A stretch of 64,000 bases of DNA from assembly GCA_014695195.1 (NCBI GenBank), contig JACJNW010000041.1:1-64000 (forward strand), read 5' to 3'. A program made the translations under genes and the position numbers. Below, piece by piece: positions 1 to 64,000 of the stretch. Position 1 is the first letter of the stretch. Every line of letters starts with the position of its first letter. The notes beneath the pieces are model-generated. The model did no database searches, was not told where the DNA came from, and saw nothing but the letters and a program-made list of their open reading frames with translations. This stretch comes from Cyanobacteria bacterium FACHB-DQ100 (GTDB taxonomy: Bacteria > Cyanobacteriota > Cyanobacteriia > Leptolyngbyales > Leptolyngbyaceae).

Positions 1-1
1 G

Positions 2-3000
2 ATTGTTGGTGGTTCGCCTGAAGACCGAGAACGCTATCAACGCTACCTGCTGCACGATGCAGAACACACCTATACCCTCCTAGAAGCCGCCTCGGCTCAG
101 CAAGGGCGCGAGCTCTATCAGCAGGCTCAACCAGATGCCGTGTTATTCCACAATCAACCGCAGGATCTGAATGCGCTCGACTTTCTAGCCCAATTACGCT
201 CTGCAGCCTCCCCACCGACCTGTCTACCAATCATTCTGCTGATTAAGCAGGAGAACGCGGCAGTTGCTGTACAGGCGATCAAAGCCGGTGCCCAGGACTA
301 CCTGATTAAGGAACACATGACCGCGGAGATGTTGCATCTTGCGATTAACCAGACGATTGAAACGGTTCATCTAAAGACTGAGCTCCATCAACGACGGGAG
401 CGAGAGCGACTAGTCGCTCAGGTGACCCAGCATATCCAACGCTCCCTTGATCTCAACACTATCTTGCAGATTGGTGTCGATGGGGTACGGCAGTTCCTCC
501 GCACGAATCGGGTGCTCATTTTCCGAGTTGAGTCTGATGGCAGTGGCACCGTCGTCAGCGAATCCGTGGGAGCGCCCTGGCAGTCCATTCTTGCGTCCAA
601 TCTGTTTGATCCCTGCTTCGTAGAAAGCTATATCGAACCCTTTGCTCAGGGACTGGTTACCAGCAAAACCGATATTCACGACGGCAGCATTGATCCCTGT
701 CATGTCAACTTACTCGTCCAGTTTCAGGTCAGAGCCAATCTAGTCGTGCCCATTCTACAGGACGACCGCCTCTGGGGGCTGATTATCGCCCATCATTGTT
801 CCGCTCCTCGGCAGTGGCAACCGCTCGAAGTGGATCTCCTGAAAGAGTTGGCAAACCAATTAGGCATTGCCCTGCAACAAGCAGAACTGTACCAGCAATC
901 CCAACAGGAACTGACCGAGCGCAAGCGAGCCGTGGCCGCGTTGCAAGAAAGTGAAGACCGGTTTCGGCAGTTAGCTGAAAATATCAATACCGTATTCTGG
1001 ATCAAAGAGGCGCATGCAGACTGTTGCAGCTACGTCAGTCCTGCCTACGAGCAATTGTGGGGGCTGAATTCGCAGGAATTGTACCACTCCCACCAAGCCT
1101 GGACTGATTATATTCATCCCGAAGATCGCGAAGTCACAGCCAAAGCCTTTAAGGAAAAAGCGGCGACTGGGCAATTCGATCAGGAATATCGGATTGTTCT
1201 CCCCGATGGCAGCGTTCGCTGGGTGCGAGACCGTTGCTTTCCACTGCAGGATGAGACAGGAGTGCTGTATCGCTTTGTGGGCATTGCCGAGGATATTACC
1301 GAGCGCAAGCAAACGGAAGCCGCCCTGCGAAAAAATGAACAGCTGCTGCGGCTCGCACTGACCGGGGCAAGGCAAGGGATTTGGGACTGGAACTTAAAAT
1401 CAGGGGTGCTCACCTGGGATCGGCAGTGTAAGGAAATGTTCGGCGTGACGCCAGACTTTCCCGTCACGTTTGAATGGCACATCGATGCGTTACATCCCGA
1501 TGATCGCCAGCGCGTCCAGGATGCAGCTGCTATGGCTCTGCGGGAACGCACCGAGTTTCACGAAGAGTACCGCACCCTCCATCCGGATGGCACAATGCGG
1601 TGGATTCTAGCTCGGGGCTGCGGGTTCTACGATGACGCTGGAGAACCCTATCGCATGTCGGGCACGGTGTTGGATATTACAGAACGCAAACACACCGAAG
1701 CCGAATTGCAGGAGCGCAATGCCCAGCTTCAACTGCTGTATGAAACGACTCGTGATTTACTGTCTTCGACCCAACCGCTGGCTTTGGTGGAGACAGTCTT
1801 TCACAGACTTAAAAGCCTAATTGGGGTGGATGTTTACCTCAACTACATCCTCGATGAACCGCAGCAGCAGTTACAGCTGACCTTCTATAGTGGCATCCCA
1901 GAGGACCTTGCTCGGCAGATCGAATGGCTGGACCTGGGGCAAGCGATTTGTGGTACGGTCGCACAACAGTGTCGTCAGATCGTACAGACGGATGTGCAGC
2001 ACTGTCATGATCCTCGATGCCAACTGGTACAATCGCTGGGATTGACCGCCTATGCCTGTCAGCCCCTGATTGCTCAAGGCAAACTGTTTGGCACATTAAG
2101 CTTTGGCAGCCGCAGTCGTACCGAGTTTACCGCCGCTGAGCAATCCCTCTGCCAAGCTATTTGTGATCAGATTGCCATTGCCCTGGAGCGGTCTGAACTC
2201 TTAACTTCACTTCAACAGCAGACCGAGGAACTGGTGCGCGTTAATCGCATCAAGGATGAGTTTTTGGCCGTGCTGTCCCACGAATTGCGCTCGCCCCTCA
2301 ACCCCATTCTTGGTTGGACTAAACTGCTGCAAACCCGGAACTTTAACCCGGCTCAAACAGCTCAAGCCCTAGCAGCAATTGAACGCAACGCCAAACTGCA
2401 GACGCAACTGATCGATGACCTGCTCGATATCGCCAAGATTCTCCGCGGCAAGCTGAGCTTGACGGTCGCACCAGTCGATCTCGTGTTTGTGATTGAGTCA
2501 GCGATCGAAACCGTCAGCACTGCAGCCCAAGCGAAATCGATTCAACTGCAGACTGTGGTACCCCAGATCGGACCTATCTCGGGAGATGCTGTTCGGCTGC
2601 AGCAAATCGTCTGGAACCTGCTGTCAAATGCGGTCAAATTCACGCCGAGCCAGGGACGGGTAGAGATTCGATTGGAGCAAGTGGGCGATCTGGCGCAGAT
2701 TACGGTCAGCGATACCGGCAAGGGCATCAACCCTGACTTCCTTCCCCATATCTTCGAGTCGTTCCGACAGGAAGATTTGTCGACCACTCGGACGTTTGGG
2801 GGATTGGGATTGGGTTTGGCAATCGTTCGCAACCTCGTTGAGGCGCACGGGGGAACGATCTGGGCAGAAAGCCCCGGCGAAGGGCAGGGCGCCATCTTTA
2901 CCGTCCGATTGCCCTTACTGCAGGCAGTCTCTGCATCAAATTCGCCCGAGCCGGTTCCAGAGCTAGAACCGGATTTAGCGGGGATTCGGATTCTGGTTGT

Positions 3001-3364
3001 GGATGATGAACGCGATACTCGGGATTTGATCAACGTGGTGCTGACCCAAACCGGGGCTGAGGTCTTAGCGGTTACGACCGCTCAAGAAGCGTTAGCAGCT
3101 TTGAGTCCGTTCCAACCCCACGTATTAGTGAGCGATATTGGCATGCCCGAGATGAATGGCTATGCCCTGCTGCAACAGGTACGCGCGCTCCCGGCTCATC
3201 AAGGAGGACAAACGCCTGCGATCGCTCTGACGGCTTATGCTCGAAAAGAAGATGCAGAGCACGCCCTCCGCTGTGGCTTTCAAGGTCATCTCGCGAAGCC
3301 GATTGAACCGATTCAGTTAACTAGGACTGTGTGCTCATTCACACCTCGTGACAATCGAGGGTAG
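2..3364 (+). CDS. Hybrid sensor histidine kinase (REC-GAF-PAS-PAS-GAF-HisKA-HATPase-REC), 5' end outside window
   Basis: The frame is open from base 2, so the true start lies upstream; the GTG at 140 falls inside a receiver domain and should not be taken as the start. Domains in order by base: C-terminal half of a response-regulator receiver (to about 400, with AIKAGAQDYLIKE), a GAF domain of the type found in phytochrome-like kinases (about 430-900), two PAS/PAC units (about 940-1690), a second GAF (about 1720-2200), the HisKA dimerisation helix with LSHELRSPLNPILGW (His near 2280), an HATPase_c with the glycine-rich lid FGGLGLGLAI, and a C-terminal receiver with VVDDE and the probable acceptor Asp in SDIGMPEMNG near 3133. 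No membrane segment is visible, so it is probably cytoplasmic. Signal and partner regulator are unknown. A hairpin follows the stop directly. Confidence 0.9.
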   Translation: MVGGSPEDRERYQRYLLHDAEHTYTLLEAASAQQGRELYQQAQPDAVLFHNQPQDLNALDFLAQLRSAASPPTCLPIILLIKQENAAVAVQAIKAGAQDYLIKEHMTAEMLHLAINQTIETVHLKTELHQRRERERLVAQVTQHIQRSLDLNTILQIGVDGVRQFLRTNRVLIFRVESDGSGTVVSESVGAPWQSILASNLFDPCFVESYIEPFAQGLVTSKTDIHDGSIDPCHVNLLVQFQVRANLVVPILQDDRLWGLIIAHHCSAPRQWQPLEVDLLKELANQLGIALQQAELYQQSQQELTERKRAVAALQESEDRFRQLAENINTVFWIKEAHADCCSYVSPAYEQLWGLNSQELYHSHQAWTDYIHPEDREVTAKAFKEKAATGQFDQEYRIVLPDGSVRWVRDRCFPLQDETGVLYRFVGIAEDITERKQTEAALRKNEQLLRLALTGARQGIWDWNLKSGVLTWDRQCKEMFGVTPDFPVTFEWHIDALHPDDRQRVQDAAAMALRERTEFHEEYRTLHPDGTMRWILARGCGFYDDAGEPYRMSGTVLDITERKHTEAELQERNAQLQLLYETTRDLLSSTQPLALVETVFHRLKSLIGVDVYLNYILDEPQQQLQLTFYSGIPEDLARQIEWLDLGQAICGTVAQQCRQIVQTDVQHCHDPRCQLVQSLGLTAYACQPLIAQGKLFGTLSFGSRSRTEFTAAEQSLCQAICDQIAIALERSELLTSLQQQTEELVRVNRIKDEFLAVLSHELRSPLNPILGWTKLLQTRNFNPAQTAQALAAIERNAKLQTQLIDDLLDIAKILRGKLSLTVAPVDLVFVIESAIETVSTAAQAKSIQLQTVVPQIGPISGDAVRLQQIVWNLLSNAVKFTPSQGRVEIRLEQVGDLAQITVSDTGKGINPDFLPHIFESFRQEDLSTTRTFGGLGLGLAIVRNLVEAHGGTIWAESPGEGQGAIFTVRLPLLQAVSASNSPEPVPELEPDLAGIRILVVDDERDTRDLINVVLTQTGAEVLAVTTAQEALAALSPFQPHVLVSDIGMPEMNGYALLQQVRALPAHQGGQTPAIALTAYARKEDAEHALRCGFQGHLAKPIEPIQLTRTVCSFTPRDNRG

Positions 3365-3369
3365 GGTTA

Positions 3370-3401
3370 GCCGACGCAGGGAGGCTACTCTCTGCGTCGG
3401 C
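3370..3401 (+). terminator. Hairpin terminator after the sensor kinase
   Basis: A 10-bp perfect stem GCCGACGCAG/CTGCGTCGGC starts 5 bases after the kinase stop. Inside it a G-T wobble and a further GAG/CTC pair give a four-base loop. No strong T-run follows, so termination may be partial. Confidence 0.6.
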
Positions 3402-3470
3402 TTGAAACCCGAACGTGATTCGTTAGATCATCCGGCTTCTCCGCTGATTTGGTGTCAGAAATACCAGTCT

Positions 3471-3496
3471 TCAGAGTATGGCTAGCCATACTCTGA
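3471..3496. repeat. 26-bp perfect palindrome
   Basis: The two 13-base halves (TCAGAGTATGGCT and its exact reverse complement) join without a spacer, with AGCT-like symmetry at the centre. No gene starts here convincingly. It could be a protein-binding site or the core of a small mobile-element end. Confidence 0.6.
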
Positions 3497-4018
3497 TTCA
3501 AACGCATAAATGTTCACCAAAGTCACTGCTAGAAGTTCGACCACGCCCCGCAATGCGAAGCCGTGCTGGCTCGGTTGCTCGGCTGTCGCTCTATCATTTA
3601 GGTCGTAATCTAAAGCCTTTCAGAACGATTGAGGCTGCGCTCCGACAAGCACGACGATGGCAGTAATGAGGGCATCCGGCAAGTCCAACTTAGATAAAAA
3701 GCAATCAAACCCTGCTGCAAGCACTTGATGAGCACAGAACTCTCGATTGTAGGAGGTAAGCCCAATCGGCCGAAAGCTATATATGCCACGGAATCTGAGT
3801 TATCGACATTTAGGAGTCTCATTTGTCGATCGTACGTTTAGAACAGGATTTCTGGCTGTCGTTCCGCCGATCATGGCTGTCATTTAACAGCCCTTCGCCT
3901 CTGCGTTGAACCCCTATCAAGCTATTAGTTCAGTTCGTCACTCTATACCAAAAGGGCTTAGCTCGGGTCAATTACTACTGCTGTTGACCTTAACAGACTC
4001 GTTGCAAAAATCTGACCC

Positions 4019-4076
4019 AAGCCTTATAAGCTTTAGCTAGATAATAAAAAGACAAAATCCTTATCTAGCAAGGCTT
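4019..4076. repeat. Nested inverted repeat, possibly a MITE end or terminator relic
   Basis: Inner arms GCTAGATAA (4036-4044) and TTATCTAGC (4061-4069) pair perfectly over a 16-base loop. Outer arms AAGCCTT (4019-4025) and AAGGCTT (4070-4076) also pair, leaving a bulge on the left side only. No flanking gene explains it. Confidence 0.45.
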
Positions 4077-4210
4077 TCGGAGTCAACCCCAGTAAATAGA
4101 AAGCTCCAAAGTCAGCTGCGTATGTCGAAGTGGAGCGAAAAAACGGCACATTGCTATTCATTTTTTAATCTCTTTTATGCCGTGTCAACTACAAATCGGG
4201 TTCGCGAAAA

Positions 4211-4387
4211 TTATACTGAGATGAGATCGCTGTGCATTTGCAAGGGTTTGAGCATTTGTTCTAATTGACGCGAAGCCCAAAAGTAATTGACGCGGCACAA
4301 GGCTGTACCCGCCGACGTTAACATTCGATTTCTAGCCCAGGCAATATGCTCACTCTCTTCTTTTCTTAGAGCTCGGCTAACAGCCAT
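4211..4387 (-). CDS. Possible small ORF of 58 aa, or fragment of a decayed gene
   Basis: An ATG-started frame on the minus strand encodes a polar, helix-prone 58-residue peptide containing EESEHIAWARNRML and RVNYFWASRQLEQML. There is no good ribosome-binding site. Just upstream, in another frame, another protein-like stretch (QFLPEEFWYKYARLD) ends at a stop codon, which suggests a frameshifted older gene rather than a new small one. Family not recognised. Confidence 0.15.
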   Translation of the reverse strand: MAVSRALRKEESEHIAWARNRMLTSAGTALCRVNYFWASRQLEQMLKPLQMHSDLISV

Positions 4388-4596
4388 AAACAGTCCAATC
4401 TAGCATATTTGTACCAAAACTCTTCCGGTAAGAATTGTTGTACTTACATTGCGGCAGAAGAAATCGTGTCCTTCACTTTCAGTCCTTGACTGATGTCAGA
4501 AGTTTTTCAAATCAAAGGGTAGGGGAGGGGTTCACTGAATTGAATAATTCCCTCCAAAGTTGCGTCAAATTTTGCTCCAGCTCCGCGTTCTGAACC

Positions 4597-5598
4597 TTAC
4601 AGGTCATCGTCGTCTTCGCTCCTGACTAAGTTGCCTAAGTTAATCGGCAAGCTTATGAGTGGCACGACATCAGACCCTAACTTCAATTGCTGCGCGAGTG
4701 ATTGCAAGGCTAACTGAAGGGTTAACGTTCCGCGCCCGGTCGCGATCGGTAGATGCGACCAAATCTCTTGCAAACTCTCCCAAACAGCGTCATCAACAGG
4801 AACGGACAGATGTTCGGGACGCGCTGTTTTCTCCTCTGATTTATCCCCATCTTGTTTGGGTCTGTCCCATAGTGGCGCGAGCCAATCAATCATCTTCACC
4901 TCCATTGCAAGAACAGTTTCCTTGGGAGAACCCTTCGTGTACAGGACACCAAACCGCGCGTCGGGTATCTGTTTCAATTCCGGCTTGAGATTATGCCGAG
5001 TCAACCTTTGTTTCACATTCAACGACATCCCGATATACAGCGGTTCAGTTTGGGTTGCAAAGAAGTAGACACCAGGCAAGCTTTTAGCGGTTGCGAACTC
5101 GTCGATCGGCTGTAAGCGATCATAGTCGTCAAGTAGGCTTTCCTTAATCCGATCGGGGTTTTTAACATCAGGGCAGGCGGTACGAATCAGTTCGTTATAT
5201 TCAGAAGCCAGCTCGCGGAAAAGCTCGCTTAGCTCAGATTTGAGCGTTTCGACTAAAACAGGAATTGATTCTTTGGAGAGCGCAAACAAGAGGGAATTCT
5301 GGTTTAACCGGACACAGAACTGCTGATCCACCGGGTCACGCCCAACGCGAGTGAAGACAGAAGTAGTGAGCTTGTTTGTATAGCCAAACTTGTCTACAGC
5401 GGTTATTTCCAAACCAACCCGGAGGCTATTGAGACTAAACGTACTCAACCAATCCAATTGGCGAAGACAGTAATAGAAAGCTGTGCGATAGAGCGGATCA
5501 GGTTTTTTCAGATGTTCCTTCAGATGGGCTTTGTACCAAGCAGCCTTCCAACCAAACAGGGAACTCTTAGAAACATTACATTCAATCAGTTCAAGCAT
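4597..5598 (-). CDS. GIY-YIG domain protein
   Basis: A 333-residue protein. I start it at the ATG at 5598 because GGAG lies 7 bases upstream; the longer frame from a TTG at 5664 would run through the terminator hairpin of the preceding gene. A divergent GIY-YIG nuclease core lies at about residues 173-245: G176-V-Y178 for GIY, Y188-I-G190 for YIG, R198, H202 and E233 at positions expected for catalytic residues. The remainder is unlike known DNA-binding modules. The C-terminus is acidic (SEDDDDL). GIY-YIG proteins cut DNA in homing, repair or phage contexts; here it could be an element endonuclease, but activity is not demonstrated. It is the left-most gene clearly belonging to the element. 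Confidence 0.7.
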   Translation of the reverse strand: MLELIECNVSKSSLFGWKAAWYKAHLKEHLKKPDPLYRTAFYYCLRQLDWLSTFSLNSLRVGLEITAVDKFGYTNKLTTSVFTRVGRDPVDQQFCVRLNQNSLLFALSKESIPVLVETLKSELSELFRELASEYNELIRTACPDVKNPDRIKESLLDDYDRLQPIDEFATAKSLPGVYFFATQTEPLYIGMSLNVKQRLTRHNLKPELKQIPDARFGVLYTKGSPKETVLAMEVKMIDWLAPLWDRPKQDGDKSEEKTARPEHLSVPVDDAVWESLQEIWSHLPIATGRGTLTLQLALQSLAQQLKLGSDVVPLISLPINLGNLVRSEDDDDL

Positions 5599-5613
5599 TT
5601 GAATCTCCAATAG

Positions 5614-5637
5614 AAAAGCCCCGCTGGGCTGCGGGGC
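5614..5637 (-). terminator. Rho-independent terminator
   Basis: On the minus strand the stem GCCCCGC/GCGGGGC with a six-base loop is followed by TTTTCTATT. It ends transcription from the gene at 5711-6475 before the GIY-YIG gene, which then needs its own promoter or read-through. Confidence 0.75.
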
Positions 5638-5710
5638 GATGGACCTTACAGAAAAAAGCAGCAAGCATATAGCAATTGTTTCAGCAGTCGCTTTAGGAAC
5701 GAAGCGACTG

Positions 5711-6475
5711 TTATTTGCCCTTTTTTAGCTGACTTTTTACTTGTTGTCGGTACTGTTCTGCGAGTAGATGCTTTGCCATTTCTTCCTCCATGATGCGAGC
5801 CTTTTCTTCCTCGGTTAACTCAAGGATCGGCGCATCGTCGTCATCACCTTCATTCAAGGTCTCGATTGCTTCTTGGAGAATTTCAAGCCGTGATTTGGCA
5901 TCTTGTTTCACGAGCGCTGAAGTTTGCTTCGCTTGTGCGTTTTCATCTCGCTTGTTTTTTGCCATCTCTAACAGAGTCGCCGCGACAGCCAGCTTGTCTT
6001 TAACAGCCTTCGCACCGTACCGATCAACCAATTCCTCACGTAGCGTTTCGACGGCAATTTTGTCACCGTTTTCACCCTGAATACATCGAGCGATCACTTC
6101 ACCAATCGCGTCGAATCCGAACTCGGTAATCTGACCTTTCTTATCCTGAATCTCGGGACAATTAACATATTCATAGGCAGGCTTGATGAACTTCTGCATC
6201 CAAGATCCCTTCAACGTACTGGGGTTGCATACCAGCCCGTTTTGCTTGTAACCGTCCACAGCATCCTTGAAACTGAGTGGAAAACTCAGCCCGGTTTTGT
6301 CCAGTTTTACAGCCGGTTTTGCATCGGTTTTTCCCGGTTCGATTCCAGTTCCGTCTGGATTCACTTCGGTTCCGTCGAGTGTCGTGTAGGTTTCCATCAG
6401 TTGTCTCCGGGTTTCCTCTAGTTTTAATCGGTCAAACTCAGGCATATCGGGCGATACAGTCGTTTTGCAGGTCAC
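5711..6475 (-). CDS. Element-encoded protein of unknown function
   Basis: A 254-residue protein, family not recognised. The start is the GTG at 6475, which has AGGAG 8 bases upstream; a GTG 9 bases earlier is too close to that site. The N-terminal part is short and rich in Gly, Pro, Thr and Asp (about residues 30-55), followed by a globular stretch (FPLSFKDAVDGYKQNGLV, FIKPAYEYVNCPEIQDKKG) and a long charged helical C-terminal half with ETLNEGDDDDAP and a Lys-rich tail. The 5' coding region overlaps a phased array of CCGGTT-like hexamers, so base sequence as well as protein may be constrained. It is transcribed divergently from the RHH gene at 6726. A replication-accessory or DNA-binding role is possible, but nothing in the sequence proves it. 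Confidence 0.6.
   Translation of the reverse strand: MTCKTTVSPDMPEFDRLKLEETRRQLMETYTTLDGTEVNPDGTGIEPGKTDAKPAVKLDKTGLSFPLSFKDAVDGYKQNGLVCNPSTLKGSWMQKFIKPAYEYVNCPEIQDKKGQITEFGFDAIGEVIARCIQGENGDKIAVETLREELVDRYGAKAVKDKLAVAATLLEMAKNKRDENAQAKQTSALVKQDAKSRLEILQEAIETLNEGDDDDAPILELTEEEKARIMEEEMAKHLLAEQYRQQVKSQLKKGK
6291..6371. repeat. Phased CCRGTT hexamer array, block 1
   Basis: CCGGTT, CCAGTT or TCGGTT hexamers start at 6291, 6301, 6313, 6324, 6334, 6345 and 6366. The steps are 10, 12, 11, 10, 11 and 21 bases, close to one or two helical turns. The spacing is not a multiple of three, so it is not a by-product of a protein repeat, although the block lies in the 5' part of a gene. Confidence 0.65.
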
Positions 6476-6548
6476 GAGTAGCACTCCTAGTTTTCAAAGA
6501 TTTCAATCCTAATCAAGTCTCGAGGGAAACCGATTTGAGTCTGGCCTG

Positions 6549-6620
6549 AACCGGACTGGAACCAGTTCTAAACCGGTTTAGAACTGGTTCTAAAACCGAG
6601 TGTCCGGTTTTGCGCCGGTT
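6549..6620. repeat. Phased AACCGG/CCGGTT hexamer array, block 2
   Basis: Copies start at 6549 (AACCGG), 6560 (AACCAG), 6571 (AACCGG), 6582 (AACTGG), 6594 (AACCGA), 6604 (CCGGTT) and 6615 (CCGGTT), with steps of 11, 11, 11, 12, 10 and 11. AACCGG and CCGGTT are reverse complements, so the sites share a face of the helix. The block lies in the intergenic region between the gene at 5711-6475 and the RHH gene at 6726. It resembles centromere or iteron arrays bound by small RHH or Rep proteins. Confidence 0.7.
6559..6590. repeat. 32-bp perfect palindrome inside the hexamer array
   Basis: The 16-base arm GAACCAGTTCTAAACC is followed at once by its exact reverse complement. It holds four hexamer units of the array and could form a cruciform. 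Confidence 0.8.
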
Positions 6621-6636
6621 TTCACTTACTATAACA

Positions 6637-6652
6637 TATCGTACATACGATA
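6637..6652. promoter_or_regulatory. Putative RHH operator and promoter region
   Basis: TATCGTA and TACGATA flank a CA centre. A TATAAT at 6670-6675 could be the -10 box for the gene at 6726, which would place the palindrome over its -35 region, as expected for an autorepressor site. The flanks (ACTATA, ATAGT) resemble the palindrome at 11805 before the other RHH gene. Confidence 0.45.
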
Positions 6653-6725
6653 GTGTCATTATTGGATACTATAATGAAAAGCGTATTCAAAATTAGTCAT
6701 TTAGGTTTCAATAGGAAGACACAGT

Positions 6726-6974
6726 ATGACAGTTGCAAGTGTGGGAAGACCAAAGAAACTAGCGAAGCGTCGCAACTATAAAATCAGCTTCGATGTGCTG
6801 GCGAAGTTGCAGGCGATCGCACAGTTAGAAGATAGGAGTGATACGGCACAGCTAGAGCGCTTTATTCGGGAAGGCGCGGAACGTTGGGAGTTGGAAAATC
6901 CTGGCAAGGCATCGGCTTATCGAGATAGGACTCTCAAGATACAAACAGAATTGGAGAACTCTCACGACGAATAG
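6726..6974 (+). CDS. Ribbon-helix-helix DNA-binding protein
   Basis: An 82-residue protein with a basic N-terminal arm (GRPKKLAKRR), a predicted beta strand (NYKISFD) and two helices (VLAKLQAIAQLE, TAQLERFIREGAERW), the layout of CopG/Arc-type regulators. AGGAAG precedes the ATG. It lies beside the helically phased CCGGTT arrays and behind the 6637 palindrome, so it may repress its own promoter and may coat the array. Small RHH proteins in such positions include plasmid segregation adaptors (ParR, Omega) and copy-number repressors. No ParM- or ParA-like ATPase is encoded nearby. A bidirectional terminator follows 2 bases after the stop. Confidence 0.6.
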   Translation: MTVASVGRPKKLAKRRNYKISFDVLAKLQAIAQLEDRSDTAQLERFIREGAERWELENPGKASAYRDRTLKIQTELENSHDE

Positions 6975-6975
6975 A

Positions 6976-7014
6976 AAAAGCCGCCCCTGACTCAGTTGTC
7001 AAAGGGCGGCTTTT
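6976..7014. terminator. Bidirectional terminator
   Basis: AAAAGCCGCCC and GGGCGGCTTTT pair perfectly around a 17-base loop. The A-run and T-run let it serve the RHH gene (+) and the gene ending at 7026 (-). Confidence 0.85.
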
Positions 7015-7025
7015 CTTTAAGTAAT

Positions 7026-7397
7026 TTAGATCATCGATTGATGATCGAGAGTCAACGTTAGGGCGCGGAGAACCTCGACGCCTTCGTCGACTTCAGCGTT
7101 GTGGATGATCGTGAGAAAGCCCTTCAGCTTCGGAGTATCGAAGGCGGGCCAGTCTGATCGTTTGAAGCAGCCAGTGTCGAGACCTTGCTCGAAGTTAAGG
7201 GCTTCTGAGGCGAGCCAGCCGCTCAGGAGTCGAATGCAGAGCAGTCTGTCAGAAAGAGCGAGACGAACGAAGTCTGCTCCGTATAGCTCAAGTAGACTCT
7301 GCAAGCGTGTGGGCGGTAGGGCGCTTCGGACGTCGCGTCGGAAACGTCTTAATAGATCCTGAGCAGTCGCGTGGAACTTTGATGTAGAGGCTGACAT
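7026..7397 (-). CDS. Element-encoded hypothetical protein
   Basis: A 123-residue soluble protein, family not recognised. AGGAG lies 7 bases before the ATG. The N-terminal half is basic and helical (LLRRFRRDVRSALPPTRLQSLLELYG); the second half is neutral to acidic (EVDEGVEVLRALTLTLDHQ). No membrane segment and no catalytic motif are seen. It follows the gene at 7407-7706 after 9 bases, so the two are probably one transcript, ended by the bidirectional terminator at 6976-7014. Confidence 0.6.
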   Translation of the reverse strand: MSASTSKFHATAQDLLRRFRRDVRSALPPTRLQSLLELYGADFVRLALSDRLLCIRLLSGWLASEALNFEQGLDTGCFKRSDWPAFDTPKLKGFLTIIHNAEVDEGVEVLRALTLTLDHQSMI

Positions 7398-7406
7398 AAG
7401 AGACTC

Positions 7407-7706
7407 CTAGAAAAAGCATTTACTTGTGAGAACGCTTGTGGTCAATGCGACGTAGACTGAGACCGCGCCGAGCGATGCACCGGCAACCAGATTGACCAGT
7501 TGGATCAATGTGGGTCGAACTGCCTTAGCGAGACGGTAGTTGGATTCAGCCGCCGCTAGGTCTGAGTGCAGTTCGTGAATCCGGGCTCTGAGAATCTCAG
7601 AGTGTTTATCTGGTGTGATGCCGCTGAGAAGTTGATGCAATTCAGATTCGACTTTGGAAGTTTGCTGAGCGTTATGTTGAGCAATGCGAGCGAGGATGTC
7701 ATTCAT
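7407..7706 (-). CDS. Small membrane-anchored hypothetical protein
   Basis: A 99-residue protein with a polar, coiled-coil-prone N-terminal two thirds (KVESELHQLLSG, ILRARIHELHSDLAAAESNY) and a single hydrophobic segment near the C-terminus (LIQLVNLVAGASLGAVSVYV), consistent with a tail anchor. First gene of a two-gene unit with 7026-7397. The ribosome-binding site is weak (GGAC). The layout recalls phage or plasmid small membrane proteins, but no function can be assigned. Confidence 0.55.
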   Translation of the reverse strand: MNDILARIAQHNAQQTSKVESELHQLLSGITPDKHSEILRARIHELHSDLAAAESNYRLAKAVRPTLIQLVNLVAGASLGAVSVYVALTTSVLTSKCFF

Positions 7707-7754
7707 GATTCAAGTCCGTTAAAATGAACTGAAGAATGATTTACCTCGTTAAAG

Positions 7755-7801
7755 AAGCCCGCGTCCTGAACGTTTTTGCAGTTCTGACAGGACGCGGGCT
7801 T
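7755..7801. terminator. Strong hairpin with 14-bp stem
   Basis: AAGCCCGCGTCCTG and CAGGACGCGGGCTT pair perfectly over a 19-base loop, with short T-runs on both strands. It separates the small operon on the left from the gene at 7919 on the right, acting as an insulator rather than ending an obvious gene. Confidence 0.65.
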
Positions 7802-7918
7802 TTAGTATCTAAGCCGCTGGTGATCTGGGATTAGCTCTCAGCTTAGTGGGTAATTGGTACTCGCGGATTCATCGTCTGATACGAGACGCGATACGGCGCA
7901 ATCCAGGACGATCTGGAA

Positions 7919-8317
7919 ATGTATCAGCACTACAAATCGGTTTGGTTTAGCTCTTTGAAGGCGGAACCGAGACGCTACCGGGTGCCCCTGAGCCGTTCAA
8001 TCGAGCAGTATTTGGCGCGAAGTGGCGGCGACGAGAATTATCACTACATGCGAAGTTCCGAACGTACGCATTATTGCCGCGCAGAGCTAGCGATCGCAAA
8101 TGGAACGCCGCCAAGCAAGCGACCACAAGGCTACGCCGAAAACCTCTTGACCGGCGAAGTCAGACCCATCTGGAACATAAATCAGGTTCGGCGGCAGAAG
8201 ATTTCAGGCGGCGATCATTACAAAATGCCGGCTTTTGTGGCAGGGAAGATCCCTGAGCTTCACGGCTGGAGATATCTGAGACATAACCCCTTTCAGAATG
8301 AGCCGCAGCAGACTTGA
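7919..8317 (+). CDS. Element-encoded hypothetical protein
   Basis: A 132-residue, basic, aromatic-rich protein (YQHYKSVWFSSLK, DENYHYMRSSERTHY, LHGWRYLRHNPF), family not recognised. It has no signal peptide or membrane segment. Its composition suggests nucleic-acid contact, but no known fold is evident. The ATG has no clear Shine-Dalgarno sequence, and the frame is open for only 13 codons upstream. It is one of the few plus-strand genes of the element, framed by hairpins at 7755 and 8341, and contains a HIP1 octamer, so it shares the host base signature. Confidence 0.45.
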   Translation: MYQHYKSVWFSSLKAEPRRYRVPLSRSIEQYLARSGGDENYHYMRSSERTHYCRAELAIANGTPPSKRPQGYAENLLTGEVRPIWNINQVRRQKISGGDHYKMPAFVAGKIPELHGWRYLRHNPFQNEPQQT

Positions 8318-8340
8318 TTCGGAACGGCTGTACGTTTCAT

Positions 8341-8380
8341 CGCGCTGATTGAGGTCTAATTACCTCGTTCAGCGCGTTTT
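8341..8380 (+). terminator. Rho-independent terminator
   Basis: CGCGCTGA and TCAGCGCG pair, with an inner GAGGT/ACCTC stem, followed by TTTT. It lies 23 bases after the gene at 7919-8317. Confidence 0.75.
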
Positions 8381-8529
8381 CTGTCATAGCGGGCGCGGGG
8401 TTTGTTAGCAGATGATCGAGCGCGGGTCTTCGTGAACAAGTCGCGGGGTTTGGGGCGGCATGGGGGCGTGAAAAACACTACCCCCCATAGGATCAAAACC
8501 TCGAAAACGCCTACCCAGTAAGAATTGAT

Positions 8530-8581
8530 ATACCCCACCGGTTCCCCTAAATCAGCCAAAAACAGGGAACCGGTGGGGTAT
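8530..8581. repeat. 17-bp perfect-stem inverted repeat after the polymerase gene
   Basis: Arms 8530-8546 (ATACCCCACCGGTTCCC) and 8565-8581 pair without mismatch over an 18-base loop. It lies 24 bases past the polymerase stop, but no T-run follows on the minus strand. Each arm carries one CCGGTT/AACCGG hexamer, the same unit as the phased arrays at 6.3-6.6 kb. It could be a terminator, a cruciform or an origin element. Confidence 0.7.
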
Positions 8582-8605
8582 CGAATTAGCGCCGAAAATC
8601 CTCTT

Positions 8606-11410
8606 TTATCTGGAGAGTTCGTCTGCGTTCATCGCTCTAACGACTGCGGAAATTCCGTATTTACGAGCGCGCTCGAAGAACTCGACTGGTTTACCATGAT
8701 TCTCCGCTTTGCGACTGTTGCGACGCTCGTAGTCCTTGATTTTTAGAATCGGAATGTGCGTGTTGTTAAAACGTGCCGTCCGAGTCTCGATAATTTCATC
8801 TCCGGGATGTTGGTCTACGATGTGCGTGTAGCCGTTAGTCGATTTCTGTGCGATTGTCCAGGCTGTGAGCGAGAGGAAATACTGCTCGTTGTATTCCATC
8901 TCCTCTGGAAAATCGTCCGTACCATCTAGGATGTTTGTCAAGAGCTTGAACGTCGGGTGTGATTTCAGCTCCGCGTTCGGGCCCTTCTGCGTGCTGAAGT
9001 CCTTGTTCCCGCGACTTTTGAAAACATCTCCGTAATTGATGGTTCTAAAGGCATAGTCGCCCTTTTTGAAGTACGCCATTGCGGTAGAAGTGTTTTGAAC
9101 TTTGTGCTCGATGTCGAATGGGAAACTCAATCCGTAACGCTCCCAGAATTTGTCGATGTGGTCTTTGGCGGTTGCGTTTAGAAACTTACCGAGTTCCTCC
9201 TTTTCGTAATCATCGATTTCTTTAGCGTCCTGTAAGGTGCTGTATCTCTCTTTGACCTCGGCTATCCACTGCTCCCAAGTCGTGCCGTCTGGTAGGCCTG
9301 CTAGGGGTGCTACCGTCCGGGTGTAGTTCCTATTGTCCTTCCAGTTGGAAATGTCTGCGAAGGTGTTAAAACCTGGTTGTTTCGCGTTCGGTTTTAGATA
9401 AGCAACCGACAGTGGAGAATAGCCGCCGCCGTCTGTGATGGATTGGACTGTGTGAAGTGATTTGTTCATCATCCAGGCTCCTAACCGTGCGCGGGCTGTG
9501 ATGTTGTTCGCGAGGATTGTGTTCCCAACCTCGAAGTATGGAGATGCGATCACGCCGTAGGTCGTGTTGATGAATAGCTTCAGTGTTTCTTGGTATGCCA
9601 TTTCACCGTTATCTTTTGCTCGTCTGCGCTCGGTTACAAGAAGACCTGTGAAGTCTTCCATCGATAATCCGACCCATTTCCGCGTGCGGTCGTCCTTGTT
9701 ATTGCCGTGTCTGTTATCAATAACGGTACGTTCACCCTCGTCTTGTAGGGCGTGATCGACCCATTCATCCAACGTGTCGATTTGATCAGACTTCGCATAA
9801 AACGCGCCCGCTTGAACCTCTAGATCGAGCCAGGATTTCTTCTCTCTGTCTGCCGATACCCGGTTGATTGCGTTCAGAATGTCTGACGTGATGATGCCGT
9901 TTTCGATCTGTGTTTGGCAGAGTAGAAAATCACCGGGGATATGTGAGACCTCGGTTCGCTGCTCTACTCCGTCACCCCTTTCGTAGTCTTCGTCCTTCAA
10001 GCTTCTAATCTTCTGTGCCGATACATCCTTTGAGAAGATTAAATCTTGTCTGAATGGTAATTTGCCTGAGACGACGATGTGCCAAAGGTTAGGGACGAGT
10101 TCACTTTCATATCGGGTGAGAAACTCTCTGACTGTCATTGGCTTCTCTTCGTCGTACTGCGAGATCACGGTTGGTAATCCGATCGGGTATGTAAACGATC
10201 TGAGTGCCTCTCCATAGCAGCTATTCATATCGATATCGAGTGCGACTCCAGTAACTCTGTACTTCGTGGAGAGTTCGTTATTACAACGTCCGCCCTGGAC
10301 TAATGCCAAGAAAACGCTGGAGTCTGATTGCTTAGCGAAGTATTGGACTCCGGCTTGACCGAGTGCCGTGTGAAGGAAGGATTTGGAGTTGATAATCGCT
10401 TTGAGATCATTTTGAAGTTCTTTGCGCTCTAGATCCGCGCTCGTTTTGATTTCACGTCGCAGTTTGTTTAAGTTCTCTCGGGTCTTCCGGTAGTTTTTTG
10501 CCCCGCTATTCAGAATACCTAGCTTTTTGAGGGCGAAGTCGAATGCTTGCTTATTCGAGGCTTGGTTGCGGATATGGGTGTATAGAACCTCGGATGTGAG
10601 GGTTCCTACGGTCTGCGCGATGGTATCTTCTGTAAACCAATCCTCTTCGGGGATTCCGAGTGTCTCCTGTACCTTGCGTACCAGTTTGACGTACTCTTCA
10701 AAGATGCTGACGAGCGCGGTTGTATCTCCCATTGCGTAGCGTAGGAATGTTTCTGGATGCTTGACCAGCGCTTCGTCCATGCGACATTTGTAATCGTCTA
10801 GTTCGTGCTTGTCTGCCATTTCGACCCCTACTGCGGCTGTTAGTTGTGCGAGTCCTTTCGCTGCCCAGCCTGCTAGGTCGTGAATGGAGATTTGATTACC
10901 TTCTCCGATCGTTAGCGGGCCTTTGCGGTTCTTGATTCCGCGCATCTTCACGAGTTGCTTGTTGGTGTAATAATACTCCGCTTGTTTCTTGCCAAAAGCG
11001 TATCTCAAGTCGCGAGCTGAGAAGAACATCAAAAGGCGGATTCGGCAATTCTGTAGGTTCAGTCGAATCAATAGGTCTTCCAGCGTTCCGTCGTCTAGGT
11101 TGCTCCACGGAATCAGCTCGATTCCCAGTGCGAAAGCGTACTGCTCTAAATAAGTGAAATACTCTTCTTGGACGTAAACGAATTGTCTGCCGCTTTCATG
11201 GTGGTAATACTGCACGGTTAGAGCTTCTGAGATGTCGACTTGACAGCCGGCTTTCTTCAGAGATACCGTGAGTTTAGAGTGCCATTCTGCGTCTAACGCG
11301 ATTGTGTGGGCTGTGTTTGTGTCCTGATCTTCCTCTGTCTGCGCGCTTGTTGAAGCTAGGCAATCGCTTACTGTAGAAGGAAAATCGAGAATTTGATCGA
11401 GAGTGTCCAT
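8606..11410 (-). CDS. Family-B-like DNA polymerase with 3'-5' exonuclease domain
   Basis: A 934-residue protein. N-terminal DEDD-type exonuclease motifs: LDAEW (D40, E42), SARDLR (D134), and YAMGD (Y225, D229). The linker motif QGGR (372-375) matches the YxGG element between exonuclease and polymerase domains. Polymerase motif A is DIDMNSCYG (D394), motif B is KLFINTTYG (K611, Y618), and a KKGDY stretch (782-786) matches the KxY motif. Motif C is unusual: SITDGG around D660 instead of YxDTDS, so only one of the two usual aspartates is clear. The two-helix insertions and length suit mobile-element or phage PolB, including protein-primed or primer-independent types; which type cannot be told here. 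It lies 154 bases downstream of an RHH gene on the same strand and probably replicates the element. Confidence 0.75.
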   Translation of the reverse strand: MDTLDQILDFPSTVSDCLASTSAQTEEDQDTNTAHTIALDAEWHSKLTVSLKKAGCQVDISEALTVQYYHHESGRQFVYVQEEYFTYLEQYAFALGIELIPWSNLDDGTLEDLLIRLNLQNCRIRLLMFFSARDLRYAFGKKQAEYYYTNKQLVKMRGIKNRKGPLTIGEGNQISIHDLAGWAAKGLAQLTAAVGVEMADKHELDDYKCRMDEALVKHPETFLRYAMGDTTALVSIFEEYVKLVRKVQETLGIPEEDWFTEDTIAQTVGTLTSEVLYTHIRNQASNKQAFDFALKKLGILNSGAKNYRKTRENLNKLRREIKTSADLERKELQNDLKAIINSKSFLHTALGQAGVQYFAKQSDSSVFLALVQGGRCNNELSTKYRVTGVALDIDMNSCYGEALRSFTYPIGLPTVISQYDEEKPMTVREFLTRYESELVPNLWHIVVSGKLPFRQDLIFSKDVSAQKIRSLKDEDYERGDGVEQRTEVSHIPGDFLLCQTQIENGIITSDILNAINRVSADREKKSWLDLEVQAGAFYAKSDQIDTLDEWVDHALQDEGERTVIDNRHGNNKDDRTRKWVGLSMEDFTGLLVTERRRAKDNGEMAYQETLKLFINTTYGVIASPYFEVGNTILANNITARARLGAWMMNKSLHTVQSITDGGGYSPLSVAYLKPNAKQPGFNTFADISNWKDNRNYTRTVAPLAGLPDGTTWEQWIAEVKERYSTLQDAKEIDDYEKEELGKFLNATAKDHIDKFWERYGLSFPFDIEHKVQNTSTAMAYFKKGDYAFRTINYGDVFKSRGNKDFSTQKGPNAELKSHPTFKLLTNILDGTDDFPEEMEYNEQYFLSLTAWTIAQKSTNGYTHIVDQHPGDEIIETRTARFNNTHIPILKIKDYERRNSRKAENHGKPVEFFERARKYGISAVVRAMNADELSR

Positions 11411-11420
11411 GTGCTATAAT
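11393..11420 (+). promoter_or_regulatory. Putative antisense promoter over the polymerase start
   Basis: TTGATC (11393-11398) and a perfect TATAAT (11415-11420) are separated by 16 bases. The promoter points away from the polymerase gene on the opposite strand, and its -35 box lies inside the first codons of that gene. Confidence 0.45.
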
Positions 11421-11426
11421 TGCCTT

Positions 11427-11545
11427 AGATTTGCTTAGTTTTTTGTCGTCAATTCCGTGTTGGTCTAAAGTCGGATGGAGTTGAGTGTCAATGGAACTTA
11501 ATCGAGAATCAAAGCCCTGTGAGTTTGCACCTCGCGGGGTTTTTT
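11427..11545 (+). ncRNA. Candidate counter-transcribed RNA of the polymerase leader
   Basis: A transcript of about 119 nt is predicted from the promoter at 11393-11420 to the T-run at 11540-11545. It contains no sizeable open frame and is fully complementary to the 5' leader of the polymerase mRNA. The position between an RHH gene and a replication gene matches the antisense RNA of pMV158-type plasmids. No expression evidence exists here. Confidence 0.35.
11511..11545 (+). terminator. Plus-strand terminator in the RHH-polymerase gap
   Basis: The stem AAAGCCCTGTGAG/CTCGCGGGGTTTT uses G-U wobbles that pair only in plus-strand RNA; the minus-strand copy would have A-C mismatches. Six T residues follow on the plus strand. 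No annotated plus-strand gene ends here, which is why a short RNA is proposed. Confidence 0.6.
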
Positions 11546-11564
11546 ACATTTCAGAGTCCGAAGT

Positions 11565-11786
11565 CTATCTTTCCGTATCTTGAATGCTCGCAAGTGCGCT
11601 TTCGAGTCCTGGCGCATCGAGCGCGCGGCTCAATCTTTCAAGCAGTTCAGTTCGGGTAATACCAAGCTGATCCGCCTTCTTGCCCAGTAGGTCGAAGCAG
11701 GTCTGTGTGAGTGGAAAACTCCGCCTTATCTTCACTTCGCCCCAGGTGGTTAAGGGAGTGCCTTTCGTGCCTCTCGGTCTTGCCAT
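11565..11786 (-). CDS. Ribbon-helix-helix regulator, CopG-like position
   Basis: A 73-residue protein with a basic N-terminus (MARPRGTKG), a beta-strand segment (EVKIRRSFPL) and two helices (CFDLLGKKADQLG, TRTELLERLSRAL), as in RHH/CopG-type repressors. AAGGA precedes the ATG. The promoter at 11805-11846 carries a palindrome over its -10 region, suggesting autoregulation. Downstream on the same strand comes the polymerase gene, and the only hairpin in between is oriented for the opposite strand, so the two genes may be co-transcribed. By position, it is likely a copy-number repressor of the polymerase; this is inference. Confidence 0.6.
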   Translation of the reverse strand: MARPRGTKGTPLTTWGEVKIRRSFPLTQTCFDLLGKKADQLGITRTELLERLSRALDAPGLESALASIQDTER

Positions 11787-11804
11787 TGCTTCCTTTAGAT
11801 CAAC

Positions 11805-11846
11805 TATACTATGATTAATAGTATATCACAGCTAAACTACTGTCAA
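11805..11846 (-). promoter_or_regulatory. Promoter with palindromic operator for the RHH gene
   Basis: On the minus strand a consensus TTGACA (11841-11846) is followed after 15 or 17 bases by TATACT or TACTAT. The palindrome TATACTAT/ATAGTATA (11805-11825, 5-base centre) covers the -10 box, so a bound repressor would block RNA polymerase. Confidence 0.6.
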
Positions 11847-11888
11847 CATTAGATTTCAAGTCCGCACACAATCCAACCCTGCACAAAC

Positions 11889-11924
11889 AAAAGCCGCTCA
11901 CCCATCAACCGGGAGCGGCTTTTT
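11889..11924. terminator. Bidirectional terminator
   Basis: AAAAGCCGCTC(A)CCC and GGGAGCGGCTTTT pair with one bulged A around a 7-base loop. A- and T-runs flank it. It insulates the RHH-polymerase unit from the gene at 11971. Confidence 0.8.
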
Positions 11925-11970
11925 AATGATCGAATTTGTCCCGCTGAAATTCTGAGGAGGAGATTTAACG

Positions 11971-12333
11971 ATGGAGTATCAAGCCGAAGCGATTGAGATT
12001 CTGCAACAAGCGATTACCATTCTTGAGCGGACTGAATCGCTGCTGAATCGGATTGAATCTGAGTATTTGCAATCAGCAAATCAGGAATGGATTAATAAAC
12101 ACGCCGCCGCGCGTATCGTAAATAAACACTGGCAAACCTTGTGGCAATGGACAAAAGACGATAGCCGAGGTTTGATCGAGGGAATCCATTGGCAGAATGA
12201 TGGACGGGAAATCGTTCACCACGCAGAACTTCTCAAGGATTGGTATCGTAATCGTCATGACCCGAACACGCACTTGTTAGTGGTTGAACAATTCCAAAAA
12301 GCGCGCCAGCCTAAACGCAAACGTGCTTCCTAA
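11971..12333 (+). CDS. Small DNA-binding-like protein, candidate excisionase
   Basis: A 120-residue protein with a strong ribosome-binding site (AGGAGGAG). The N-terminus is a helix of about 45 residues (EAIEILQQAITILERTESLL), followed by a region resembling a helix-turn-helix or winged helix (WINKHAAARIVNKHWQTLWQWTKDD, then GIHWQNDGREIVHHAELLKDWY) and a basic tail (RQPKRKRAS). It converges on the integrase gene, and the two stop codons overlap by 4 bases. Small basic winged-helix proteins beside an integrase are often recombination directionality factors, hence the candidate role. No close family was recognised. Confidence 0.45.
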   Translation: MEYQAEAIEILQQAITILERTESLLNRIESEYLQSANQEWINKHAAARIVNKHWQTLWQWTKDDSRGLIEGIHWQNDGREIVHHAELLKDWYRNRHDPNTHLLVVEQFQKARQPKRKRAS

Positions 12334-13469
12334 CTCTCTAAGATATCGGGCATCTGAATCTCACTCACATTATTCAAGTAACTCTCCTTCAGCGTACGCG
12401 GGTCGTGACGGGTAATGAGCGAGACCTGCTCAATTGTCATTTTGTGATCGTAAACCGCCGTATTCACGAAGCTTTTTCTTAATGTGTATGGGCGACGATA
12501 ATCAATCTCCAACTTCTCTAAGATTACTTTCCAGGCTCGCCGGTAGAACGTTTTTGCGTTGATGTTGGAGCCTCGCCGACTGGGGAACACCAAATCTTCT
12601 GGAGCAGCATCCATCGGTCTTCTTCTCCATAACAATTCGCTCAGTCGCGGCGGTAAGGGAAAACTTCCGGCATGATTTGTTTTGGTCGCCTTCCGCACGT
12701 TACGCACCGTGATACTTTCGCCAATCCAAACTGTTGTCAGGTCATCGTTAAAATGTTTCCACTGCAAAGCGATGACCTCTCCGGTTCGCGCGCCGACCGA
12801 CAAAAAGAATTCTACAAAATCAGCATAATAGCTGTATTCAGAATCGACCCTGAATCCCTGAATGATTCGCTTGAGTTCTTGCGCTGTAAACGGTTTCTCT
12901 CCCTGCGTCGGTGCGACCTTAATCCCCGTGTGTACATCTCTCCACGGATTTTCGGCATCAATGATCTTCTTTTCCGACCCCCATGACCACAGCGATTTCA
13001 TCATGCCAATCCGTTCGCGTAACGTGGACTGAGCCAACGATTCAGCTAAGAAATCCCGAAACCGCGCCGCGGTTAATTCATCGACTGAATTGACCGACTT
13101 GCTCTTAAAGAACTCTGCCACTTGATTCCCCAGCGCGCGGTATTTAATCAGCGTGTCCTCAAAAACATTCTGCACATCCCGCTTATGCGAGACCCATTTC
13201 TCAAATAACTCAACTACCGTGATCGCGCTCAGTCGCGCTGTTCCAGTGTATTTTTTCAACGTCGGATCAAATTGCCGCGAATGTAAATCCGCCTCAATCG
13301 CCGTGGCTTTGGCTTTCGCTAATTTAAGATTCGTATCGGTTTCGGGAAGTCCTAATGCTAAATAATATCGCTGCCCGTGTCCGCCTAATGTTCGAGTCCA
13401 TGTCCAAATTAACTTTAGCCGCCCTTTGACGACATGAACCTGTACCGTTCCCGCTGAACTTTTCGGCAT
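12330..13469 (-). CDS. Tyrosine recombinase / phage-type integrase
   Basis: A 379-residue protein with a full tyrosine-recombinase catalytic set: R228 in GARTGEVIALQW, K263 in KATKTNHAG, R331 in YTLRKSF (Tyr replaces the usual His of HxxR), H355 in LITRHDP, and the nucleophile Y364 in LKESYLNN. Residues 1-70 look like an arm-type DNA-binding domain, and residues about 85-190 form the core-binding domain. GGAG precedes the ATG. The gene starts 190 bases from the 3' end of tRNA-Pro, with TTGTGATC-type repeats between, the usual arrangement for an integrase next to its attachment site. It should catalyse integration and excision of the 4.6-13.7 kb element. Confidence 0.9.
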   Translation of the reverse strand: MPKSSAGTVQVHVVKGRLKLIWTWTRTLGGHGQRYYLALGLPETDTNLKLAKAKATAIEADLHSRQFDPTLKKYTGTARLSAITVVELFEKWVSHKRDVQNVFEDTLIKYRALGNQVAEFFKSKSVNSVDELTAARFRDFLAESLAQSTLRERIGMMKSLWSWGSEKKIIDAENPWRDVHTGIKVAPTQGEKPFTAQELKRIIQGFRVDSEYSYYADFVEFFLSVGARTGEVIALQWKHFNDDLTTVWIGESITVRNVRKATKTNHAGSFPLPPRLSELLWRRRPMDAAPEDLVFPSRRGSNINAKTFYRRAWKVILEKLEIDYRRPYTLRKSFVNTAVYDHKMTIEQVSLITRHDPRTLKESYLNNVSEIQMPDILES

Positions 13470-13481
13470 CCTCAGTCTCCA

Positions 13482-13613
13482 GATTGTGATCCAATTTTTG
13501 AGGGGCTTTAATTGCGATCGCGATCACAATCGTGCAGCATCAAACGCCTAAGATCAAGGAAAATCGTACAAGATCTCACAGCGGCTCACTGCTGCAACAC
13601 GACAGGATCACAA
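13482..13613. repeat. TTGTGATC repeats between integrase and tRNA, possible arm sites
   Basis: GATTGTGATC (13482-13491), its inverted copy GATCACAATC (13522-13531) and GATCACAA (13606-13613) lie between the integrase start and the tRNA. Such repeats are typical of arm-type sites for an integrase or its directionality factor. They could also repress the integrase promoter. Confidence 0.45.
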
Positions 13614-13618
13614 AAGAT

Positions 13619-13652
13619 AAAAGGGCTGAAAGCCTTAGCCTTCAACCCTTTT
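13619..13652 (-). terminator. Terminator of tRNA-Pro
   Basis: Read on the minus strand, AAAAGGGTTGAAGGC and GCTTTCAGCCCTTTT pair with two G-U wobbles. It lies 7 bases beyond the tRNA 3' end. If the tRNA end is the junction, this terminator is supplied by the element side. Confidence 0.7.
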
Positions 13653-13658
13653 ATTTAA

Positions 13659-13732
13659 TCGGAGCGGCGGGATTTGAACCCACGACCCCTACTACCCCAA
13701 AGTAGTGCGCTACCAAGCTGCGCTACGCCCCG
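13659..13732 (-). tRNA. trnP-GGG: tRNA-Pro (anticodon GGG)
   Basis: Cloverleaf on the minus strand: acceptor CGGGGCG/CGCTCCG plus discriminator A, D arm GCGC/GCGC, anticodon stem CTACT/AGTAG around TTGGGGT (anticodon GGG), and T arm GTGGG TTCAAAT CCCGC. No CCA is encoded. The tRNA is intact; its 3' half faces the integrase and is the likely attachment site. Confidence 0.9.
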
Positions 13733-13840
13733 ATGTGTTTTCCGCCGATTTGAGCGGCATTGCCAATAGTAGCACATCTGCAGTCAGATTTAAACGACAA
13801 ATTTTAGAACCATAAAAGCCCTATTTCTCCCCAAAACTTT

Positions 13841-16800
13841 TTAATGCTCCGTTGCGCCGATTTTCTTGATGCTTGCAATTTCACTGGCTGGAATCGGAGT
13901 CGATCGCTTCCCGGAAAAGTCGCGCAACAATCCCATCAACGCTGGAACGACCGTTGGAGTTAACACCGTTGAGAATGTTAATCCTCCAGTTAAAACAATT
14001 CCTAAGCCTTGATAAAGCTCCGAACCTTGACCGGGTAACACTGCAAGCGGCAGCATTCCCAAAACGCTCGTTCCCGCCGACATGAAAATGGCTCTCAGTC
14101 GATCCTTGGTCGCACTTAACAGCGAGGAATCGTAATCTTCTCCTTCTTGCTGAAGCTGCAATGCACGATCGACCAGCAAAATCGCGTTATTCACCACAAT
14201 TCCAGTTAGAATCACGAATCCCAAAGCGGTGATCATATCTAATGGAACTGACATTCCAGGAATTTGATTGACGAGAACCAAACTCAACAGAGCACCACTC
14301 ATGCCCATCGGAACTGTTGCCATGATCACGACAGGATAGAGAAACGATCGATACAACGCAACCAGTAATAGATAAGTAATCACGACGGCAAACGCGAATG
14401 CGGCTGTTAATTGGGACACTGTTGTTGCCAGTTGGTCAGCCGTTCCCGCTAATGCTAAGCGGTAGCCTGCGGGTAGATTTGCCTGTGCTGGAGCGAGAAT
14501 CTCGCGCTTGACTTGAGTGACGATCGCGCTCAAAGGAGCCGTGTCTGCCAAAGAAGCCGTTAACGTCACCGATCGCTCTAAATCGGTGTGATTAATCACG
14601 TCGGCTCCAGTCGCTTCTCTAACGTCAGCCACATCTCCAAGCTGAATGCGTTTACCCCTTGCAAATAGGGGCAATTGCCGCAACTGCTCTGGGGTTTGAA
14701 CGAAGATATTTTGCAGTTCTACCGAGACATCGAGTTCTTCTTTACCATCGATGAACTTAGAAGCCAGCCTGCCACCGAGCGCCGTTTCCACCATCGAACC
14801 AATCTCGGATTCCGAGAGTCCAACTTCTGCCAGCCGTTCTCGATTAGGAATCACTTGCAATTCGCCTGCACCAACAACAAAGTTCGATCGCACATTGCGA
14901 ATTCCATTGATAGCGCGTAGCTTGCCTGAGATCTCGCGATCGATTTGTCCGATCTGGTTCAAATCGGTGCCCACGATATCGACTTCAAATTCTTTGCCCG
15001 GATCGCGGAAAATCGAGGGACGGATCGGAACCATGAATCGATAGCCCGCGAAATTGTTACTCGCTGCCCGGAAGCGATTCACCATTTCTGCCAGCCCGCG
15101 CGTTGTGGCAAACTCAGGTTTTAGAATTGCTGAGATCGCTCTCAATGCGCCTGGGCGATCGATAAACATGACGCGATCAACTTCGGGCTGAGCGCGGACA
15201 AATTCTCGCACAGGTTTAGACTGCTCGATCGCCTCTGCAATACTTGTTCCCGCTAGCGGCTCAACGCGCCACTGAATCTGGTTGCGATTGCCTTCTGGGA
15301 GATAATCGGCAGGGGGCAACAAAAAGAAACTCGCAAACAATAGAGAAACTGGAATTGCTAAAACAAGCAATCGCCGCTTCATGTGGTGACGACCGATCGA
15401 CCAGCGAACAGTTCTGGCTAGGAAATGCTCAAACTTTCCTTGGATCTGTCGAAAGGCGGCAGATGTTTTGGCAACTGAGCGCTCAAACCAGTTGCCCCCC
15501 CGATATTCGCCGCCTTCAAACATCTGCATTGCCTCTGATTCTTTTAGAAACAATCCAGATAGCATTGGAACAAGCGTGATCGCAGCAAACAAAGAGAAGA
15601 TGGCGGAGCAAGACATGGTAATCGCCATATCCGCATAAAGCTGTCCTGCTTCACCCGTTACCATTAACAGCGGAATAAACACAACGACGTTGGTTAGCGT
15701 CGAGCCAAGCATCGCGCCCCAAACCTCTTGGGTTGCTGTGATTGCGGCTCGAAATGCACTTTCTCCACGCTGCATATGCGTAAAGATGTTTTCAATCACG
15801 ACGATCGAGTTATCCACGACCATGCCAACGGAAAATGCAATTCCAGCCAGACTAATAATATTCAGCGATCGACCCAACCAAGACATCACGATGAAAATCA
15901 TCACGGAGGCAATCGGAATCGTAATTGCGATCACAGCAACGGTTCGCATTGAACCGAGAAATAATACTAATACGATCGTCGCAAGTACCGCTCCAGCGAT
16001 CAGATTTTCTTGCACAAAGTTAACTGCTTGACTAACGTATTCGTTCTCGTCGTAGTTATAAACAAAGCGAATGCCTTCTTTTTGCTGATCAAACTGGACT
16101 TGGAGTTCGGCAATCGCCTGTCTGACTCCTTGGGAGATTTCAGGAACGTTTGCCCCGACCTGCCGAATAATGCCAACTGCGACCGCAGGTTTATCGTTAA
16201 ATAACAGCGCACTATCGCGAATCTTGCGCCCCATTTCTACCTTGGCGACATCGCGAATGTAGACCGTTCCTCCAGCATCCCGCCGCAGCACAAAGCCCGC
16301 AATCTGTTCAATATCTTGCGATCGGCTCAGAGTTCTCACCCGATATTCTCGCCGCCCTAACTCTAAGGGGCCGCCCCGAATATCGCGGTTATTTTCCCGC
16401 AGCACTCGCACAACATCGCCGATCGTCAAATTTCGATCAGCTAGAGCTTTCGGATCAACTCGAACCTCAACTTCTCGCTGCCGCCCGCCGGAAACGATGA
16501 ACTGTCCGACTCCTTGAACCCGCCGCAATCTCGGTAAAACAATCTCTTCTGCTAAATCGCGGTAGCGATCGGGATCCGGTTCAAATCCGGGCTGGGTATC
16601 AAACGGAATCCACATCATCGGAGAGCTATTGCCCCCGACTAACTCCACGTTGGATTCGAGCGCTTCCGGTGGCAGACTGGCAACCTGCTGCAACCGATTC
16701 AGCACATCGACCAGTCGATTCTCGACGCTCGTACCTTCTTCAAAAGTGAGCGTGATCGAACTGCGCCCTGGACGGGATGTACTGCTGATTTCTTTTACGC

Positions 16801-17026
16801 CCAGCACTTCTTCCATCTGCTCTTCGATCGGGCGCGTGATCAAATCTTCAACTTCCGCAGGTGCAGCTCCCGGATATCCAGTATTGATTGTAATTTCTGG
16901 ACGATCGCCACCGGGCTGTAACTCTAGCGGCAATCGAAAGAGCGAAAACACACCAAAGATTGCTAGCAGACAGAACAGCACAAACGTTCCATGTCGCCAG
17001 CGAACCGCCGTTTCAATCAACTTCAC
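13841..17026 (-). CDS. RND-family efflux transporter (AcrB-like inner-membrane pump)
   Basis: A 1061-residue protein with the RND layout: an N-terminal membrane helix (TFVLFCLLAIFGVFSLF), a large periplasmic loop with the porter motif YPGAAPAEVEDLITRPIEEQ, a cluster of helices, a second loop and final helices. Helix 4 carries GMVVDNSIVVIENI, so of the two proton-relay aspartates of AcrB (407, 408) the first is kept and the second is Asn; helix 10 has GIVVNNAILLVDRA where AcrB has Lys940. These variants are common in subgroups outside AcrB itself. It starts at GTG, overlapping the adaptor stop by 4 bases (GTGA), so the two are translationally coupled. Substrate unknown: drugs, lipids or metals are possible. 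Confidence 0.9.
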   Translation of the reverse strand: MKLIETAVRWRHGTFVLFCLLAIFGVFSLFRLPLELQPGGDRPEITINTGYPGAAPAEVEDLITRPIEEQMEEVLGVKEISSTSRPGRSSITLTFEEGTSVENRLVDVLNRLQQVASLPPEALESNVELVGGNSSPMMWIPFDTQPGFEPDPDRYRDLAEEIVLPRLRRVQGVGQFIVSGGRQREVEVRVDPKALADRNLTIGDVVRVLRENNRDIRGGPLELGRREYRVRTLSRSQDIEQIAGFVLRRDAGGTVYIRDVAKVEMGRKIRDSALLFNDKPAVAVGIIRQVGANVPEISQGVRQAIAELQVQFDQQKEGIRFVYNYDENEYVSQAVNFVQENLIAGAVLATIVLVLFLGSMRTVAVIAITIPIASVMIFIVMSWLGRSLNIISLAGIAFSVGMVVDNSIVVIENIFTHMQRGESAFRAAITATQEVWGAMLGSTLTNVVVFIPLLMVTGEAGQLYADMAITMSCSAIFSLFAAITLVPMLSGLFLKESEAMQMFEGGEYRGGNWFERSVAKTSAAFRQIQGKFEHFLARTVRWSIGRHHMKRRLLVLAIPVSLLFASFFLLPPADYLPEGNRNQIQWRVEPLAGTSIAEAIEQSKPVREFVRAQPEVDRVMFIDRPGALRAISAILKPEFATTRGLAEMVNRFRAASNNFAGYRFMVPIRPSIFRDPGKEFEVDIVGTDLNQIGQIDREISGKLRAINGIRNVRSNFVVGAGELQVIPNRERLAEVGLSESEIGSMVETALGGRLASKFIDGKEELDVSVELQNIFVQTPEQLRQLPLFARGKRIQLGDVADVREATGADVINHTDLERSVTLTASLADTAPLSAIVTQVKREILAPAQANLPAGYRLALAGTADQLATTVSQLTAAFAFAVVITYLLLVALYRSFLYPVVIMATVPMGMSGALLSLVLVNQIPGMSVPLDMITALGFVILTGIVVNNAILLVDRALQLQQEGEDYDSSLLSATKDRLRAIFMSAGTSVLGMLPLAVLPGQGSELYQGLGIVLTGGLTFSTVLTPTVVPALMGLLRDFSGKRSTPIPASEIASIKKIGATEH

Positions 17027-18366
17027 GATGCGCCTCCCACAATTTTCACGGGGGCATCCTCATTCAAGCCATCGCCGCCTCGAATCACAATTTCTTGTCC
17101 CGATCGCAGCTCCGGACTAAAAATCGCGACCTGTTCACCCATATCAGTTACCAGTTCAACCGGAATCGGTTTGGCTTTGTTGTCAGTGATCGTAAACACA
17201 ACCCATTGATTGCGTCGCCGCGTGAGCGCATCGCGTGATACGACAAAGCTGTCTTGCGTGGTAGGCAGCGTCAATGCACCTGCGATCGCCATTCCCGGCA
17301 ATAATCCCTTGGGCGGATTGGAGATTTGGACTCGAACGCGCTGTCTTCTAGAAGTCGCATCAGCGGAAGGAACCACGGCAGTAATTGCGGTTTGCTGTTT
17401 CCACTGGGGTAAAGCACGGGTGGTGAGCGCGATCGGCATTCCCGGTGTCACTTTTCCGCCCAACTCTTCCGGCAACTCCAGGAAAACGTCGATTTTCCCC
17501 CCTGAAACCAGCGTCACAATCTGCCCGGAACCCTGGACTAAATCTCCACGGCTGACATGGCGCGTCTGCACTACCCCAGATGCGGTGGCGACAATTTGAG
17601 TCCGTCTTTGTGCCAGTTGTGCCTGATTTACCGTTGCTTGAGCTGCTGCGACTGTTGCCTGTTGCGCCTCAATTTCTTCACGAATTGGACCTGCTTTCGC
17701 TTCCGCTAAACTCGCTTGTGCTGCAAGTCTTTGTCCCGTTGCCTGATCGACTTGCGATCGCGCTTCGACTAACAATCGCTGCGAAATGGCTCCTTCTCTG
17801 ACCAATGCCAAAGTCCGCTTGAGGTTGTCTTGTGCTTCTCGTTCTCTTGCTTTTGCTGAATTGACTGCCGCTTGACGTTGAGCAATCACCTCCGATCTCG
17901 TTCCTGCCCGCAATCGCGCTAAATTGCTGCGTTCTTGTGCCAATTTTGCTTGAGCTTGAGCGATGCCTAACTGCTGGTCTGAATCATCCAGAATTGCGAC
18001 CTCCATGCCCGCCGTAACCTGATCACCGGGCTGCACAAAAATCTCCTTTACAATTCCACCCGTCTGAGCACGAATAGTCGATTGGTTAGAGGCTTCGACC
18101 TGCCCTAAAAGCTGCACCGTTCGAGTTGGCGCTCCAGTGCCAAGACGAGTGGTTTCAACGGCTCTTGGGGGTTGTCCTTGAGATTGTGCAACAGCAGGTT
18201 TTTCTCCTTCCGGATTTAGAATGCGCCAGAAGCCAAACCCACCCGCGGTTAAAAGACCCGTGCAAAATAAGCTAATCCAAAGCTTGCGATTCTTTGGTGA
18301 GGGTTGGGGATCAGGCGTTTCAGCAGAATCGATCGCAGGCTGATTCTGAGGGTCGAAAGATTCCAT
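17023..18366 (-). CDS. RND periplasmic adaptor (membrane-fusion protein)
   Basis: About 447 residues from the ATG at 18366; a TTG at 18396 would add 10 residues, and neither has a clear ribosome-binding site. A proline-rich cytoplasmic N-terminus is followed by one membrane segment (LWISLFCTGLLTAGGFGFW), then a lipoyl-like half-motif (GIVKEIFVQPGDQVTAGMEV), a long alpha-hairpin coiled coil (about residues 130-250, AQAQAKLAQERSNLARLR to AAQATVNQAQ), the second lipoyl half (VVQTRHVSRGDLVQGSGQIV), and beta-barrel and membrane-proximal domains. It links the RND pump encoded immediately downstream to an outer-membrane channel of the TolC type, which is not in this window. Confidence 0.9.
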   Translation of the reverse strand: MESFDPQNQPAIDSAETPDPQPSPKNRKLWISLFCTGLLTAGGFGFWRILNPEGEKPAVAQSQGQPPRAVETTRLGTGAPTRTVQLLGQVEASNQSTIRAQTGGIVKEIFVQPGDQVTAGMEVAILDDSDQQLGIAQAQAKLAQERSNLARLRAGTRSEVIAQRQAAVNSAKAREREAQDNLKRTLALVREGAISQRLLVEARSQVDQATGQRLAAQASLAEAKAGPIREEIEAQQATVAAAQATVNQAQLAQRRTQIVATASGVVQTRHVSRGDLVQGSGQIVTLVSGGKIDVFLELPEELGGKVTPGMPIALTTRALPQWKQQTAITAVVPSADATSRRQRVRVQISNPPKGLLPGMAIAGALTLPTTQDSFVVSRDALTRRRNQWVVFTITDNKAKPIPVELVTDMGEQVAIFSPELRSGQEIVIRGGDGLNEDAPVKIVGGAS

Positions 18367-18564
18367 AGGTTTCAGTGGTGCAGGAGCAAAAGCCAAAAAT
18401 CGCGCAGGAGAATGACGCTTGTTTAAGTAAGGATTGAAGTTGTTGAAGTATTAATAATTTGATTGAGATTCTACCCGATCCATCTAAGCGTTTGTATAAG
18501 AAGTTTGGAGCGGTTGCTGGGACACAATGTGATTGAGATTCATGCTCAAACGCCGCAAAACTAT

Positions 18565-19116
18565 CTATTTTTGGGGATAACTTTTCAACGGTGTTCCAAG
18601 CTGGCTCAGGTTCAAAACGTGACCGCCAGCCACGAGATAAACGGTATCCGCGATCGCGCCCAGTTCCCGCACCAGATTTCCCAAGCGATCCCGAAATAAT
18701 CGCCCGATTGGATAGGCTGGAACGACTCCCCATCCTGTTTCTTCTGCAACAAAAATAATCAGGCTTTCAGTGCGATCGAAGCTCTGAAAAAGAGTGTCTA
18801 GGGTTTCTTGCCATTCGGCTTCGGTTTGATCTAGCACGTTTGCCAGCCACGTTCCAAGCGAATCAATGAGCAGGCAATCTGAAGCCGAAGAGTCAACGAT
18901 CGCTGAACTTAATTTCACGGGAATCGATCGCGTTTGCCAAATTTCAGGACGGCGCGATCGATGTTTTTCGATCCGGGCTTGCCATTCTAAATCCTCTAGA
19001 TTCTCTTGAGCGGTTGCAATATAAATGACAGGCTTTCCTGAATCGGCTGCAAGTTGTTCTGCCCATTCGCTTTTGCCTGAGCGAGCCGCTCCGGTCACTA
19101 AAATCAGTTTCGCCAT
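18565..19116 (-). CDS. cobU: Adenosylcobinamide kinase / adenosylcobinamide-phosphate guanylyltransferase
   Basis: A 183-residue protein, the usual CobU length. The Walker A loop GAARSGKS is at residues 9-16, followed by the family segments IYIATA, the RIEKHRSRRP region with the His that accepts GMP in CobU, LIDSLGTWLAN, FVAEETGWGVVP and FRDRLGNLVRELGAIADTVYLVAGG. It phosphorylates adenosylcobinamide and transfers GMP to it in late cobalamin nucleotide-loop assembly. It stands alone, with no other cob gene in the window and no cobalamin riboswitch visible upstream. Confidence 0.95.
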   Translation of the reverse strand: MAKLILVTGAARSGKSEWAEQLAADSGKPVIYIATAQENLEDLEWQARIEKHRSRRPEIWQTRSIPVKLSSAIVDSSASDCLLIDSLGTWLANVLDQTEAEWQETLDTLFQSFDRTESLIIFVAEETGWGVVPAYPIGRLFRDRLGNLVRELGAIADTVYLVAGGHVLNLSQLGTPLKSYPQK

Positions 19117-19197
19117 AAAAAAACTTTAGAATCTACTCTGAAAGCGAATTCGCCGCTACAATAACCTTTACCTTGAATCAAGAAAACTTCGGCAGCG

Positions 19198-19932
19198 ATG
19201 AAGAAAGATCTGCGACGGATTGAAGAAACCCTGCTTCAACTGAATAAAAAAGTTCCCACTTTATCTACTGCTCTGTATCCAGAACCCGCAGCACAGGTGC
19301 GATCGGTTTCGTTTTCGCTACATACTAAGCCTCCCAAAGCGATCGAGCCAGAAATTTCCGCTCCACCGATCGTCGAACCCCTGATCGAACCGAAACCACT
19401 TAACCTCCCAAGGCTCAAAGCTCCAAACTTTACCACTCATCGCAATAGTGCCAATCCTTCGCTTGCCTCCAGCTTACTGGTTGATATGCAGACGATCGTC
19501 GATCGCTGGCACATCGAGTTAAACCAAACCCTGCGTCAGATTCAAGACCTCTATCTAGAAGGGCCGATCGTCGATGGCTGGCTCGAATCTCACTCCGGAC
19601 AGCCGTTAGGAGATCTTTCAACTCTGCGCCATGCCGAAGTCGATCGTCTCATGTCTTATATCGAAGAGATTTGCGCCGCACCGATTCCCGGCACAAAAGA
19701 TGCCCCAAAAGCAGGATATCGCCTCTGCGGAATCAACACCGACGGACAGCGCTGGTCATATCCCTGCCCAGCAGAGCAAATTCCCAGCTTAAGCTTAGCG
19801 ATCGCTCGCTATCACAAACTCCGGCAACTGCTCGATCGCAAACAGCACCTCGAACAGCGCCTTAGTGGACTTGCAGAATCGTTAGTTGCTCTACATGGCA
19901 AGATGAAAGATGAGACGATGCGGGTACTCTGA
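19198..19932 (+). CDS. Conserved cyanobacterial hypothetical protein
   Basis: A 244-residue soluble protein. The N-terminal third is a proline-rich, probably disordered segment (residues 25-85); the C-terminal two thirds are helical, with MQTIVDRWHIELNQTLRQIQDLYLEGPIVDGWLES cut into helices, a conserved-looking loop (GYRLCGINTDGQRWSYPCP) and a terminal coiled coil (YHKLRQLLDRKQHLEQRLSG). The loop may bind a ligand but matches no motif I know. It is divergent from cobU, with 81 bases between, and the glycosyltransferase gene follows after 24 bases on the same strand, so the pair is probably one transcript. Confidence 0.6.
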   Translation: MKKDLRRIEETLLQLNKKVPTLSTALYPEPAAQVRSVSFSLHTKPPKAIEPEISAPPIVEPLIEPKPLNLPRLKAPNFTTHRNSANPSLASSLLVDMQTIVDRWHIELNQTLRQIQDLYLEGPIVDGWLESHSGQPLGDLSTLRHAEVDRLMSYIEEICAAPIPGTKDAPKAGYRLCGINTDGQRWSYPCPAEQIPSLSLAIARYHKLRQLLDRKQHLEQRLSGLAESLVALHGKMKDETMRVL

Positions 19933-19956
19933 GCTTGTTTTGATTCAAGCCCTGTT

Positions 19957-20898
19957 ATGAAAGTGCCGCAACCGCTCGTCTCCGCCATTATTTGCACTCA
20001 CAACCGCGATCGCTATTTAGGTCTCGCAATCGATAGCCTTCTGGCTCAAGACTTCACCGCCTTTGAAATTATTGTTGTCGATAATGCCTCAAGCGATCGT
20101 ACTCGTGAAGTCGTTGAAGCACGACTCGCTGATCCAAGACTCCGCTACATTTACGAGCCAGAAATTGGTTTATCAGTCGCTCGAAACACCGGTGCAAACA
20201 GTGCGAAGAGCGAAATTTTGACCTATTTGGATGACGATGCGATCGCCTCTCTGCACTGGCTCAGAACAATTTACGCTGCCTATCAGGAAAATCCGAGACT
20301 CGCGATCGCAGGCGGCAAGGTTACTCTGATTTGGACAGACGGGATCACGTCCCCAAAATGGCTGTCTGACGGACTCGCTGGCAATTTAGGTGCATACGAT
20401 TTGGGCGATGCGATCGTTCAAATCGACCGTCCCGGACTCACTCCACGCGGCTTAAACTACTCGATTCGTAAGTCGTTCCTCGATCAGATCGGCGGATTCG
20501 ACCCCAACCTAGGGCGCGTTGGTAAAAATCTTCTCTCTAATGAAGAACTTCACATGACCCATCTAGCGCTGCAAACCGGATGGGAAGTCGCCTATCTCCC
20601 TGCTGCCTGCGTCGCCCATCATGTCGCTCCAGAACGGGTAAGAAGAAGGTGGTTTCTTGATCGCGGTTGGTGGCAGGGCATTAGTGAATGTTACCGGGAG
20701 CAGATCGCAGGGGAAGCTGGGGTCGGACAGTTTCGGCGCGGCGGAGAACGATTAGTTCGCGGGCTTTATAAATCGCTCAAGTTTGCCACTGATCCAGCTC
20801 AACGCTTTGAAAATCTAGTCTACAGCTACGGTCAAATCGGTTATCTAAGGAAAGCCTTTGAGGGTTTTGTGTCTGGGAAAGCGATGAAGCGATCGTAA
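19957..20898 (+). CDS. Glycosyltransferase family 2
   Basis: A 313-residue protein with a GT-A fold signature: VSAIICTHNRDRYLGLAIDSL at the N-terminus, the nucleotide-binding DNASSDRT, the metal-binding LDDD (about residue 92), and an acceptor-side region with GGFDPNLGR and EELHM resembling the ED(E/D) base motif. A few hydrophobic stretches near the C-terminus are not clear membrane segments. It transfers a sugar from a nucleotide sugar to an unknown acceptor, probably surface polysaccharide or lipid. It lies 24 bases behind the gene at 19198. Confidence 0.85.
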   Translation: MKVPQPLVSAIICTHNRDRYLGLAIDSLLAQDFTAFEIIVVDNASSDRTREVVEARLADPRLRYIYEPEIGLSVARNTGANSAKSEILTYLDDDAIASLHWLRTIYAAYQENPRLAIAGGKVTLIWTDGITSPKWLSDGLAGNLGAYDLGDAIVQIDRPGLTPRGLNYSIRKSFLDQIGGFDPNLGRVGKNLLSNEELHMTHLALQTGWEVAYLPAACVAHHVAPERVRRRWFLDRGWWQGISECYREQIAGEAGVGQFRRGGERLVRGLYKSLKFATDPAQRFENLVYSYGQIGYLRKAFEGFVSGKAMKRS

Positions 20899-20968
20899 AC
20901 CCACAGATTTCCCTATCAAAAGTGCTCAAACGCTCACCTATCAATCGTTAGAGGCAAATATTAAATTT

Positions 20969-20998
20969 TTGTCACAATTGATCCAGCCTTACTATAAT
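20969..20998 (+). promoter_or_regulatory. Putative sigma-70-type promoter for ndhD
   Basis: TTGTCA (20969-20974) and a perfect TATAAT (20993-20998) are separated by 18 bases. It is the best promoter match in the gap before ndhD. Confidence 0.5.
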
Positions 20999-21111
20999 GT
21001 TAACCATTGTAAAGTTCTGATGATTGCGGACACTTCAATCCGTACTTGCGCTGATTCATAGAGAAGATTCGCAGTGTCATCACCAAAAACTTCTGTGGAT
21101 AAAGGAATTCT

Positions 21112-21192
21112 ATGTCCTACCCTCTGATAGTCCAATCCAAAATCCTCCACATTCTGTTGGTTAAGTTCATTTTGCTTAACAAACTGGAGTAA
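21112..21192 (+). CDS. Possible leader peptide upstream of ndhD
   Basis: A 26-residue hydrophobic peptide (MSYPLIVQSKILHILLVKFI then LLNKLE) starts at an ATG with AAGGA 6 bases upstream. It lies inside the predicted ndhD leader, 246 bases before the ndhD start. It may be a small membrane protein, a regulatory upstream frame, or chance. Confidence 0.2.
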   Translation: MSYPLIVQSKILHILLVKFILLNKLE

Positions 21193-21438
21193 GATTAGTG
21201 CAGTAGGTACAAATCCTCATTGGGTTTTCCTCCACGCAAAACACTTGATCCGCCAAGTATCTTGTGGGAATTGTGACCGCCGCCTCGCTCTAGAGACATT
21301 ACCCGCCGCCACGACTCCCGCCGCCCAAAGTTCGATCGCTATCTTCCTTCTTTATTGTCTGATTGGGCTTCTTAGCGGATTGAGTCACTGGTGCTTTACA
21401 CCGACCCCCTGCTCTCTACACACCTGGTCACTGATGTC

Positions 21439-23031
21439 ATGGTTACTTCTTTCCCTTGGTTAACCACTCTAATTGTCCTTCCCCTCGCAGCCTCGCTTCT
21501 GATTCCACTCATCCCCGACAAACAGGGTAAAACAGTTCGTTGGTATGGATTAGGAGTCGGTTTAGCGGATCTCGTTCTCTCAATTTATGCGTTCTGGAAA
21601 CACTACGACTTCCAAAACCCCGACTTCCAACTGACTGAAAGCTACTCCTGGATTCCTCAACTTGGAATTAACTGGTCACTAGCAGTTGATGGAATTTCAA
21701 TGCCGTTGGTTGTTCTCGCCGCCTTGGTAACCACACTATCCATGCTGGCAGGCTGGAAAGTCACGAACAAGCCTCGCCTGTTCTACTTCTTACTATTAGT
21801 CATGTACAGCGCTCAGATTGGTGTGTTCTGTGCCCAAGACATGATTCAGTTTTTCCTATTGTGGGAAGTTGAACTGGTTCCGGTGTACATTCTCATTGCC
21901 ATTTGGGGCGGACCGAAACGCCTTTACGCTGCCACCAAATTTATTCTCTACACTGCACTTGCCTCTATTTTTATTCTGGTGTCGGCGTTGGCGATGGCGT
22001 TCTACGGTGACTACTTCACCTTCAATATGCAGGAGTTAGGACTAAAAGACTACTCCCTGACCTTTGAATTACTCACTTATGCAGGGTTCTTGATCGCTTT
22101 CGGAGTCAAGCTTCCCATCTTCCCGCTGCATACCTGGTTGCCGGATGCTCACGGTGAAGCTTCTGCTCCGGTTTCGATGATTCTGGCTGGTGTCCTGCTG
22201 AAAATGGGTGGCTATGCGTTGATTCGCATGAACATGGAAATGCTGCCTCATGCTCATGTTTACTTCGCTCCGGTTCTTGCAATTCTTGGAATTGTTAACA
22301 TCATCTACGGTGCATTAGCTTCCTTTGCTCAGCGCAACCTCAAGCGTCGGATGGCTTACTCTTCGATCTCGCACATGGGGTTTGTGCTGCTGGGTATCGC
22401 ATCCTTTACCGAGTTAGGAATGAGTGGTGCGGTGTTACAAATGGTGTCTCACGGTTTGATCGCAGCAGCGCTTTTCTTCTTGGCAGGTGTGACCTACGAT
22501 CGCACTCACACCCTGAATATGGACGACATGGGCGGCTTAGCGAAGAAAATGCCTTCGACCTTTGCTCTGTTCACAATTTGCTCGATGGCATCGCTGGCAC
22601 TCCCTGGCATGAGCGGATTTGTGGGTGAGTTGGCAATCTTCCTTGGCTTCACCACAAGCGACGCTTACACCTCGACTTTCAAAATCGTCATCGTCTTGCT
22701 CTCTGCGGTCGGTTTAATTGTGACTCCGATCTACTTGCTCTCGATGCTGCGTGAAATGTTCTACGGCAAAGAAGGCAAAGCGGTTGAAAAAGAAGTTTTC
22801 TTAGATGCGAATCCTAGAGAACTGTTCATTACAGCTTCCCTGGTGCTACCGATCGTCGCGATCGGTCTCTATCCGAAGCTAATCACTCAAACCTACGATG
22901 TCAAAACCGTTCAAGTCGCACAGAATGCTCGAAATGCAGTTCCAGTCATAGCACAGCAAATTGCAATGCCTGGTTTAGCAGCTCCTCAAATCTCGGCTTC
23001 TCAGCCTGAACTGTTGGGATTGATTAAGTAA
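21439..23031 (+). CDS. ndhD: NAD(P)H-quinone oxidoreductase subunit 4 (NdhD)
   Basis: A 530-residue multi-helix membrane protein of the NDH-1 complex in the thylakoid or plasma membrane. I start it at the ATG at 21439 because NdhD proteins begin with a sequence like [32 protein letters not shown]; a GTG at 21391 would add 16 untypical residues. The conserved proton-channel features are present: the Glu in [20 protein letters not shown], the discontinuous helix with the Lys in [26 protein letters not shown], and SHMGFVLLG. It takes part in cyclic electron flow and respiration; NdhD1 and NdhD2 cannot be told apart here. No other ndh gene is adjacent (ndhF often is). Confidence 0.95.
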
Positions 23032-23051
23032 GTTTCAGCTTAAAAAGCATT

Positions 23052-23083
23052 AGAGCCTGGAAGGAAACTTCCAGGCTCTTTTA
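23052..23083 (+). terminator. Terminator after ndhD
   Basis: A 12-bp perfect stem AGAGCCTGGAAG/CTTCCAGGCTCT with a GAAA tetraloop is followed by TTTTAG. Confidence 0.9.
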
Positions 23084-23143
23084 GTTGAAGTCGGGTCATG
23101 AAAATTTGGGAAACCTAAGAGCGAAGTCCATCGGAGAAAGCTT

Positions 23144-23761
23144 ATGTCAGGTTTTGATTCCCTTAAGAATCGAGATTACACCTTAATCCTCGACAAAAGT
23201 GGAAGTATGTCTGCAACTGACCAAAGCGGGGGTCGAAGCCGTTGGGAAGCGGTTCAAGAATCAACGCTTGCCCTTGCTCGTAAGTGTGAACAGTTTGATC
23301 CCGATGGCATCACTGTTTATCTCTTCTCCAGTCGCTTCAAACGCTATGACGATGTGACTTCGAGCAAAGTCGAGCAGATTTTCATGGAAAACGAGCCGAT
23401 CGGTTCAACAAATTTGGCATTAGTATTATGGGATGCCGCTCAAAATTATTTTCATCGCAAAGCAACAGGAAAGACCAAGGCAGGCGAAACGATTCTAGTT
23501 GTGACAGATGGCGCGCCCGACGATCGCCGTGCCGTAATTGAGGCAATTATTCGTTCAACAGAGCAGATGGAGCGTGATGAAGAACTCGCCATCACCTTTT
23601 TACAGATTGGAAGCGATTCAGGCGCAAAGCAGTTTCTCACAGCGCTTGATGATCAAATCAAAGACGTGGGTGCTAAATTTGACATCTGCGACACGATTAC
23701 AATGGACGATATGGCAGATCTGAGCCTTGCTGAAGTTCTGATTAACGCGATCACGGATTGA
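23144..23761 (+). CDS. von Willebrand factor type A domain protein
   Basis: A 205-residue protein that is nearly all one vWA domain. The metal-ion-dependent adhesion site is complete: DKSGSM (residues 17-22), the Thr in GSTNLALVL and the Asp in VVTDGAPDD. There is no signal peptide, so it is a cytoplasmic TerY-like stand-alone vWA protein, which usually mediates protein contacts. GGAGA precedes the ATG. The gene at 23772 follows after 10 bases and is likely co-expressed. Confidence 0.8.
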   Translation: MSGFDSLKNRDYTLILDKSGSMSATDQSGGRSRWEAVQESTLALARKCEQFDPDGITVYLFSSRFKRYDDVTSSKVEQIFMENEPIGSTNLALVLWDAAQNYFHRKATGKTKAGETILVVTDGAPDDRRAVIEAIIRSTEQMERDEELAITFLQIGSDSGAKQFLTALDDQIKDVGAKFDICDTITMDDMADLSLAEVLINAITD

Positions 23762-23771
23762 TGGCACGATT

Positions 23772-24209
23772 ATGAACTCGATCGATAAATTGCTCAAAAG
23801 TTTAAACAACGAACCCTCTGAACCTCACCCTGCTTCAGAGACTAAACCTGCTCGATTGTCGATCGACGGTCTGCTTAAACAAATCGATGCCCAACCGCAA
23901 GCGCCTCAGCCTCTAACTGCTTCAAATCCAGACTTTTTGTTTGACCAATTGAAGCAAGAGCACCAGGAAACACTTAGGCAAGAAGCGCTGCGATTACAAC
24001 AGCAAGCCCAACAGAAACAAGAACGTCTCGAACAACTGAAGCAACAGCGTCGTCAAGCTCTAGCAGTTCGGGCTGAGGAGTGGTTAAAGAATCTCGACTC
24101 GAATTCAAGTGAAGGGCAATGGTTTGAAGAATTTGCTTGTCATTATGAGAGTCGAATGGTGGCAGCGATCGACTATCTTGAGGCTTTACAGGAAGTCGAT
24201 CGAGATTAA
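23772..24209 (+). CDS. Conserved cyanobacterial coiled-coil protein
   Basis: A 145-residue protein with a repeated SIDxLLK motif (SIDKLLKSL at residue 3, SIDGLLKQID at residue 31), a disordered Pro-rich segment, a Gln-rich coiled coil (residues 55-100) and a C-terminal acidic helix (WFEEFACHYESRMVAAIDYLEAL). The pattern resembles cyanobacterial salt-stress proteins of the Slr1339 type, but I cannot confirm that. It lies 10 bases downstream of the vWA gene and probably works with it. Confidence 0.55.
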   Translation: MNSIDKLLKSLNNEPSEPHPASETKPARLSIDGLLKQIDAQPQAPQPLTASNPDFLFDQLKQEHQETLRQEALRLQQQAQQKQERLEQLKQQRRQALAVRAEEWLKNLDSNSSEGQWFEEFACHYESRMVAAIDYLEALQEVDRD

Positions 24210-24221
24210 GCACATTAAACA

Positions 24222-24469
24222 TCACAATCTACCAATCTCTTCTTGTAGAGTCTGAATGTTCTGTTCAAAATTCTCTACACCGTAATGCACTGGAATCTGA
24301 CGACTGGCAAGCAGGTGTTGAAACGCAATGCAGCGCATACCAGCAAATCGATTGGCTTGAGCAAGGTAAGCTTCTCTCGCTGAAGCAGCATCACAGCGAT
24401 TTCCTGACCCATTTCAGCCTCAGTCATGCGAATTGCAGTTAAAATTTCGTCAGGAAAAACAGCGCTCAT
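24222..24469 (-). pseudogene. Frameshifted UPF0175-family antitoxin
   Basis: The N-terminal frame (MSAVFPDEILTAIRMTEAEM, then GQEIAVMLLQREKLTL) has a good GAGGAG site but then leaves the family sequence. The family resumes in the next frame as AQANRFAGMRCIAFQHLLAS followed by RQIPVHYGVENFEQNIQTL and ends at TGA 24222-24224. Restoring one G where the sequence reads TTGCTCAA (about 24375) joins both parts into a normal protein of about 82 residues. UPF0175 members are antitoxins or small regulators, often paired with a PIN-like toxin; none is seen next to it. A sequencing error is the alternative. Confidence 0.8.
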
Positions 24470-24504
24470 TGCTAAACTCCTCGCTGCTCTTGCTATTTCA
24501 CTGA

Positions 24505-24879
24505 GTGAGGCTCAAAAGGCCCCAAGTTGAAGAATCTGCGCTCCCAAGCACGCTGCGTGAGATTGTGCACAACCTCAATGCTTTACCACGAGATAACTGG
24601 CTCATGATACCGTGTGACACTACTCGTATCAGTCTAGATTTAGTCTGCCGCCAAGTTGTATTAGATGATTACCTTGATGAAGAAATTGATGCTTACTGCA
24701 CCCATGAGCAGGTGCGTGAGTTTTTTTATAAAGATCAGATTGAGGATATCTGCGACAATCTTGCGGCGCAGCGTCCTAAGTATTCGGATGCTGAGCTTGA
24801 ATCTGCTATTAACTACTATTGGCAATATGATGCCTTTATCGATTTCACATCAGCAGCAGATAGTAATGATGTGAAATGA
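24505..24879 (+). CDS. Hypothetical protein
   Basis: A 124-residue acidic protein, family not recognised. The GTG start has no ribosome-binding site and an ATG lies 33 codons further in at 24604, so the start is uncertain. Recognisable only as a soluble helical protein with LPRDNWLMIPCDTTRISLD, a negatively charged middle (LDDYLDEEIDAY) and aromatic residues near the end (NYYWQYDAFIDF). It lies between two relics of toxin-antitoxin genes. Codon usage shows fewer HIP1-like sites than its neighbours, which would fit transferred DNA. It may be 5'-truncated. Confidence 0.4.
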   Translation: MRLKRPQVEESALPSTLREIVHNLNALPRDNWLMIPCDTTRISLDLVCRQVVLDDYLDEEIDAYCTHEQVREFFYKDQIEDICDNLAAQRPKYSDAELESAINYYWQYDAFIDFTSAADSNDVK

Positions 24880-25002
24880 TTCACTTTTGATTCATAACGA
24901 TTGTGATTTTGAACCCATTGCATAAGTGCGCTAACTTCGCTTCACGTTATGTTCGCTTCAACATTCTCGCTTTTACCCTTGAGTCTACAAGCTTTCCTAA
25001 TT

Positions 25003-25128
25003 ATGAAAGACGACTATGATTTTTCCCAGTCTGTGAAGAATCCGTACATCAAGAAACCAAAGAAGTCCGCTGCGATTCAGCTTGGATTCAAGATTCTCCA
25101 ATTTCTGGGATTGGGAAAATACAGGTAG
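25003..25128 (+). pseudogene. Truncated antitoxin of the BrnA-like type
   Basis: A 41-residue frame begins MKDDYDFSQSVKNPYIKKPK, very like the N-terminus of BrnA-type antitoxins (pattern MKxEYDFS...KNPYxKxLKK). The family then continues with an RHH stretch ending about residue 80; here the sequence changes to AAIQLGFKILQFLGLGKYR and stops. I read it as a remnant. No BrnT-like toxin lies upstream. Confidence 0.5.
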
Positions 25129-25138
25129 TCAAAAAATA

Positions 25139-25167
25139 AAGGGTGAAAGCATTTCGCCTCCACCCTT
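25139..25167 (-). terminator. Terminator after patU
   Basis: AAGGGTG and CACCCTT pair across a 15-base loop; on the minus strand TATTTTTT follows. It lies 20 bases after the patU stop. Confidence 0.75.
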
Positions 25168-25186
25168 CAATCTCAGCCTCAAATTA

Positions 25187-26176
25187 CTATTTCTGAATGC
25201 CGATCGCAAACGTGAGTGAATCTTGCTCACCCAAGCGAACTTCTAGCGGGTAGACCTGATCAACACCAAACTCTCGAATCTCCAGACTCAGCTGACCTGC
25301 ATCGTTGCGATCGCTCGTGGATCGAGAGCCTTCGCCCTGAAACAGCAAACTGCCACCGCAAGGAAGCACTGCTTCGATCTGGAGTTGTTCTACCGCATAT
25401 CGAATCTTGAGCGTAAACGCTCCCAGTTCGGTGAGCCATTCGCGCTCTAGCTGCGGTTGCTGCTCGGATACCGTCAGCGTCAGCGTGCTGAGAATTTCCC
25501 GTGCAGCAAGTAGCGACAGCGCCATTTGCTGCGTCTCGATCGCGCTGTCATACGCCTCCGGCAACGCTTCGCCCAGTTCGGTTGCGAGGTCTTGCAACTT
25601 GGCGACCTTAGACCGAGTCGGTGAGACCATGACGTAACCTGCAACATTATTTAGCAGTTGAGCCTGACCTGGAAACAGCGTATCCACTGCTCGAACCAGT
25701 TTTGCGCCTTCTCGCAGCGACGAAAACAATACCGACTGACACTTTGCCAGAAGCTCGGTCATCACGGCTTCAGGCATGGGAATCGGTAAATTAATGTGAC
25801 GAATTTGATGTAACCAAACAGATGCAGTGGCTAAAGCAGGTTGCGCTTCGTAACTCGCTGGCTCAGTGTCATAATCGACTTCCTCTTTCTCCCAAGGAAA
25901 AAGAGGCGGATTTTTCTGAGCCTCAAGCAGAAGGCGACGTTTTAGCAGTGCATGAAAACGATCTTGCACAGCAGGTATCTCTCCCGGTTGGTGTAATAAG
26001 TCCTCGTGTGAGGAGCGCTGTGGGGAGGAACTAGCCCCACAACTTAAATCACGGTCTGAATCACGGTCTAACGATCGCCCTAACACATCCGGCTGGAGAT
26101 CGCAACGATCAACCAGACCGAACTTGTGTAACAGTTTAAGAAGAACTTGCGTTCGTGTCGCTAAATCGTGATCCAT
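25187..26176 (-). CDS. patU: Heterocyst patterning protein PatU homologue
   Basis: A 329-residue protein encoded 12 bases downstream of hetZ on the same strand. The hetZ-patU order is the arrangement known in filamentous cyanobacteria, where patU may be split into patU5 and patU3; here it is one frame. The N-terminal 100 residues are polar and low in order (SCGASSSPQRSSHED), with LFPWEKEE, then a helical region (SVLFSSLREGAKLVRAVDTLFPG, ILSTLTLTVSEQQPQLEREW) and a beta-rich end (LEIREFGVDQVYPLEVRLGEQDSL split). Assignment rests mainly on gene order and general similarity. In Anabaena it acts with HetZ in patterning; in a non-heterocystous filament its role would be different. Confidence 0.7.
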   Translation of the reverse strand: MDHDLATRTQVLLKLLHKFGLVDRCDLQPDVLGRSLDRDSDRDLSCGASSSPQRSSHEDLLHQPGEIPAVQDRFHALLKRRLLLEAQKNPPLFPWEKEEVDYDTEPASYEAQPALATASVWLHQIRHINLPIPMPEAVMTELLAKCQSVLFSSLREGAKLVRAVDTLFPGQAQLLNNVAGYVMVSPTRSKVAKLQDLATELGEALPEAYDSAIETQQMALSLLAAREILSTLTLTVSEQQPQLEREWLTELGAFTLKIRYAVEQLQIEAVLPCGGSLLFQGEGSRSTSDRNDAGQLSLEIREFGVDQVYPLEVRLGEQDSLTFAIGIQK

Positions 26177-26188
26177 TGTGATAACACC

Positions 26189-27376
26189 CTATTCATCAGC
26201 CGATGAGGTTGCTCCGGAATCTTGGTCATTACGAATTTCCCAAGCTTGCTCAAGCAGTTTAAACCATTGTTTCTGAACCTGATTCACTGTGCAACCGAGG
26301 CGCTGAGCGATCGTCGCTTCCGGTAGCTTTTGCTGCTTCAGTTCCAACAGTTTAACTTGAGAAGCCGTAGCGCGTTGGTGCAACGTCTGCCACTGACGAT
26401 TCGAGAGTCCGAGATTGCGCTCTAAGTCTGCCTCTAACCACTGATGCACAAGCTCCCAGTGATGTGAGAACGAGAATCGAATCAGATGGTATTTGAAGCG
26501 TTGCTGTAAGTAATCCCGCTGACGAGGCGTTAAGCCCAGAATCGTTTCAATTTCATTGGCGGGTAGATCTTGCAGCCGCAGCGTGAAGTAGTCAATACAG
26601 TCGGTTTGTTTGCGTTCTTCGAGATAGGCGACGAGTTCTTTAATCACAGATTGGCGGAGCGTATCTTCTGCTAGTTCTGGTTCCTGGGCGACCATTTGTT
26701 CGCGCACCTGCTGAATCGATGCCAAACTCCACGGGTTTTCCGATTCCGACATCGAACCTTCTGCTGCTTGTTCGAGATCGACCAGCGTTTCAGCAGGTTG
26801 CTGCTGTGAGAAGGTCTGCGCTCTTAGAATAATGAGCTGCTGATTGCGATGTCCAGGTAGCGGGATGCGTCGTTTCCCGTAGCGCTCGGTAAATGCCATG
26901 TACTCCGAAAGTTCGAGCGGCGATCGCGGTGTGTACGTCGCGCCTAACTGAGACTCACGGCGAAACGCATTCAGCGCTTCCATGTAAAAGCCTTGCAGAA
27001 AATCCTCGATCAGCACCAGTCGAGCCTGATAGCTCGATTGGGTCTGCGGCGGTGTAATGTATCGATAGATTACAGCGCTCAAATTGCTGTGCAACTCCGC
27101 ACGAGCGCGACGCGAACCGAGGCGATAATATCCCAGACATTGCTGAAGTCGATGCTTGGCGAGCGCAGTTGCCCAGGTTTGGACTTCTCCCGATGCTTGA
27201 ATGCGCTTACTTTCGGAACAGATTCGGACAACTTCCTGGGTCAGTCGATCGGCAACTTCCCGGCAGTTTCGCTCAGATGCAGTGGTAGCTTGTTTCAGTT
27301 CGCTAAGCAATAGCTGAAAGATCGCATCCACGCTCTGGCAGATTTCCCCCACGGTTTCTAGTGTCGTGCAAATCAA
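26189..27376 (-). CDS. hetZ: Heterocyst differentiation protein HetZ
   Basis: A 395-residue protein matching HetZ through conserved stretches: CSESKRIQASGEVQTWA, RHRL-type QQCLGYYRLGSRRARAELH, SPLELSEYMAFTERYGKRR followed by IPLPGHRNQQLIILRAQTFS, and a C-terminal helix-turn-helix-like part (ATIAQRLGCTVNQVQKQWFK). HetZ is a DNA-binding regulator that acts with HetR and HetP in early heterocyst differentiation and is also conserved in filamentous species without heterocysts. Translation probably starts at TTG 27376 with GAGAG 9 bases upstream; no ATG lies nearby. No HetR-type site (GGGTCTAACCCC) was found upstream, but a different palindrome lies at 27409. Confidence 0.85.
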   Translation of the reverse strand: MICTTLETVGEICQSVDAIFQLLLSELKQATTASERNCREVADRLTQEVVRICSESKRIQASGEVQTWATALAKHRLQQCLGYYRLGSRRARAELHSNLSAVIYRYITPPQTQSSYQARLVLIEDFLQGFYMEALNAFRRESQLGATYTPRSPLELSEYMAFTERYGKRRIPLPGHRNQQLIILRAQTFSQQQPAETLVDLEQAAEGSMSESENPWSLASIQQVREQMVAQEPELAEDTLRQSVIKELVAYLEERKQTDCIDYFTLRLQDLPANEIETILGLTPRQRDYLQQRFKYHLIRFSFSHHWELVHQWLEADLERNLGLSNRQWQTLHQRATASQVKLLELKQQKLPEATIAQRLGCTVNQVQKQWFKLLEQAWEIRNDQDSGATSSADE

Positions 27377-27408
27377 TGGCTTACTCTCATTGGTTTGATG
27401 GAACTTTT

Positions 27409-27428
27409 TTGTGATGCCTAGATCACAA
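27409..27428. promoter_or_regulatory. Palindromic operator in the hetZ divergent promoter
   Basis: TTGTGAT and ATCACAA flank GCCTAG, a perfect 20-bp inverted repeat between hetZ (-) and the gene at 27468 (+). It resembles CRP-type boxes, but the half-site spacing is 8, not 6 bases, so a CRP-family site is only possible. Confidence 0.45.
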
Positions 27429-27467
27429 TGGTGGTAGAAATCCCTGATTATTTGCGGATGGCACGAT

Positions 27468-27944
27468 ATGAATCTAGATCAACAGCTTCAGAGGCTGGTT
27501 AACGAAGCTCCCCAAGACGGCTCTACTCCTCAGTTAATTGAATCAATCGCGCCCGTTTTGCGCGCGATCGCGCAGCGGTTGCGACATCTCCAATACTACG
27601 TGGTGCAGACACTCGATCAAAACTGGGTGATGCTGACCCTCAATCATCGTGCCCAAGATGAACCTGAGAAAAACGTAATTTATGCGTTCCCCAGCCTCAA
27701 GGACGTTTCTTCGAGTCCTTATGATTTAACAGATCCAAATTTAATCGCTTTACCTGTTCCGGTGATACATATCCTGTTTCAAATGCTGGCAATGGATAAA
27801 GATTACAGCACAATTTTTTTTGAAACCCCTGGAGATGCGACGATTGGAACCGAAGTCCAGCGATCGGAGCTAGAAGCGCTGATTCATGAATATTGGCAAG
27901 GACAGGCAGATGCGGTAACTCATATTCCAAGCGATATCGCTTGA
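27468..27944 (+). CDS. Conserved hypothetical protein divergent from hetZ
   Basis: A 158-residue soluble acidic protein. The N-terminal helix (LDQQLQRLVNEAP) is followed by a mixed alpha/beta domain with YYVVQTLDQNWVMLTLNHRA, KNVIYAFPSLKD and VHILFQMLAMDKDYSTIFF, and an acidic tail. It resembles cyanobacteria-specific hypotheticals but has no motif I can name. It shares the 91-base divergent promoter region with hetZ, so both may respond to the same regulator. Confidence 0.6.
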   Translation: MNLDQQLQRLVNEAPQDGSTPQLIESIAPVLRAIAQRLRHLQYYVVQTLDQNWVMLTLNHRAQDEPEKNVIYAFPSLKDVSSSPYDLTDPNLIALPVPVIHILFQMLAMDKDYSTIFFETPGDATIGTEVQRSELEALIHEYWQGQADAVTHIPSDIA

Positions 27945-28348
27945 GTGCAGAATTTACACTGGGCGGGCTAGAACTGTAAATCTAAATCTTAATCGAAGAC
28001 TTTAGAGTTGCAGTTCTGACTCTGCTAGAAAATTATTTCCAGAAGTCAACCGTCTGAATACGAATCTTTCTCAACTCTCTCTAGATTGCACTGCTCCAGA
28101 TACTACGACAAGTTCCAGCTTGAGATTCAAACACAATCCTTAAGCTTACTGCAGTCTATTTCATGAAACCTTTACAACCTTTCTCCGGTTTAAATGCACT
28201 TGAGATGAAAAGTAGTCAGAATCTTAAGTATTTCCACGGGGTCGATCACGTCTCTGCCTAATTGGGGAACTGAATCTACTTAAAGTTAGATCTTTTAATT
28301 AATCAAACGCTGTTACGATCGCCGGAGTTTAACTCCGATACTAAAAAA
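27945..28348. other. Intergenic region before the DUF1830 gene
   Basis: About 400 bases without a gene. It ends with CGGAGTT-T-AACTCCG (28323-28337), a 7-bp hairpin 11 bases before the DUF1830 start. No other RNA or repeat structure was recognised. Confidence 0.5.
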
Positions 28349-28615
28349 ATGGCTTTTCCTTCATTTCAGGCAAATCCTACGCTTGACCTTTGCTGCTATG
28401 TCAATACAACTCGCCACATTCAAGTTGCTCGGATTGCCGATGTTGAGAACTGGTATTTTGAGCGCGTGGTCTTTCCAGGGGAACGACTCTTATTTGAAGC
28501 ACCTCACACCGCGCATTTAGAAATTCATTCTGGGGCGACCGTGAGCGCGATTCTGACTGATACGATCGTCTGTGAGTCCCTTAAAGTCCGAACTTCTGCT
28601 GCGATCGCATCTTAA
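28349..28615 (+). CDS. DUF1830 domain protein
   Basis: An 88-residue protein carrying the DUF1830 signature: LCCYVNTTRHIQVARIAD, WYFERVVFPGERLLFEAP and LEIHSG near the middle. The family is restricted to cyanobacteria and its function is unknown; some members are regulated by nutrient or metal status. There is no signal peptide. No clear ribosome-binding site except a GGAG within the upstream hairpin, 22 bases before the ATG. Confidence 0.85.
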   Translation: MAFPSFQANPTLDLCCYVNTTRHIQVARIADVENWYFERVVFPGERLLFEAPHTAHLEIHSGATVSAILTDTIVCESLKVRTSAAIAS

Positions 28616-28677
28616 GCAGTTTGAGAGCCGATCTGCAAGGCTGCGGCAATCTTCAACTCAGCCAAGTTCAAGAGCCG

Positions 28678-29163
28678 CTAATTTCCTCGCACGATAAGGC
28701 GATAATCCCGATTCGTGCGAGGTGTTACCGTTCCGATCCAAACGCGATAACTTCCAGGCTGCCAGTCACTTTGTTGTAATCGCACATCTCTGCCGGATTC
28801 TCCAGCATCCGCACAACGGACTCCACCTGGCCCTGAGATTAACAGCGTTGTGTCTCCTCCACCACTATCGACGCGAATCGTTAGGGAAGAAAAAGGGCGT
28901 TCCAAGACCAGCGTGTGATTTGGAGTCGAATCACCAAAGCCGATGCAAGCTTGACCCTGACGATCGCGATTACTCACAACCGCAGGCAGCGAAGTCGTCC
29001 CCCCCGTCGATCCCATCATTACGCCAGAAGTCGTTTGGTTATTTAGCGTTAAGGATTTGAAGGTATCGGGTTGCGCGATCGTGCGAGAGGCAAATTGTAG
29101 CGACGCGATCGCCATGGAGATACCTATTCCCCACATTGCTATTTTTTGTGTGTATCGAACCAT
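28678..29163 (-). CDS. Secreted protein with predicted beta-sandwich
   Basis: A 161-residue protein with a signal peptide (KIAMWGIGISMAIASLQFAS, cleavage near SRTIAQ) and a mature Gly/Ser/Thr-rich beta domain (HTLVLERPFSSLTIRVDSGGGDTTLLISGP in parts, DWQPGSYRVWIGT, RDYRLIVRGN). The end resembles pre-peptidase C-terminal or similar beta-sandwich domains. AGGAG precedes the ATG. Probably periplasmic or outer-surface; function unknown. Confidence 0.65.
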   Translation of the reverse strand: MVRYTQKIAMWGIGISMAIASLQFASRTIAQPDTFKSLTLNNQTTSGVMMGSTGGTTSLPAVVSNRDRQGQACIGFGDSTPNHTLVLERPFSSLTIRVDSGGGDTTLLISGPGGVRCADAGESGRDVRLQQSDWQPGSYRVWIGTVTPRTNRDYRLIVRGN

Positions 29164-29342
29164 TTTCAGACTCCTTACGGTATTAAGTTTTTACTATTGC
29201 AAAATTTATCTTTCACCAACTTAAATTTTCATTGTAGGATGAAAGGCGTTTTAAGGTGGCACTACTGTTTACACTTTATTTCTGAACCTTTGAAGCTGCT
29301 GATAATTTATTCACATCGATTAATTTAGTAGGAATTGCTGCC

Positions 29343-29498
29343 ATGTTAATCGGAATCTTGACTGTGCTACTATTTCTTGGATTACTGGCTGTACGGCTTG
29401 TTCTACTTCCCTCAGAAGTATTGACGTATCTTCAGGTTCCCCAATGGGCATTTTGGCTGCTATTTTTAGGAGTCGTGGCTTGGCTATTGCGGGACTGA
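29343..29498 (+). CDS. Small two-helix membrane protein
   Basis: A 51-residue protein with AGGA 9 bases before the ATG. Two hydrophobic segments (GILTVLLFLGLLAVRLVLLP and WAFWLLFLGVVAWLLRD) are joined by a short loop (SEVLTYLQVPQ). The good start signal and clean amphipathic layout argue for a real gene. It stands 140 bases before the large kinase gene. Function unknown. Confidence 0.5.
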   Translation: MLIGILTVLLFLGLLAVRLVLLPSEVLTYLQVPQWAFWLLFLGVVAWLLRD

Positions 29499-29638
29499 AG
29501 GACACTGTTTTCACTGCTCCGGATACAGCAGCGGACGGTTCATTCAATACGGAAGATCGATACACTGAAGCAGATCCAACCTATAATTCAGCCCTGCATA
29601 CATTAAAAGGAATGCCTTGTTATTCCTAATAAAGACCT

Positions 29639-32600
29639 ATGATGGCATCACCGGAACAAGAAGCGGCAAGGTTAACCGCACTGTATGGGTATGACATTCT
29701 TGACACGCTCCCTGAAGCGGCATTCGATCGCTTAGCTGAGTTAGCGGCTTATCTCTGCCGCACTCCGATCGCGCTGCTTAGTTTTATGGATGCCGATCGA
29801 CAGGTCTTTAAAGCAAAAATTGGAGTTGGCGTTGCTGAAATTCCACGCCAACAGTCCCCGTGTTCCTACACGCTGGAGCAATCAGACGTTCTAGTTCTGG
29901 TAGATGCGCCGGAACTAGAACGTCCGATTCTTCATCCTGCTGGCGCGGAAATATCTCCAATTCGGTTCTATGCCGGAGTTCCATTGATTACTCTAGACGG
30001 TCAGGCAATCGGAACGCTGTGCGTGATGGATTATGCTCCACAACGCCTAGATCCCTCTCAGAGCGCTGCGCTGCGATCGCTCTCACAGCAAGCAATCGCT
30101 CTATTAGAACAGCGTCGTCAAATTCGGCTGCTAGAGCTGTCTGCCGCTCAAACTCGCAAAACTGAAATGCAGCTACAGCTTCAGCACGCTGTTACGCGAG
30201 TCTTAGCCGAATCTGCCACCCTCAACAATGCCACTCCCCACCTTCTACAAACGATTTGTGAACATATTGGCTGGGATTTTGGCGAATTGTGGATTGCCGA
30301 TCAAGCAACCAATGGGATTCGTTGTACCGCGCATTGGAGCCGATTAGGAAGACAGTCCAGTGAGTTTGCAAACGCCTCAAAATCGTGGGTATTTGCACCC
30401 GGATATGGGTTGCCGGGGCGAGTTTGGAGCGGCGGTAAACCCCTGTGGATGAGCGATGTCGTGCAGGATAGATTATTTTTGCGATCGCACTTAGCGGTAA
30501 AAGCCGGACTTCATGCAGCCATCGGCTGTCCAATTCTCAGTCGCGATGGCACGATCGGCGTGATTGTCCTGTTTAGTCAGCAGGTGCAACCTCCCGATGA
30601 AGAAATCATGACAACGATGATGGTGGCGATCGCGTCGCAAGTCGGACAATTTATCGAGCGAAAACAAGCCGAAGAAGAATCCAATCGACAAAGCGCCCGA
30701 TCGCAGCTCCTCGCAGCCATTACTCTGCGAATTCGTCGATCGCTGCAACTCAATGAGATTCTTGAAACTACCGTTGCGGAAGTGCGGCAGTTTTTGCAAG
30801 CCGATCGCGTGATTATTTACCGCTTTGATCCACAATGGAATGGGGTCGTTGAAGTGGAGTCGGTAAAAGACGGCTGGGTATCAGCCTTGGGCGAACATAT
30901 TGAAGATACTTGCTTCAAAGAAGGCACATGGCGATACTATCAGCAGGGAGCCACCACAATGATCGACGACATTGATATCGCGTCGTTGACTCCCTGCCAC
31001 AAGCGATTATTGCGACGGTTTGAAGTCAAAGCCAATTTAGTCGTGCCGATTCTGCAGCATCGAGACGAGGAAGCAGAGCCGATTCTCTGGGGGCTGCTGA
31101 TCGCGCATCAGTGTGATCAGCCACGCCCCTGGCAAGCGTTTGAAGTGGAATTTCTCACTCAGCTGGCGGATCAAGTGGCGATCGCGCTCATGCAGGCTCG
31201 TTTGCTCGACCAAGAGCGCCAACAGCGATCGACCTTATCAGAACAGAACCTAGCCCTAGAGCAAGCACGAGCGGAAGCGGAACGCGCTTCGCAGATGAAG
31301 AGTACCTTTCTCGCCACGATGAGTCACGAAATTCGCACCCCAATGAATGCGGTGCTGGGTATGACCGGATTGCTGCTCGATACCGAACTCAACGCGACTC
31401 AACGCGATTTTGTCGAAACGATTCGCACAAGTGGCGACAACCTACTGACGTTAATTAATCAAATTCTTGACTTTTCCAAGCTCGAAGCGCGGGAAATGGA
31501 GCTAGAAACGCTCGATTTTAATCTCGCAGCTTGTGTCGAAGAAGTGGCTGATTTGTTTGCTCCCGCCGCATTTGCAGAAGGGCTGGAAATTGGCACAATC
31601 ATTTCTCACGAGATTCCGATCGGACTACGAGGCGATGTCGGTCGATTGCGGCAAATTCTGACGAATTTAGTGGGAAATGCGATTAAATTCACGCAGCAAG
31701 GCGAAGTCGTGATCAAAGCAGCGTTGGAGTCGCAAACCGAGACGACTGCGACGATCGCGTTTTCCGTCACTGATACCGGGATCGGCATTCCCGAATTGGC
31801 TCAGAAACGTCTGTTTCAGCCGTTTGCTCAAGTCGATGCGTCTATGACGCGGCGCTGTGGGGGCACCGGATTAGGCTTAGCGATCTCGCGTCAGCTTGTG
31901 GAACTGATGGGCGGAACGATCGGCGTTGAAAGCAAGTCAAAGGTCGGATCAAGATTTTGGTTCACACTCACCTTTAAGAAGCAAACGGAGCAACCCGCCG
32001 CACAAGCGACCCCCATTCCTACTCCGGATCTCACCCAGTTGAAGTTGCTCGTGGTAGACGATAACGAAACCAATCGCACAATCGTGCGCTATCAACTCTC
32101 AGCTTGGGAAATTGAAGTCGATGAAGCGGAAAATGCCTCGATCGCGCTGCAAAAAATGCGGACTCGCGCTCGATCAAGTGCGCCCTACGATTTGGCGATT
32201 CTCGATATGCAAATGCCCGACATCGATGGTGAGACGCTGGGGTTACTGATTAAATCCGATCGCACTTTAGCTTGCACGAAGCTAATCATGATGACCTCAG
32301 TGCATCGCTGGGGAGGCGCAAAAGACATGGCAGAGCTTGGATTTTCTGCGTACTTGATCAAGCCCGTCAAACAGGCTCGACTGCTCGATTGCATCATCAA
32401 TATGATGTCTCCAGCTCAGCTTGTGAAGCCAGCAACACTGCCTCCGCCTCGCACTCTGCCGACCCTGACGAACTCCAGGCTTAAAATTCTGCTGGTTGAA
32501 GATAACATCGTGAATCAGAAAGTCACTCTGAATCAACTGAAGCACTTAGGCTATACAGCAGATGTTGCCGCTAACGGTAAAGAAGCGATCGAAATGCTGA

Positions 32601-33211
32601 GCCAAATTCCATACAACTTAGTGTTTATGGACTGTCAGATGCCTATTTTAGATGGCTACGAGGCAACGCGAGTGATCCGAAAGCAACAGGTAGAGCACCA
32701 AAGTATCATCATTGCCCTCACCGCAAATGCTATGTTAGAGGATCGAGAGCGCTGCTTAGCCGCAGGTATGGATGATTATCTCAGTAAACCCATCTCAAAG
32801 GAAATGCTCAGTGAGAAACTGACTTATTGGGGTGAGCTATTAGAACAGCAAACGGTAGAACAACCCATGAATTTAGCGATCGACTGGGATCATCTCCATC
32901 AAGTCGCAGACGGCAGTAAAGAGTTTGAGCGCGAATTACTCCAAATCTTTTGGAATGACTCTCAGCAGCACTTAAGTTCTGCTAGCACTGCGCTAGAAAC
33001 TCAAGATGCAGCATTAATCTCCCGATTGGCTCATCAGCTCAAAGGCTCTAGTGCAAATGTTGGGCTTTATGAGATGCAGGCAATCACCTCAGCCCTAGAA
33101 CAACAGGCATCAAGCAACGACCTCACCCAGGCACCAACGCTCCTATCCCAGATCGCCGAAATACTGGAGGCACTACGACAATTCCTACACTCTCAAAGCG
33201 CTTCGGGTTGA
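29639..33211 (+). CDS. Hybrid sensor histidine kinase (3 GAF-HisKA-HATPase-2 REC-Hpt)
   Basis: A 1190-residue phosphorelay protein. Domains by base: GAF1 of the kind fused to [19 protein letters not shown] (about 29660-30120), GAF2 (30190-30660), a phytochrome-type GAF3 (30710-31200) with FRFDPQWNG-like sequence and [10 protein letters not shown], a coiled coil, HisKA with [17 protein letters not shown] (His near 31323), HATPase with the lid [15 protein letters not shown]1 with [14 protein letters not shown]2 with [11 protein letters not shown], and an Hpt domain with the phospho-His in [13 protein letters not shown] (near 33031). The whole His-Asp-Asp-His chain is present in one protein. No chromophore-binding Cys is obvious, so light sensing is not assured. 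It is probably cytoplasmic. A hairpin covers the stop codon. Confidence 0.93.
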
Positions 33212-33239
33212 TTGCGTTATACAATCAACCCGAAGCGCT
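33197..33239 (+). terminator. 18-bp hairpin spanning the kinase stop codon
   Basis: AGCGCTTCGGGTTGATTG (33197-33214) and its exact complement (33222-33239) pair over a 7-base loop. The last codons and stop lie within the left arm. No T-run follows. Confidence 0.7.
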
Positions 33240-33399
33240 CTAATACACAGGCGATCGTACTCTGACGAATCTTCTGCTTTGCTACTCGATGCTTGATATG
33301 GTGAAATGTTATTCACCTGAGCAGGCGGTTTTGCAAAAAGCGGAGCTTTATCAAGGTCGAATCACCTCCGACAGCTAATCGCCCCGCCTCTCACTCCTA

Positions 33400-34170
33400 C
33401 TACCGACGGAAAATCCGAGGTACAGCCTGTCCCGGACGAGTAGATCGCACCTGGACACCTCCGACCAGTCGCTCACCCGTTCCACCATCTCTAGGCGACA
33501 AGAACGGCTTCAAGTTGATATTCCCGTTCGTTGCAGCGGTCGATCGACGAATTCCAATAATCTGACCAAGCTGATTGAGAATATTAGAGCGACCCCCTCC
33601 ATACGTGAGAACACCCTGAGTTTGCTGACCACTATCTGCAACCGAGAGGTTTTGGAACACGCGATCGCGCGTTGTTACCGCATCTTGTCCGGGTGGAACC
33701 GTCAATACAATCCGGCAAGACGGAACGCGATCAGTCGTAACGCAAATCGTGTTGTAGCCGTTCTCAAATCCGGTCTTCATCTCCACCAAGCCATCCGGTC
33801 GATACGACTCTAAACGGCGCGCGATTTCATTACAGCGACGATCGGAACTCCAGCCCCCGCCCAATGTACTCGGAACTGCCCAAGCATATGCTCGGCTCGG
33901 TTGACTCTCCGGAAAATACATCACTGTGTTTTGTCCGTTGTTCACTTGGCAGGCAAACCGAGTGCCCGCCGCGGTTGGGGATGGAATCGTTGTCCCACCC
34001 GGTTGAGAGGTTGATCCACCGCGATCGGGCACCGTATCAATTACCACATCTCCCTGGGGTGGGGTAGTCTGTGCCACCACCGCACTACCCGCTACCATCA
34101 TTGCCCCTAGCGACAATAACGTTCCTCGAACGACTAAATTCCGAATTTCTGCCAAGTCAACTCGCGACAT
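33400..34170 (-). CDS. COP23 domain secreted protein
   Basis: A 256-residue protein starting at ATG 34170 with GAGG 8 bases upstream. A signal peptide (LLSLGAMMVAGSAVVA, cleavage near AQ-TTPP) and a Pro/Thr-rich linker precede the COP23 domain: FACQVNNGQNTVMYFPES, CNEIARRLESYRPDGL, YNTICVT and CRIVLTVPPGQDA. COP23 is the 23-kDa circadian-oscillating protein of unknown function first noted in marine cyanobacteria. Four Cys in the domain may form disulfides. The last third is Gly/Arg rich and basic. Confidence 0.85.
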   Translation of the reverse strand: MSRVDLAEIRNLVVRGTLLSLGAMMVAGSAVVAQTTPPQGDVVIDTVPDRGGSTSQPGGTTIPSPTAAGTRFACQVNNGQNTVMYFPESQPSRAYAWAVPSTLGGGWSSDRRCNEIARRLESYRPDGLVEMKTGFENGYNTICVTTDRVPSCRIVLTVPPGQDAVTTRDRVFQNLSVADSGQQTQGVLTYGGGRSNILNQLGQIIGIRRSTAATNGNINLKPFLSPRDGGTGERLVGGVQVRSTRPGQAVPRIFRR

Positions 34171-34290
34171 GGTAATCAACCTCGATCATATGTATATAGT
34201 ATTGCAAAAGCTACATCGAACCCTTTTGGGCGGCGTTCTCTTGTAGTGACTTAAATTTTTTGCTGAAGTTCCCAAACTCTATTCAACAAG

Positions 34291-34322
34291 ACAGCCTGAA
34301 ACACGATCGTGTTTCAGGCTGT
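34291..34322. terminator. 32-bp perfect palindrome, probable terminator
   Basis: ACAGCCTGAAACACGA is followed directly by its exact complement, with a CGATCG centre. It lies 25 bases beyond the stop of the gene at 34347 (-). No long T-run flanks it. Confidence 0.65.
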
Positions 34323-34346
34323 TCTAGAAAGACTATTGTAAGGAAA

Positions 34347-34979
34347 CTATTGGGTTAGCTGAAATCTTCCAGCCATTCGCTGAAAGTCCCATCGGACGGC
34401 ATCGCCTGGATAATCATACAATGCTCTCAAAACGAAAATTGTACGCCCATCGCGGCTTGGAACAATAATGCTATCTCCACAAGTATTGGTTGTACACCAA
34501 GAGTAGGAAACGGCAGGTTTGCCCGCAAAATTGTAACTTCGATAATCGCTTTGTTGCTGGTCAAAAAACGATAGTGTTTTATTTTGTTCTGCCCATTGAC
34601 GTGCAGAAAGACGCTGCGGATTGTCAAATCTTGAAATCGTAATTTTATCTCCCGGAGAAGATTGAGATTGCACATTACTATCAACCGGCGCAGGTTGATC
34701 GCTACCAACGGCTTGAGTGTTTAATGAAGGATCTCTAAGGACGATCGTTCCTCTCCCTTCCTGAGTCTTGTCTACAACGTATGGATCTGTAAAGTTAAAC
34801 CGAAATCCCAGTTGGCTTTGGTATGTTTTTGAAGCACCCCTAGAGGATTGTCCAGCAGCAGACGACTGTTCTTTCTGCGCGGGTGCCGTCGGCGCGGCAT
34901 GGACAGTACCTGCGATCGTAAGACTTAGCATTCCTGAGTATAAATACACTTGAAGCGAGAGTAATTTCGAGACTTTCAT
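34347..34979 (-). CDS. Secreted protein with PsbP-like sequence features
   Basis: A 210-residue protein with GGAG 8 bases before the ATG. The signal peptide (LYSGMLSLTIAGTVHA, cleavage AA-PTAP) is followed by a disordered Ser/Gln stretch and a domain with YQSQLGFRFNFTDPYVVD, SARQWAEQNK and RTIFVLRALYDYPG. The opening GFRF..PYVVD and the RTIFVLRAL strand recall small periplasmic PsbP/Mog1-fold proteins, a weak match. Two Cys (WCTTNTCGD) may bridge. Function unknown. Confidence 0.55.
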   Translation of the reverse strand: MKVSKLLSLQVYLYSGMLSLTIAGTVHAAPTAPAQKEQSSAAGQSSRGASKTYQSQLGFRFNFTDPYVVDKTQEGRGTIVLRDPSLNTQAVGSDQPAPVDSNVQSQSSPGDKITISRFDNPQRLSARQWAEQNKTLSFFDQQQSDYRSYNFAGKPAVSYSWCTTNTCGDSIIVPSRDGRTIFVLRALYDYPGDAVRWDFQRMAGRFQLTQ

Positions 34980-35273
34980 ACAAGAACTCCGACTATCTTT
35001 GAATGAAAACGTTTATTAGAGAGAGTAAAAAAACTGGCAGCAAATCTGTGCTGAAACTACAGATTACGCGCCCCCTATAGATCAATTCTACATGAAAGGT
35101 TTAACCTGTTCCTGAATTCTTCTCTGTCATTTTGTAGACTTTGTTTCCTCCTTTTTTGGTATTTAATGAAACCTTGAAAAACTGTCTAAAAGCCTTAATG
35201 GTTTTAATGAGTTATCGTTAGCAAGCTCAATTGTTTTTCAATCGTTGTCACTTATCTCATGAACGGTTAAAAC
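34980..35273. other. Intergenic region with no recognised feature
   Basis: Almost 300 AT-rich bases between the starts and ends of two minus-strand genes. I see no gene, RNA or repeat; promoters for the gene at 34347-34979 must lie here. Confidence 0.4.
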
Positions 35274-35305
35274 AAAGGAGCAGATCAAAACAGAACTGCT
35301 CCTTT
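35274..35305 (-). terminator. Terminator after the gene at 35342
   Basis: AAGGAGCAG and CTGCTCCTT pair over a 12-base loop; on the minus strand TTTGTTTT follows. Confidence 0.8.
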
Positions 35306-35341
35306 ACTCTTGAATTACAGCGTTGAACCGGACGATGAAAC

Positions 35342-35563
35342 TCAGTCAATCGAGATAGATTTCGGTGCGTTACCGTTACCGTTATGCGGATTTGTGGTCT
35401 GGCTTGCGGCATAGACCGTAGTTCCTGTTTGCTGAGTCAGCCAAGTTCTCACGGGTTCTTCATTTAGGCTCAGGCGCAATAGTCCAGAAAATAACCCCCC
35501 CAAAAAGGCAGCGGGCTGCTGAGTCAGTTCTTGCACAAGTGGTGAAAGTTCAGTCAAAAACAT
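35342..35563 (-). CDS. Small conserved cyanobacterial protein
   Basis: A 73-residue protein with AAGGG 8 bases before the ATG. A short hydrophobic segment (AFLGGLFSGLLRLSL) lies in the middle, followed by NEEPVRTWLTQQTG and a polar tail. It resembles a widespread short cyanobacterial hypothetical family. The hydrophobic part may lie along a membrane. Function unknown. Confidence 0.6.
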   Translation of the reverse strand: MFLTELSPLVQELTQQPAAFLGGLFSGLLRLSLNEEPVRTWLTQQTGTTVYAASQTTNPHNGNGNAPKSISID

Positions 35564-35667
35564 ACAAATACCCTTTGAATTGAGATATAGAGCGATCGTA
35601 GCGCGACCGTCTGAAGAATCGCAGCGATCTAAAATAAGAACTGTCCCTAACGTACGAGGAATTCGCT

Positions 35668-36054
35668 ATGACTGATGCCAACTTGATTGGATCTGACCAA
35701 ACCGTTGAACTCGCTCCGAGCTATGCAATTCCGATCGTTCTGATTGCGGCGGCGATTCCACTCCTGTGGGTGCAAGCCTGGGTTGCAGGCACGATCGCGC
35801 TATTTGGGGCATTCCTGCTGATTCAGAGCGTGACTTTGCGGCTACGCTTCACACCGACTGACTTAGACATTTACCGGGGTGAAACCCTTATTCGGCAATT
35901 CCCCTATCGCGACTGGCAGAACTGGGAAATCTTTTGGTCGCCTGTGCCCATTCTCTTCTACTTTAGAGAGGTGAAAAGTATTCACTTTCTCCCGATCATC
36001 TTTGATCCTAAAATGTTACGAATGTGCCTTGAGCAGCGTTTCCCCAAGGTCTAG
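35668..36054 (+). CDS. DUF3119 family membrane protein
   Basis: A 128-residue protein with GAGGAA before the ATG. Two membrane helices (AIPIVLIAAAIPLLWVQAW, GTIALFGAFLLIQSVTL) are followed by a PH-like beta domain (FTPTDLDIYRGETLIRQFPY, WEIFWSPVPILFYFRE, IHFLPIIFDPK). The family is found in cyanobacteria and plastids. It precedes the DUF3086 gene by 30 bases; this pair is conserved in gene order, so a joint function is likely, but unknown. Confidence 0.8.
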   Translation: MTDANLIGSDQTVELAPSYAIPIVLIAAAIPLLWVQAWVAGTIALFGAFLLIQSVTLRLRFTPTDLDIYRGETLIRQFPYRDWQNWEIFWSPVPILFYFREVKSIHFLPIIFDPKMLRMCLEQRFPKV

Positions 36055-36084
36055 TGCTGCGGCGTAATGATTTGAGTGTTGCGT

Positions 36085-37164
36085 ATGAATTCTGATGAGT
36101 TGCCCATTTCCGATGAAGCTGCACCGAATGAAACAGGTGCAGTGTTACCAGAGTTAAAGTTGCCAAATCCACAGCAGCCTACTGAACAGCAGCCGTCTGA
36201 ACAGCGGCTTGCTGATCTCACTCAGCAAGAACAAGCCCTCCAGCAAGAAATTGAGGGTTTGGTTGCAACCCGCGATGATTTGCAAGCGCAAGTGTCGGAG
36301 ATGCAAAATGCGTTAGGGCGAGTCGTTCAGCAGAACTTGTCGGAATTAGAGCAGCGCAGACAAACGCTGCAACTGTCGATCGAGCAGCTAGAACGTCGGC
36401 AAGAACGCATCCGCAATGAGATGAAATCCAGCTTTGCAGGCGCGTCTCAAGAGATTGCGATTCGCGTTCAAAGCTTCAAAGATTACCTTGTTGGCAGTCT
36501 TCAAGATCTCGCGATCGCCGCAGAACAATTAGAATTACCTACATTTCAAGCCGAAATGCCGCCTGTTGCCACCCCAGAACCAGCGAAACTCCAAGCAACT
36601 CCAAGCCCCAATTTTGGGGAGTCGGCGTTTGAAGAAGAAGCCCAGAAAATTCGCAGCATTCTCGATCAGTTCCGCAATCAGCCCGATTACTACGGCCCAG
36701 TTTGGAAGCTGCGCCGCACCTTTGAGCCAGTCCACGCAGAGCGCGTTTCTAATTGGTTTTTCAAACAAGGCGGACGTGGTGCAGTGCGGACAATGGGGTC
36801 ACGCCTGCAAAATATTCTGATTGCCTCAGCAGCGACTTCGATTCTGTACAATCTTTATCGCGATCGTCTAAGAGTGCTGATTCTGGCAAATTCGCCGGAG
36901 CGCTTAGGAGAATGGCGGCGAGGATTGCAGGACTGTTTGGGTGTGACACGCAGTGACTTTGGCAGCGATCGTGGAATTGCATTATTTGAAGCTCCAGAGC
37001 AGTTAGCGCTGAGAGCAGAGCGATGCGACAAAGATGGATTACTGCCGCTGATTGTGGTAGATGAAAGCGAAGAAAGTATCAACCTTGCTTTGCTTCAATT
37101 TCCTCTGCTGCTTGCGTTTGCGCCCAGTCCCCAACAAATGATTCAGCAACAATCGTATTACTAA
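36085..37164 (+). CDS. DUF3086 domain protein with coiled coil
   Basis: A 359-residue protein; I use ATG 36085 instead of the GTG 9 bases earlier. The N-terminal 40 residues are disordered, residues about 45-135 form a coiled coil (LTQQEQALQQEIEGLVATRD through LSIEQLERRQERI), and the C-terminal domain starts at YGPVWKLRRTFEPVHAERV and contains WFFKQGGRGAVRTMGSRLQN and RLRVLILANSPERLGEWRRG. No catalytic motif is evident. It overlaps no neighbour; plsY begins 1 base after its stop, so the three genes from 35668 appear to be one operon. Confidence 0.8.
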   Translation: MNSDELPISDEAAPNETGAVLPELKLPNPQQPTEQQPSEQRLADLTQQEQALQQEIEGLVATRDDLQAQVSEMQNALGRVVQQNLSELEQRRQTLQLSIEQLERRQERIRNEMKSSFAGASQEIAIRVQSFKDYLVGSLQDLAIAAEQLELPTFQAEMPPVATPEPAKLQATPSPNFGESAFEEEAQKIRSILDQFRNQPDYYGPVWKLRRTFEPVHAERVSNWFFKQGGRGAVRTMGSRLQNILIASAATSILYNLYRDRLRVLILANSPERLGEWRRGLQDCLGVTRSDFGSDRGIALFEAPEQLALRAERCDKDGLLPLIVVDESEESINLALLQFPLLLAFAPSPQQMIQQQSYY

Positions 37165-37165
37165 T

Positions 37166-37852
37166 ATGGTGCCTTGGTTTATCAATAACGCACTGCTTCT
37201 AGTCGTTGCTTACCTGCTCGGTTCAATCCCCACCGGATATTTGGCAGGTCGGTTGCTCAAGGGCATCGATATTCGAGAAGTCGGCTCAGGCTCGACGGGA
37301 GCAACGAATGTTTTACGCACGATCGGCAAAATTCCCGCGCTCGTCGTTCTCCTGATTGATATCGGTAAGGGTGCACTGGCGATCGCGGTGGTGAATTACG
37401 CCTTTGTGCATCTTCCTGGGTGGCTGTATTTCTCGAAAGTTGTGGGACTAGATTTCAGCTTTTGGCAGCCTGCGATGGTGACGCTGGCAGGACTGGCAGC
37501 ACTGCTTGGACACAGTAAATCGATTTGGCTCGGATTCACAGGTGGAAAATCAGTCGCCACCAGTTTAGGAATCCTGCTGGCGATGAATTGGATGGTAGGA
37601 GTGGCAACGTTGGGTGTATTTGCACTGAGTTTGGCAATGACGCGAATTGTTTCGATTAGCTCGATCTCCGGCGCGGCTTCGGTCATTGCTTTTATGCTGC
37701 TATTTGCTCAACCGTTGCCGTATGTGCTGTTCGCGATCGCGGGCGGAGCTTATGTCATTTGGCGGCACCGATCGAATATTCAACGATTAATCGCAGGCAC
37801 AGAGCCAAAATTAGGACAAAAGATCGAGGAATCGGAAGGAACTCTTAGCTAG
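37166..37852 (+). CDS. plsY: Glycerol-3-phosphate acyltransferase PlsY
   Basis: A 228-residue integral membrane protein. The acyl-phosphate-dependent acyltransferase motifs are present: AYLLGSIPTGYLAGR, the GSGSTGATN loop (residues 40-48) contacting the phosphate substrate, and GHSKSIWLGFTGGKSVAT. It makes lysophosphatidate from acyl phosphate and glycerol 3-phosphate, the first step of phospholipid synthesis. It closes the DUF3119-DUF3086 unit. The stop overlaps that of pgsA by 4 bases on the opposite strand. Confidence 0.95.
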   Translation: MVPWFINNALLLVVAYLLGSIPTGYLAGRLLKGIDIREVGSGSTGATNVLRTIGKIPALVVLLIDIGKGALAIAVVNYAFVHLPGWLYFSKVVGLDFSFWQPAMVTLAGLAALLGHSKSIWLGFTGGKSVATSLGILLAMNWMVGVATLGVFALSLAMTRIVSISSISGAASVIAFMLLFAQPLPYVLFAIAGGAYVIWRHRSNIQRLIAGTEPKLGQKIEESEGTLS

Positions 37853-38367
37853 ACGGTTTTCTGAGGAAATAAATAAATCAGACCTGAGATCCAGGTTAAG
37901 GCAACTGAAATCCAAAACAAACTGAGAATTGCAGGCTGCCAGGATTGAGAGAATGGTGCGATTAGGAGTGCGATCGCTGCAATTTGGCTCACGGTCTTAA
38001 GCTTGCCCCAGAAATTCGCGCCCTGTACTGATTTTTGTAAATTCGGGTCAACGCGCCAGCCTGCGATCGTCAATTCCCGCGCCAAAATCATAAATACCCC
38101 CCACGCTGGAATTTGCTGTAGTTCCACAAGCGAAATCAATGGCGCTAAAACCAGTAATTTATCGACCAGCGGATCAAGAAATTTGCCGAGATCTGTAATC
38201 TGGTTGAGCTTTCGCGCCAAATAGCCATCCAACCAATCTGTGCCGGCGGCAACGAGAAAAACACCAACCATAATCCAGCGTGTCTCAGCCGTGGGGAACT
38301 GCAAGCCATAAAGCAAAATCGGCACTCCAAGCAGCCGAGAAACGGTAATCCAGGTCGGTAAATTCAT
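37849..38367 (-). CDS. pgsA: CDP-diacylglycerol-glycerol-3-phosphate 3-phosphatidyltransferase
   Basis: A 172-residue membrane protein. I start it at ATG 38367 because PgsA proteins begin MNLPxWITVSRLLG; a longer frame to 38442 adds 25 untypical residues. The CDP-alcohol phosphatidyltransferase motif is complete: D44, D47-G48, A51-R52, G61, D65 and D69 (DWLDGYLARKLNQI, then TDLGKFLDPLVDK). It makes phosphatidylglycerol phosphate, the precursor of phosphatidylglycerol needed for photosystem II. It converges on plsY, another phospholipid gene. Confidence 0.95.
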   Translation of the reverse strand: MNLPTWITVSRLLGVPILLYGLQFPTAETRWIMVGVFLVAAGTDWLDGYLARKLNQITDLGKFLDPLVDKLLVLAPLISLVELQQIPAWGVFMILARELTIAGWRVDPNLQKSVQGANFWGKLKTVSQIAAIALLIAPFSQSWQPAILSLFWISVALTWISGLIYLFPQKTV

Positions 38368-38469
38368 CAAGTCGCACCAATTAGAACTATCTCCAGCATA
38401 GAAAAATTGGGACAATCCTAAAAGGACTCTCCCCATGATCAATCAAGAAGATATCGACTTGTACAGCTT

Positions 38470-39177
38470 TCAGCAAGCCCCATGTTTATTCAGCACGACG
38501 GCGATCGTTCTCACAATCAGCTTCAGGTCATACATCACCGACCATTTCCGCTGATACTCCAAATCCATCGCCACAACGTCTTCAAAATCTTTGATCTCCG
38601 ATCGACCATTGACCTGCCATTCTCCGGTAATTCCCGGCTTTACGGCTAGGCGCTTCCAATGGTGTAATTCATAGCGTTTGACTTCATCCAACGTGGGTGG
38701 ACGAGTTCCAACTAAACTCATTTCGCCGCGCAACACATTCCAAAACTGCGGCAACTCATCTAAGCTGGTGCGACGGAGGAATCGACCGACCCGCGTTACT
38801 CTTGGATCGTCTTTGCTCTTGAAAATATTGCCCATCGCTTCGTTTTGAACCAGATGCTGCAAGCGATCGGCGTTAGTCACCATTGAGCGAAACTTCCAGA
38901 TGCGAAACGGGCGACCTCCGATTCCGCAGCGAATCTGGCTGTAAAAGATCCGACCAGGATTATCAATTTGGATGGAGATCGCGATCGGGAGCAAAACAAA
39001 GCCCGTAATCAGTAATCCCACTAAAGCACCTAGGATATCGATCGTGCGCTTGATCCTACTGTTTGTAGAGACATGAGGAAAGTAAGCTTCTGCGATTGAA
39101 GGTGTGGGATCTTGAGCATGGCGACAAGTAGCGGAGCGAATCAGAGAATTAGTATACGTAATCACAGGAGTAGCCAA
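38470..39177 (-). CDS. Undecaprenyl-phosphate sugar phosphotransferase (WcaJ/HepC type)
   Basis: A 235-residue protein with one N-terminal membrane segment ([20 protein letters not shown]) and the bacterial sugar transferase domain: [62 protein letters not shown] and [15 protein letters not shown]. It transfers a sugar 1-phosphate from a UDP-sugar to undecaprenyl phosphate, priming polysaccharide synthesis. It resembles HepC of heterocyst envelope polysaccharide, but is just as likely a general exopolysaccharide enzyme. The TTG start at 39177 has no clear ribosome-binding site and is uncertain. Confidence 0.88.
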
Positions 39178-39379
39178 TCTGAGTAATCGGTGTACCCACG
39201 CTTCAATGAAACGATGTCCAAAGGGTTAAATTATTTCACGGACGTGGGCATGGCTAGTGTGCACAGGGAAACAGGTGCTCCTTTCAAGATTTTAGCGATA
39301 TTTGCTCAACCTTTGAACGCCCTGCAATTCTGTGAAGTTTTGATAGAGAATTCTAGCTTTGATCCGGATTGCGCCCGGC

Positions 39380-40408
39380 TTATTGATGACTGGCATCGTC
39401 ATCGAATAGATTTTCCACACCATCAAGTGAAAAAATCACAGGCTCTTCCGATGAAGCCGGCATCGTCCGCAGTCGATCGAACGCCGTTTCACGATCTAGA
39501 TTGCGATAGCCATTTGGCTCTATCGCCGGTTCGACCTGGGGTGCATCCCCCTCAAACAACGATTTCAACTCAGTTAGGGCTTCCTGACCGCTCTTAAATC
39601 CACTTCGAGGGGGTAGGACTTGAACTGTAACAGGACGCTCACTGATTTGATCAATGAGTTCTGTCAGAAGCGCGATCGAATCGATGCTGCACGACTCAGT
39701 AGCCAATTCGCGCCGTACTCTCACAGGTAGATCGGGCGGTAATTCGCTGCCAGCATAGGGCATTGAGAGCCTGATTTGATTCTGCTCAGGTGAACTTTGC
39801 ACCAGCGCAGTTTGTCCTATCTGAGTAGTCAATCGATCGACGATCCCTGAGAACATCACATCGCTTTCCTGTCCCAAGCGATGTAGCTTATCGAGTCCCT
39901 GAGCTAGAGAACTGTGATACGCCTGAATGTCTTTTTGTAGCGATTCAAACACGACGTGCAGCGAAGCATCTAGCGTACTCAACATCTGATCAGAAACCGC
40001 TTGAAGTTTCCCCGCAGGTAAGTTTTCAGTCACTTGGGATGCGGCGAGACTTGACTGTAAGAATTCTTGATGCGCCTCAAGCTGGCGAATTTCGCGCAAT
40101 AGGGTATTACGTTGCTGCATTAATCCAGACACTTCAGCATGAAGTGGATGCAGGAGCGTCGATCGCAGCGCATTCATCTCCTCGATCACCGTTTGCACCG
40201 CAGCTTGAGCTTGGTTTTCGGCTTGATCCGGCGTGTGTTGACTCAGTTGAAACAGAGCGTCTTGTAAATAGGCACGAACTTGCTCTAGCACTTGGCGCTG
40301 ACGAGCAACTTGTGCCGCTATTCCCCAAGGTAAACGGGAATTTGCCTGAGCGAGAACCTCTTGAACCTGGGCAAGAAGGCGCTGAATCTGATCTGGGTTA
40401 GCAGTCAC
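39380..40408 (-). CDS. Conserved coiled-coil protein
   Basis: A 342-residue soluble protein from GTG 40408, with AAGGA 9 bases upstream. Residues 1-180 are a long coiled coil (QRLLAQVQEVLAQANSRL, LMQQRNTLLREIRQLEAHQE); the C-terminal part is less ordered, acidic, and ends DGVENLFDDDASHQ. It resembles cyanobacterial structural or cell-division related coiled-coil proteins, but no family name can be given. No neighbour on the same strand is close enough to imply an operon. Confidence 0.65.
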   Translation of the reverse strand: MTANPDQIQRLLAQVQEVLAQANSRLPWGIAAQVARQRQVLEQVRAYLQDALFQLSQHTPDQAENQAQAAVQTVIEEMNALRSTLLHPLHAEVSGLMQQRNTLLREIRQLEAHQEFLQSSLAASQVTENLPAGKLQAVSDQMLSTLDASLHVVFESLQKDIQAYHSSLAQGLDKLHRLGQESDVMFSGIVDRLTTQIGQTALVQSSPEQNQIRLSMPYAGSELPPDLPVRVRRELATESCSIDSIALLTELIDQISERPVTVQVLPPRSGFKSGQEALTELKSLFEGDAPQVEPAIEPNGYRNLDRETAFDRLRTMPASSEEPVIFSLDGVENLFDDDASHQ

Positions 40409-40761
40409 AACAAAAATCCTTGACTAAAATTCGGCACTACGGAACGTGGCGGGTTGATCGTAATGGCTGAGATTAGAATGCCCGAACCGAGTCATCTTTT
40501 GCCAGTGTCACAGGGAATTCTGCGATCGATCTACTTCACGAAACAAAGCTTCATGCAGTCATCAGGATCATTTCACAGGCTGAGTTGCCATTTTTTCGCG
40601 GACGGAAATCTGCGCCAAAGCTAGTAAAGCATCTAAAATGTTCGCAGTCTATCTGGACAAAGCTGTGCAGTTTCTAAGGCGGGTGGGCATTCTAAGCTCA
40701 TCTCTCGATTCAAGGAATCAGTCTGCGCTCGTTTTCATGCCCCACTGTGGTTAGACTCTCC
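40409..40761. other. Divergent intergenic region, no recognised element
   Basis: About 350 bases between the coiled-coil gene and the Crp/Fnr regulator gene. It must hold both promoters. I see no clear palindrome, RNA gene or open frame. Confidence 0.4.
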
Positions 40762-41472
40762 ATGGAAGACCGTTACACTCTCCGCGACACTTCGATCAAT
40801 ACGATTAACGCATCGATTCGCCTCGCGCCATTCTTTCAAGGATTGCCAGATAGCGCGATCGAGAAAGCGATTTCTCATGTCGCGCTGCGAAATCATCCCG
40901 CTAACCAAGTCATTTTGCTAGAGAATGACTGGGGAAGTTCGGTCTACTTCATTCTGAGCGGCTGGGTGAAGATTCGCACTTACAACCTCGATGGCAAAGA
41001 GGTGACGCTGAATATTTTGGGCAAGGGCGAGTTGTTTGGGGAGATGGCTCCGCTCGATGAGGTGCCGCGATCGACAGATGTGATTACGTTAGCTCCGACC
41101 GTCATCGGGAATATGCCGGCTCAAGATTTCGTGCAGTTGCTCAATTCTGAGCCAGAGGCGGGCATTCGATTAGCTCAGTTGATGGCGCGACGATTGCGGC
41201 AGGTGAATCGCCGATTAAGATTGCGTGAATCAGACAGTATGTCGCGAGTGGCGGATATTCTGCTGTTTTTGGCAGATGGACAAGGGAAGCGAGGACAGAA
41301 CGGCACAGAAATTCCGAATTTGCCGCATCGGGAGTTAAGCAGTTTGAGCGGATTGGCGCGGGAAACGGTAACGCGAGTGTTGAGCAAGCTAGAGAAGAAG
41401 GGCTTGATTGTGCGAGATCGCGATATTTTGTGTATTCCTGATGCTCATGCCCTCGAACGCTTAATGATTTAG
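40762..41472 (+). CDS. Crp/Fnr-family transcriptional regulator
   Basis: A 236-residue protein from ATG 40762 (a GTG 15 bases earlier is possible; neither has a good ribosome-binding site). N-terminal cyclic-nucleotide-binding fold: FFQGLPDSAIEKA, VILLENDWGSSVYFILSGWV, GKEVTLNILGKGELFGEMAP and PRSTDVITL; the phosphate-binding cassette differs from true cAMP-binding CRP. The C-terminal helix-turn-helix is PHRELSSLSGLARETVTRVL followed by SKLEKKGLI. It binds DNA as a dimer. No Cys cluster for an iron-sulfur centre is visible. Confidence 0.9.
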   Translation: MEDRYTLRDTSINTINASIRLAPFFQGLPDSAIEKAISHVALRNHPANQVILLENDWGSSVYFILSGWVKIRTYNLDGKEVTLNILGKGELFGEMAPLDEVPRSTDVITLAPTVIGNMPAQDFVQLLNSEPEAGIRLAQLMARRLRQVNRRLRLRESDSMSRVADILLFLADGQGKRGQNGTEIPNLPHRELSSLSGLARETVTRVLSKLEKKGLIVRDRDILCIPDAHALERLMI

Positions 41473-41702
41473 GGTTGCCAGCCCGGATTAGTAAATAATG
41501 GATTGCGAATTTGATCGGGTCGATTCGAGGAGGCGGAGGAGGCGATCGCTGTTTGCTGTGCGGATTGGGCGGGGAAACTGGTGAGCGCGATCGCAAAAGT
41601 CAGAACCGCGATAAACAGAAACTTTGCAGTTTTTGCTGAGAACGCAGTTTTGGAAAGTTGATGAAGTAATTGCGGTTGGAGCTTCTGCACAGCGCTTGTC
41701 AT
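41469..41702 (-). CDS. Small secreted protein
   Basis: A 77-residue protein from ATG 41702 (a GTG 12 bases upstream is possible). A long polar N-region precedes a hydrophobic core (FLFIAVLTFAIALTSFPAQS) with a cleavage-like AQSAQQ; the mature part is only about 30 residues and ends NPLFTNPGWQP. The stop overlaps the stop of the Crp/Fnr gene by 4 bases. Function unknown; it may be a lost or short exported peptide. Confidence 0.4.
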   Translation of the reverse strand: MTSAVQKLQPQLLHQLSKTAFSAKTAKFLFIAVLTFAIALTSFPAQSAQQTAIASSASSNRPDQIRNPLFTNPGWQP

Positions 41703-41815
41703 AAAGTTTGACACCCCATTCTATTGATCAATTCAGAAATCGAAGCAGGCGAATTTTTCACCCGTAATCTGGAATCAACAAAATTGGATGACTTCCCGAA
41801 ATAGAGCTAGTGGAG

Positions 41816-43540
41816 CTAACTAAATTGCTGGGCGTAAAATCGCGCATAGCGTCCGCCTTCTGCAATCAGTTCTTTGTGCGTTCCAGCTTCCACCACACGC
41901 CCTTTTTCCATTACGAGAATACGATCAACCCGTCGAACCGTTGCCAATCGGTGAGCAATAATAAACACCGTCCGACCCTGCATAATTCGCTCCAGCGCTT
42001 CTTGCACCAAAGCTTCTGATTCTGAATCGAGTGCAGAAGTCGCTTCATCCAGGATCAAAATTCTCGGATTGAGCAGAACAGCCCGTGCGATCGCTAACCT
42101 TTGCCGCTGTCCGCCGGATAAATTAACTCCACGTTCACCCACCCAAGTCTGGTAGCCGTCGGGAAATTGACTGATAAATTGATCCGCGTTGGCAATCTTC
42201 GCTGCCGCTTTCACGGCTTCAAGATCGAAATCGAGTTGTCCAAAAGCGATGTTTTGCGCGATCGTGCCTGTAAACAAGATCGTTTCCTGAGGCACAATTC
42301 CGATCTGATGGCGCAGGCTCTTGAGCGACACATCACGGATATTTGTGCCATCAATCCAAATATCACCCTGTTGCGGATCGTAAAAGCGGGGAATCAAATT
42401 CACCAGAGTTGTTTTTCCCGCACCAGACGCGCCCACTAATGCAACCATCTCTCCAGGGAGAACACGCAGATTTAAATCTTGCAATACCGGTCGATCGGGT
42501 CGATAAGCAAAGCTAACGTTTTGAAATTCAATTCTGCCTGTGACGGGGGATAGCTCTTGAGTATCGGCACGTTCCGCGATCGACGGTCGAATATGCAGCA
42601 GTTCAAACACGCGATCGACCGAAGCTTCGGCTTGCTTGAATTCGTTGTAGTTCAGCGTCACCGTTGCGATCGGCTCAAACAACATCGCAACTGCAACAAC
42701 AAAGGCGACAAACTCACTTCCAGTCAGATTGCCCTGCGAAATCTGCCAGCTTCCCACCAGCAAGAGCGCCAAAATCCCCAACGCATCTAAAAATCCCTGT
42801 ACCGGATACTGAATGGCTCTCAGCCTTTCTGTTGCGTATCTCGCTTGACGATTGCGTTCAGAGGCACGGCGAAACTGCTCGATCGCATAATCTTCTGCTG
42901 CAAATGCTCTCACCAACCGCACTCCGCTGAGCATCTCGATCAGCAGTGCCGACAAATCCGAAATCCGGCTTTGACTCCGATAGGACAGCTTTCGCATCTT
43001 CTCGCCAAACCAAGCTGTGAGCGAAGCCAGCAGCGGAGCAACAACTAACGTCGCAAAGGTCAGTTGCCAATTGAAATACAGCATTGTGCCCAGCGTCACC
43101 ACCAGCTTCAAGGCATTCGGCACGAACTGACTAAACAGCTTTTGAATCACTTCGCCGACGCGATCGACATCCTCAGTCAGGCGGTACGAGAGATCCCCAG
43201 TCTGCACCGATTCAAAATACGCCAGACTTAACCGTTGCAAATGAGCAAACGTGCGATTTCTCAATTCCATCGCGATCGACAGTGCCGCTTTGGCAATCAG
43301 CGTTTCCTGTCCGTATTGCGCTAATTTCTGTCCGCCCCAAATCAAAATCACGTATCCGGCTGTCTCTGCGATCGCAGTCAGTCGCCCCTCACTGACAAAC
43401 CGAGACATCTTTTCAGACATAAATGCCAAAACGGGCCAAGTCACCGCAAACACGACCGAGCAAATCAAGGCATAAACGATCGTGCGCCATTGAGGGCGAA
43501 TGTAAGCTAAAAGCTGCCAGTAGTTAGAACGCTGTTTCAA
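41816..43540 (-). CDS. ABC exporter, half transporter of the MsbA/HepA type
   Basis: A 574-residue fused membrane-ATPase protein. Six helices in the N-terminal half (TIVYALICSVVFAVTWPVLA first) are followed by an ABC domain with Walker A VGASGAGKTT, Q-loop VPQETILF, signature LSGGQRQRLAIARA, Walker B ILILDEATSALD and the H-loop IIAHRLATV. It acts as a homodimer and exports lipids, glycolipids or polysaccharide precursors. Similarity to HepA of heterocyst envelope polysaccharide is general only. TTG start at 43540, whose bases overlap the stop of the decayed VTT fragment. Confidence 0.92.
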   Translation of the reverse strand: MKQRSNYWQLLAYIRPQWRTIVYALICSVVFAVTWPVLAFMSEKMSRFVSEGRLTAIAETAGYVILIWGGQKLAQYGQETLIAKAALSIAMELRNRTFAHLQRLSLAYFESVQTGDLSYRLTEDVDRVGEVIQKLFSQFVPNALKLVVTLGTMLYFNWQLTFATLVVAPLLASLTAWFGEKMRKLSYRSQSRISDLSALLIEMLSGVRLVRAFAAEDYAIEQFRRASERNRQARYATERLRAIQYPVQGFLDALGILALLLVGSWQISQGNLTGSEFVAFVVAVAMLFEPIATVTLNYNEFKQAEASVDRVFELLHIRPSIAERADTQELSPVTGRIEFQNVSFAYRPDRPVLQDLNLRVLPGEMVALVGASGAGKTTLVNLIPRFYDPQQGDIWIDGTNIRDVSLKSLRHQIGIVPQETILFTGTIAQNIAFGQLDFDLEAVKAAAKIANADQFISQFPDGYQTWVGERGVNLSGGQRQRLAIARAVLLNPRILILDEATSALDSESEALVQEALERIMQGRTVFIIAHRLATVRRVDRILVMEKGRVVEAGTHKELIAEGGRYARFYAQQFS

Positions 43541-43770
43541 GGTTGATTGGATTTATGTTTCTGATAGATGTCAACAACAGAAGGCGAAAACGAAACCAAA
43601 ATAATCGATTTGTGGAACAGCCAGAAGTCTTCTTCCTGGAAGAGTTTTCGCCCCAATCTGTTCCCCGTCCAATAGCTCACCCTATCATCCAACACGCCAG
43701 AAACAAAGCAGCCCATCGTCAAAATGGGCAAATTCAAAACAGGAGCCGAAGCAAGAAAGCCAGCGGTATT
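43540..43770 (-). pseudogene. Remnant of a second DedA/VTT-domain gene
   Basis: In one frame the sequence reads NTAGFLASAPVLNLPIL, GCFVSGVLDDRVSYWTGNRL and GRKLFQEEDFWLFHK, a close match to the middle of DedA proteins (TAGFLA..LN...GCFVAAVLGDNVGYAFG..GRRLFQREDSWLFHK). It then degrades to a short VDIYQKHKSNQP and stops just before the ABC gene. The N-terminal helices and all of the C-terminal part are gone. It directly follows the intact DedA gene, which suggests a former tandem pair. Confidence 0.7.
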
Positions 43771-44383
43771 AAATCGAGCGCTTACGTCGCTGCATCAGCC
43801 AGACGATGAATGCGACAACCAAAATTCCTAGAATAATCTTAGAAACAGGGGCAAGATATTCGTCTACCAGTTCATAATTCGCTCCCAGCGCGTACCCCGC
43901 ATAAGTCAGAGCAAACGTCCAAATTGTGGTGCCGATCGTCGAGTACACCAAAAAAGGCATCAATCGCATTCCGCTCAACCCCGCAGGCAGCGAAATCAGC
44001 GTCCGAATTCCTGGAACCAGTCGCCCGATTAAGACGGCTTTCGTTCCATGTCGATAAAACCAGCGGTTGACCTTATCAATATCGTTACCAGTCACCCCGA
44101 TCCACTTACCGTAGTGATCGGCAAGCTCACTCACTCGCTTCTCACCCACCCAAAGCCCAGCATAATACCAGAGCAGCGTTCCTAAAATCGTTCCCACCAC
44201 ACCTGCCAGCACCGCATACTGAAAGTTCATTTTGCCCTGCGACACGGTAAACCCAGCCAGCGGCATGATTAACTCCGAGGGAATCGGCGGAAACAGATTT
44301 TCCATAAACATCAGAAACCCAATTCCCAAATAGCCGAGGGAATTCATCGTGCTGGTAATCCATTCAACCAGTGCTGCACTCAT
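43769..44383 (-). CDS. DedA family membrane protein
   Basis: A 204-residue membrane protein from ATG 44383 with AGGAAG 8 bases upstream. Features of the VTT/DedA fold: GIGFLMFMENLFPPIPSELI, MPLAGFTVSQGKMNF, GTLLWYYAGLWVGEKRV, HGTKAVLIGRLVPGIRTLIS and LPAGLSGM, and a basic end MQRRKRSI. The conserved Glu and the Arg of the GRLVPGIRT region are present. DedA proteins act in undecaprenyl-phosphate or phospholipid recycling and membrane homeostasis. Confidence 0.9.
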   Translation of the reverse strand: MSAALVEWITSTMNSLGYLGIGFLMFMENLFPPIPSELIMPLAGFTVSQGKMNFQYAVLAGVVGTILGTLLWYYAGLWVGEKRVSELADHYGKWIGVTGNDIDKVNRWFYRHGTKAVLIGRLVPGIRTLISLPAGLSGMRLMPFLVYSTIGTTIWTFALTYAGYALGANYELVDEYLAPVSKIILGILVVAFIVWLMQRRKRSI

Positions 44384-44561
44384 GCGTGACTTCCTTGTGT
44401 GGGTGAACTGAAGCGCGATCGCCCTCAATTCTGCGATCGCTGAGATTTATCTTATGAACTTATATGAAACTTTGACGCATCAGTCCACCCAATCCGCAAA
44501 ATTCCCATTGCAACTTTACGGAAGTCGAAGTTGCACCTTCTATTAGCGATGAAGTAGGAAG

Positions 44562-44634
<73 letters not shown>

Positions 44635-44881
44635 AAAACAGTCATTTACTAATATAGCGGCGCGCGGCAAATCTAGAGTAACCGAAATTTAACTGCTTTT
44701 GCGATTTAGGCTTGGTACTTTTTTGATTTTTATCAAGCATGTGTAAAGTACAGCATCAAATTGGGGAATTCAAAAGAATAGATGACCCGAAATGGAGAAT
44801 CCCTGTGACGTTGAATTTCAACACCACAGGCATCATAGCGAACATCGCTACGCCCCCTACCCTCTAGCCCTGAGCCGCTTT

Positions 44882-45553
44882 ATGTTCATTCTGAAACGGC
44901 AGGATGTTGAGATCAGCAGCATTCAGCACCCTAAACGCGATCAAAAAGTGCCAATCCTGTCCTATCAAGGACAAAGCTTTCGACTGATTCAAGTCTTTGG
45001 CTCTGGGCAAGAAGAAGAAGCGCGATCGTTTTGGCGCGATCTGACCGACAATCAGGGCAAAGCCTGTGTCCTGCTGGAAGAACCAGAGCGATGCAGCGTA
45101 TGGGGGAAGGTGCGGCTAGATCAGCTCAGCCAGGATGCAGCAGTCCCAGACGGTGGAGGAACCGTTACCGCAGTATTTACGCAAGCTTGTTTATTGATGC
45201 TGCAAGCGATGTACATCGACGTTGAGGATTTGATGGGTACAAAGCAAGCCGCTTCCTTTGAGCGGGATTTAATCAGCATCTTTCAGCAATGGCGATTTCC
45301 TCAGACGGATTCACCTGCCGCTGTGAAGCAACTTCTTACAATTAATCCCCTCAACAGTTTGCAGACTCCAGCTTGGCAAGAAAATCTTTTAAACGTTTTG
45401 CTACAAGAACTCTATCGTCTTGGCAAAGCGTATTTTGGCAAGTCCGCGTTCGCCGATCGCGTTTTGGATGCGCTGCAAGATTTGCCGCAAGGCGAACGCA
45501 CCCGTTTCCTCGAATGGCTCAACCATTCCCCGACCGGAAAACTCTGGTCTTAA
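44882..45553 (+). CDS. Npun_F0813-type conserved cyanobacterial protein
   Basis: A 223-residue soluble protein. I start it at ATG 44882, where family-like sequence begins (MFILKRQDVEISSIQHPKRD); a longer frame from 44792 adds 30 His-rich residues that look untranslated. It has an N-terminal beta domain (VPILSYQGQSFRLIQVF, KACVLLEEPERCSVWGKV) and a helical C-terminal half (FERDLISIFQQWRFP, NLLNVLLQELYRLGKAYFG). Cyanobacteria-specific, function unknown. It is followed after 26 bases by a membrane protein gene on the same strand. Confidence 0.7.
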   Translation: MFILKRQDVEISSIQHPKRDQKVPILSYQGQSFRLIQVFGSGQEEEARSFWRDLTDNQGKACVLLEEPERCSVWGKVRLDQLSQDAAVPDGGGTVTAVFTQACLLMLQAMYIDVEDLMGTKQAASFERDLISIFQQWRFPQTDSPAAVKQLLTINPLNSLQTPAWQENLLNVLLQELYRLGKAYFGKSAFADRVLDALQDLPQGERTRFLEWLNHSPTGKLWS

Positions 45554-45579
45554 CTTTTGTCCCTTGTTGAAGATGACCT

Positions 45580-46629
45580 ATGAGCAGCTCAGCTAGTAAA
45601 TCTCAGTCGAAGTCGATTTCTGTCCAAGCGATCGTGTTTGCAGAAATTCTATTGGCAGTGTTCGCGTTATTGTTTTTCTTATTGTTTAGCGTTCCTGATC
45701 CTGGACAAGCCCGCCCGGACTGGTATTCTTACGGAGCTTCAGCGTTTGAAGTTGTGGCGTATTTTAGTGCGGCGTTGCTGTGTTTTAGAAACTGGAGCAG
45801 TCCACAAATTGTCAGTGGGCGGCGGGTTTGGTTGAGCATTGGGCTAGGAATGCTCTGTTATGGCATTGGTACAATCTTGTTTACCTTCTGGGAAACGTAC
45901 ATGGGGCGCGAAGCCGATGTGTCACCCGGAGATTTCTTTTATATTCCCACCTATCTATTTTTAGGGTGGGGCATGATCATGGCGTTCTCCGATCGTCGCC
46001 TGAACCTCGATCTCTGGCAGTGGTTTACCGTGGGGGGCATTGCAGCCGTCAGCATTGCGTTTGCCACTTGGCTGACCTTAACTCCTAGCCCCAAGACTTC
46101 AATGCTGTTGTTCTTTGATGAACCCGCCATTGCTCAAACGGCACCTGCTAAGCCGACCCCAAGAGCAACTGCCTCACCGACGATTAAACCCTCGGCTGTT
46201 GCTAAGCCCTCACCGCTCCTGGCTCCGAAACCTGCTGCGATCGAGCAGAAGCCGCCCGTCGAGGAGAAACAGCAAGATGTTCCAGAATGGGTGATGACGA
46301 TCGAAAGTACCCTCGCGCCGCTCAAGCCATTTTTGGACTATTTCTACGTGCTGGCGGACGTATTTATTTTGATTATTGCGACGACGCTGCTGCTAGCATT
46401 CTGGGGCGGTCGATTCTCGCAGTCCTGGCGTATGATTGCAGCAGCAGCCTTTTCGCTCTATATTGCGGATATGTGGTTTAAATATGCTACCAGCCGTCTT
46501 GAGAACTACCAAAGTGGCGGGATCATTGAAATCTTTTGGGTCTTTAGTGGTGTTCTGTTTGGCATCGGAGCTGCACTGGAATATGATTTGAGCCGATCGC
46601 GGCGCGGGAGTTCACGCAGACGAGCATGA
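45580..46629 (+). CDS. Conserved multi-pass membrane protein
   Basis: A 349-residue protein with about eight hydrophobic segments: AIVFAEILLAVFALLFFLLF, FEVVAYFSAALLCF, LSIGLGMLCYGIGTILF, YIPTYLFLGWGMIMAF, WFTVGGIAAVSIAFATWL, then after a proline- and alanine-rich linker of about 65 residues (PAKPTPRATASPTIKPSAVA), VLADVFILIIATTLLLAFW, MIAAAAFSLYIADMWF and IFWVFSGVLFGIGAALEY. The linker looks extracytoplasmic or flexible. Basic tail RSRRGSSRRRA. Function unknown; the sequence type is cyanobacterial. Confidence 0.7.
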   Translation: MSSSASKSQSKSISVQAIVFAEILLAVFALLFFLLFSVPDPGQARPDWYSYGASAFEVVAYFSAALLCFRNWSSPQIVSGRRVWLSIGLGMLCYGIGTILFTFWETYMGREADVSPGDFFYIPTYLFLGWGMIMAFSDRRLNLDLWQWFTVGGIAAVSIAFATWLTLTPSPKTSMLLFFDEPAIAQTAPAKPTPRATASPTIKPSAVAKPSPLLAPKPAAIEQKPPVEEKQQDVPEWVMTIESTLAPLKPFLDYFYVLADVFILIIATTLLLAFWGGRFSQSWRMIAAAAFSLYIADMWFKYATSRLENYQSGGIIEIFWVFSGVLFGIGAALEYDLSRSRRGSSRRRA

Positions 46630-46707
46630 AGATTTATCCTGCCCCCCGCATTCGATCACGCTCAGCATAGAATAGATGAGTAATTGCCGCCCCGCGCTGA
46701 GTTTCTC

Positions 46708-47643
46708 ATGAGCAGACTGTCTGATTCTGATAAAAGCCAAATTATTGAACTGTATCGCCAATCGGGAGAAACAACTTTAACTCTCGCAGAGCGATACGGT
46801 GTCAGTAATACGACAATTAGCCGCATTTTGAAAAGCAGTTTGTCAGCAGAAGAGTATGACAGTCTGATTCAGCAAAAGCGCAGTGCTTCAAGGGGCGGAG
46901 CGCGATCGACAACAGTAGCCGCTCTTACGCCTTGCCAAGCGCCTGAGAATGTCCAAGATTCAAGGGGCGGAGCGCGATCGACAACGGTAGCCGAGGCGCC
47001 TCCAGTTCAAGGTAGCTTACTCGAACCAGAAGCACCAATTCCGCTAGAGCCAGAAGCGGTCGAACCTAGAGAAGCAGCCTCAAAGCCCGCACCGCCGCGC
47101 CGAGTACGACGAGCTAATACTAATGAAGCCTCGACTTCTACGCCCGCTGAGGAAGCGCCTGAGCTCGCTCAGATCGAAGCGATCGATCTCAGCCCAACCG
47201 TAGATAGTATGGCGGACGACGAGGACGATGATGAAGACCTCGACGATCTCGATAATCTAGATGAAGACCTCGAAGACGAAGATGATGACGAGCCTGCGAT
47301 CCTGCCGTCGATTCAACTGAGTGCAGCAGAATTCATTCGGGTACTCCCAATTGCAGAAGCCGCAATTCCTCGGACTTGTTATCTCGTGGTCGATCGAGCT
47401 GCGGAGTTAGTGGCGCGTCCGCTCAGTGAGTTCGCGGAACTAGGTCAAATTCCGTCGGGAGAAGTCGAAGCAAGAACCTTACCTGTATTCGATAATCATC
47501 GAGTTGCGAAACGATTCTCTAACATTCGTACCCAGCGAGTGATTAAAATTCCAGATAGCCGGGTTTTACAGAAAGCTGCACCCTACCTACAAGCCAAGGG
47601 AATTACGCGATTGTTGATTGATGGGCAGGTTTACGCACTCTAG
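46708..47643 (+). CDS. Helix-turn-helix protein with acidic linker
   Basis: A 311-residue protein from ATG 46708. The N-terminal 45 residues form a transposase/Sigma70-like HTH (LSDSDKSQIIELYRQSGETT, LAERYGVSNTTISRILKSSL). A disordered middle follows, with a duplicated SRGGARSTTVA and a long acidic tract (DDEDDDEDLDDLDNLDEDLE). The C-terminal 110 residues form a folded domain (IRVLPIAEAAIPRTCYLVVD, NHRVAKRFSNIRTQRVIKIP, KGITRLLIDGQVYAL). Cyanobacterial proteins with this plan exist, and they are probably DNA- or chromosome-associated, but function is unknown. It stops overlapping the next gene by 4 bases. Confidence 0.65.
   Translation: MSRLSDSDKSQIIELYRQSGETTLTLAERYGVSNTTISRILKSSLSAEEYDSLIQQKRSASRGGARSTTVAALTPCQAPENVQDSRGGARSTTVAEAPPVQGSLLEPEAPIPLEPEAVEPREAASKPAPPRRVRRANTNEASTSTPAEEAPELAQIEAIDLSPTVDSMADDEDDDEDLDDLDNLDEDLEDEDDDEPAILPSIQLSAAEFIRVLPIAEAAIPRTCYLVVDRAAELVARPLSEFAELGQIPSGEVEARTLPVFDNHRVAKRFSNIRTQRVIKIPDSRVLQKAAPYLQAKGITRLLIDGQVYAL
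46887..46993 (+). repeat. 35-base direct repeat with GCGATCG core in the HTH gene
   Basis: Copies at 46887-46921 and 46959-46993 differ by one base (46914 versus 46986) and lie 72 bases apart, so the reading frame is kept. Each encodes SRGGARSTTVA. Each contains GCGCGATCGA, near the HIP1 octamer. Confidence 0.75.
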
Positions 47644-47870
47644 ATATCATTGTTGCTCTGAGGAGATCCGAGTAGGGGCTGCAAGATTGCGGCTCCCAAG
47701 ATACCTAAGATTACACTAAAGGCGATCACGAGACCAAAGGGTAATTCGATCGTTTGAAACGCGAGAAACTTGAGGGCGATCGGAGCAGCATTTTGAATCG
47801 CGACGAGGGCGATCGCGCCGATCCAGAGTGCGATAATGCAGGCAGTGATTAGAGTGGCAAAACTTTTCAT
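47640..47870 (-). CDS. LapA-domain (DUF1049) membrane protein
   Basis: A 76-residue protein with two membrane helices (LITACIIALWIGAIALVAIQ, FGLVIAFSVILGILGAAIL), joined by NAAPIALKFLAFQTIELP, the typical LapA/DUF1049 pattern. LapA-type proteins take part in lipopolysaccharide assembly or protein-folding quality control at the inner membrane. It converges on the HTH gene with a 4-base overlap. Confidence 0.75.
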   Translation of the reverse strand: MKSFATLITACIIALWIGAIALVAIQNAAPIALKFLAFQTIELPFGLVIAFSVILGILGAAILQPLLGSPQSNNDI

Positions 47871-48002
47871 GGGACTTCAGGAATTGAGAACTGAGACCGT
47901 GTAGAGAAACTCATCAGCCGCGAACTGATAATTTTCATCCTTGTGAGACATTTCCTTTGTGGGCAGATCGATCGGTCTGTCCCTTTTTAGTTTAAAGAAC
48001 AA

Positions 48003-48030
48003 ACCCGCCGATCGTGCTTGAGCGGCGGGT
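48003..48030 (-). terminator. Terminator of prs
   Basis: ACCCGCCG and CGGCGGGT pair over a 12-base loop; on the minus strand TTTGTTCTTT follows. Confidence 0.8.
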
Positions 48031-48046
48031 GCAATAAGTTCAAAAC

Positions 48047-49039
48047 TTAGCGGAATAGGCTACTGACTGAATTATCCTCATGGATTCGCCAAATCGTTTC
48101 ACCGATCACACTGGCGACGGAGAGGATTTTTAGTTGTGGGAAGCGATGTTCTTCTGCAACCGGAATGGTATTTGTTACGATCACTTCTTCCAGCAGACCG
48201 CTCGATAGCCGTTCGATCGCGGGAGGTGAAAAGACCGCATGAGTCGCACAAGCATAGACTTGACGTGCTCCCTCTTGTCGAAGAATCTTCGCGCCTTCAA
48301 GAATCGTCCCTGCCGTATCGATCATGTCATCGACGAGAACCGCCGTTTTGCCTTTGACATCTCCAATCACATTCATTACTTCCGCAATGTTGTGAGCTTG
48401 TCGCCGTTTATCGATGATAGCAAGGGGCGCATCGTCTAGGCGTTTTGCCAAGGCTCTCGCTCTAGCGACTCCCCCGACATCTGGAGAAACAACGACTAAA
48501 TCCTCTAGCTGTTTGCTAGCGATGTAATCAACCAGCGTCGGAGAGCCGTAAACGTGATCCATCGGAATGTCAAAGTAGCCTTGGATCTGAGCCGCGTGTA
48601 AGTCCATTGCTAGAATGCGATTCGCTCCCGCCTGCGTAATCAGGTTAGCGGCAAGCTTAGCAGTGATGGATTCTCGTCCAGCCGTTTTACGATCGGCTCT
48701 TGCATACCCGTAATAGGGGAGAACAGCAGTGACTTGCCGCGCTGATGCTCGCCGACAAGCATCAATCATGATCAACAATTCCATCAAATTGTCGTTCACG
48801 GGGCGACAGGTCGGCTGAATCAAATAAACATCGCAGCCACGAATCGACTCTTGGATTTGGACATATAGCTCGCCATCGGCAAAGTGCTTTTGCACCATCG
48901 GACTCAAATCCATGCCCAAGTACCGTGCGATCTCTTTGGAAAGGGGTACGTTTGCCGTACCGGACAAGAGGCGCAGACGGTTATTGTCAGGAATTGAGGG
49001 CAGAGCAGACGGAGGAGATAATGTTGCAGAACGGATCAC
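48047..49039 (-). CDS. prs: Ribose-phosphate pyrophosphokinase
   Basis: A 330-residue protein. Family markers: RLLSGTANVPLSKEIARYLG, HFADGELYVQIQESIRG, DVYLIQPTCRPVNDNLMELL, YYGYARADRK, MDLHAAQIQGYFDIP, VVSPDVGGVARARALAKRL, and the PRPP-binding loop VLVDDMIDTAGTI. It makes PRPP from ribose 5-phosphate and ATP for purine, pyrimidine, His and Trp synthesis. GTG start at 49039 with AGGA upstream. The N-terminal 15 residues (TLSPPSALPSIPDNN) are an extension before the core. Confidence 0.97.
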   Translation of the reverse strand: MIRSATLSPPSALPSIPDNNRLRLLSGTANVPLSKEIARYLGMDLSPMVQKHFADGELYVQIQESIRGCDVYLIQPTCRPVNDNLMELLIMIDACRRASARQVTAVLPYYGYARADRKTAGRESITAKLAANLITQAGANRILAMDLHAAQIQGYFDIPMDHVYGSPTLVDYIASKQLEDLVVVSPDVGGVARARALAKRLDDAPLAIIDKRRQAHNIAEVMNVIGDVKGKTAVLVDDMIDTAGTILEGAKILRQEGARQVYACATHAVFSPPAIERLSSGLLEEVIVTNTIPVAEEHRFPQLKILSVASVIGETIWRIHEDNSVSSLFR

Positions 49040-49440
49040 GTCAAGTCCTCGAACGCATTCAACGCAATATTAACACTGGGACTTTCCTTCATTGTCCCTG
49101 GTTTCGCGGATCTAAAGTATTCGTAAATGGCAAATAGGCCTGCGAAATATTTGTTAAGACTGAACCACAAGCAGCACACAGACGAGCGATCAGTACGATC
49201 GCTATCTGGACAGGTGAGATGAGGAGCACAGATGACTTCCAAGCAGAGTTCAGTCGAACGGTATTTAATGCAACCTATTTTGCCAAATTTATTCGCGCTT
49301 CGCAATCCATTTCCTAATGTTATCGATCGTTGACCTTCTGTACAATTTTGTTACCTCCGTTACAAAAAACTGATTTGAACGGAATGGTTTGCATGAGGCT
49401 AAGCTATGCTGGGAAATTCCATGATGCGAGGAACGATGCT
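49040..49440. other. Divergent intergenic region between prs and the YqeY gene
   Basis: About 400 bases. It must contain promoters for both genes; no clear consensus box, palindrome or RNA was recognised. A minus-strand open frame here (89 codons) has no start signal and is not believed. Confidence 0.4.
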
Positions 49441-49899
49441 ATGAGCCTAAAAGACCGCATTACCGAGGAGATCAAAGCCGCGATGAAGTCTCAGGATAAA
49501 GTGCGGTTAGAGACGCTGCGGAGCATCAAAAAGGTGCTGCTAGAAAAAGAAGTGAGTGTGCGTCCATCTGGGCAGAATCAGCTAACCGAAGCGCAAGAGA
49601 TTGAAGCCTTGTCTCAGGTTGCCAAGCAGCGCAGAGATTCGATCGAGCAGTACACCAACGCCAAACGTCAGGATTTAGCTGATAAGGAAGCGGCAGAGTT
49701 GGCAATTATCGAGACGTTTCTTCCGGCTCAGATGTCTGATGAAGAAGTTGAAAGTGCGATCGCTCAAATCATCGCTCAAGTCGGAGCGGCTTCAGCGAAA
49801 GATATGGGTAAAGTGATGGGTGTCGCAATGCAGCAATTGAAAGGCAAGGCGGACGGGAAGAAGGTGCAAGCGATCGTCAAGGCGAAGTTGGGCGGGTAG
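49441..49899 (+). CDS. GatB/YqeY domain protein
   Basis: A 152-residue protein from ATG 49441 with GAGGAA 8 bases upstream; an upstream in-frame extension is not used. It matches the YqeY family: MSLKDRITEEIKAAMKSQDK, RLETLRSIKKVLLEKEV, AELAIIETFLPAQMSDEEVE and KDMGKVMGVAMQQLKGKADG. YqeY relates to the tRNA-binding C-terminal part of GatB amidotransferase; the stand-alone form has no proven enzyme activity. Confidence 0.93.
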   Translation: MSLKDRITEEIKAAMKSQDKVRLETLRSIKKVLLEKEVSVRPSGQNQLTEAQEIEALSQVAKQRRDSIEQYTNAKRQDLADKEAAELAIIETFLPAQMSDEEVESAIAQIIAQVGAASAKDMGKVMGVAMQQLKGKADGKKVQAIVKAKLGG

Positions 49900-50003
49900 A
49901 GCAAGGGTTCAGGAATGAATGGGGATAGCGATCGCCGCTGTGCAAGAAAAGCTTTTTGAGTAGAAGCTAGCGGCTGCATTCAGCAGCTACAAGTAACATT
50001 GAG

Positions 50004-50771
50004 CTAACCACCAGACACTTTGTTATATTCTGCTGCGACGTGCTTGTGAGCCTGCATTAGATGGGCGGCGGAGGTATCAATTCCCATACCATACCGCCAT
50101 TCGCCATTGAGATATAGCCAGGTTGGTACCTGACGCACGAGATTGCGATCGCCTTCAAAGCAAACTGCACCTTGCTGGAGTGCGAGGTTCAAATTGGTGT
50201 ATCCCATCCAGACGTGAGTGAACACACTAAGATCAGCGGAGATTAAAACGTTCACCTCAAAGCCTGGATTTTTTTGACACACATCGACCTCTTGATTCTC
50301 GATGACCATCCACCAACTGCGCTGAGTTTTGCGCCCTCTGGTTAGCCCTTGAAAATCAAACTGAAGTACTGTTTTTTGTGGCGGCACAGTCTCAAGATTG
50401 ACTCGCCGTCTCATGCCCCACATCAATAAGGCATCGTCCAAGTCTTCTGACGCAATTTGTTCGCTTCCCCATTGTTGTGCCCAAACTCCCATTGCTTCAA
50501 TTAGAGGACGCAGGGCTTCCCCGGCAGGCGTGAGAAGATACTCATGCCCCTGCCCTGTTTCCTTTTCATGGCTAATGACCACACCTAATTTCTCAAGTTC
50601 TTTGAGGCGTTGAGCGAGGAGGGCGCGGGACATGAGCGGCACTCCTCGACTGATGTCATTGAAGTGGCGATTGCCATACAGCATTTCTCGCAGCACTAAG
50701 GGGTTCCAGCGATCGCCAATTACTTCGGCAGCTTTCGCTACCGGGCAGAACTGCCCATATCCCTTTCTCAT
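50004..50771 (-). CDS. HxlR-family transcriptional regulator with C-terminal extension
   Basis: A 255-residue protein from ATG 50771. Residues 1-105 are an HxlR winged helix: YGQFCPVAKAAEVIGDRWNP, LVLREMLYGNRHFNDISRGV, RLKELEKLGVVI and LTPAGEALRPLIEAMGVW; Cys9 is the conserved redox-sensitive Cys of many HxlR sensors. The C-terminal 150 residues look like a sterol-carrier (SCP2)-type domain of the kind fused to some HxlR regulators (VLISADLSVFTHVWMGYTNL). It is divergent from the acyl-CoA-dehydrogenase gene, with a palindrome in the shared 107-base region, so it probably regulates that gene. Confidence 0.85.
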   Translation of the reverse strand: MRKGYGQFCPVAKAAEVIGDRWNPLVLREMLYGNRHFNDISRGVPLMSRALLAQRLKELEKLGVVISHEKETGQGHEYLLTPAGEALRPLIEAMGVWAQQWGSEQIASEDLDDALLMWGMRRRVNLETVPPQKTVLQFDFQGLTRGRKTQRSWWMVIENQEVDVCQKNPGFEVNVLISADLSVFTHVWMGYTNLNLALQQGAVCFEGDRNLVRQVPTWLYLNGEWRYGMGIDTSAAHLMQAHKHVAAEYNKVSGG

Positions 50772-50788
50772 AGCCCATTTAAGGAGAG

Positions 50789-50818
50789 TACAAATCAGGT
50801 TCAGATATTGAACTTGTA
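50789..50818. promoter_or_regulatory. Probable HxlR operator
   Basis: GTTCA-GATAT-TGAAC (50799-50813) forms a 15-bp inverted repeat, with TACAA (50789-50793) and TTGTA (50814-50818) as outer half-sites. It lies midway between the two divergent starts. Confidence 0.5.
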
Positions 50819-50878
50819 TCACCTTCTTTAGCAAATCAGAATAAGGGCATCACAAGATTTATTAAAGGAGATTGTTCA

Positions 50879-52030
50879 ATGCTAGAACAACAAACTGCAC
50901 CCACTATCCAATCAGAAAAGATGGATTGGCTTTCTCTGGCGGAATCTTTGGGAAGTCAATTTGCTGCAAGAGAAATTGAAGCTGATGAGAGCGATTTGTT
51001 TGTCGCGGATAACCTTGCTAGGTTGAAAGCGTCTGGATTGGCGACAGCGGGTGTGCCGATCGAATTAGGGGGCGGTGGAGTCAGCTATGCTGATCTTTGC
51101 GCTGTGCTGCGGATTTTAGGACGTTATTCTAGTTCAACGGCGCTCGCGTTTTCGATGCACACGCATCAGGTCATGGTACCGACTTGGCGCTGGCACAATC
51201 AGAATGCTCCAGTGGATGGATTACTTAGACGAGTGGCAACGGAGCAACTGATTATGCTTAGCAGTGGTGGATCAGATTGGTTGCAGAGTGGTGGGGCAGC
51301 GATTAAAGTCGAGGGTGGATTTTTGATCACAGCTCGCAAAGTCTTTGCGAGTGGTGCGCCTGTTGCTGATTTATTGATGACAAGCGCTGTTTATGACGAT
51401 CTGGAAAAAGGAGCCACGGTATTACATTTTGCAGTTCCTATGACTGCTCAGGGTGTGGAGATTGAATCTACTTGGCAAGCGCTGGGGATGCGGGGAACGG
51501 GTTCTCATGATGTTGTGTTGTCGAATGTTTTTGTACCAGATGCGGCAATTGCTTTACGACGAGAACAAGGAAAGTGGCATTTTATCTTTCACTTGATCTC
51601 GATGGTGGCAATTCCGATCGTTTATTCTGTTTACGTTGGGGTTGCAGAAGCGGCGCGCGATCGCGCAGTTCAACTAGCAATGAAGCGGCGCACTGATGAG
51701 CATCTTTGCTGCATGGTCGGAGGGATGGACAACGAACTGATGGTTGCGAAGTTAGCGCTTCAGCACATGATTTCTACTGCCGTTGTGAGTCAGCCTGGTT
51801 TTGAAACTACGAATCAAATTATGACAGGGCGAACATTGGTTGCTAGAGCAGTACTTAACGTTGCTGATTTAGCAATGGAAGTTGCGGGGGGCTGTGCGTT
51901 TTATCGCAAACTCGGTCTGGAAAAATTGTTTCGTGATGTGCAGGGCGCGCGCTATCATCCTCTGCGGGAAGATGCTCAGCGTAAGCTATCGGGGCAACTC
52001 GCGCTTAAGTGGGATATGTCTTCTTTGTAG
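50879..52030 (+). CDS. Acyl-CoA dehydrogenase family protein
   Basis: A 383-residue protein with AAAGGAG 8 bases before the ATG. The flavoprotein fold is recognisable: LARLKASGLATAGVPIELGG, ALAFSMHTHQVM, ASGAPVADLLMTSAV, ALGMRGTGSHDVVLSNVFVP and the C-terminal helical part (LAMEVAGGCAFYRKLGLEKL, FRDVQGARYHPLREDAQ). The catalytic Glu position is not obvious, as in many flavin monooxygenase-like members of the family. Substrate unknown. It is paired with the HxlR regulator at 50004. Confidence 0.85.
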   Translation: MLEQQTAPTIQSEKMDWLSLAESLGSQFAAREIEADESDLFVADNLARLKASGLATAGVPIELGGGGVSYADLCAVLRILGRYSSSTALAFSMHTHQVMVPTWRWHNQNAPVDGLLRRVATEQLIMLSSGGSDWLQSGGAAIKVEGGFLITARKVFASGAPVADLLMTSAVYDDLEKGATVLHFAVPMTAQGVEIESTWQALGMRGTGSHDVVLSNVFVPDAAIALRREQGKWHFIFHLISMVAIPIVYSVYVGVAEAARDRAVQLAMKRRTDEHLCCMVGGMDNELMVAKLALQHMISTAVVSQPGFETTNQIMTGRTLVARAVLNVADLAMEVAGGCAFYRKLGLEKLFRDVQGARYHPLREDAQRKLSGQLALKWDMSSL

Positions 52031-52215
52031 GGTGATGTCTTGTATCTAGTAGCGATCGCTAAGTCTTGATAGAAAACGACGACTATTCTTCAGCCGCTGA
52101 CTTTCCAGATTTAATAGAAGGTTCAGATTAGAAATTATTTAGACTGAATCTTTCAGTCTAATTACCCAAATTGGGACGATAGACCGAAAGCGGTCGGCAT
52201 AATATTCCTCTCACC

Positions 52216-54897
52216 CTAATTTTCTGCCACTGCTACGGGAGTCGCCACTACAGGCTGAGGATTGGCAACCAGTTCCTTTTTGCTGAATTTGAGTTTGCCA
52301 TCGACTAAATCGATCGAGATCGTATCGCCTTCCCCAAAGGCATTTTCGAGCAGTTTGGTGGCGATCGGGTTTTGTAGTTCTCGCTGAATCGCCCGCTTCA
52401 ACGGACGCGCGCCATACGTTGGGTCATAGCCCACATCTGCCACATATTTCTGTGCAGCAGGCGAGAGTTCCAGCATGATCTTCTGATCGCTCAGCAACGC
52501 CTGAATTCGCTGGATCTGGAGTCCAACGATCTCGCCAAGTTCCGCACGGTTCAACGCATGGAACAAAATCGTATCGTCAATCCGATTCAGAAATTCAGGA
52601 CGGAAATGCTTGCGGAGTGCGGTCGTCACTCGTTTCTGCATTTCCTCATAACGGGCATCATCGCCTGCAACATCGAGAATATGTTCGCTACCAATATTGC
52701 TCGTCATCACAATGACCGTGTTACGGAAATCAACCGTTCGACCTTGAGAATCGGTAATCCGCCCGTCATCGAGCACTTGTAGCAGAATGTTAAACACATC
52801 CGGATGCGCTTTCTCCACTTCATCGAGCAGCACCACAGAATAAGGTTTACGGCGAATCGACTCAGAGAGCTGTCCGCCTTCGTCATACCCCACATATCCA
52901 GGAGGTGCGCCGACTAAACGGGAAACCGAGTGCTTCTCCATGTATTCCGACATATCAAGACGCACGATCGCATCATCAGAATCAAACAAAAATTGCGCCA
53001 GCGCTCGTGCGAGTTCCGTTTTACCGACTCCGGTTGGCCCCATGAAGAGAAACGATCCGATCGGACGGTTCGGGTCTTTCATGCCCGATCGTGCCCGACG
53101 AATTGCCGCCGCCACTGCTTCGACTGCGTCGTGCTGTCCGATCACCCGTTCGTGCAGATGTTTCTCCAGATTTAAGAGTTTCTGACGTTCGGATTCGAGC
53201 AAGCGCGTCACTGGAATTCCTGTCCAACGCGCCACGATTTCAGCAATATCCGCTTCGGTGACTTGTTCACGCAGGAGAGCCGTTCCGCCTGCTTGCAGTT
53301 CCATCAGTTGCGCTTCCTGTTTCTCGCGATCGTGCTGCAAGGCTTCAAGGCGTCCGTATTTCAACTGCGCGGCTGTATTGAGATCATAGGCACGTTCAGC
53401 TTGCTCGATTTGGACTCGAAGCTGGTCTTCTTCCATCTTGAGCGATTTGATCGTTTCGAGAATTTGCTTTTCGTTTTGCCACTGGGAATCGAGGGCATCT
53501 TTTTTCGGCTGAAGCTCTGCGATTTCTTGTTCAAGCCGTTCGAGTCGATCTTTGGAATTGCGGCTGAGTCCGGTTAATCCCGTGAGTTTATCTTCGCTCT
53601 TGATCGAAAGCTTTTCCATTTCAAGCTGCCGCAAGCGGCGCTCAATCTGTTCTAGCTCCGTCGGTTTGGAGGTAATCTCCATCCTGAGCTTGGCAGCGGC
53701 TTCGTCCACAAGGTCGATCGCTTTATCGGGCAAGAAGCGATCGCTGATATAGCGACTTGATAACGTGGCAGCAGCGACCAAAGCGGAATCGGTAATATTG
53801 ACCCCGTGGTGAACCTCGTAGCGCTCTTTTAGCCCACGCAGAATCGAGATCGTGTCTTCAACCGAGGGCTGATCGATTACGACCTGCTGAAATCGGCGTT
53901 CGAGTGCTGCATCTTTCTCGATGTACTTACGGTACTCGTCGAGCGTCGTTGCCCCAATACACCGTAGCTCTCCCCGCGCCAGCATCGGTTTCAGCAGGTT
54001 TCCAGCATCCATGTTGCCTTGACCCGCTGCACCTGCCCCTACAACGGTATGCAGTTCGTCAATGAATAAAACGATTTGTCCATCGGATTCGATCACTTCT
54101 TTCAGAACTGCTCTCAGTCGATCCTCGAATTCCCCGCGATATTTTGCCCCTGCAATTAGCGATCCCATATCGAGGGAGATGAGCTTGCGGTTCTTCAAGG
54201 ATTCGGGAACATCACCGTTGACGATCCGCTGAGCGAGTCCTTCGGCGATCGCAGTTTTTCCAACCCCAGGTTCTCCGATTAAGACCGGATTGTTTTTAGT
54301 GCGACGTGAAAGCACTTGAACCACCCGACGAATTTCGCCATCTCGCCCGATCACCGGATCGATCTTGCCTGCTTTGGCACGTTCTGTTAAATCTAAACCG
54401 AATTTTTCGAGAGCTGAGTAACGCGATTCTGGTGCTTGATCCATGACTTTTTGACTACCGCGAATGTCTCGAATTGCAGTATCAAGCCGAGCCGTATCGA
54501 CATTAAAGCTGCGAAATAACTTCACTCCAAGGCGCGGGTCGATGGCAAAGGCTTGGATCAAGTGCTCGATCGAAATAAAGTCATCCTGCATCGAGGTGCG
54601 ATTTGCTTCAGCACGATCGAGCATCGTATCGAGATATCGTCCTAAATAAAGTTGTTCTGCGCTGCCAACTTTCGGCTGACGGCGGGTAAATTCGTCCACC
54701 TGCTGCCAGAACCGATTCGCTTCGATGCCCGCTTTGCTTAAAATTTTTGCTGCTAAGCCATTCTCTTGCTCTAGCAGGCTAATAATTAAATGTTCAACTT
54801 CTAAGTTCTGGTGTCGATAGCGCCGCACGACATCTTGTGCCTGTACGATCGCTTCCCAGGCTTTATCTGTAAATTTGCTGGGGTCTGTGGGTTGCAT
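52216..54897 (-). CDS. clpB: ATP-dependent chaperone ClpB
   Basis: An 893-residue protein of full ClpB length. N-terminal Clp-N repeats (residues 1-145), AAA1 with Walker A GEPGVGKT (208-215) and Walker B VLFIDELH, a middle coiled-coil propeller (about 405-535, [18 protein letters not shown]), and AAA2 with Walker [29 protein letters not shown], Walker [12 protein letters not shown] and sensor 2 YGARPLKR. It rescues aggregated proteins with DnaK. No ClpP-binding IGF loop is present. Whether this is the heat-induced ClpB1 or the constitutive ClpB2 cannot be decided; no CIRCE site is visible upstream. Confidence 0.97.
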
Positions 54898-55143
54898 TCC
54901 GGTAGTGTTTTGTCATCGCTCTTCTTGAAACTTCAATGTAGCAGTTCAGGCGAGTTCTTTCACAAACGTCTCATACAATCAGGCAGAAATCTTCTATTTG
55001 GTGTAAGGGTGTACCAGTTTGGTTTTCGTTTGTGAAAGTGTCATCAGACGATGAGGCCGCAGGTCATGGCTGAGGTAGCCGCTCACGCGCTCAATGTTCA
55101 GGTGGTACTCTTATTTTCTCTCAATTTAAAGAAATTCTGCATA

Positions 55144-55180
55144 AGAAATGGGAAAGGACGATTTATCCTTTCCCATTTCT
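55144..55180 (-). terminator. Terminator of tRNA-Glu
   Basis: AGAAATGGGAAAGGA and TCCTTTCCCATTTCT pair over 15 bp with a 7-base loop, 12 bases beyond the tRNA 3' end; on the minus strand TTTCTTATG follows. Confidence 0.75.
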
Positions 55181-55191
55181 TGCTTTTACAA

Positions 55192-55264
55192 TACCCCCAA
55201 GGGAATTCGAATCCCTGTCGCCTCCGTGAAAGGGAGGTGTCCTAGGCCTCTAGACGATGGGGGC
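55192..55264 (-). tRNA. trnE-UUC: tRNA-Glu (anticodon UUC)
   Basis: Cloverleaf on the minus strand: acceptor GCCCCCA/TGGGGGT (G1-U72 wobble), D arm with TCTAGAGGCC, anticodon stem CCTCC/GGAGG around CTTTCAC (anticodon TTC), T arm AGGGA TTCGAAT TCCCT. In cyanobacteria this tRNA also feeds tetrapyrrole synthesis. Confidence 0.95.
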
Positions 55265-55462
55265 AGGCACTGGTGTCAGATTTGTGTTTGCAATCGACAT
55301 TCACTAATGTAACGGACAGAACCAGGAATGTCAACCTCTAAATTCAAATTAAATTTTAGAGCTGTCCCCAAGGAATCGTGTTGAGCTAAAAGGCATAAGG
55401 ATTAGCCACCCCTAGAACTGTCCCTTGAGGGAGACGTGCGATCGCAAAACCCACTACCGTAA

Positions 55463-56308
55463 ATGACATACCATCTACCCACGCTAAAGGCTCGCGTCTT
55501 TAACTCCATGCTTCTGATCGACTTCATGCTATCGCCAAAAACTCGAAAAAACGATGGCGCTACTCCCCCCTGTGCCCCGACTCCTTCGTCTGAGTTTTCC
55601 GAGTCGCTAAAAGAAAAACCTTCCTCTGCCCATTCCCTTGTGGAGAACTCTAATCTTCTTTCGCAATCTGTACGATCGCGTTGTTTACCTTGGCTCGCTT
55701 CAATTGTTTATCCACTAGGGCGTTATCTGGTTCTGCCCGTCTATTTTCAACAGATCGAAGTCACGGGTCGAGAGCATTTCCCTACTAGGGGTCCGGTCAT
55801 TATTGCTGCAACCCATCGATCGCGGTGGGATGCGTTGCTCGTACCCTGTGCAGTGGGTCAAGATATCACGGGTCGAGTGCTGCGATTTATGGTGACGGCA
55901 GACGAGATTAAAGGAATTCAAGGTTGGTTTATTCGACGGTTGGGTGGATTTCCAATCAATACACAGCATCCGACGATCGCGGCGCTGCGTCACAGCATCG
56001 AACTGCTACAGCAGCGTGAAGCATTAGTAATTTTCCCTGAAGGAAATATCTATCGTCAAGCGGCAGCTCTGAAGCCTGGACTGGCACGATTAGCGCTGCA
56101 AGCAGAAGCAAGTCAACCTGGATTAAACGTTCAGATTGTGCCGATTTCGATTCAATACAGCAAGCCTCTCGTTCCTTGGCGCACTGCTGTCAAAATTCAC
56201 GTTTGTAATCCGATTCCTGTAGCTGAATATGTGTCGGAGCATCCGAAGCAGGGAGCAAAACGATTAACCGCAGATTTAGAGCGGATTCTGCGATCGCTTT
56301 CCATTTAG
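55463..56308 (+). CDS. plsC: 1-acyl-sn-glycerol-3-phosphate acyltransferase-like protein
   Basis: A 281-residue protein with a 75-residue disordered N-terminal extension (start uncertain; other ATGs at 55508 and 55526). The PlsC domain has the HxxxxD motif in THRSRWDALL, a second motif GWFIRRLGGFPINT and the FPEG motif in ALVIFPEGNIYRQAAALKPG. It acylates lysophosphatidate to phosphatidate or a related glycerolipid. It is downstream of tRNA-Glu on the other strand and ends in a strong terminator. Confidence 0.88.
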   Translation: MTYHLPTLKARVFNSMLLIDFMLSPKTRKNDGATPPCAPTPSSEFSESLKEKPSSAHSLVENSNLLSQSVRSRCLPWLASIVYPLGRYLVLPVYFQQIEVTGREHFPTRGPVIIAATHRSRWDALLVPCAVGQDITGRVLRFMVTADEIKGIQGWFIRRLGGFPINTQHPTIAALRHSIELLQQREALVIFPEGNIYRQAAALKPGLARLALQAEASQPGLNVQIVPISIQYSKPLVPWRTAVKIHVCNPIPVAEYVSEHPKQGAKRLTADLERILRSLSI

Positions 56309-56315
56309 GGTCAAA

Positions 56316-56345
56316 AAAAGAGACGCTGTGAATTGCGTCTCTTTT
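56316..56345. terminator. Bidirectional terminator between plsC and ugd
   Basis: AAAAGAGACGC and GCGTCTCTTTT form an 11-bp perfect stem with an 8-base loop and T-runs on both strands. Confidence 0.88.
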
Positions 56346-56362
56346 CAAATTCTTTTGTGAGA

Positions 56363-57775
56363 TTAACGACCGATGCCGATATAGCGGAAGCCTGCTTCTT
56401 CTAACACAGGTTGGTTGAGGAAGTTCCGGCCATCAATCAAGATAGGAGCGTTCATCAACTTCGCCATCTTGATGTAGTCGAGGGTGAGGAACTGCGACCA
56501 TTCCGTTACCAATACCAGCGCATCGCAGCCATCTGCTAAGCGTTCTGCATCAGTTTCAACAATCACATCTGAAATACCATCGCGCATTCCACTTTGGGAA
56601 ATGATGGGATCGTAAGCTTTTACTTTCGCGCCTAGACGAGTCAAGTTCTCGATTACATTCAGCGCTGGCGCATCCCGTAAATCATCGGTATCCGGTTTGA
56701 ACGTCAAGCCTAAAAGCCCGATCGTTTTTCCTTTGAGAATCTTGAGCGCTTGCTGAAGTTTTTCAACCACAATCAGGCGCTGACGCTCATTGACGCTGAC
56801 GGCTGCTTTAAGCAATTGCGTTTCGTAGCCGTAATCGTCCGCCGTGTGGATCAAAGCCGAGACATCTTTCGGGAAGCAGGAACCACCCCAGCCAAGACCC
56901 GCTTGCAGAAACTTGCCGCCAATCCGGGAATCAAGACCGATCCCTTTTGCCACTTGCATTACATCAGCACCCACGCGATCGCAGATGTTTGCGACTTCGT
57001 TGACAAAGCTGATCTTCGTTGCCAAAAATGCGTTCGCGGCATATTTGATCATCTCTGCCGAACTGAGGTCAGTGACCAATACTGGAACTGGAGGTGCAGA
57101 CTTATCTTCGGCAAACTGACGCTCAACGATCGGGGTATAGAGTTCCTGCATCAGTTTGATCGGGCGATCGCTATTGTTGCTGCCAACGACGATGCGATCA
57201 GGGTTGAACGTATCGAACACAGCAGAGCCTTCGCGCAGAAACTCGGGATTGCTGACGACATCAAAGTCGTAATCGATCGTCAAAGCCTTTGTCGGAATTT
57301 CTTCACTGCCACCGACTCCAGCGAGAACAGGCTGTGCTTCAGCGCGTTGACGCTCTGCAATTCCATCGAGAACGAGCATTCTCACCCAGTCGCCAGATCC
57401 AATAGGAACAGTTGATTTATTCACAATCACTTTGTATCCGCCTTTCAGATTGGCACCGATGCCCCGCGCCACGGCTTCGACATAGCGTGTATCACTTTCC
57501 CCAGTCGGCAGCGCAGGCGTTCCAACCGCGATAAACAGAATTTGACCGTGCTCGACCCCAGCAGCGAGGTCGGTGGTGAACTCCAGTCGTCCCGCTTGAA
57601 TCGAAGACTGCATAATTTCAGACAAACCCGGCTCAAAAATCGGCGATTGTCCAGCCTGCATCAACTTCACCTTTGCTTCGTTATTATCGACGCAAATCAC
57701 ATGATGACCAATGTGAGAGAGGCACGCACCCGTGACCAACCCAACGTAACCCGTTCCAATAACGCAGACACGCAT
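56363..57775 (-). CDS. ugd: UDP-glucose 6-dehydrogenase
   Basis: A 470-residue protein from ATG 57775 with GAGGAG 9 bases upstream. NAD-binding VCVIGTGYVGLVTGACLSHI at the N-terminus, NKSTVPIGSGDWV, VVSNPEFLREGSAVFDTFNP, and the catalytic Cys in GLGWGGSCFPKDVSALI; the C-terminal domain has LGLTFKPDTDDLRDAPALNV. It oxidises UDP-glucose to UDP-glucuronate for exopolysaccharide. It follows the decarboxylase gene that uses its product. Confidence 0.95.
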   Translation of the reverse strand: MRVCVIGTGYVGLVTGACLSHIGHHVICVDNNEAKVKLMQAGQSPIFEPGLSEIMQSSIQAGRLEFTTDLAAGVEHGQILFIAVGTPALPTGESDTRYVEAVARGIGANLKGGYKVIVNKSTVPIGSGDWVRMLVLDGIAERQRAEAQPVLAGVGGSEEIPTKALTIDYDFDVVSNPEFLREGSAVFDTFNPDRIVVGSNNSDRPIKLMQELYTPIVERQFAEDKSAPPVPVLVTDLSSAEMIKYAANAFLATKISFVNEVANICDRVGADVMQVAKGIGLDSRIGGKFLQAGLGWGGSCFPKDVSALIHTADDYGYETQLLKAAVSVNERQRLIVVEKLQQALKILKGKTIGLLGLTFKPDTDDLRDAPALNVIENLTRLGAKVKAYDPIISQSGMRDGISDVIVETDAERLADGCDALVLVTEWSQFLTLDYIKMAKLMNAPILIDGRNFLNQPVLEEAGFRYIGIGR

Positions 57776-57868
57776 AGTCTTAAACTCCTCAATCAAACAA
57801 CTTGTAACCGGACTCGATATTCTTCCTTTCGTTTAGCATTCCCACCTGCAACGCCCTTTATTAATGCG

Positions 57869-58843
57869 TCACGATGCTTGCACCGCCCTCCGAGTTGACT
57901 CTAGCGGGGCTTCAGACACTTCCATCCGGCTGCGAAAATCAGCGATCGTGCGCTCTAGTCCTTCCTTCAGCGGGATCGTCGGTTGCCAGCCGAGATGCGT
58001 TTGAGCGCGAGTGATGTCGGGCTTGCGGCGGCGGGGATCGTCTTGGGGTAAGGGTTCAAATTTCAAAGCTGCATCAGGGTTGACCATTTCTTGCACGGCT
58101 TGAGCCAGTTGCAGAATGGTGTATTCTCCGGGATTTCCTAAGTTGACTGGGCCAATAAAATCGCCGTTCATCAAGCGATAAAGACCGTCAACCAAGTCAG
58201 AAACATAGCAGAAACTCCGCGTTTGAGAACCATCACCGTATACCGTTAGGGGATGACCTTTGAGCGCTTGCACAACAAAGTTGCTGACCACGCGACCATC
58301 GTTTTCGAGCATTCGCGGGCCGTAGGTGTTGAAAATGCGAGCAACGCGAATATCGACATCGTTTTGACGGTGATAGTCAAACGCGAGGGTTTCAGCGACT
58401 CGTTTGCCTTCGTCATAGCAACTGCGAATTCCGATCGGGTTGACATTGCCCCGATATTCTTCAGACTGGGGATGTACTTCGGGATCGCCATACACTTCGG
58501 AGGTCGAGGCAAGAAGGAATCTGGCTTTGATTCGCTTGGCTAAACCGAGCATGTTCAGCGTTCCCATCACGTTGATTTTGATTGTTTTGACGGGATTGTA
58601 CTGATAGTGTACAGGCGATGCAGGACAGGCAAGGTGATAAATCTGATCGACTTCAAGCCGAATGGGTTCTGTAATGTCGTGGCGAATTAGTTCAAAATTG
58701 GGATTTCCTAGCCAGTGTTGAATATTGCGTTTGTGTCCGGTGTAGAAGTTATCGAGACAGAGAACTTCATGCCCCGTATTCATTAGACGATCGATCAAGT
58801 GGGAGCCAATAAAGCCCGCACCACCAGTAACAAGAATTCGCAT
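57869..58843 (-). CDS. UDP-glucuronate decarboxylase
   Basis: A 324-residue protein from ATG 58843 (the frame extends upstream but without a start signal). Extended short-chain dehydrogenase features: [16 protein letters not shown] (residues 5-20), [24 protein letters not shown] and the catalytic YxxxK in [11 protein letters not shown], plus the UXS-typical [20 protein letters not shown] and [16 protein letters not shown]. It turns UDP-glucuronate into UDP-xylose. With ugd 93 bases downstream it forms a two-step pathway from UDP-glucose for surface polysaccharide. Confidence 0.9.
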
Positions 58844-59086
58844 AAGTCCAAAATTCGCGTAGATTGCAAACGAGCAAGGGTAGGAGTAGCTGTTACTCAA
58901 GAGATGAGTTGAGCAAATCCCCGTTTGCCAGAAGTGTACCCATTAAATTAACAGGCAGCACGACAGCAATCCGACCTGGAAAGGGGTGAGCTACGTCCGG
59001 GCTTTTCCCAGAAAGATAACAGAAACTTCCGGGATAGCACGCTTTATTAGATAGAGTTCATCGAATCTTCAACCGTTAAAACAAAA

Positions 59087-59114
59087 ATTGCCCCTATTTC
59101 TGCGTAGGGGCAAT
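59087..59114 (-). terminator. Terminator of lepA
   Basis: ATTGCCCCTA and TAGGGGCAAT pair over an 8-base loop; on the minus strand TTTTTGTTTT follows. Confidence 0.85.
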
Positions 59115-59134
59115 CCGAAATTATGCTGAAACGT

Positions 59135-60952
59135 TTAGCTCTGTTCGTTTGACAACCGTAAAACCGCCATGAACGCTTCTTGGGGCACATCGACGGTTCC
59201 AATCGCCTTCATGCGTTTTTTACCTTTTGCTTGCTTTTGCAGCAGTTTTTTCTTTCGGGAGATGTCACCACCGTAGCATTTCGCCAAGACATCTTTCCGC
59301 AGAGCGGGAATATGTTCGCTGGCGATGACTTTGCTGCCGATCGCGGCTTGAATCGGAATTTTAAACTGATGACGGGGGATCAATTCGCGTAGCTTTTCAG
59401 TGAGAGCGCGCCCGACTCCGTAGGCTTTATCGCGGTGAACGATCGTGGCAAGTGAATCGACGGGATCACCGTTAATCAGAATGTCTAGCTTCACTAGAGC
59501 ATTTTCGCGGTAGCCGATCAGTTGATACTCCATGCTGGCGTAACCGCGCGATCGCGACTTCATCTGATCAAAGAAATCGGTGACAACCTCTGCCAGTGGT
59601 AGTTCATAAATCAGCGTAGTGCGTCCGGGCGTGAGATACTTCATATCCTTGAAGACACCACGGCGATTTTGGCAGAGTTCCATCAATGTCCCAACATAGG
59701 TTTCGGGCGTGATGATATCGACTTGAACATAGGGTTCTTCGATTTTTTCGCGCTCTGTGGGAGAAGGCAGCTTACCAGGGTTATCAATCAGCAGAATCTC
59801 ACCTTTTATGGTTGTAACTCGATAAACCACCGAAGGGGCGGTAATAATCAGGTCAAGATTGTATTCGCGCTCTAGCCGTTCTTGCACAATTTCCATGTGT
59901 AGCAAGCCCAAAAAGCCACAGCGGAACCCGAATCCCATCGCGCTTGAGGTTTCCGGCTCGAAATTGAGGGCAGCATCATTGAGCTTTAATCTATCGAGGG
60001 CTTCGCGCAGTTCCGGGAATTGGTCGGCATCGGTCGGGAACATGCCGCAGAAGACCATCGGTTTCGCCTCAATGTAGCCCGGTAAGGGTTCGGGAGCTTT
60101 TTTGGCAGATAGCGTAATCGTGTCTCCCACTCGTGCATCCTCTACGGCTTTAATCGAAGCAGCAAAGTATCCCACTTCGCCAGCGTGTAGGGATTCGACT
60201 TGGACTTGAGTGGGAGAGAGAACGCCAAGTTCATCGACTTGGTATTCCTTGCCGGATGCCATCAGGTAGACTTTATCGCCCCGCTTCACCTGCCCATCCA
60301 TCACCCGGAAGTAGACAATCACGCCGCGATAAGCGTCGTAGTAACTATCGAAAATTAGCGCTCGTAACGGTTCTTTGGTCGTGTCTTTGGGCGGCGGGAC
60401 TCGTTTAACGATCGCTTCTAAAATATCCGGGACACCAATTCCTTCTTTTGCCGATGCCATAATCGCTTCAGAGCAATCGAGACCAATCACCTCTTCGATT
60501 TCTTGCTTGACGCGATCGGGTTCTGCACCCGGCAAATCAATTTTGTTCAGGACTGGAATAATTTCGAGATCGTGTTCGAGTGCCAGATAAACGTTAGCAA
60601 GCGTTTGTGCTTCTACACCTTGAGAGGCATCGACAACTAGCAACGCGCCTTCACACGCCGCGAGTGATCGCGATACTTCGTAGGAAAAATCGACGTGTCC
60701 AGGGGTGTCGATTAAATTTAGTACATATTGCTGCCCATCTTTTGCGGTGTAGTTCATTCGAGCCGCTTGGAGCTTAATAGTGATCCCGCGTTCCCGCTCC
60801 AGATCCATATTGTCGAGGAACTGTTCTTTCATGTCCCGCGCAGTTACGGTTCCCGTTTCTTGAAGTAAACGGTCGGCAAGCGTGGATTTGCCATGATCAA
60901 TGTGAGCAATGATGGAAAAATTTCGGATGCGGTTGACGGGTACGTCAGTCAT
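59135..60952 (-). CDS. lepA: Elongation factor 4 (LepA)
   Basis: A 605-residue translational GTPase starting at ATG 60952 (residues 1-10 [10 protein letters not shown]). G1 AHIDHGKS (residues 16-23), [11 protein letters not shown]3 DTPGHVDF, G4 NKID, and the LepA-specific C-terminal domain ([20 protein letters not shown] and [20 protein letters not shown]). It back-translocates stalled ribosomes under stress. A longer frame to 60976 lacks a start signal. Confidence 0.97.
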
Positions 60953-61301
60953 AAACTTCAGGGGGATTGGCGGCACTGTAGGACAGGCATTCTCAGAAAT
61001 TTGACTCTTGATGAGGATAGATTTCTGAATCAGAACGCTTAAGATATTTTAAACCTTTCTTCACGGAGTTCGAGAGTTTGAGACGCTAAGAAGAAGAAAT
61101 GTCCCGGTTTGGGGCAGAACGAATTTCAGCTTACTTAAACTCACCTGTGAAAAAATGTTAAAACTTTGTTGAATCGATGCAAAAACGGTACATCCATAGT
61201 TTACAGGCAGGATTTCTCAAAGCGCAGGTGAATTTTAACTCTCGATCCGATTCCTTTTCAGATTTAGCCACTGACCTTCATGCTGAAGGTTGACCGACAC
61301 T
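60953..61301. other. Intergenic region between lepA and the RHH gene
   Basis: About 350 bases without a gene. It ends in the ACCTTCA/TGAAGGT hairpin (61274-61290) before the gene at 61302. Otherwise only AT-rich tracts that probably hold the lepA promoter. Confidence 0.4.
61274..61290. promoter_or_regulatory. Inverted repeat upstream of the RHH-kinase genes
   Basis: ACCTTCA and TGAAGGT flank TGC, 11 bases before the ATG at 61302. It may be an operator or a hairpin hiding the AAGG translation signal. Confidence 0.35.
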
Positions 61302-61529
61302 ATGAACGATCCTAAACTTCAAACGCCCGATCGATACAAAACCGAGCTTGCGATTCAGATTGATTCTGATTTGTTGGAGCAAATCCAACATCTGACGAAC
61401 GATCCGAGCAAGGTGGTTGAAGTGGCATTGCGGCAATGGCTGAGAAGCGAACTTTACCGCGATGAGGATAATGCCCGCACCTTGCCGAGAAACCCGCCTC
61501 TTCCTCCGAGGGGCGAGTGGAACGATTAG
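61302..61529 (+). CDS. Small RHH-like protein
   Basis: A 75-residue protein from ATG 61302 with AAGG upstream. The middle reads ELAIQIDSDLLEQIQHLTND, PSKVVEVALRQWLRSELYR, an RHH arrangement (strand, helix, helix) as in CopG/VapB-type proteins. The C-terminus is proline-rich (NPPLPPRGEW). It lies 27 bases before a histidine kinase gene on the same strand, which suggests co-transcription. No toxin gene is adjacent. Confidence 0.6.
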   Translation: MNDPKLQTPDRYKTELAIQIDSDLLEQIQHLTNDPSKVVEVALRQWLRSELYRDEDNARTLPRNPPLPPRGEWND

Positions 61530-61556
61530 GTGCTGTAATCTAGGCACGGTTGCTTG

Positions 61557-63344
61557 ATGTCTGCTTTTTTCCCCGGTCAAATGGTCACTTCCGTGAATCT
61601 TTCTAGCTCTTTGTCTGACTCGATTGACTCGTCTGTATCTTCTGATTCGATTGCGATCGCTGATATCGCAGAGCTGATGATGACGCAAGATGCAGCAGGA
61701 GTGCTGCTGGCGTTTCACTGGCGTGAAGTGAGTGAGGCTGAGGCAAAACAGTGGATTGGTAAGCCGATGGGCGCAAGATTTGCGCCGGTTTCTTGTGCAC
61801 CGTATTTGGAGCGATTAAAGCGGGTACTGACTTCTCAAAAGCCGGAGCAATTTCGCTGCTTGTTTGAGTGGGGCGATCAGACGATTCTGTTTGATCTGGT
61901 GATGAGTCCAGTGATTCTACCTAATGGGACAGCGGCGCTAGTCATCGTCACCGGAGAGCAGGTGAATGACCTGGATGAAGCGCAGTCGCCCTTACAGGCG
62001 GTAGAAGTCTCGCGAGAAACAAATCTCGATCGCTACCAGCAGCTTTTAACTCAGATTGTGTGGAATGCCCGTCAGAATTTGGAGCTTCCAACCATTTGGC
62101 AGGCGACAGTAGACGGGTTAGGAGCAGCGCTTGATGTCAGCCGCTGCATTATTTGTCCGTATGATCCGAAGCGATCGGCGATTGAAGCTGTAGCGGAATT
62201 TCGCCAAGATTGTCTGAGTTCGCTGAAAGGTACGGTGTTTCAGCTTCAAGACGATCCGCTGCTTCAGAAAGCTTTGGCGACTTTAAAGCCGATTCGAGCC
62301 GTGCGGCAGGTTCCCGAAGAGGTGAATCCTGCTCCAGAAGCCGATGTTCCGCAAACGCGACTGTTGGTGGCAACGCACTATCAGGAGCAGCCGAACGGGG
62401 TGATTATTCTTGATCAGTGCGATCGCGATCGCGTTTGGACGCAGGCGGAATTGGAGTTTGTTCAGGAATTGGCGGATCAGGTGGGTACTTCGATCGCTCA
62501 TGCGGCTTTGCTGATCGAGCTTCAACGAGCGAACGATAGTTTGATGCAGAAGCACCGCGAATTAGAGGAAGCGCGACACCAAGCTGAAGAAGCATCTCGG
62601 CGCAAAAGTGAGTTTTTGGCGAATACGTCGCATGAATTGAGAACGCCGCTGAACGGGATGATCGGCTTTTTGAAGCTCATTCTCGACGGGATGGCAGAAG
62701 ATCCCCAAGAGCAGCGGGAATTTATTGAAGAAGCGCATCGATCGGCAATTCACCTGTTTAATGTCATCAACGACGTTTTAGATATCGCCAAAATCGAAGC
62801 TGGAAAAATGCAGATTGAATGCAGTCCGGTGAGCTTGCAAGAGTTGCTAGATCAAGTGGAGAACATGACTCGCACTCAAATTCGCCAAAAGAATCTCAGC
62901 TTTGAGGTGCAGAAACCTCAAACTCATGATGAAATTGTATTGTTTGGGAATTATCAGCGATTACTTCAGGTACTGCTCAATTTAATGGGTAATGCAATTA
63001 AGTTCACCAACGAAGGTGGCATTACCGTGAGTGCAGAAGTGATCAAAAAGCGGATTGTTGTTCAGGACGAAGAACTACCTGGACTGGTGAAGATTCGAGT
63101 TGCGGATACTGGCATTGGTGTATCGCTGGATAAGCAAGATAAGCTTTTTCAGTCATTTAGTCAGGTGGACGGCTCGTTGACGCGGCAGTATGGGGGCACT
63201 GGGCTAGGGCTAGCAATTTCCCAAAAGCTGGTCGAGGCTATGGGAGGCGTCGTAAATTTCTACAGCATGGGTGAGGGTCTGGGATCAACTGTTACTTTTA
63301 CCATTCCGCTCTATCAAGAGCCTGTGATGATTGCAGCGAATTGA
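61557..63344 (+). CDS. Sensor histidine kinase (PAS-like, GAF, HisKA, HATPase)
   Basis: A 595-residue protein from ATG 61557 (a TTG lies 3 bases earlier). The N-terminal 50 residues are Ser-rich and disordered. A PAS-like domain follows ([39 protein letters not shown]), then a GAF domain ([35 protein letters not shown]), a coiled coil, HisKA with [20 protein letters not shown] and an HATPase with [19 protein letters not shown] and [20 protein letters not shown]. It has no receiver domain, so a separate response regulator is needed. It appears cytoplasmic. Signal unknown. Confidence 0.93.
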
Positions 63345-63475
63345 ATTGACGATCGCTGACATGAAATTTTTGCCCTGCTCGATTCACGCATTGAAAAGAT
63401 GCAGTAACAGCCTGTACAAATGATTTAAAGAAACGTAGAAATTTACATCACCCAAGCTGCTTTGTTAGCCGATAA

Positions 63476-64000
63476 TCATCGTGGAGGGAATGGAGGTCGT
63501 TCACTCTGCCAGGTTTTTCCGCTATCGAAACTGGTAAATACAGCTTTAGGAAGATAATCTTTCCTTGCCCATCCTTCTGATACTTCAGCCCTTAAAGCGT
63601 TTTCTTGAAGAAAAAAGTTCACACAGACATCAGTTTCTGGCTTAAACAATTTTCTAGCAAAATCCCTAGTTTCCGTAAAACTGTTACCTCCATCAGAACT
63701 GTAAAGAGTGCCTGCAATCAAAACCTGTTGCCCTATTTGCTGAAATGATTGTTCACAGCTAGATCCACAACCTCCGATGCCGTCGCCCTCAACTACCAAG
63801 GTCGGAAATTTGAAAATTGGAGAGATCTTGAGTATTCGAGCATGGCACGCCCAGTGGTAATCTATGAAGCCAACTCTATATTCACGAGTCACCAGTCTCA
63901 AATGAAGACCTTGCAGGGTTCTGAAGTTGCAATGATTGCTGAAAGAGCCGTTGGTTGAGCAGAGGAAAATAATGCAGCCCACAAGAGCAAGAAGAATAGA
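63476..64000 (-). CDS. Secreted or membrane-anchored protein with BNR-like repeats, 5' end outside window
   Basis: The frame is still open at the window end, so only the C-terminal part (about 174 residues) is seen. A hydrophobic stretch near the break (ILLALVGCIIFLCS) looks like a signal peptide or anchor, which suggests the start is not far upstream. Later sequence carries two Asp-box-like motifs, YSSDGGNSF and FTSFDSGKTW, as in beta-propeller (sialidase/BNR) proteins, but only two blades are visible. Several Cys (CGSSCEQ) could bridge. Function unknown. Confidence 0.5.
   Translation of the reverse strand, partial: SILLALVGCIIFLCSTNGSFSNHCNFRTLQGLHLRLVTREYRVGFIDYHWACHARILKISPIFKFPTLVVEGDGIGGCGSSCEQSFQQIGQQVLIAGTLYSSDGGNSFTETRDFARKLFKPETDVCVNFFLQENALRAEVSEGWARKDYLPKAVFTSFDSGKTWQSERPPFPPR

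Follow-up and report, generated by a model that had tools for sequence, protein, structure and literature searches.

A probable integrated, plasmid-like element with a one-aspartate family-B DNA polymerase beside a cyanobacterial tRNA-Pro gene

Introduction

What kind of mobile DNA places a family-B DNA polymerase (PolB) and a tyrosine recombinase together beside a tRNA gene in a cyanobacterium? The question is raised by contig JACJNW010000041.1 of Cyanobacteria bacterium FACHB-DQ100, of which the first 64,000 nucleotides (the window) were analysed, and in which a compact block adjoining a tRNA-Pro gene had been taken, from the letters alone, for a pipolin-like element (the sequence-only reading). 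The answer reached here is a different one: the block is probably an integrated plasmid-like mobile element, or replicon, in which recombinase and replicase modules can be exchanged, and whose mobility and replication we infer from the comparisons below.

Content of the Block

The analysis bore out the general picture of an integrated block that encodes a PolB and has a tyrosine recombinase next to a tRNA, and its parts were confirmed as well: the tRNA-Pro is where it had been placed, and the recombinase next to it has the expected Pfam match and active-site residues (Table 1). The backbone runs in the order RHH73, PolB, RHH82, phased repeats, 257-aa protein, GIY-YIG protein, RHH73 and RHH82 being the 73- and 82-aa regulators. 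These two retain their RHH assignment by sequence pattern and by their relatives, but neither ORF has a Pfam RHH match, and the “many terminators” of the sequence-only reading shrink to a modest excess (18 found vs. 9.8 ± 3.0 in shuffles). The base composition of the block is unremarkable.

As had been supposed, no relaxase or transfer family was found among the 10 ORFs scanned (Pfam and PHROG for all ten, NCBIfam for seven), and the Pfam scan of the same ten found no Cas1 family. A casposon is marked by its Cas1 integrase, an integrative conjugative or mobilisable element by relaxase or transfer genes. A defence island was also considered and set aside, PADLOC giving only two weak matches (AbiEi for the 257-aa protein, Table 1, and mad5 for the excisionase-like ORF, E 0.0051).

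Table 1. Features of the block and its borders (positions in the window).
Feature	Position	Strand	Basis or remark
MITE-like dispersed repeat, 15-bp terminal inverted repeats	4178..4297	.	At left homology limit
Conserved non-coding left part of backbone	4304..4596	.	G392 C82: 71% (4304-4456), 82% (4493-4598)
355-aa protein with GIY-YIG nuclease domain	4597..5664	-	Pfam E 2.7e-5, above cut-off
257-aa protein	5711..6484	-	73% in G392 C120; weak PADLOC AbiEi match, E 0.0064
Four 17-nt repeats, three 11 nt apart, 32-bp perfect palindrome	6551..6620	.	Operator- or centromere-like candidate
82-aa RHH-like (Arc-like) regulator (RHH82)	6726..6974	+	PHROG Arc-like E 0.19
123-aa ORF, no assigned function	7026..7397	-	ORF list
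99-aa ORF, no assigned function	7407..7706	-	ORF list
132-aa ORF, no assigned function	7919..8317	+	Weak match (E 4.8e-5) in G392 C82
17-bp perfect hairpin just 3′ of PolB	8530..8581	.	Candidate terminator or replication signal
934-aa family-B DNA polymerase, PolB_SITDG signature	8606..11410	-	Motifs, alignment, predicted fold
73-aa RHH-like regulator (RHH73), upstream of PolB	11565..11786	-	RHH by pattern only; 36% relative in G392 C120
Conserved terminator-like hairpin box, recombinase module/backbone junction	11869..11931	.	Sequence comparison
120-aa excisionase-like ORF	11971..12333	+	Converges on integrase; role inferred from position
Tyrosine recombinase (integrase), 379 aa	12330..13469	-	Pfam Phage_integrase E 1.8e-12; PHROG integrase E 5.6e-39
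tRNA-Pro (anticodon ggg), intact	13658..13733	-	Presumed right attachment site (attR) at 3′ end

Sister Elements in a Congener

The closest congener sampled, strain FACHB-63 (G392), carries two sister elements, on contigs C82 and C120. C82 shares with the block the PolB (68%), a weak relative of RHH82 (39% over 49 aa) and the GIY-YIG protein, there split into two ORFs, while C120 has relatives of RHH73, RHH82 (63%), the 257-aa protein and the GIY-YIG protein (62%, at the contig end), all in the same order and with a similar repeat block at the equivalent place. Both elements have large serine recombinases where the block has its tyrosine recombinase, that of C82 being XisF-like, below the NCBIfam cut-off. 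At the PolB position C120 has a 784-aa protein, which motifs read by eye would make a polymerase and to which Pfam, NCBIfam and PHROG give no assignment beyond a sub-threshold HTH. The place of the 257-aa protein is taken in C82 by two ORFs that we take, by eye, to be ParM-like and ParR-like; family searches, NCBIfam and PHROG included, gave no match for this pair. The 257-aa protein may itself have a partition role.

Measured against the G392 copies, PolB has a dN/dS of 0.16 and the 257-aa protein one of 0.21, by which both genes are under purifying selection. Their dS values (1.40 and 0.85) lie far above that of a flanking host gene (0.28), so they were not simply inherited vertically; dS is saturated for RHH82, the integrase and the excisionase-like ORF. 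The block is also patchily distributed among related strains: the PolB family occurs in four and the 257-aa protein in two of 58 related genomes, in each case including its own.

Relatives of the Polymerase and the Satellite Question

A search with the window PolB matched 10 of 72,556 plasmids, every one of them cyanobacterial. Relatives occur on small circular plasmids, on linear telomere-resolvase plasmids and in prophages. In circular plasmids of 4576, 5106, 5532, and 5943 bp, the 5943-bp one also with a TnpB gene, no ORF is longer than the PolB relative, from which the element, too, may be self-replicating. On genome contigs the single protein found 0 loci and a profile 27; by profile the family is also present in one Planctomycetota and one Magnetococcales MAG. 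A host or known phage polymerase was discarded as a candidate: at E 0.01 none of 50,697 phage records matched the window PolB.

In the PolB tree the window enzyme falls in an 11-row clade (96/95), with two rows on very long branches. Several prophages belong to this clade, which counts against the replicon reading: L008 and L084 lie by terminase genes, G340 L007 by a tail gene, and L109 has terminase, portal, capsid, and an integrase beside tRNA-Gly. These phage neighbours favour the view, unlikely in our judgement, that the block is a phage satellite or stripped prophage, derived from temperate cyanophages with PolB by loss of head and tail genes and now either dead or moved by a helper. An integrase-excisionase-regulator-replicase order beside a tRNA is indeed satellite-like, and temperate cyanophages with a related PolB (e.g., L109) share with the block both this enzyme and a tyrosine integrase beside a tRNA. 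Such phages carry terminase, portal and capsid genes, however, whereas packaging, capsid and tail families were not found among the 10 ORFs (Pfam, PHROG), nor were PHROGs for redirecting packaging or capsids, although four of the ten have no PHROG match at E ≤ 1 and four more only matches above E 0.05. The ParM/ParR-like pair of C82 and the selection acting on PolB and the 257-aa protein likewise argue against a satellite or stripped prophage.

The Two Ends of the Element

Gene order shared with G392 breaks off at 13641, only 17 bp beyond the 3′ end of tRNA-Pro, and this comparison places the right junction of the element at that 3′ end, 188 bp from the integrase gene. Integrase residues R228, K263, R331, and Y364 are invariant in all seven aligned rows (window included), and a Tyr occupies the position in the HxxR box where tyrosine recombinases usually have His. 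Relatives of the integrase in G391 (61%) and G388 (56%) both adjoin tRNA-Pro. The excisionase-like ORF, for which Pfam gives only a sub-threshold WD40 match (E 0.015), has counterparts of 50–58% identity that accompany integrase genes in G391, G388, and G389. None of the other block proteins was found at the G391 and G388 tRNA-Pro in the stretches compared. What sequence comparison reveals is a recombinase/excisionase-like module that recurs at tRNA-Pro in congeners and that appears here joined to a replicon-like backbone.

On the left, the limit of 4597 first proposed had to be given up, DNA homology to the G392 sister element extending to about 4304. Just outside lies the MITE-like repeat, whose terminal inverted repeats match at 13 of 15 positions in the window copy (by eye) and which has 91–95% copies in G390, G387, and G392. 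Neither a search of the 64-kb window, where the contig begins at base 1, for 25 nt from the tRNA 3′ end (≤3 mismatches) nor blastn of 13600–13800 against the window gave a second match. A repeat marking the left boundary is therefore not seen, and a repeat search found no left attachment site among 20 of 33 direct-repeat families. With a MITE-like repeat, a second dispersed repeat and attL not found, the left end has probably decayed, and for this reason the window copy may have lost the ability to excise. Other near copies (92–94%) of the tRNA-Pro 3′ end lie on contig C25 of the same genome, one of them beside another integrase; the own-genome searches for such copies and for flanks scored 9 of 45 candidates in one case and 40 of 55 in the other.

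The empty tRNA-Pro site by which integration could be checked was recovered by half. The tRNA-Pro of G392 lacks the block and gives the right break at 13641, but only this side is comparable, since the left flank of the G392 gene lies in the window genome on another contig, amid other host genes. Rearrangement is thus mixed in, and only the right junction, not a clean two-sided empty site, can be claimed. This rearrangement and the lack of attL in the window both weigh against the integrated-element reading. Together with the MITE-like repeat at the left end and the repeated use of tRNA-Pro 3′ ends within the genus, they favour a fortuitous patchwork, in which chromosomal rearrangement joined an integrase left over from a tRNA-Pro island to a fragment of a PolB plasmid, the two having no common mobility. 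We consider this quite improbable: in both G392 elements the hairpin box at 11869–11931 has a counterpart next to the serine recombinase, 83% (54 columns) and 89% (56 columns) identical, and it therefore adjoins the recombinase module in three of three elements despite the differing recombinase type. This argues that elements of a single kind have exchanged modules.

The Polymerase and the Pipolin Question

The PolB gene is single-copy and an open reading frame in its own genome, and ordinary searches recognise it weakly: Pfam DNA_pol_B_2 at E 0.0059, below cut-off, NCBIfam DNA polymerase II at E 0.0016, and in PHROG a family with no assigned function (E 1.1e-24) followed by DNA polymerase families from E 1.5e-4. 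A PolB-like polymerase with an exonuclease domain was nevertheless correctly called, as structure prediction attests (AlphaFold2, mean pLDDT 86.4), fold matches covering residues 23–924. The exonuclease motifs are D40/E42 and Y225/D229, followed by D394 in motif A, K611/N615 in motif B and S-I-T-D660-G (residues 657–661) in motif C, where a hydrophobic residue replaces the first catalytic Asp. ITDG is invariant in all 14 aligned relatives (window included), and in a 28-row alignment T-D-G is invariant and I present in at least 90% of rows. Judged by this motif C, the enzyme carries the PolB_SITDG signature.

Phi29 DNA polymerase is the best structural row (Z 12.9, rmsd 4.0 over 491 residues), and RNA-primed polymerases tie with it in fold score (Z ~12, rmsd 6–8), so that the branches cannot be told apart by fold. 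By hhalign, matches to phi29 (E 0.0055, probability 6.6%), Pol II (E 0.0019), and T4 (E 0.026) are all weak. The PDB profile search favours RNA-primed PolBs: of 28 sequences at E ≤ 1 (best E 0.0017), 26 are archaeal/eukaryotic-type family-B enzymes and none is phi29. Phi29 DNA polymerase has a second terminal-protein region, TPR2, for which the window enzyme has no room, motifs B and C being 47 residues apart vs. 73 in phi29.

PolB_SITDG was described as a cyanobacterial/algal group that clusters apart from pPolB+piPolB (Kazlauskas et al., 2020, PMC7544198). According to that paper, all active, experimentally characterised PolBs fall in its main cluster, to which PolB_SITDG does not belong; this, with a motif C one Asp short, speaks against the replicon reading. 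The “novel POLBc subfamily” that Lee et al. (2016, PMC4814812) recognised among homologues of Pp6859 orf4-orf5 is probably the same family; the PolB_SITDG group has in common with the window enzyme the SITDG motif C, cyanobacteria, and relatives on cyanobacterial plasmids, and Lee's longest homologue, at 1242 aa, equals in length the relative on Rivularia pRIV7116.01 (3729-bp CDS). In the portions of the literature available, no description was found of a PolB_SITDG enzyme in a prophage, or in an integrated element that also has a recombinase and a tRNA target.

The block resembles the pipolins of E. coli and other hosts in its own family-B polymerase, its tyrosine recombinase, a tRNA at one end and small unassigned cargo; the pairing of such a recombinase with a neighbouring tRNA is usual in pipolins but not defining. 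It differs in that its polymerase is not a piPolB by signature (a separation made by motif and published clustering, from descriptions and not piPolB sequences), that no att repeat pair was found, and that Pfam detects no UDG among the ten ORFs. A plasmid search with phi29 DNA polymerase gave seven records, none nameable as piPolB. The pipolin label is thus withdrawn: a true pipolin with primer-independent piPolB is very improbable, for although PolB, recombinase and tRNA occur together, phi29 heads the structural rows (tied as it is) and hhalign matches a YPxGxP stretch that follows motif A to phi29, the SITDG motif C marks a cluster that PMC7544198 sets apart from pPolB+piPolB, and both the B-to-C spacing and the PDB profile matches point away from phi29.

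A Proposed Cycle for the Integrated Replicon

If the block is an integrated plasmid-like replicon, its integrase would recombine the element site with the tRNA 3′ end, keeping the tRNA whole, and together with the excisionase-like protein would excise a circle, which PolB would copy. No primase or terminal-protein gene was recognised in the block, and since TPR2 has no room either, the primer would most likely come from host primase or RNA polymerase. The RHH proteins might control replication, and RHH82, the phased repeats and the 257-aa protein might keep the circle in the cell line. A possible role of the GIY-YIG protein is the nicking or resolution of DNA; priming from such a nick is only a possibility, because 9 of 10 PolB plasmid records have no annotated GIY-YIG gene (in an incomplete gene table). 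No evidence of an episome, attL or excision was seen in the window data.

We put forward, tentatively and as a doubtful extension, that there are cyanobacterial integrative replicons whose one-Asp PolB_SITDG is the sole element-coded replicase, with no dedicated primase, and whose recombinase modules (Tyr/tRNA or large serine) and replicase modules are swapped as wholes on an RHH/257-aa/GIY-YIG backbone that stays fixed. Possible starters would then be a host transcript, a GIY-YIG nick, or primer synthesis by the enzyme itself.

PolB_SITDG enzymes have so far been named from sequence, and no report of their activity was found in the literature searched. An integrated element, a near relative in a second strain and plasmids of 4.6–6 kb with the enzyme as largest ORF offer a tractable system for asking whether a family-B polymerase can copy DNA with half of motif C missing, and from what primer. 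Were this so, a polymerase-driven replication mode would exist in small cyanobacterial plasmids, the enzyme linking them with telomere-resolvase linear plasmids and temperate cyanophages; should the family of Lee et al. (PMC4814812) prove identical, the link would extend to red-algal plasmids.

The Hairpin Downstream of PolB

The hairpin just 3′ of PolB was considered as a PolB-specific origin and rejected. Its form ATACCCCAC/GTGGGGTAT recurs in G392 C82 and in Nostoc FACHB-973 (3 of 20 PolB loci), and has 95 matches in viral_contigs. Perfect stems of at least 9 bp lie 3′ of PolB at 11 of 20 loci vs. 125 of 800 random 300-nt windows, an excess that ordinary terminators also fit. Compared with G392 C82, the window hairpin shows two compensatory pair changes (read by eye).

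Organization of the Block

The window lies at the start of contig C41 (64 kb, from base 1) in a genome of 5.5 Mb and 44 contigs, and the block that it contains can, with fair confidence, be read as an integrated plasmid-like replicon equipped with a tRNA-Pro integrase module. Such an element would be replicated by its own family-B polymerase (PolB, 934 aa), presumably primed by the host, and could be excised from the chromosome and partitioned. The tyrosine recombinase that the sequence-only reading had placed beside tRNA-Pro is confirmed by Pfam (E 1.8e-12) and PHROG integrase (E 5.6e-39) profiles. Its residues R228, K263, R331 and Y364 are invariant in an alignment of seven rows (7/7, the window among them). 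The HxxR box of these enzymes usually has His, a position occupied here by Tyr. From the integrase onwards come a 120-aa ORF converging on it, which by its position may be excisionase-like, a 73-aa RHH-like ORF (RHH73), PolB, three small ORFs, an 82-aa RHH-like ORF (RHH82), a 257-aa protein and a 355-aa GIY-YIG protein (Pfam E 2.7e-5).

The interval from the RHH82 gene to that of the 257-aa protein holds a 32-bp perfect palindrome and four 17-nt repeats, three of which are spaced 11 nt. This arrangement suggests a putative operator or centromere. No family of relaxases, Cas1 or phage structural proteins turned up in Pfam and PHROG scans of the block's 10 ORFs, in keeping with the relaxase- and transfer-free block described earlier. 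The “many terminators” reported at that stage amount to 18 terminator-like sites against 9.8 +/- 3.0 in shuffles, an excess, but a modest one. In base composition the block is unremarkable. The hairpin located 3′ of PolB carries two compensatory changes relative to a sister element (C82, see below), and its outer 9 bp (ATACCCCAC/GTGGGGTAT) recur 3′ of PolB in Nostoc FACHB-973.

Positions of features in the window and in compared loci
Feature	Position	Strand	Remark
tRNA-Pro(ggg), intact	13658-13733	-	presumed attachment target at 3′ end
Tyrosine recombinase, 379 aa	12330-13469	-	begins 188 bp from tRNA-Pro 3′ end
Conserved box	11869-11931		adjoins recombinase module in window, C82 and C120 elements
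Hairpin, 17 bp	8530-8581		3′ of PolB
Dispersed repeat, MITE-like	4178-4297		about 120 bp; 15-bp terminal inverted repeats
Dispersed repeat	3769-3891		about 120 bp
First partial tRNA-Pro copy, own genome	C25 92550-92598 (L038 4551-4599)		common to FACHB-63 (C151)
Second partial tRNA-Pro copy, own genome	C25 102431-102483 (L038 14432-14484)		389-aa tyrosine integrase immediately left
784-aa protein, C120 element	L075 6823-9177		in PolB's place
Integrase and PolB, Nostoc chromosome	L083 8991-11812		207 aa (shortened) and 620 aa
PolB relative, congener G389	L081 5792-12733		985 aa; about 4 kb from tRNA-Ser

The tRNA-Pro Target

In FACHB-63 (G392), the closest congener sampled, 91.8% identity to window positions 13641-23083 ends 17 bp beyond the tRNA-Pro 3′ end, and host genes without the block follow this junction. 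The same left-flank host genes are found, in the genome under study, beside other host genes on contig C19. The comparison therefore supports a right junction at the tRNA-Pro 3′ end, and of the empty site anticipated by the sequence-only reading this side stood, but a clean two-sided site did not. On the left, block homology stops at the MITE-like repeat; both dispersed repeats have copies in congeners. Searches of the 64-kb window found no left copy of the tRNA-Pro 3′ end, and decay on that side may have left the block stranded.

The surroundings of tRNA-Pro were compared in four of the seven other congeners (G388, G389, G391 and G392). An integrase adjoins complete tRNA-Pro in G391 (61% identical), G388 (56%) and G389 (37%), but not in G392. 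Excisionase-like relatives accompany it in G391 and G388, and in G389 one occurs with a split integrase at a partial tRNA copy. Together with the further integrase on C25, these cases indicate, from gene neighbourhoods, that the tRNA-Pro 3′ end is a repeatedly used target. The C25 integrase, between partial tRNA-Pro copies some 10 kb apart, belongs to a separate element or remnant.

Sister Elements in FACHB-63

Two sister elements occur in FACHB-63, on contigs C82 and C120. The first encodes a serine recombinase resembling XisF (NCBIfam model, E 8.9e-66, below cut-off), an RHH-type ORF (Pfam RHH_3 E 0.0015), a PolB 68% identical to that of the window, a weak RHH82 relative and a GIY-YIG gene split into two ORFs, while its non-coding DNA is 71-82% identical to window 4304-4598. 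An ORF pair that we take by eye to be ParM/ParR-like has no Pfam match. The second has a serine recombinase beside a gene that is presumably upp, then an RHH73 relative. It keeps a similar repeat block, RHH82 (63%), the 257-aa protein (73%) and GIY-YIG (62%), and runs to the contig end. For its 784-aa protein, Pfam, NCBIfam and PHROG scans give nothing beyond a sub-threshold HTH; remote relatives are found on Calothrix and Synechocystis plasmids. Since recombinase type and PolB or 784-aa protein vary on a shared backbone, recombinase and replicase appear to be exchanged in elements of this kind.

The dN/dS against the FACHB-63 copies, 0.16 for PolB and 0.21 for the 257-aa protein, shows both to be under purifying selection. 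Their dS (1.40 and 0.85) exceeds that of a neighbouring host pump gene (0.28), which argues against plain vertical descent of these copies with the chromosome; dS is saturated for RHH82, the integrase and the excisionase-like ORF.

Where Relatives of the Polymerase Occur

PolB matches 10 plasmid records out of 72,556, each of them from a cyanobacterium. Among 386 genomes of the phylum, with two candidates scored per genome, at least six have a match by single-sequence search (own included; one weak, over 46 residues) and at least five by profile (own included). A match in 4 of 58 related genomes (own included) means that the block is not uniform in its relatives, a point the sequence-only reading had left to be checked. 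With a profile, species genomes yielded 27 loci, including the FACHB-63 copy, one Planctomycetota and one Magnetococcales MAG. The eight from viral contigs include three weak ones, and L110 and L112 apparently repeat sequences of genomes G340 and G185. Four circular plasmids (4576, 5106, 5532 and 5943 bp) have a PolB relative as their largest ORF, and the 5943-bp plasmid also has a TnpB gene. Such a relative accompanies a telomere resolvase on the linear plasmids pSTA7437.04 and Cy782206, and a protelomerase-family protein on Rivularia pRIV7116.01 (recorded as circular). Two of these last three loci (L052, L055 and L057) also have terminase-like genes, and all three plasmids are possible phage-plasmids.

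In a tree of 31 rows, the window PolB pairs with that of FACHB-63 (100/100) inside a 7-row clade (100/98), then an 11-row clade (96/95; two very long branches). Within the latter, L109, whose integrase adjoins tRNA-Gly, has terminase, portal and capsid matches; L008 and L084 have terminase nearby, and G340 has tail genes. No phage record matches PolB (0/50,697). The phage genes near these clade members favour a phage satellite or stripped prophage, which the block's own gene content does not, and we consider this origin unlikely, though a serious candidate. Rather more doubtful is a patchwork brought together by chance. Elsewhere among the relatives, the Nostoc integrase and PolB, adjoining each other with host genes either side, look like the decayed remains of a similar element, and the ORFs next to the G389 relative are phage-like by eye.

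Family and Fold of the Polymerase

The structure prediction called for by the sequence-only reading yielded a good model (mean pLDDT 86.4, pTM 0.87, from a 28-row alignment), according to which PolB is a family-B polymerase with the exonuclease domain already proposed: the Pol epsilon piece containing the exonuclease aligns to residues 32-270 (Z 12.0, rmsd 4.1). The top structural row is phi29 (Z 12.9, rmsd 4.0, 491 aligned), tied with RNA-primed polymerases at Z about 12. In Pfam, DNA_pol_B_2 is sub-threshold (E 0.0059); in PHROG, phrog_36870, of unknown function, comes first (E 1.1e-24), then DNA polymerase families from E 1.5e-4. Among 28 PDB sequences matched by the PolB profile at E up to 1, weakly (best E 0.0017), 26 are archaeal-/eukaryotic-type PolBs and none is phi29.

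Motifs A (D394) and B (K611, N615) are present. Motif C is SITDG, with ITDG invariant in 14/14 rows; over 28 rows T-D-G is invariant and I occurs in at least 90%. Aligned to phi29, T4 and E. coli Pol II, T-D matches the latter half of D-T-D, with no counterpart of the first Asp. Most of the metal binding in other PolBs falls to the second Asp. Motifs B and C are 47 residues apart in the eight family members measured (8/8), against 73 in phi29, 61 in T4 and 52 in Pol II, leaving no space for an insertion such as TPR2, the second terminal-protein region of phi29.

A cyanobacterial and algal cluster, PolB_SITDG, in which a hydrophobic residue replaces the first Asp, is described as falling apart from the joint pPolB+piPolB cluster (piPolB being the pipolin enzyme), all active, experimentally characterised PolBs being in the main cluster (Kazlauskas et al., 2020; PMC7544198). 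The window PolB carries this signature in its motif C. In outline the block would work like a pipolin, but by this signature its polymerase is probably not a piPolB and the block is not classed there; a true pipolin is highly improbable. Among the titles and abstracts listed by searches of a mostly open-access library, none reports a PolB_SITDG enzyme from within an integrated element. Cyanobacterial plasmids, along with red-algal plasmids and plastids, had earlier been reported to carry a novel POLBc subfamily whose metal-binding motif is “DG” and whose longest member has 1242 aa (Lee et al., 2016; PMC4814812). The Rivularia relative, encoded by a 3729-bp gene, has exactly this length, which makes it probable that PolB_SITDG and the POLBc subfamily are one group.
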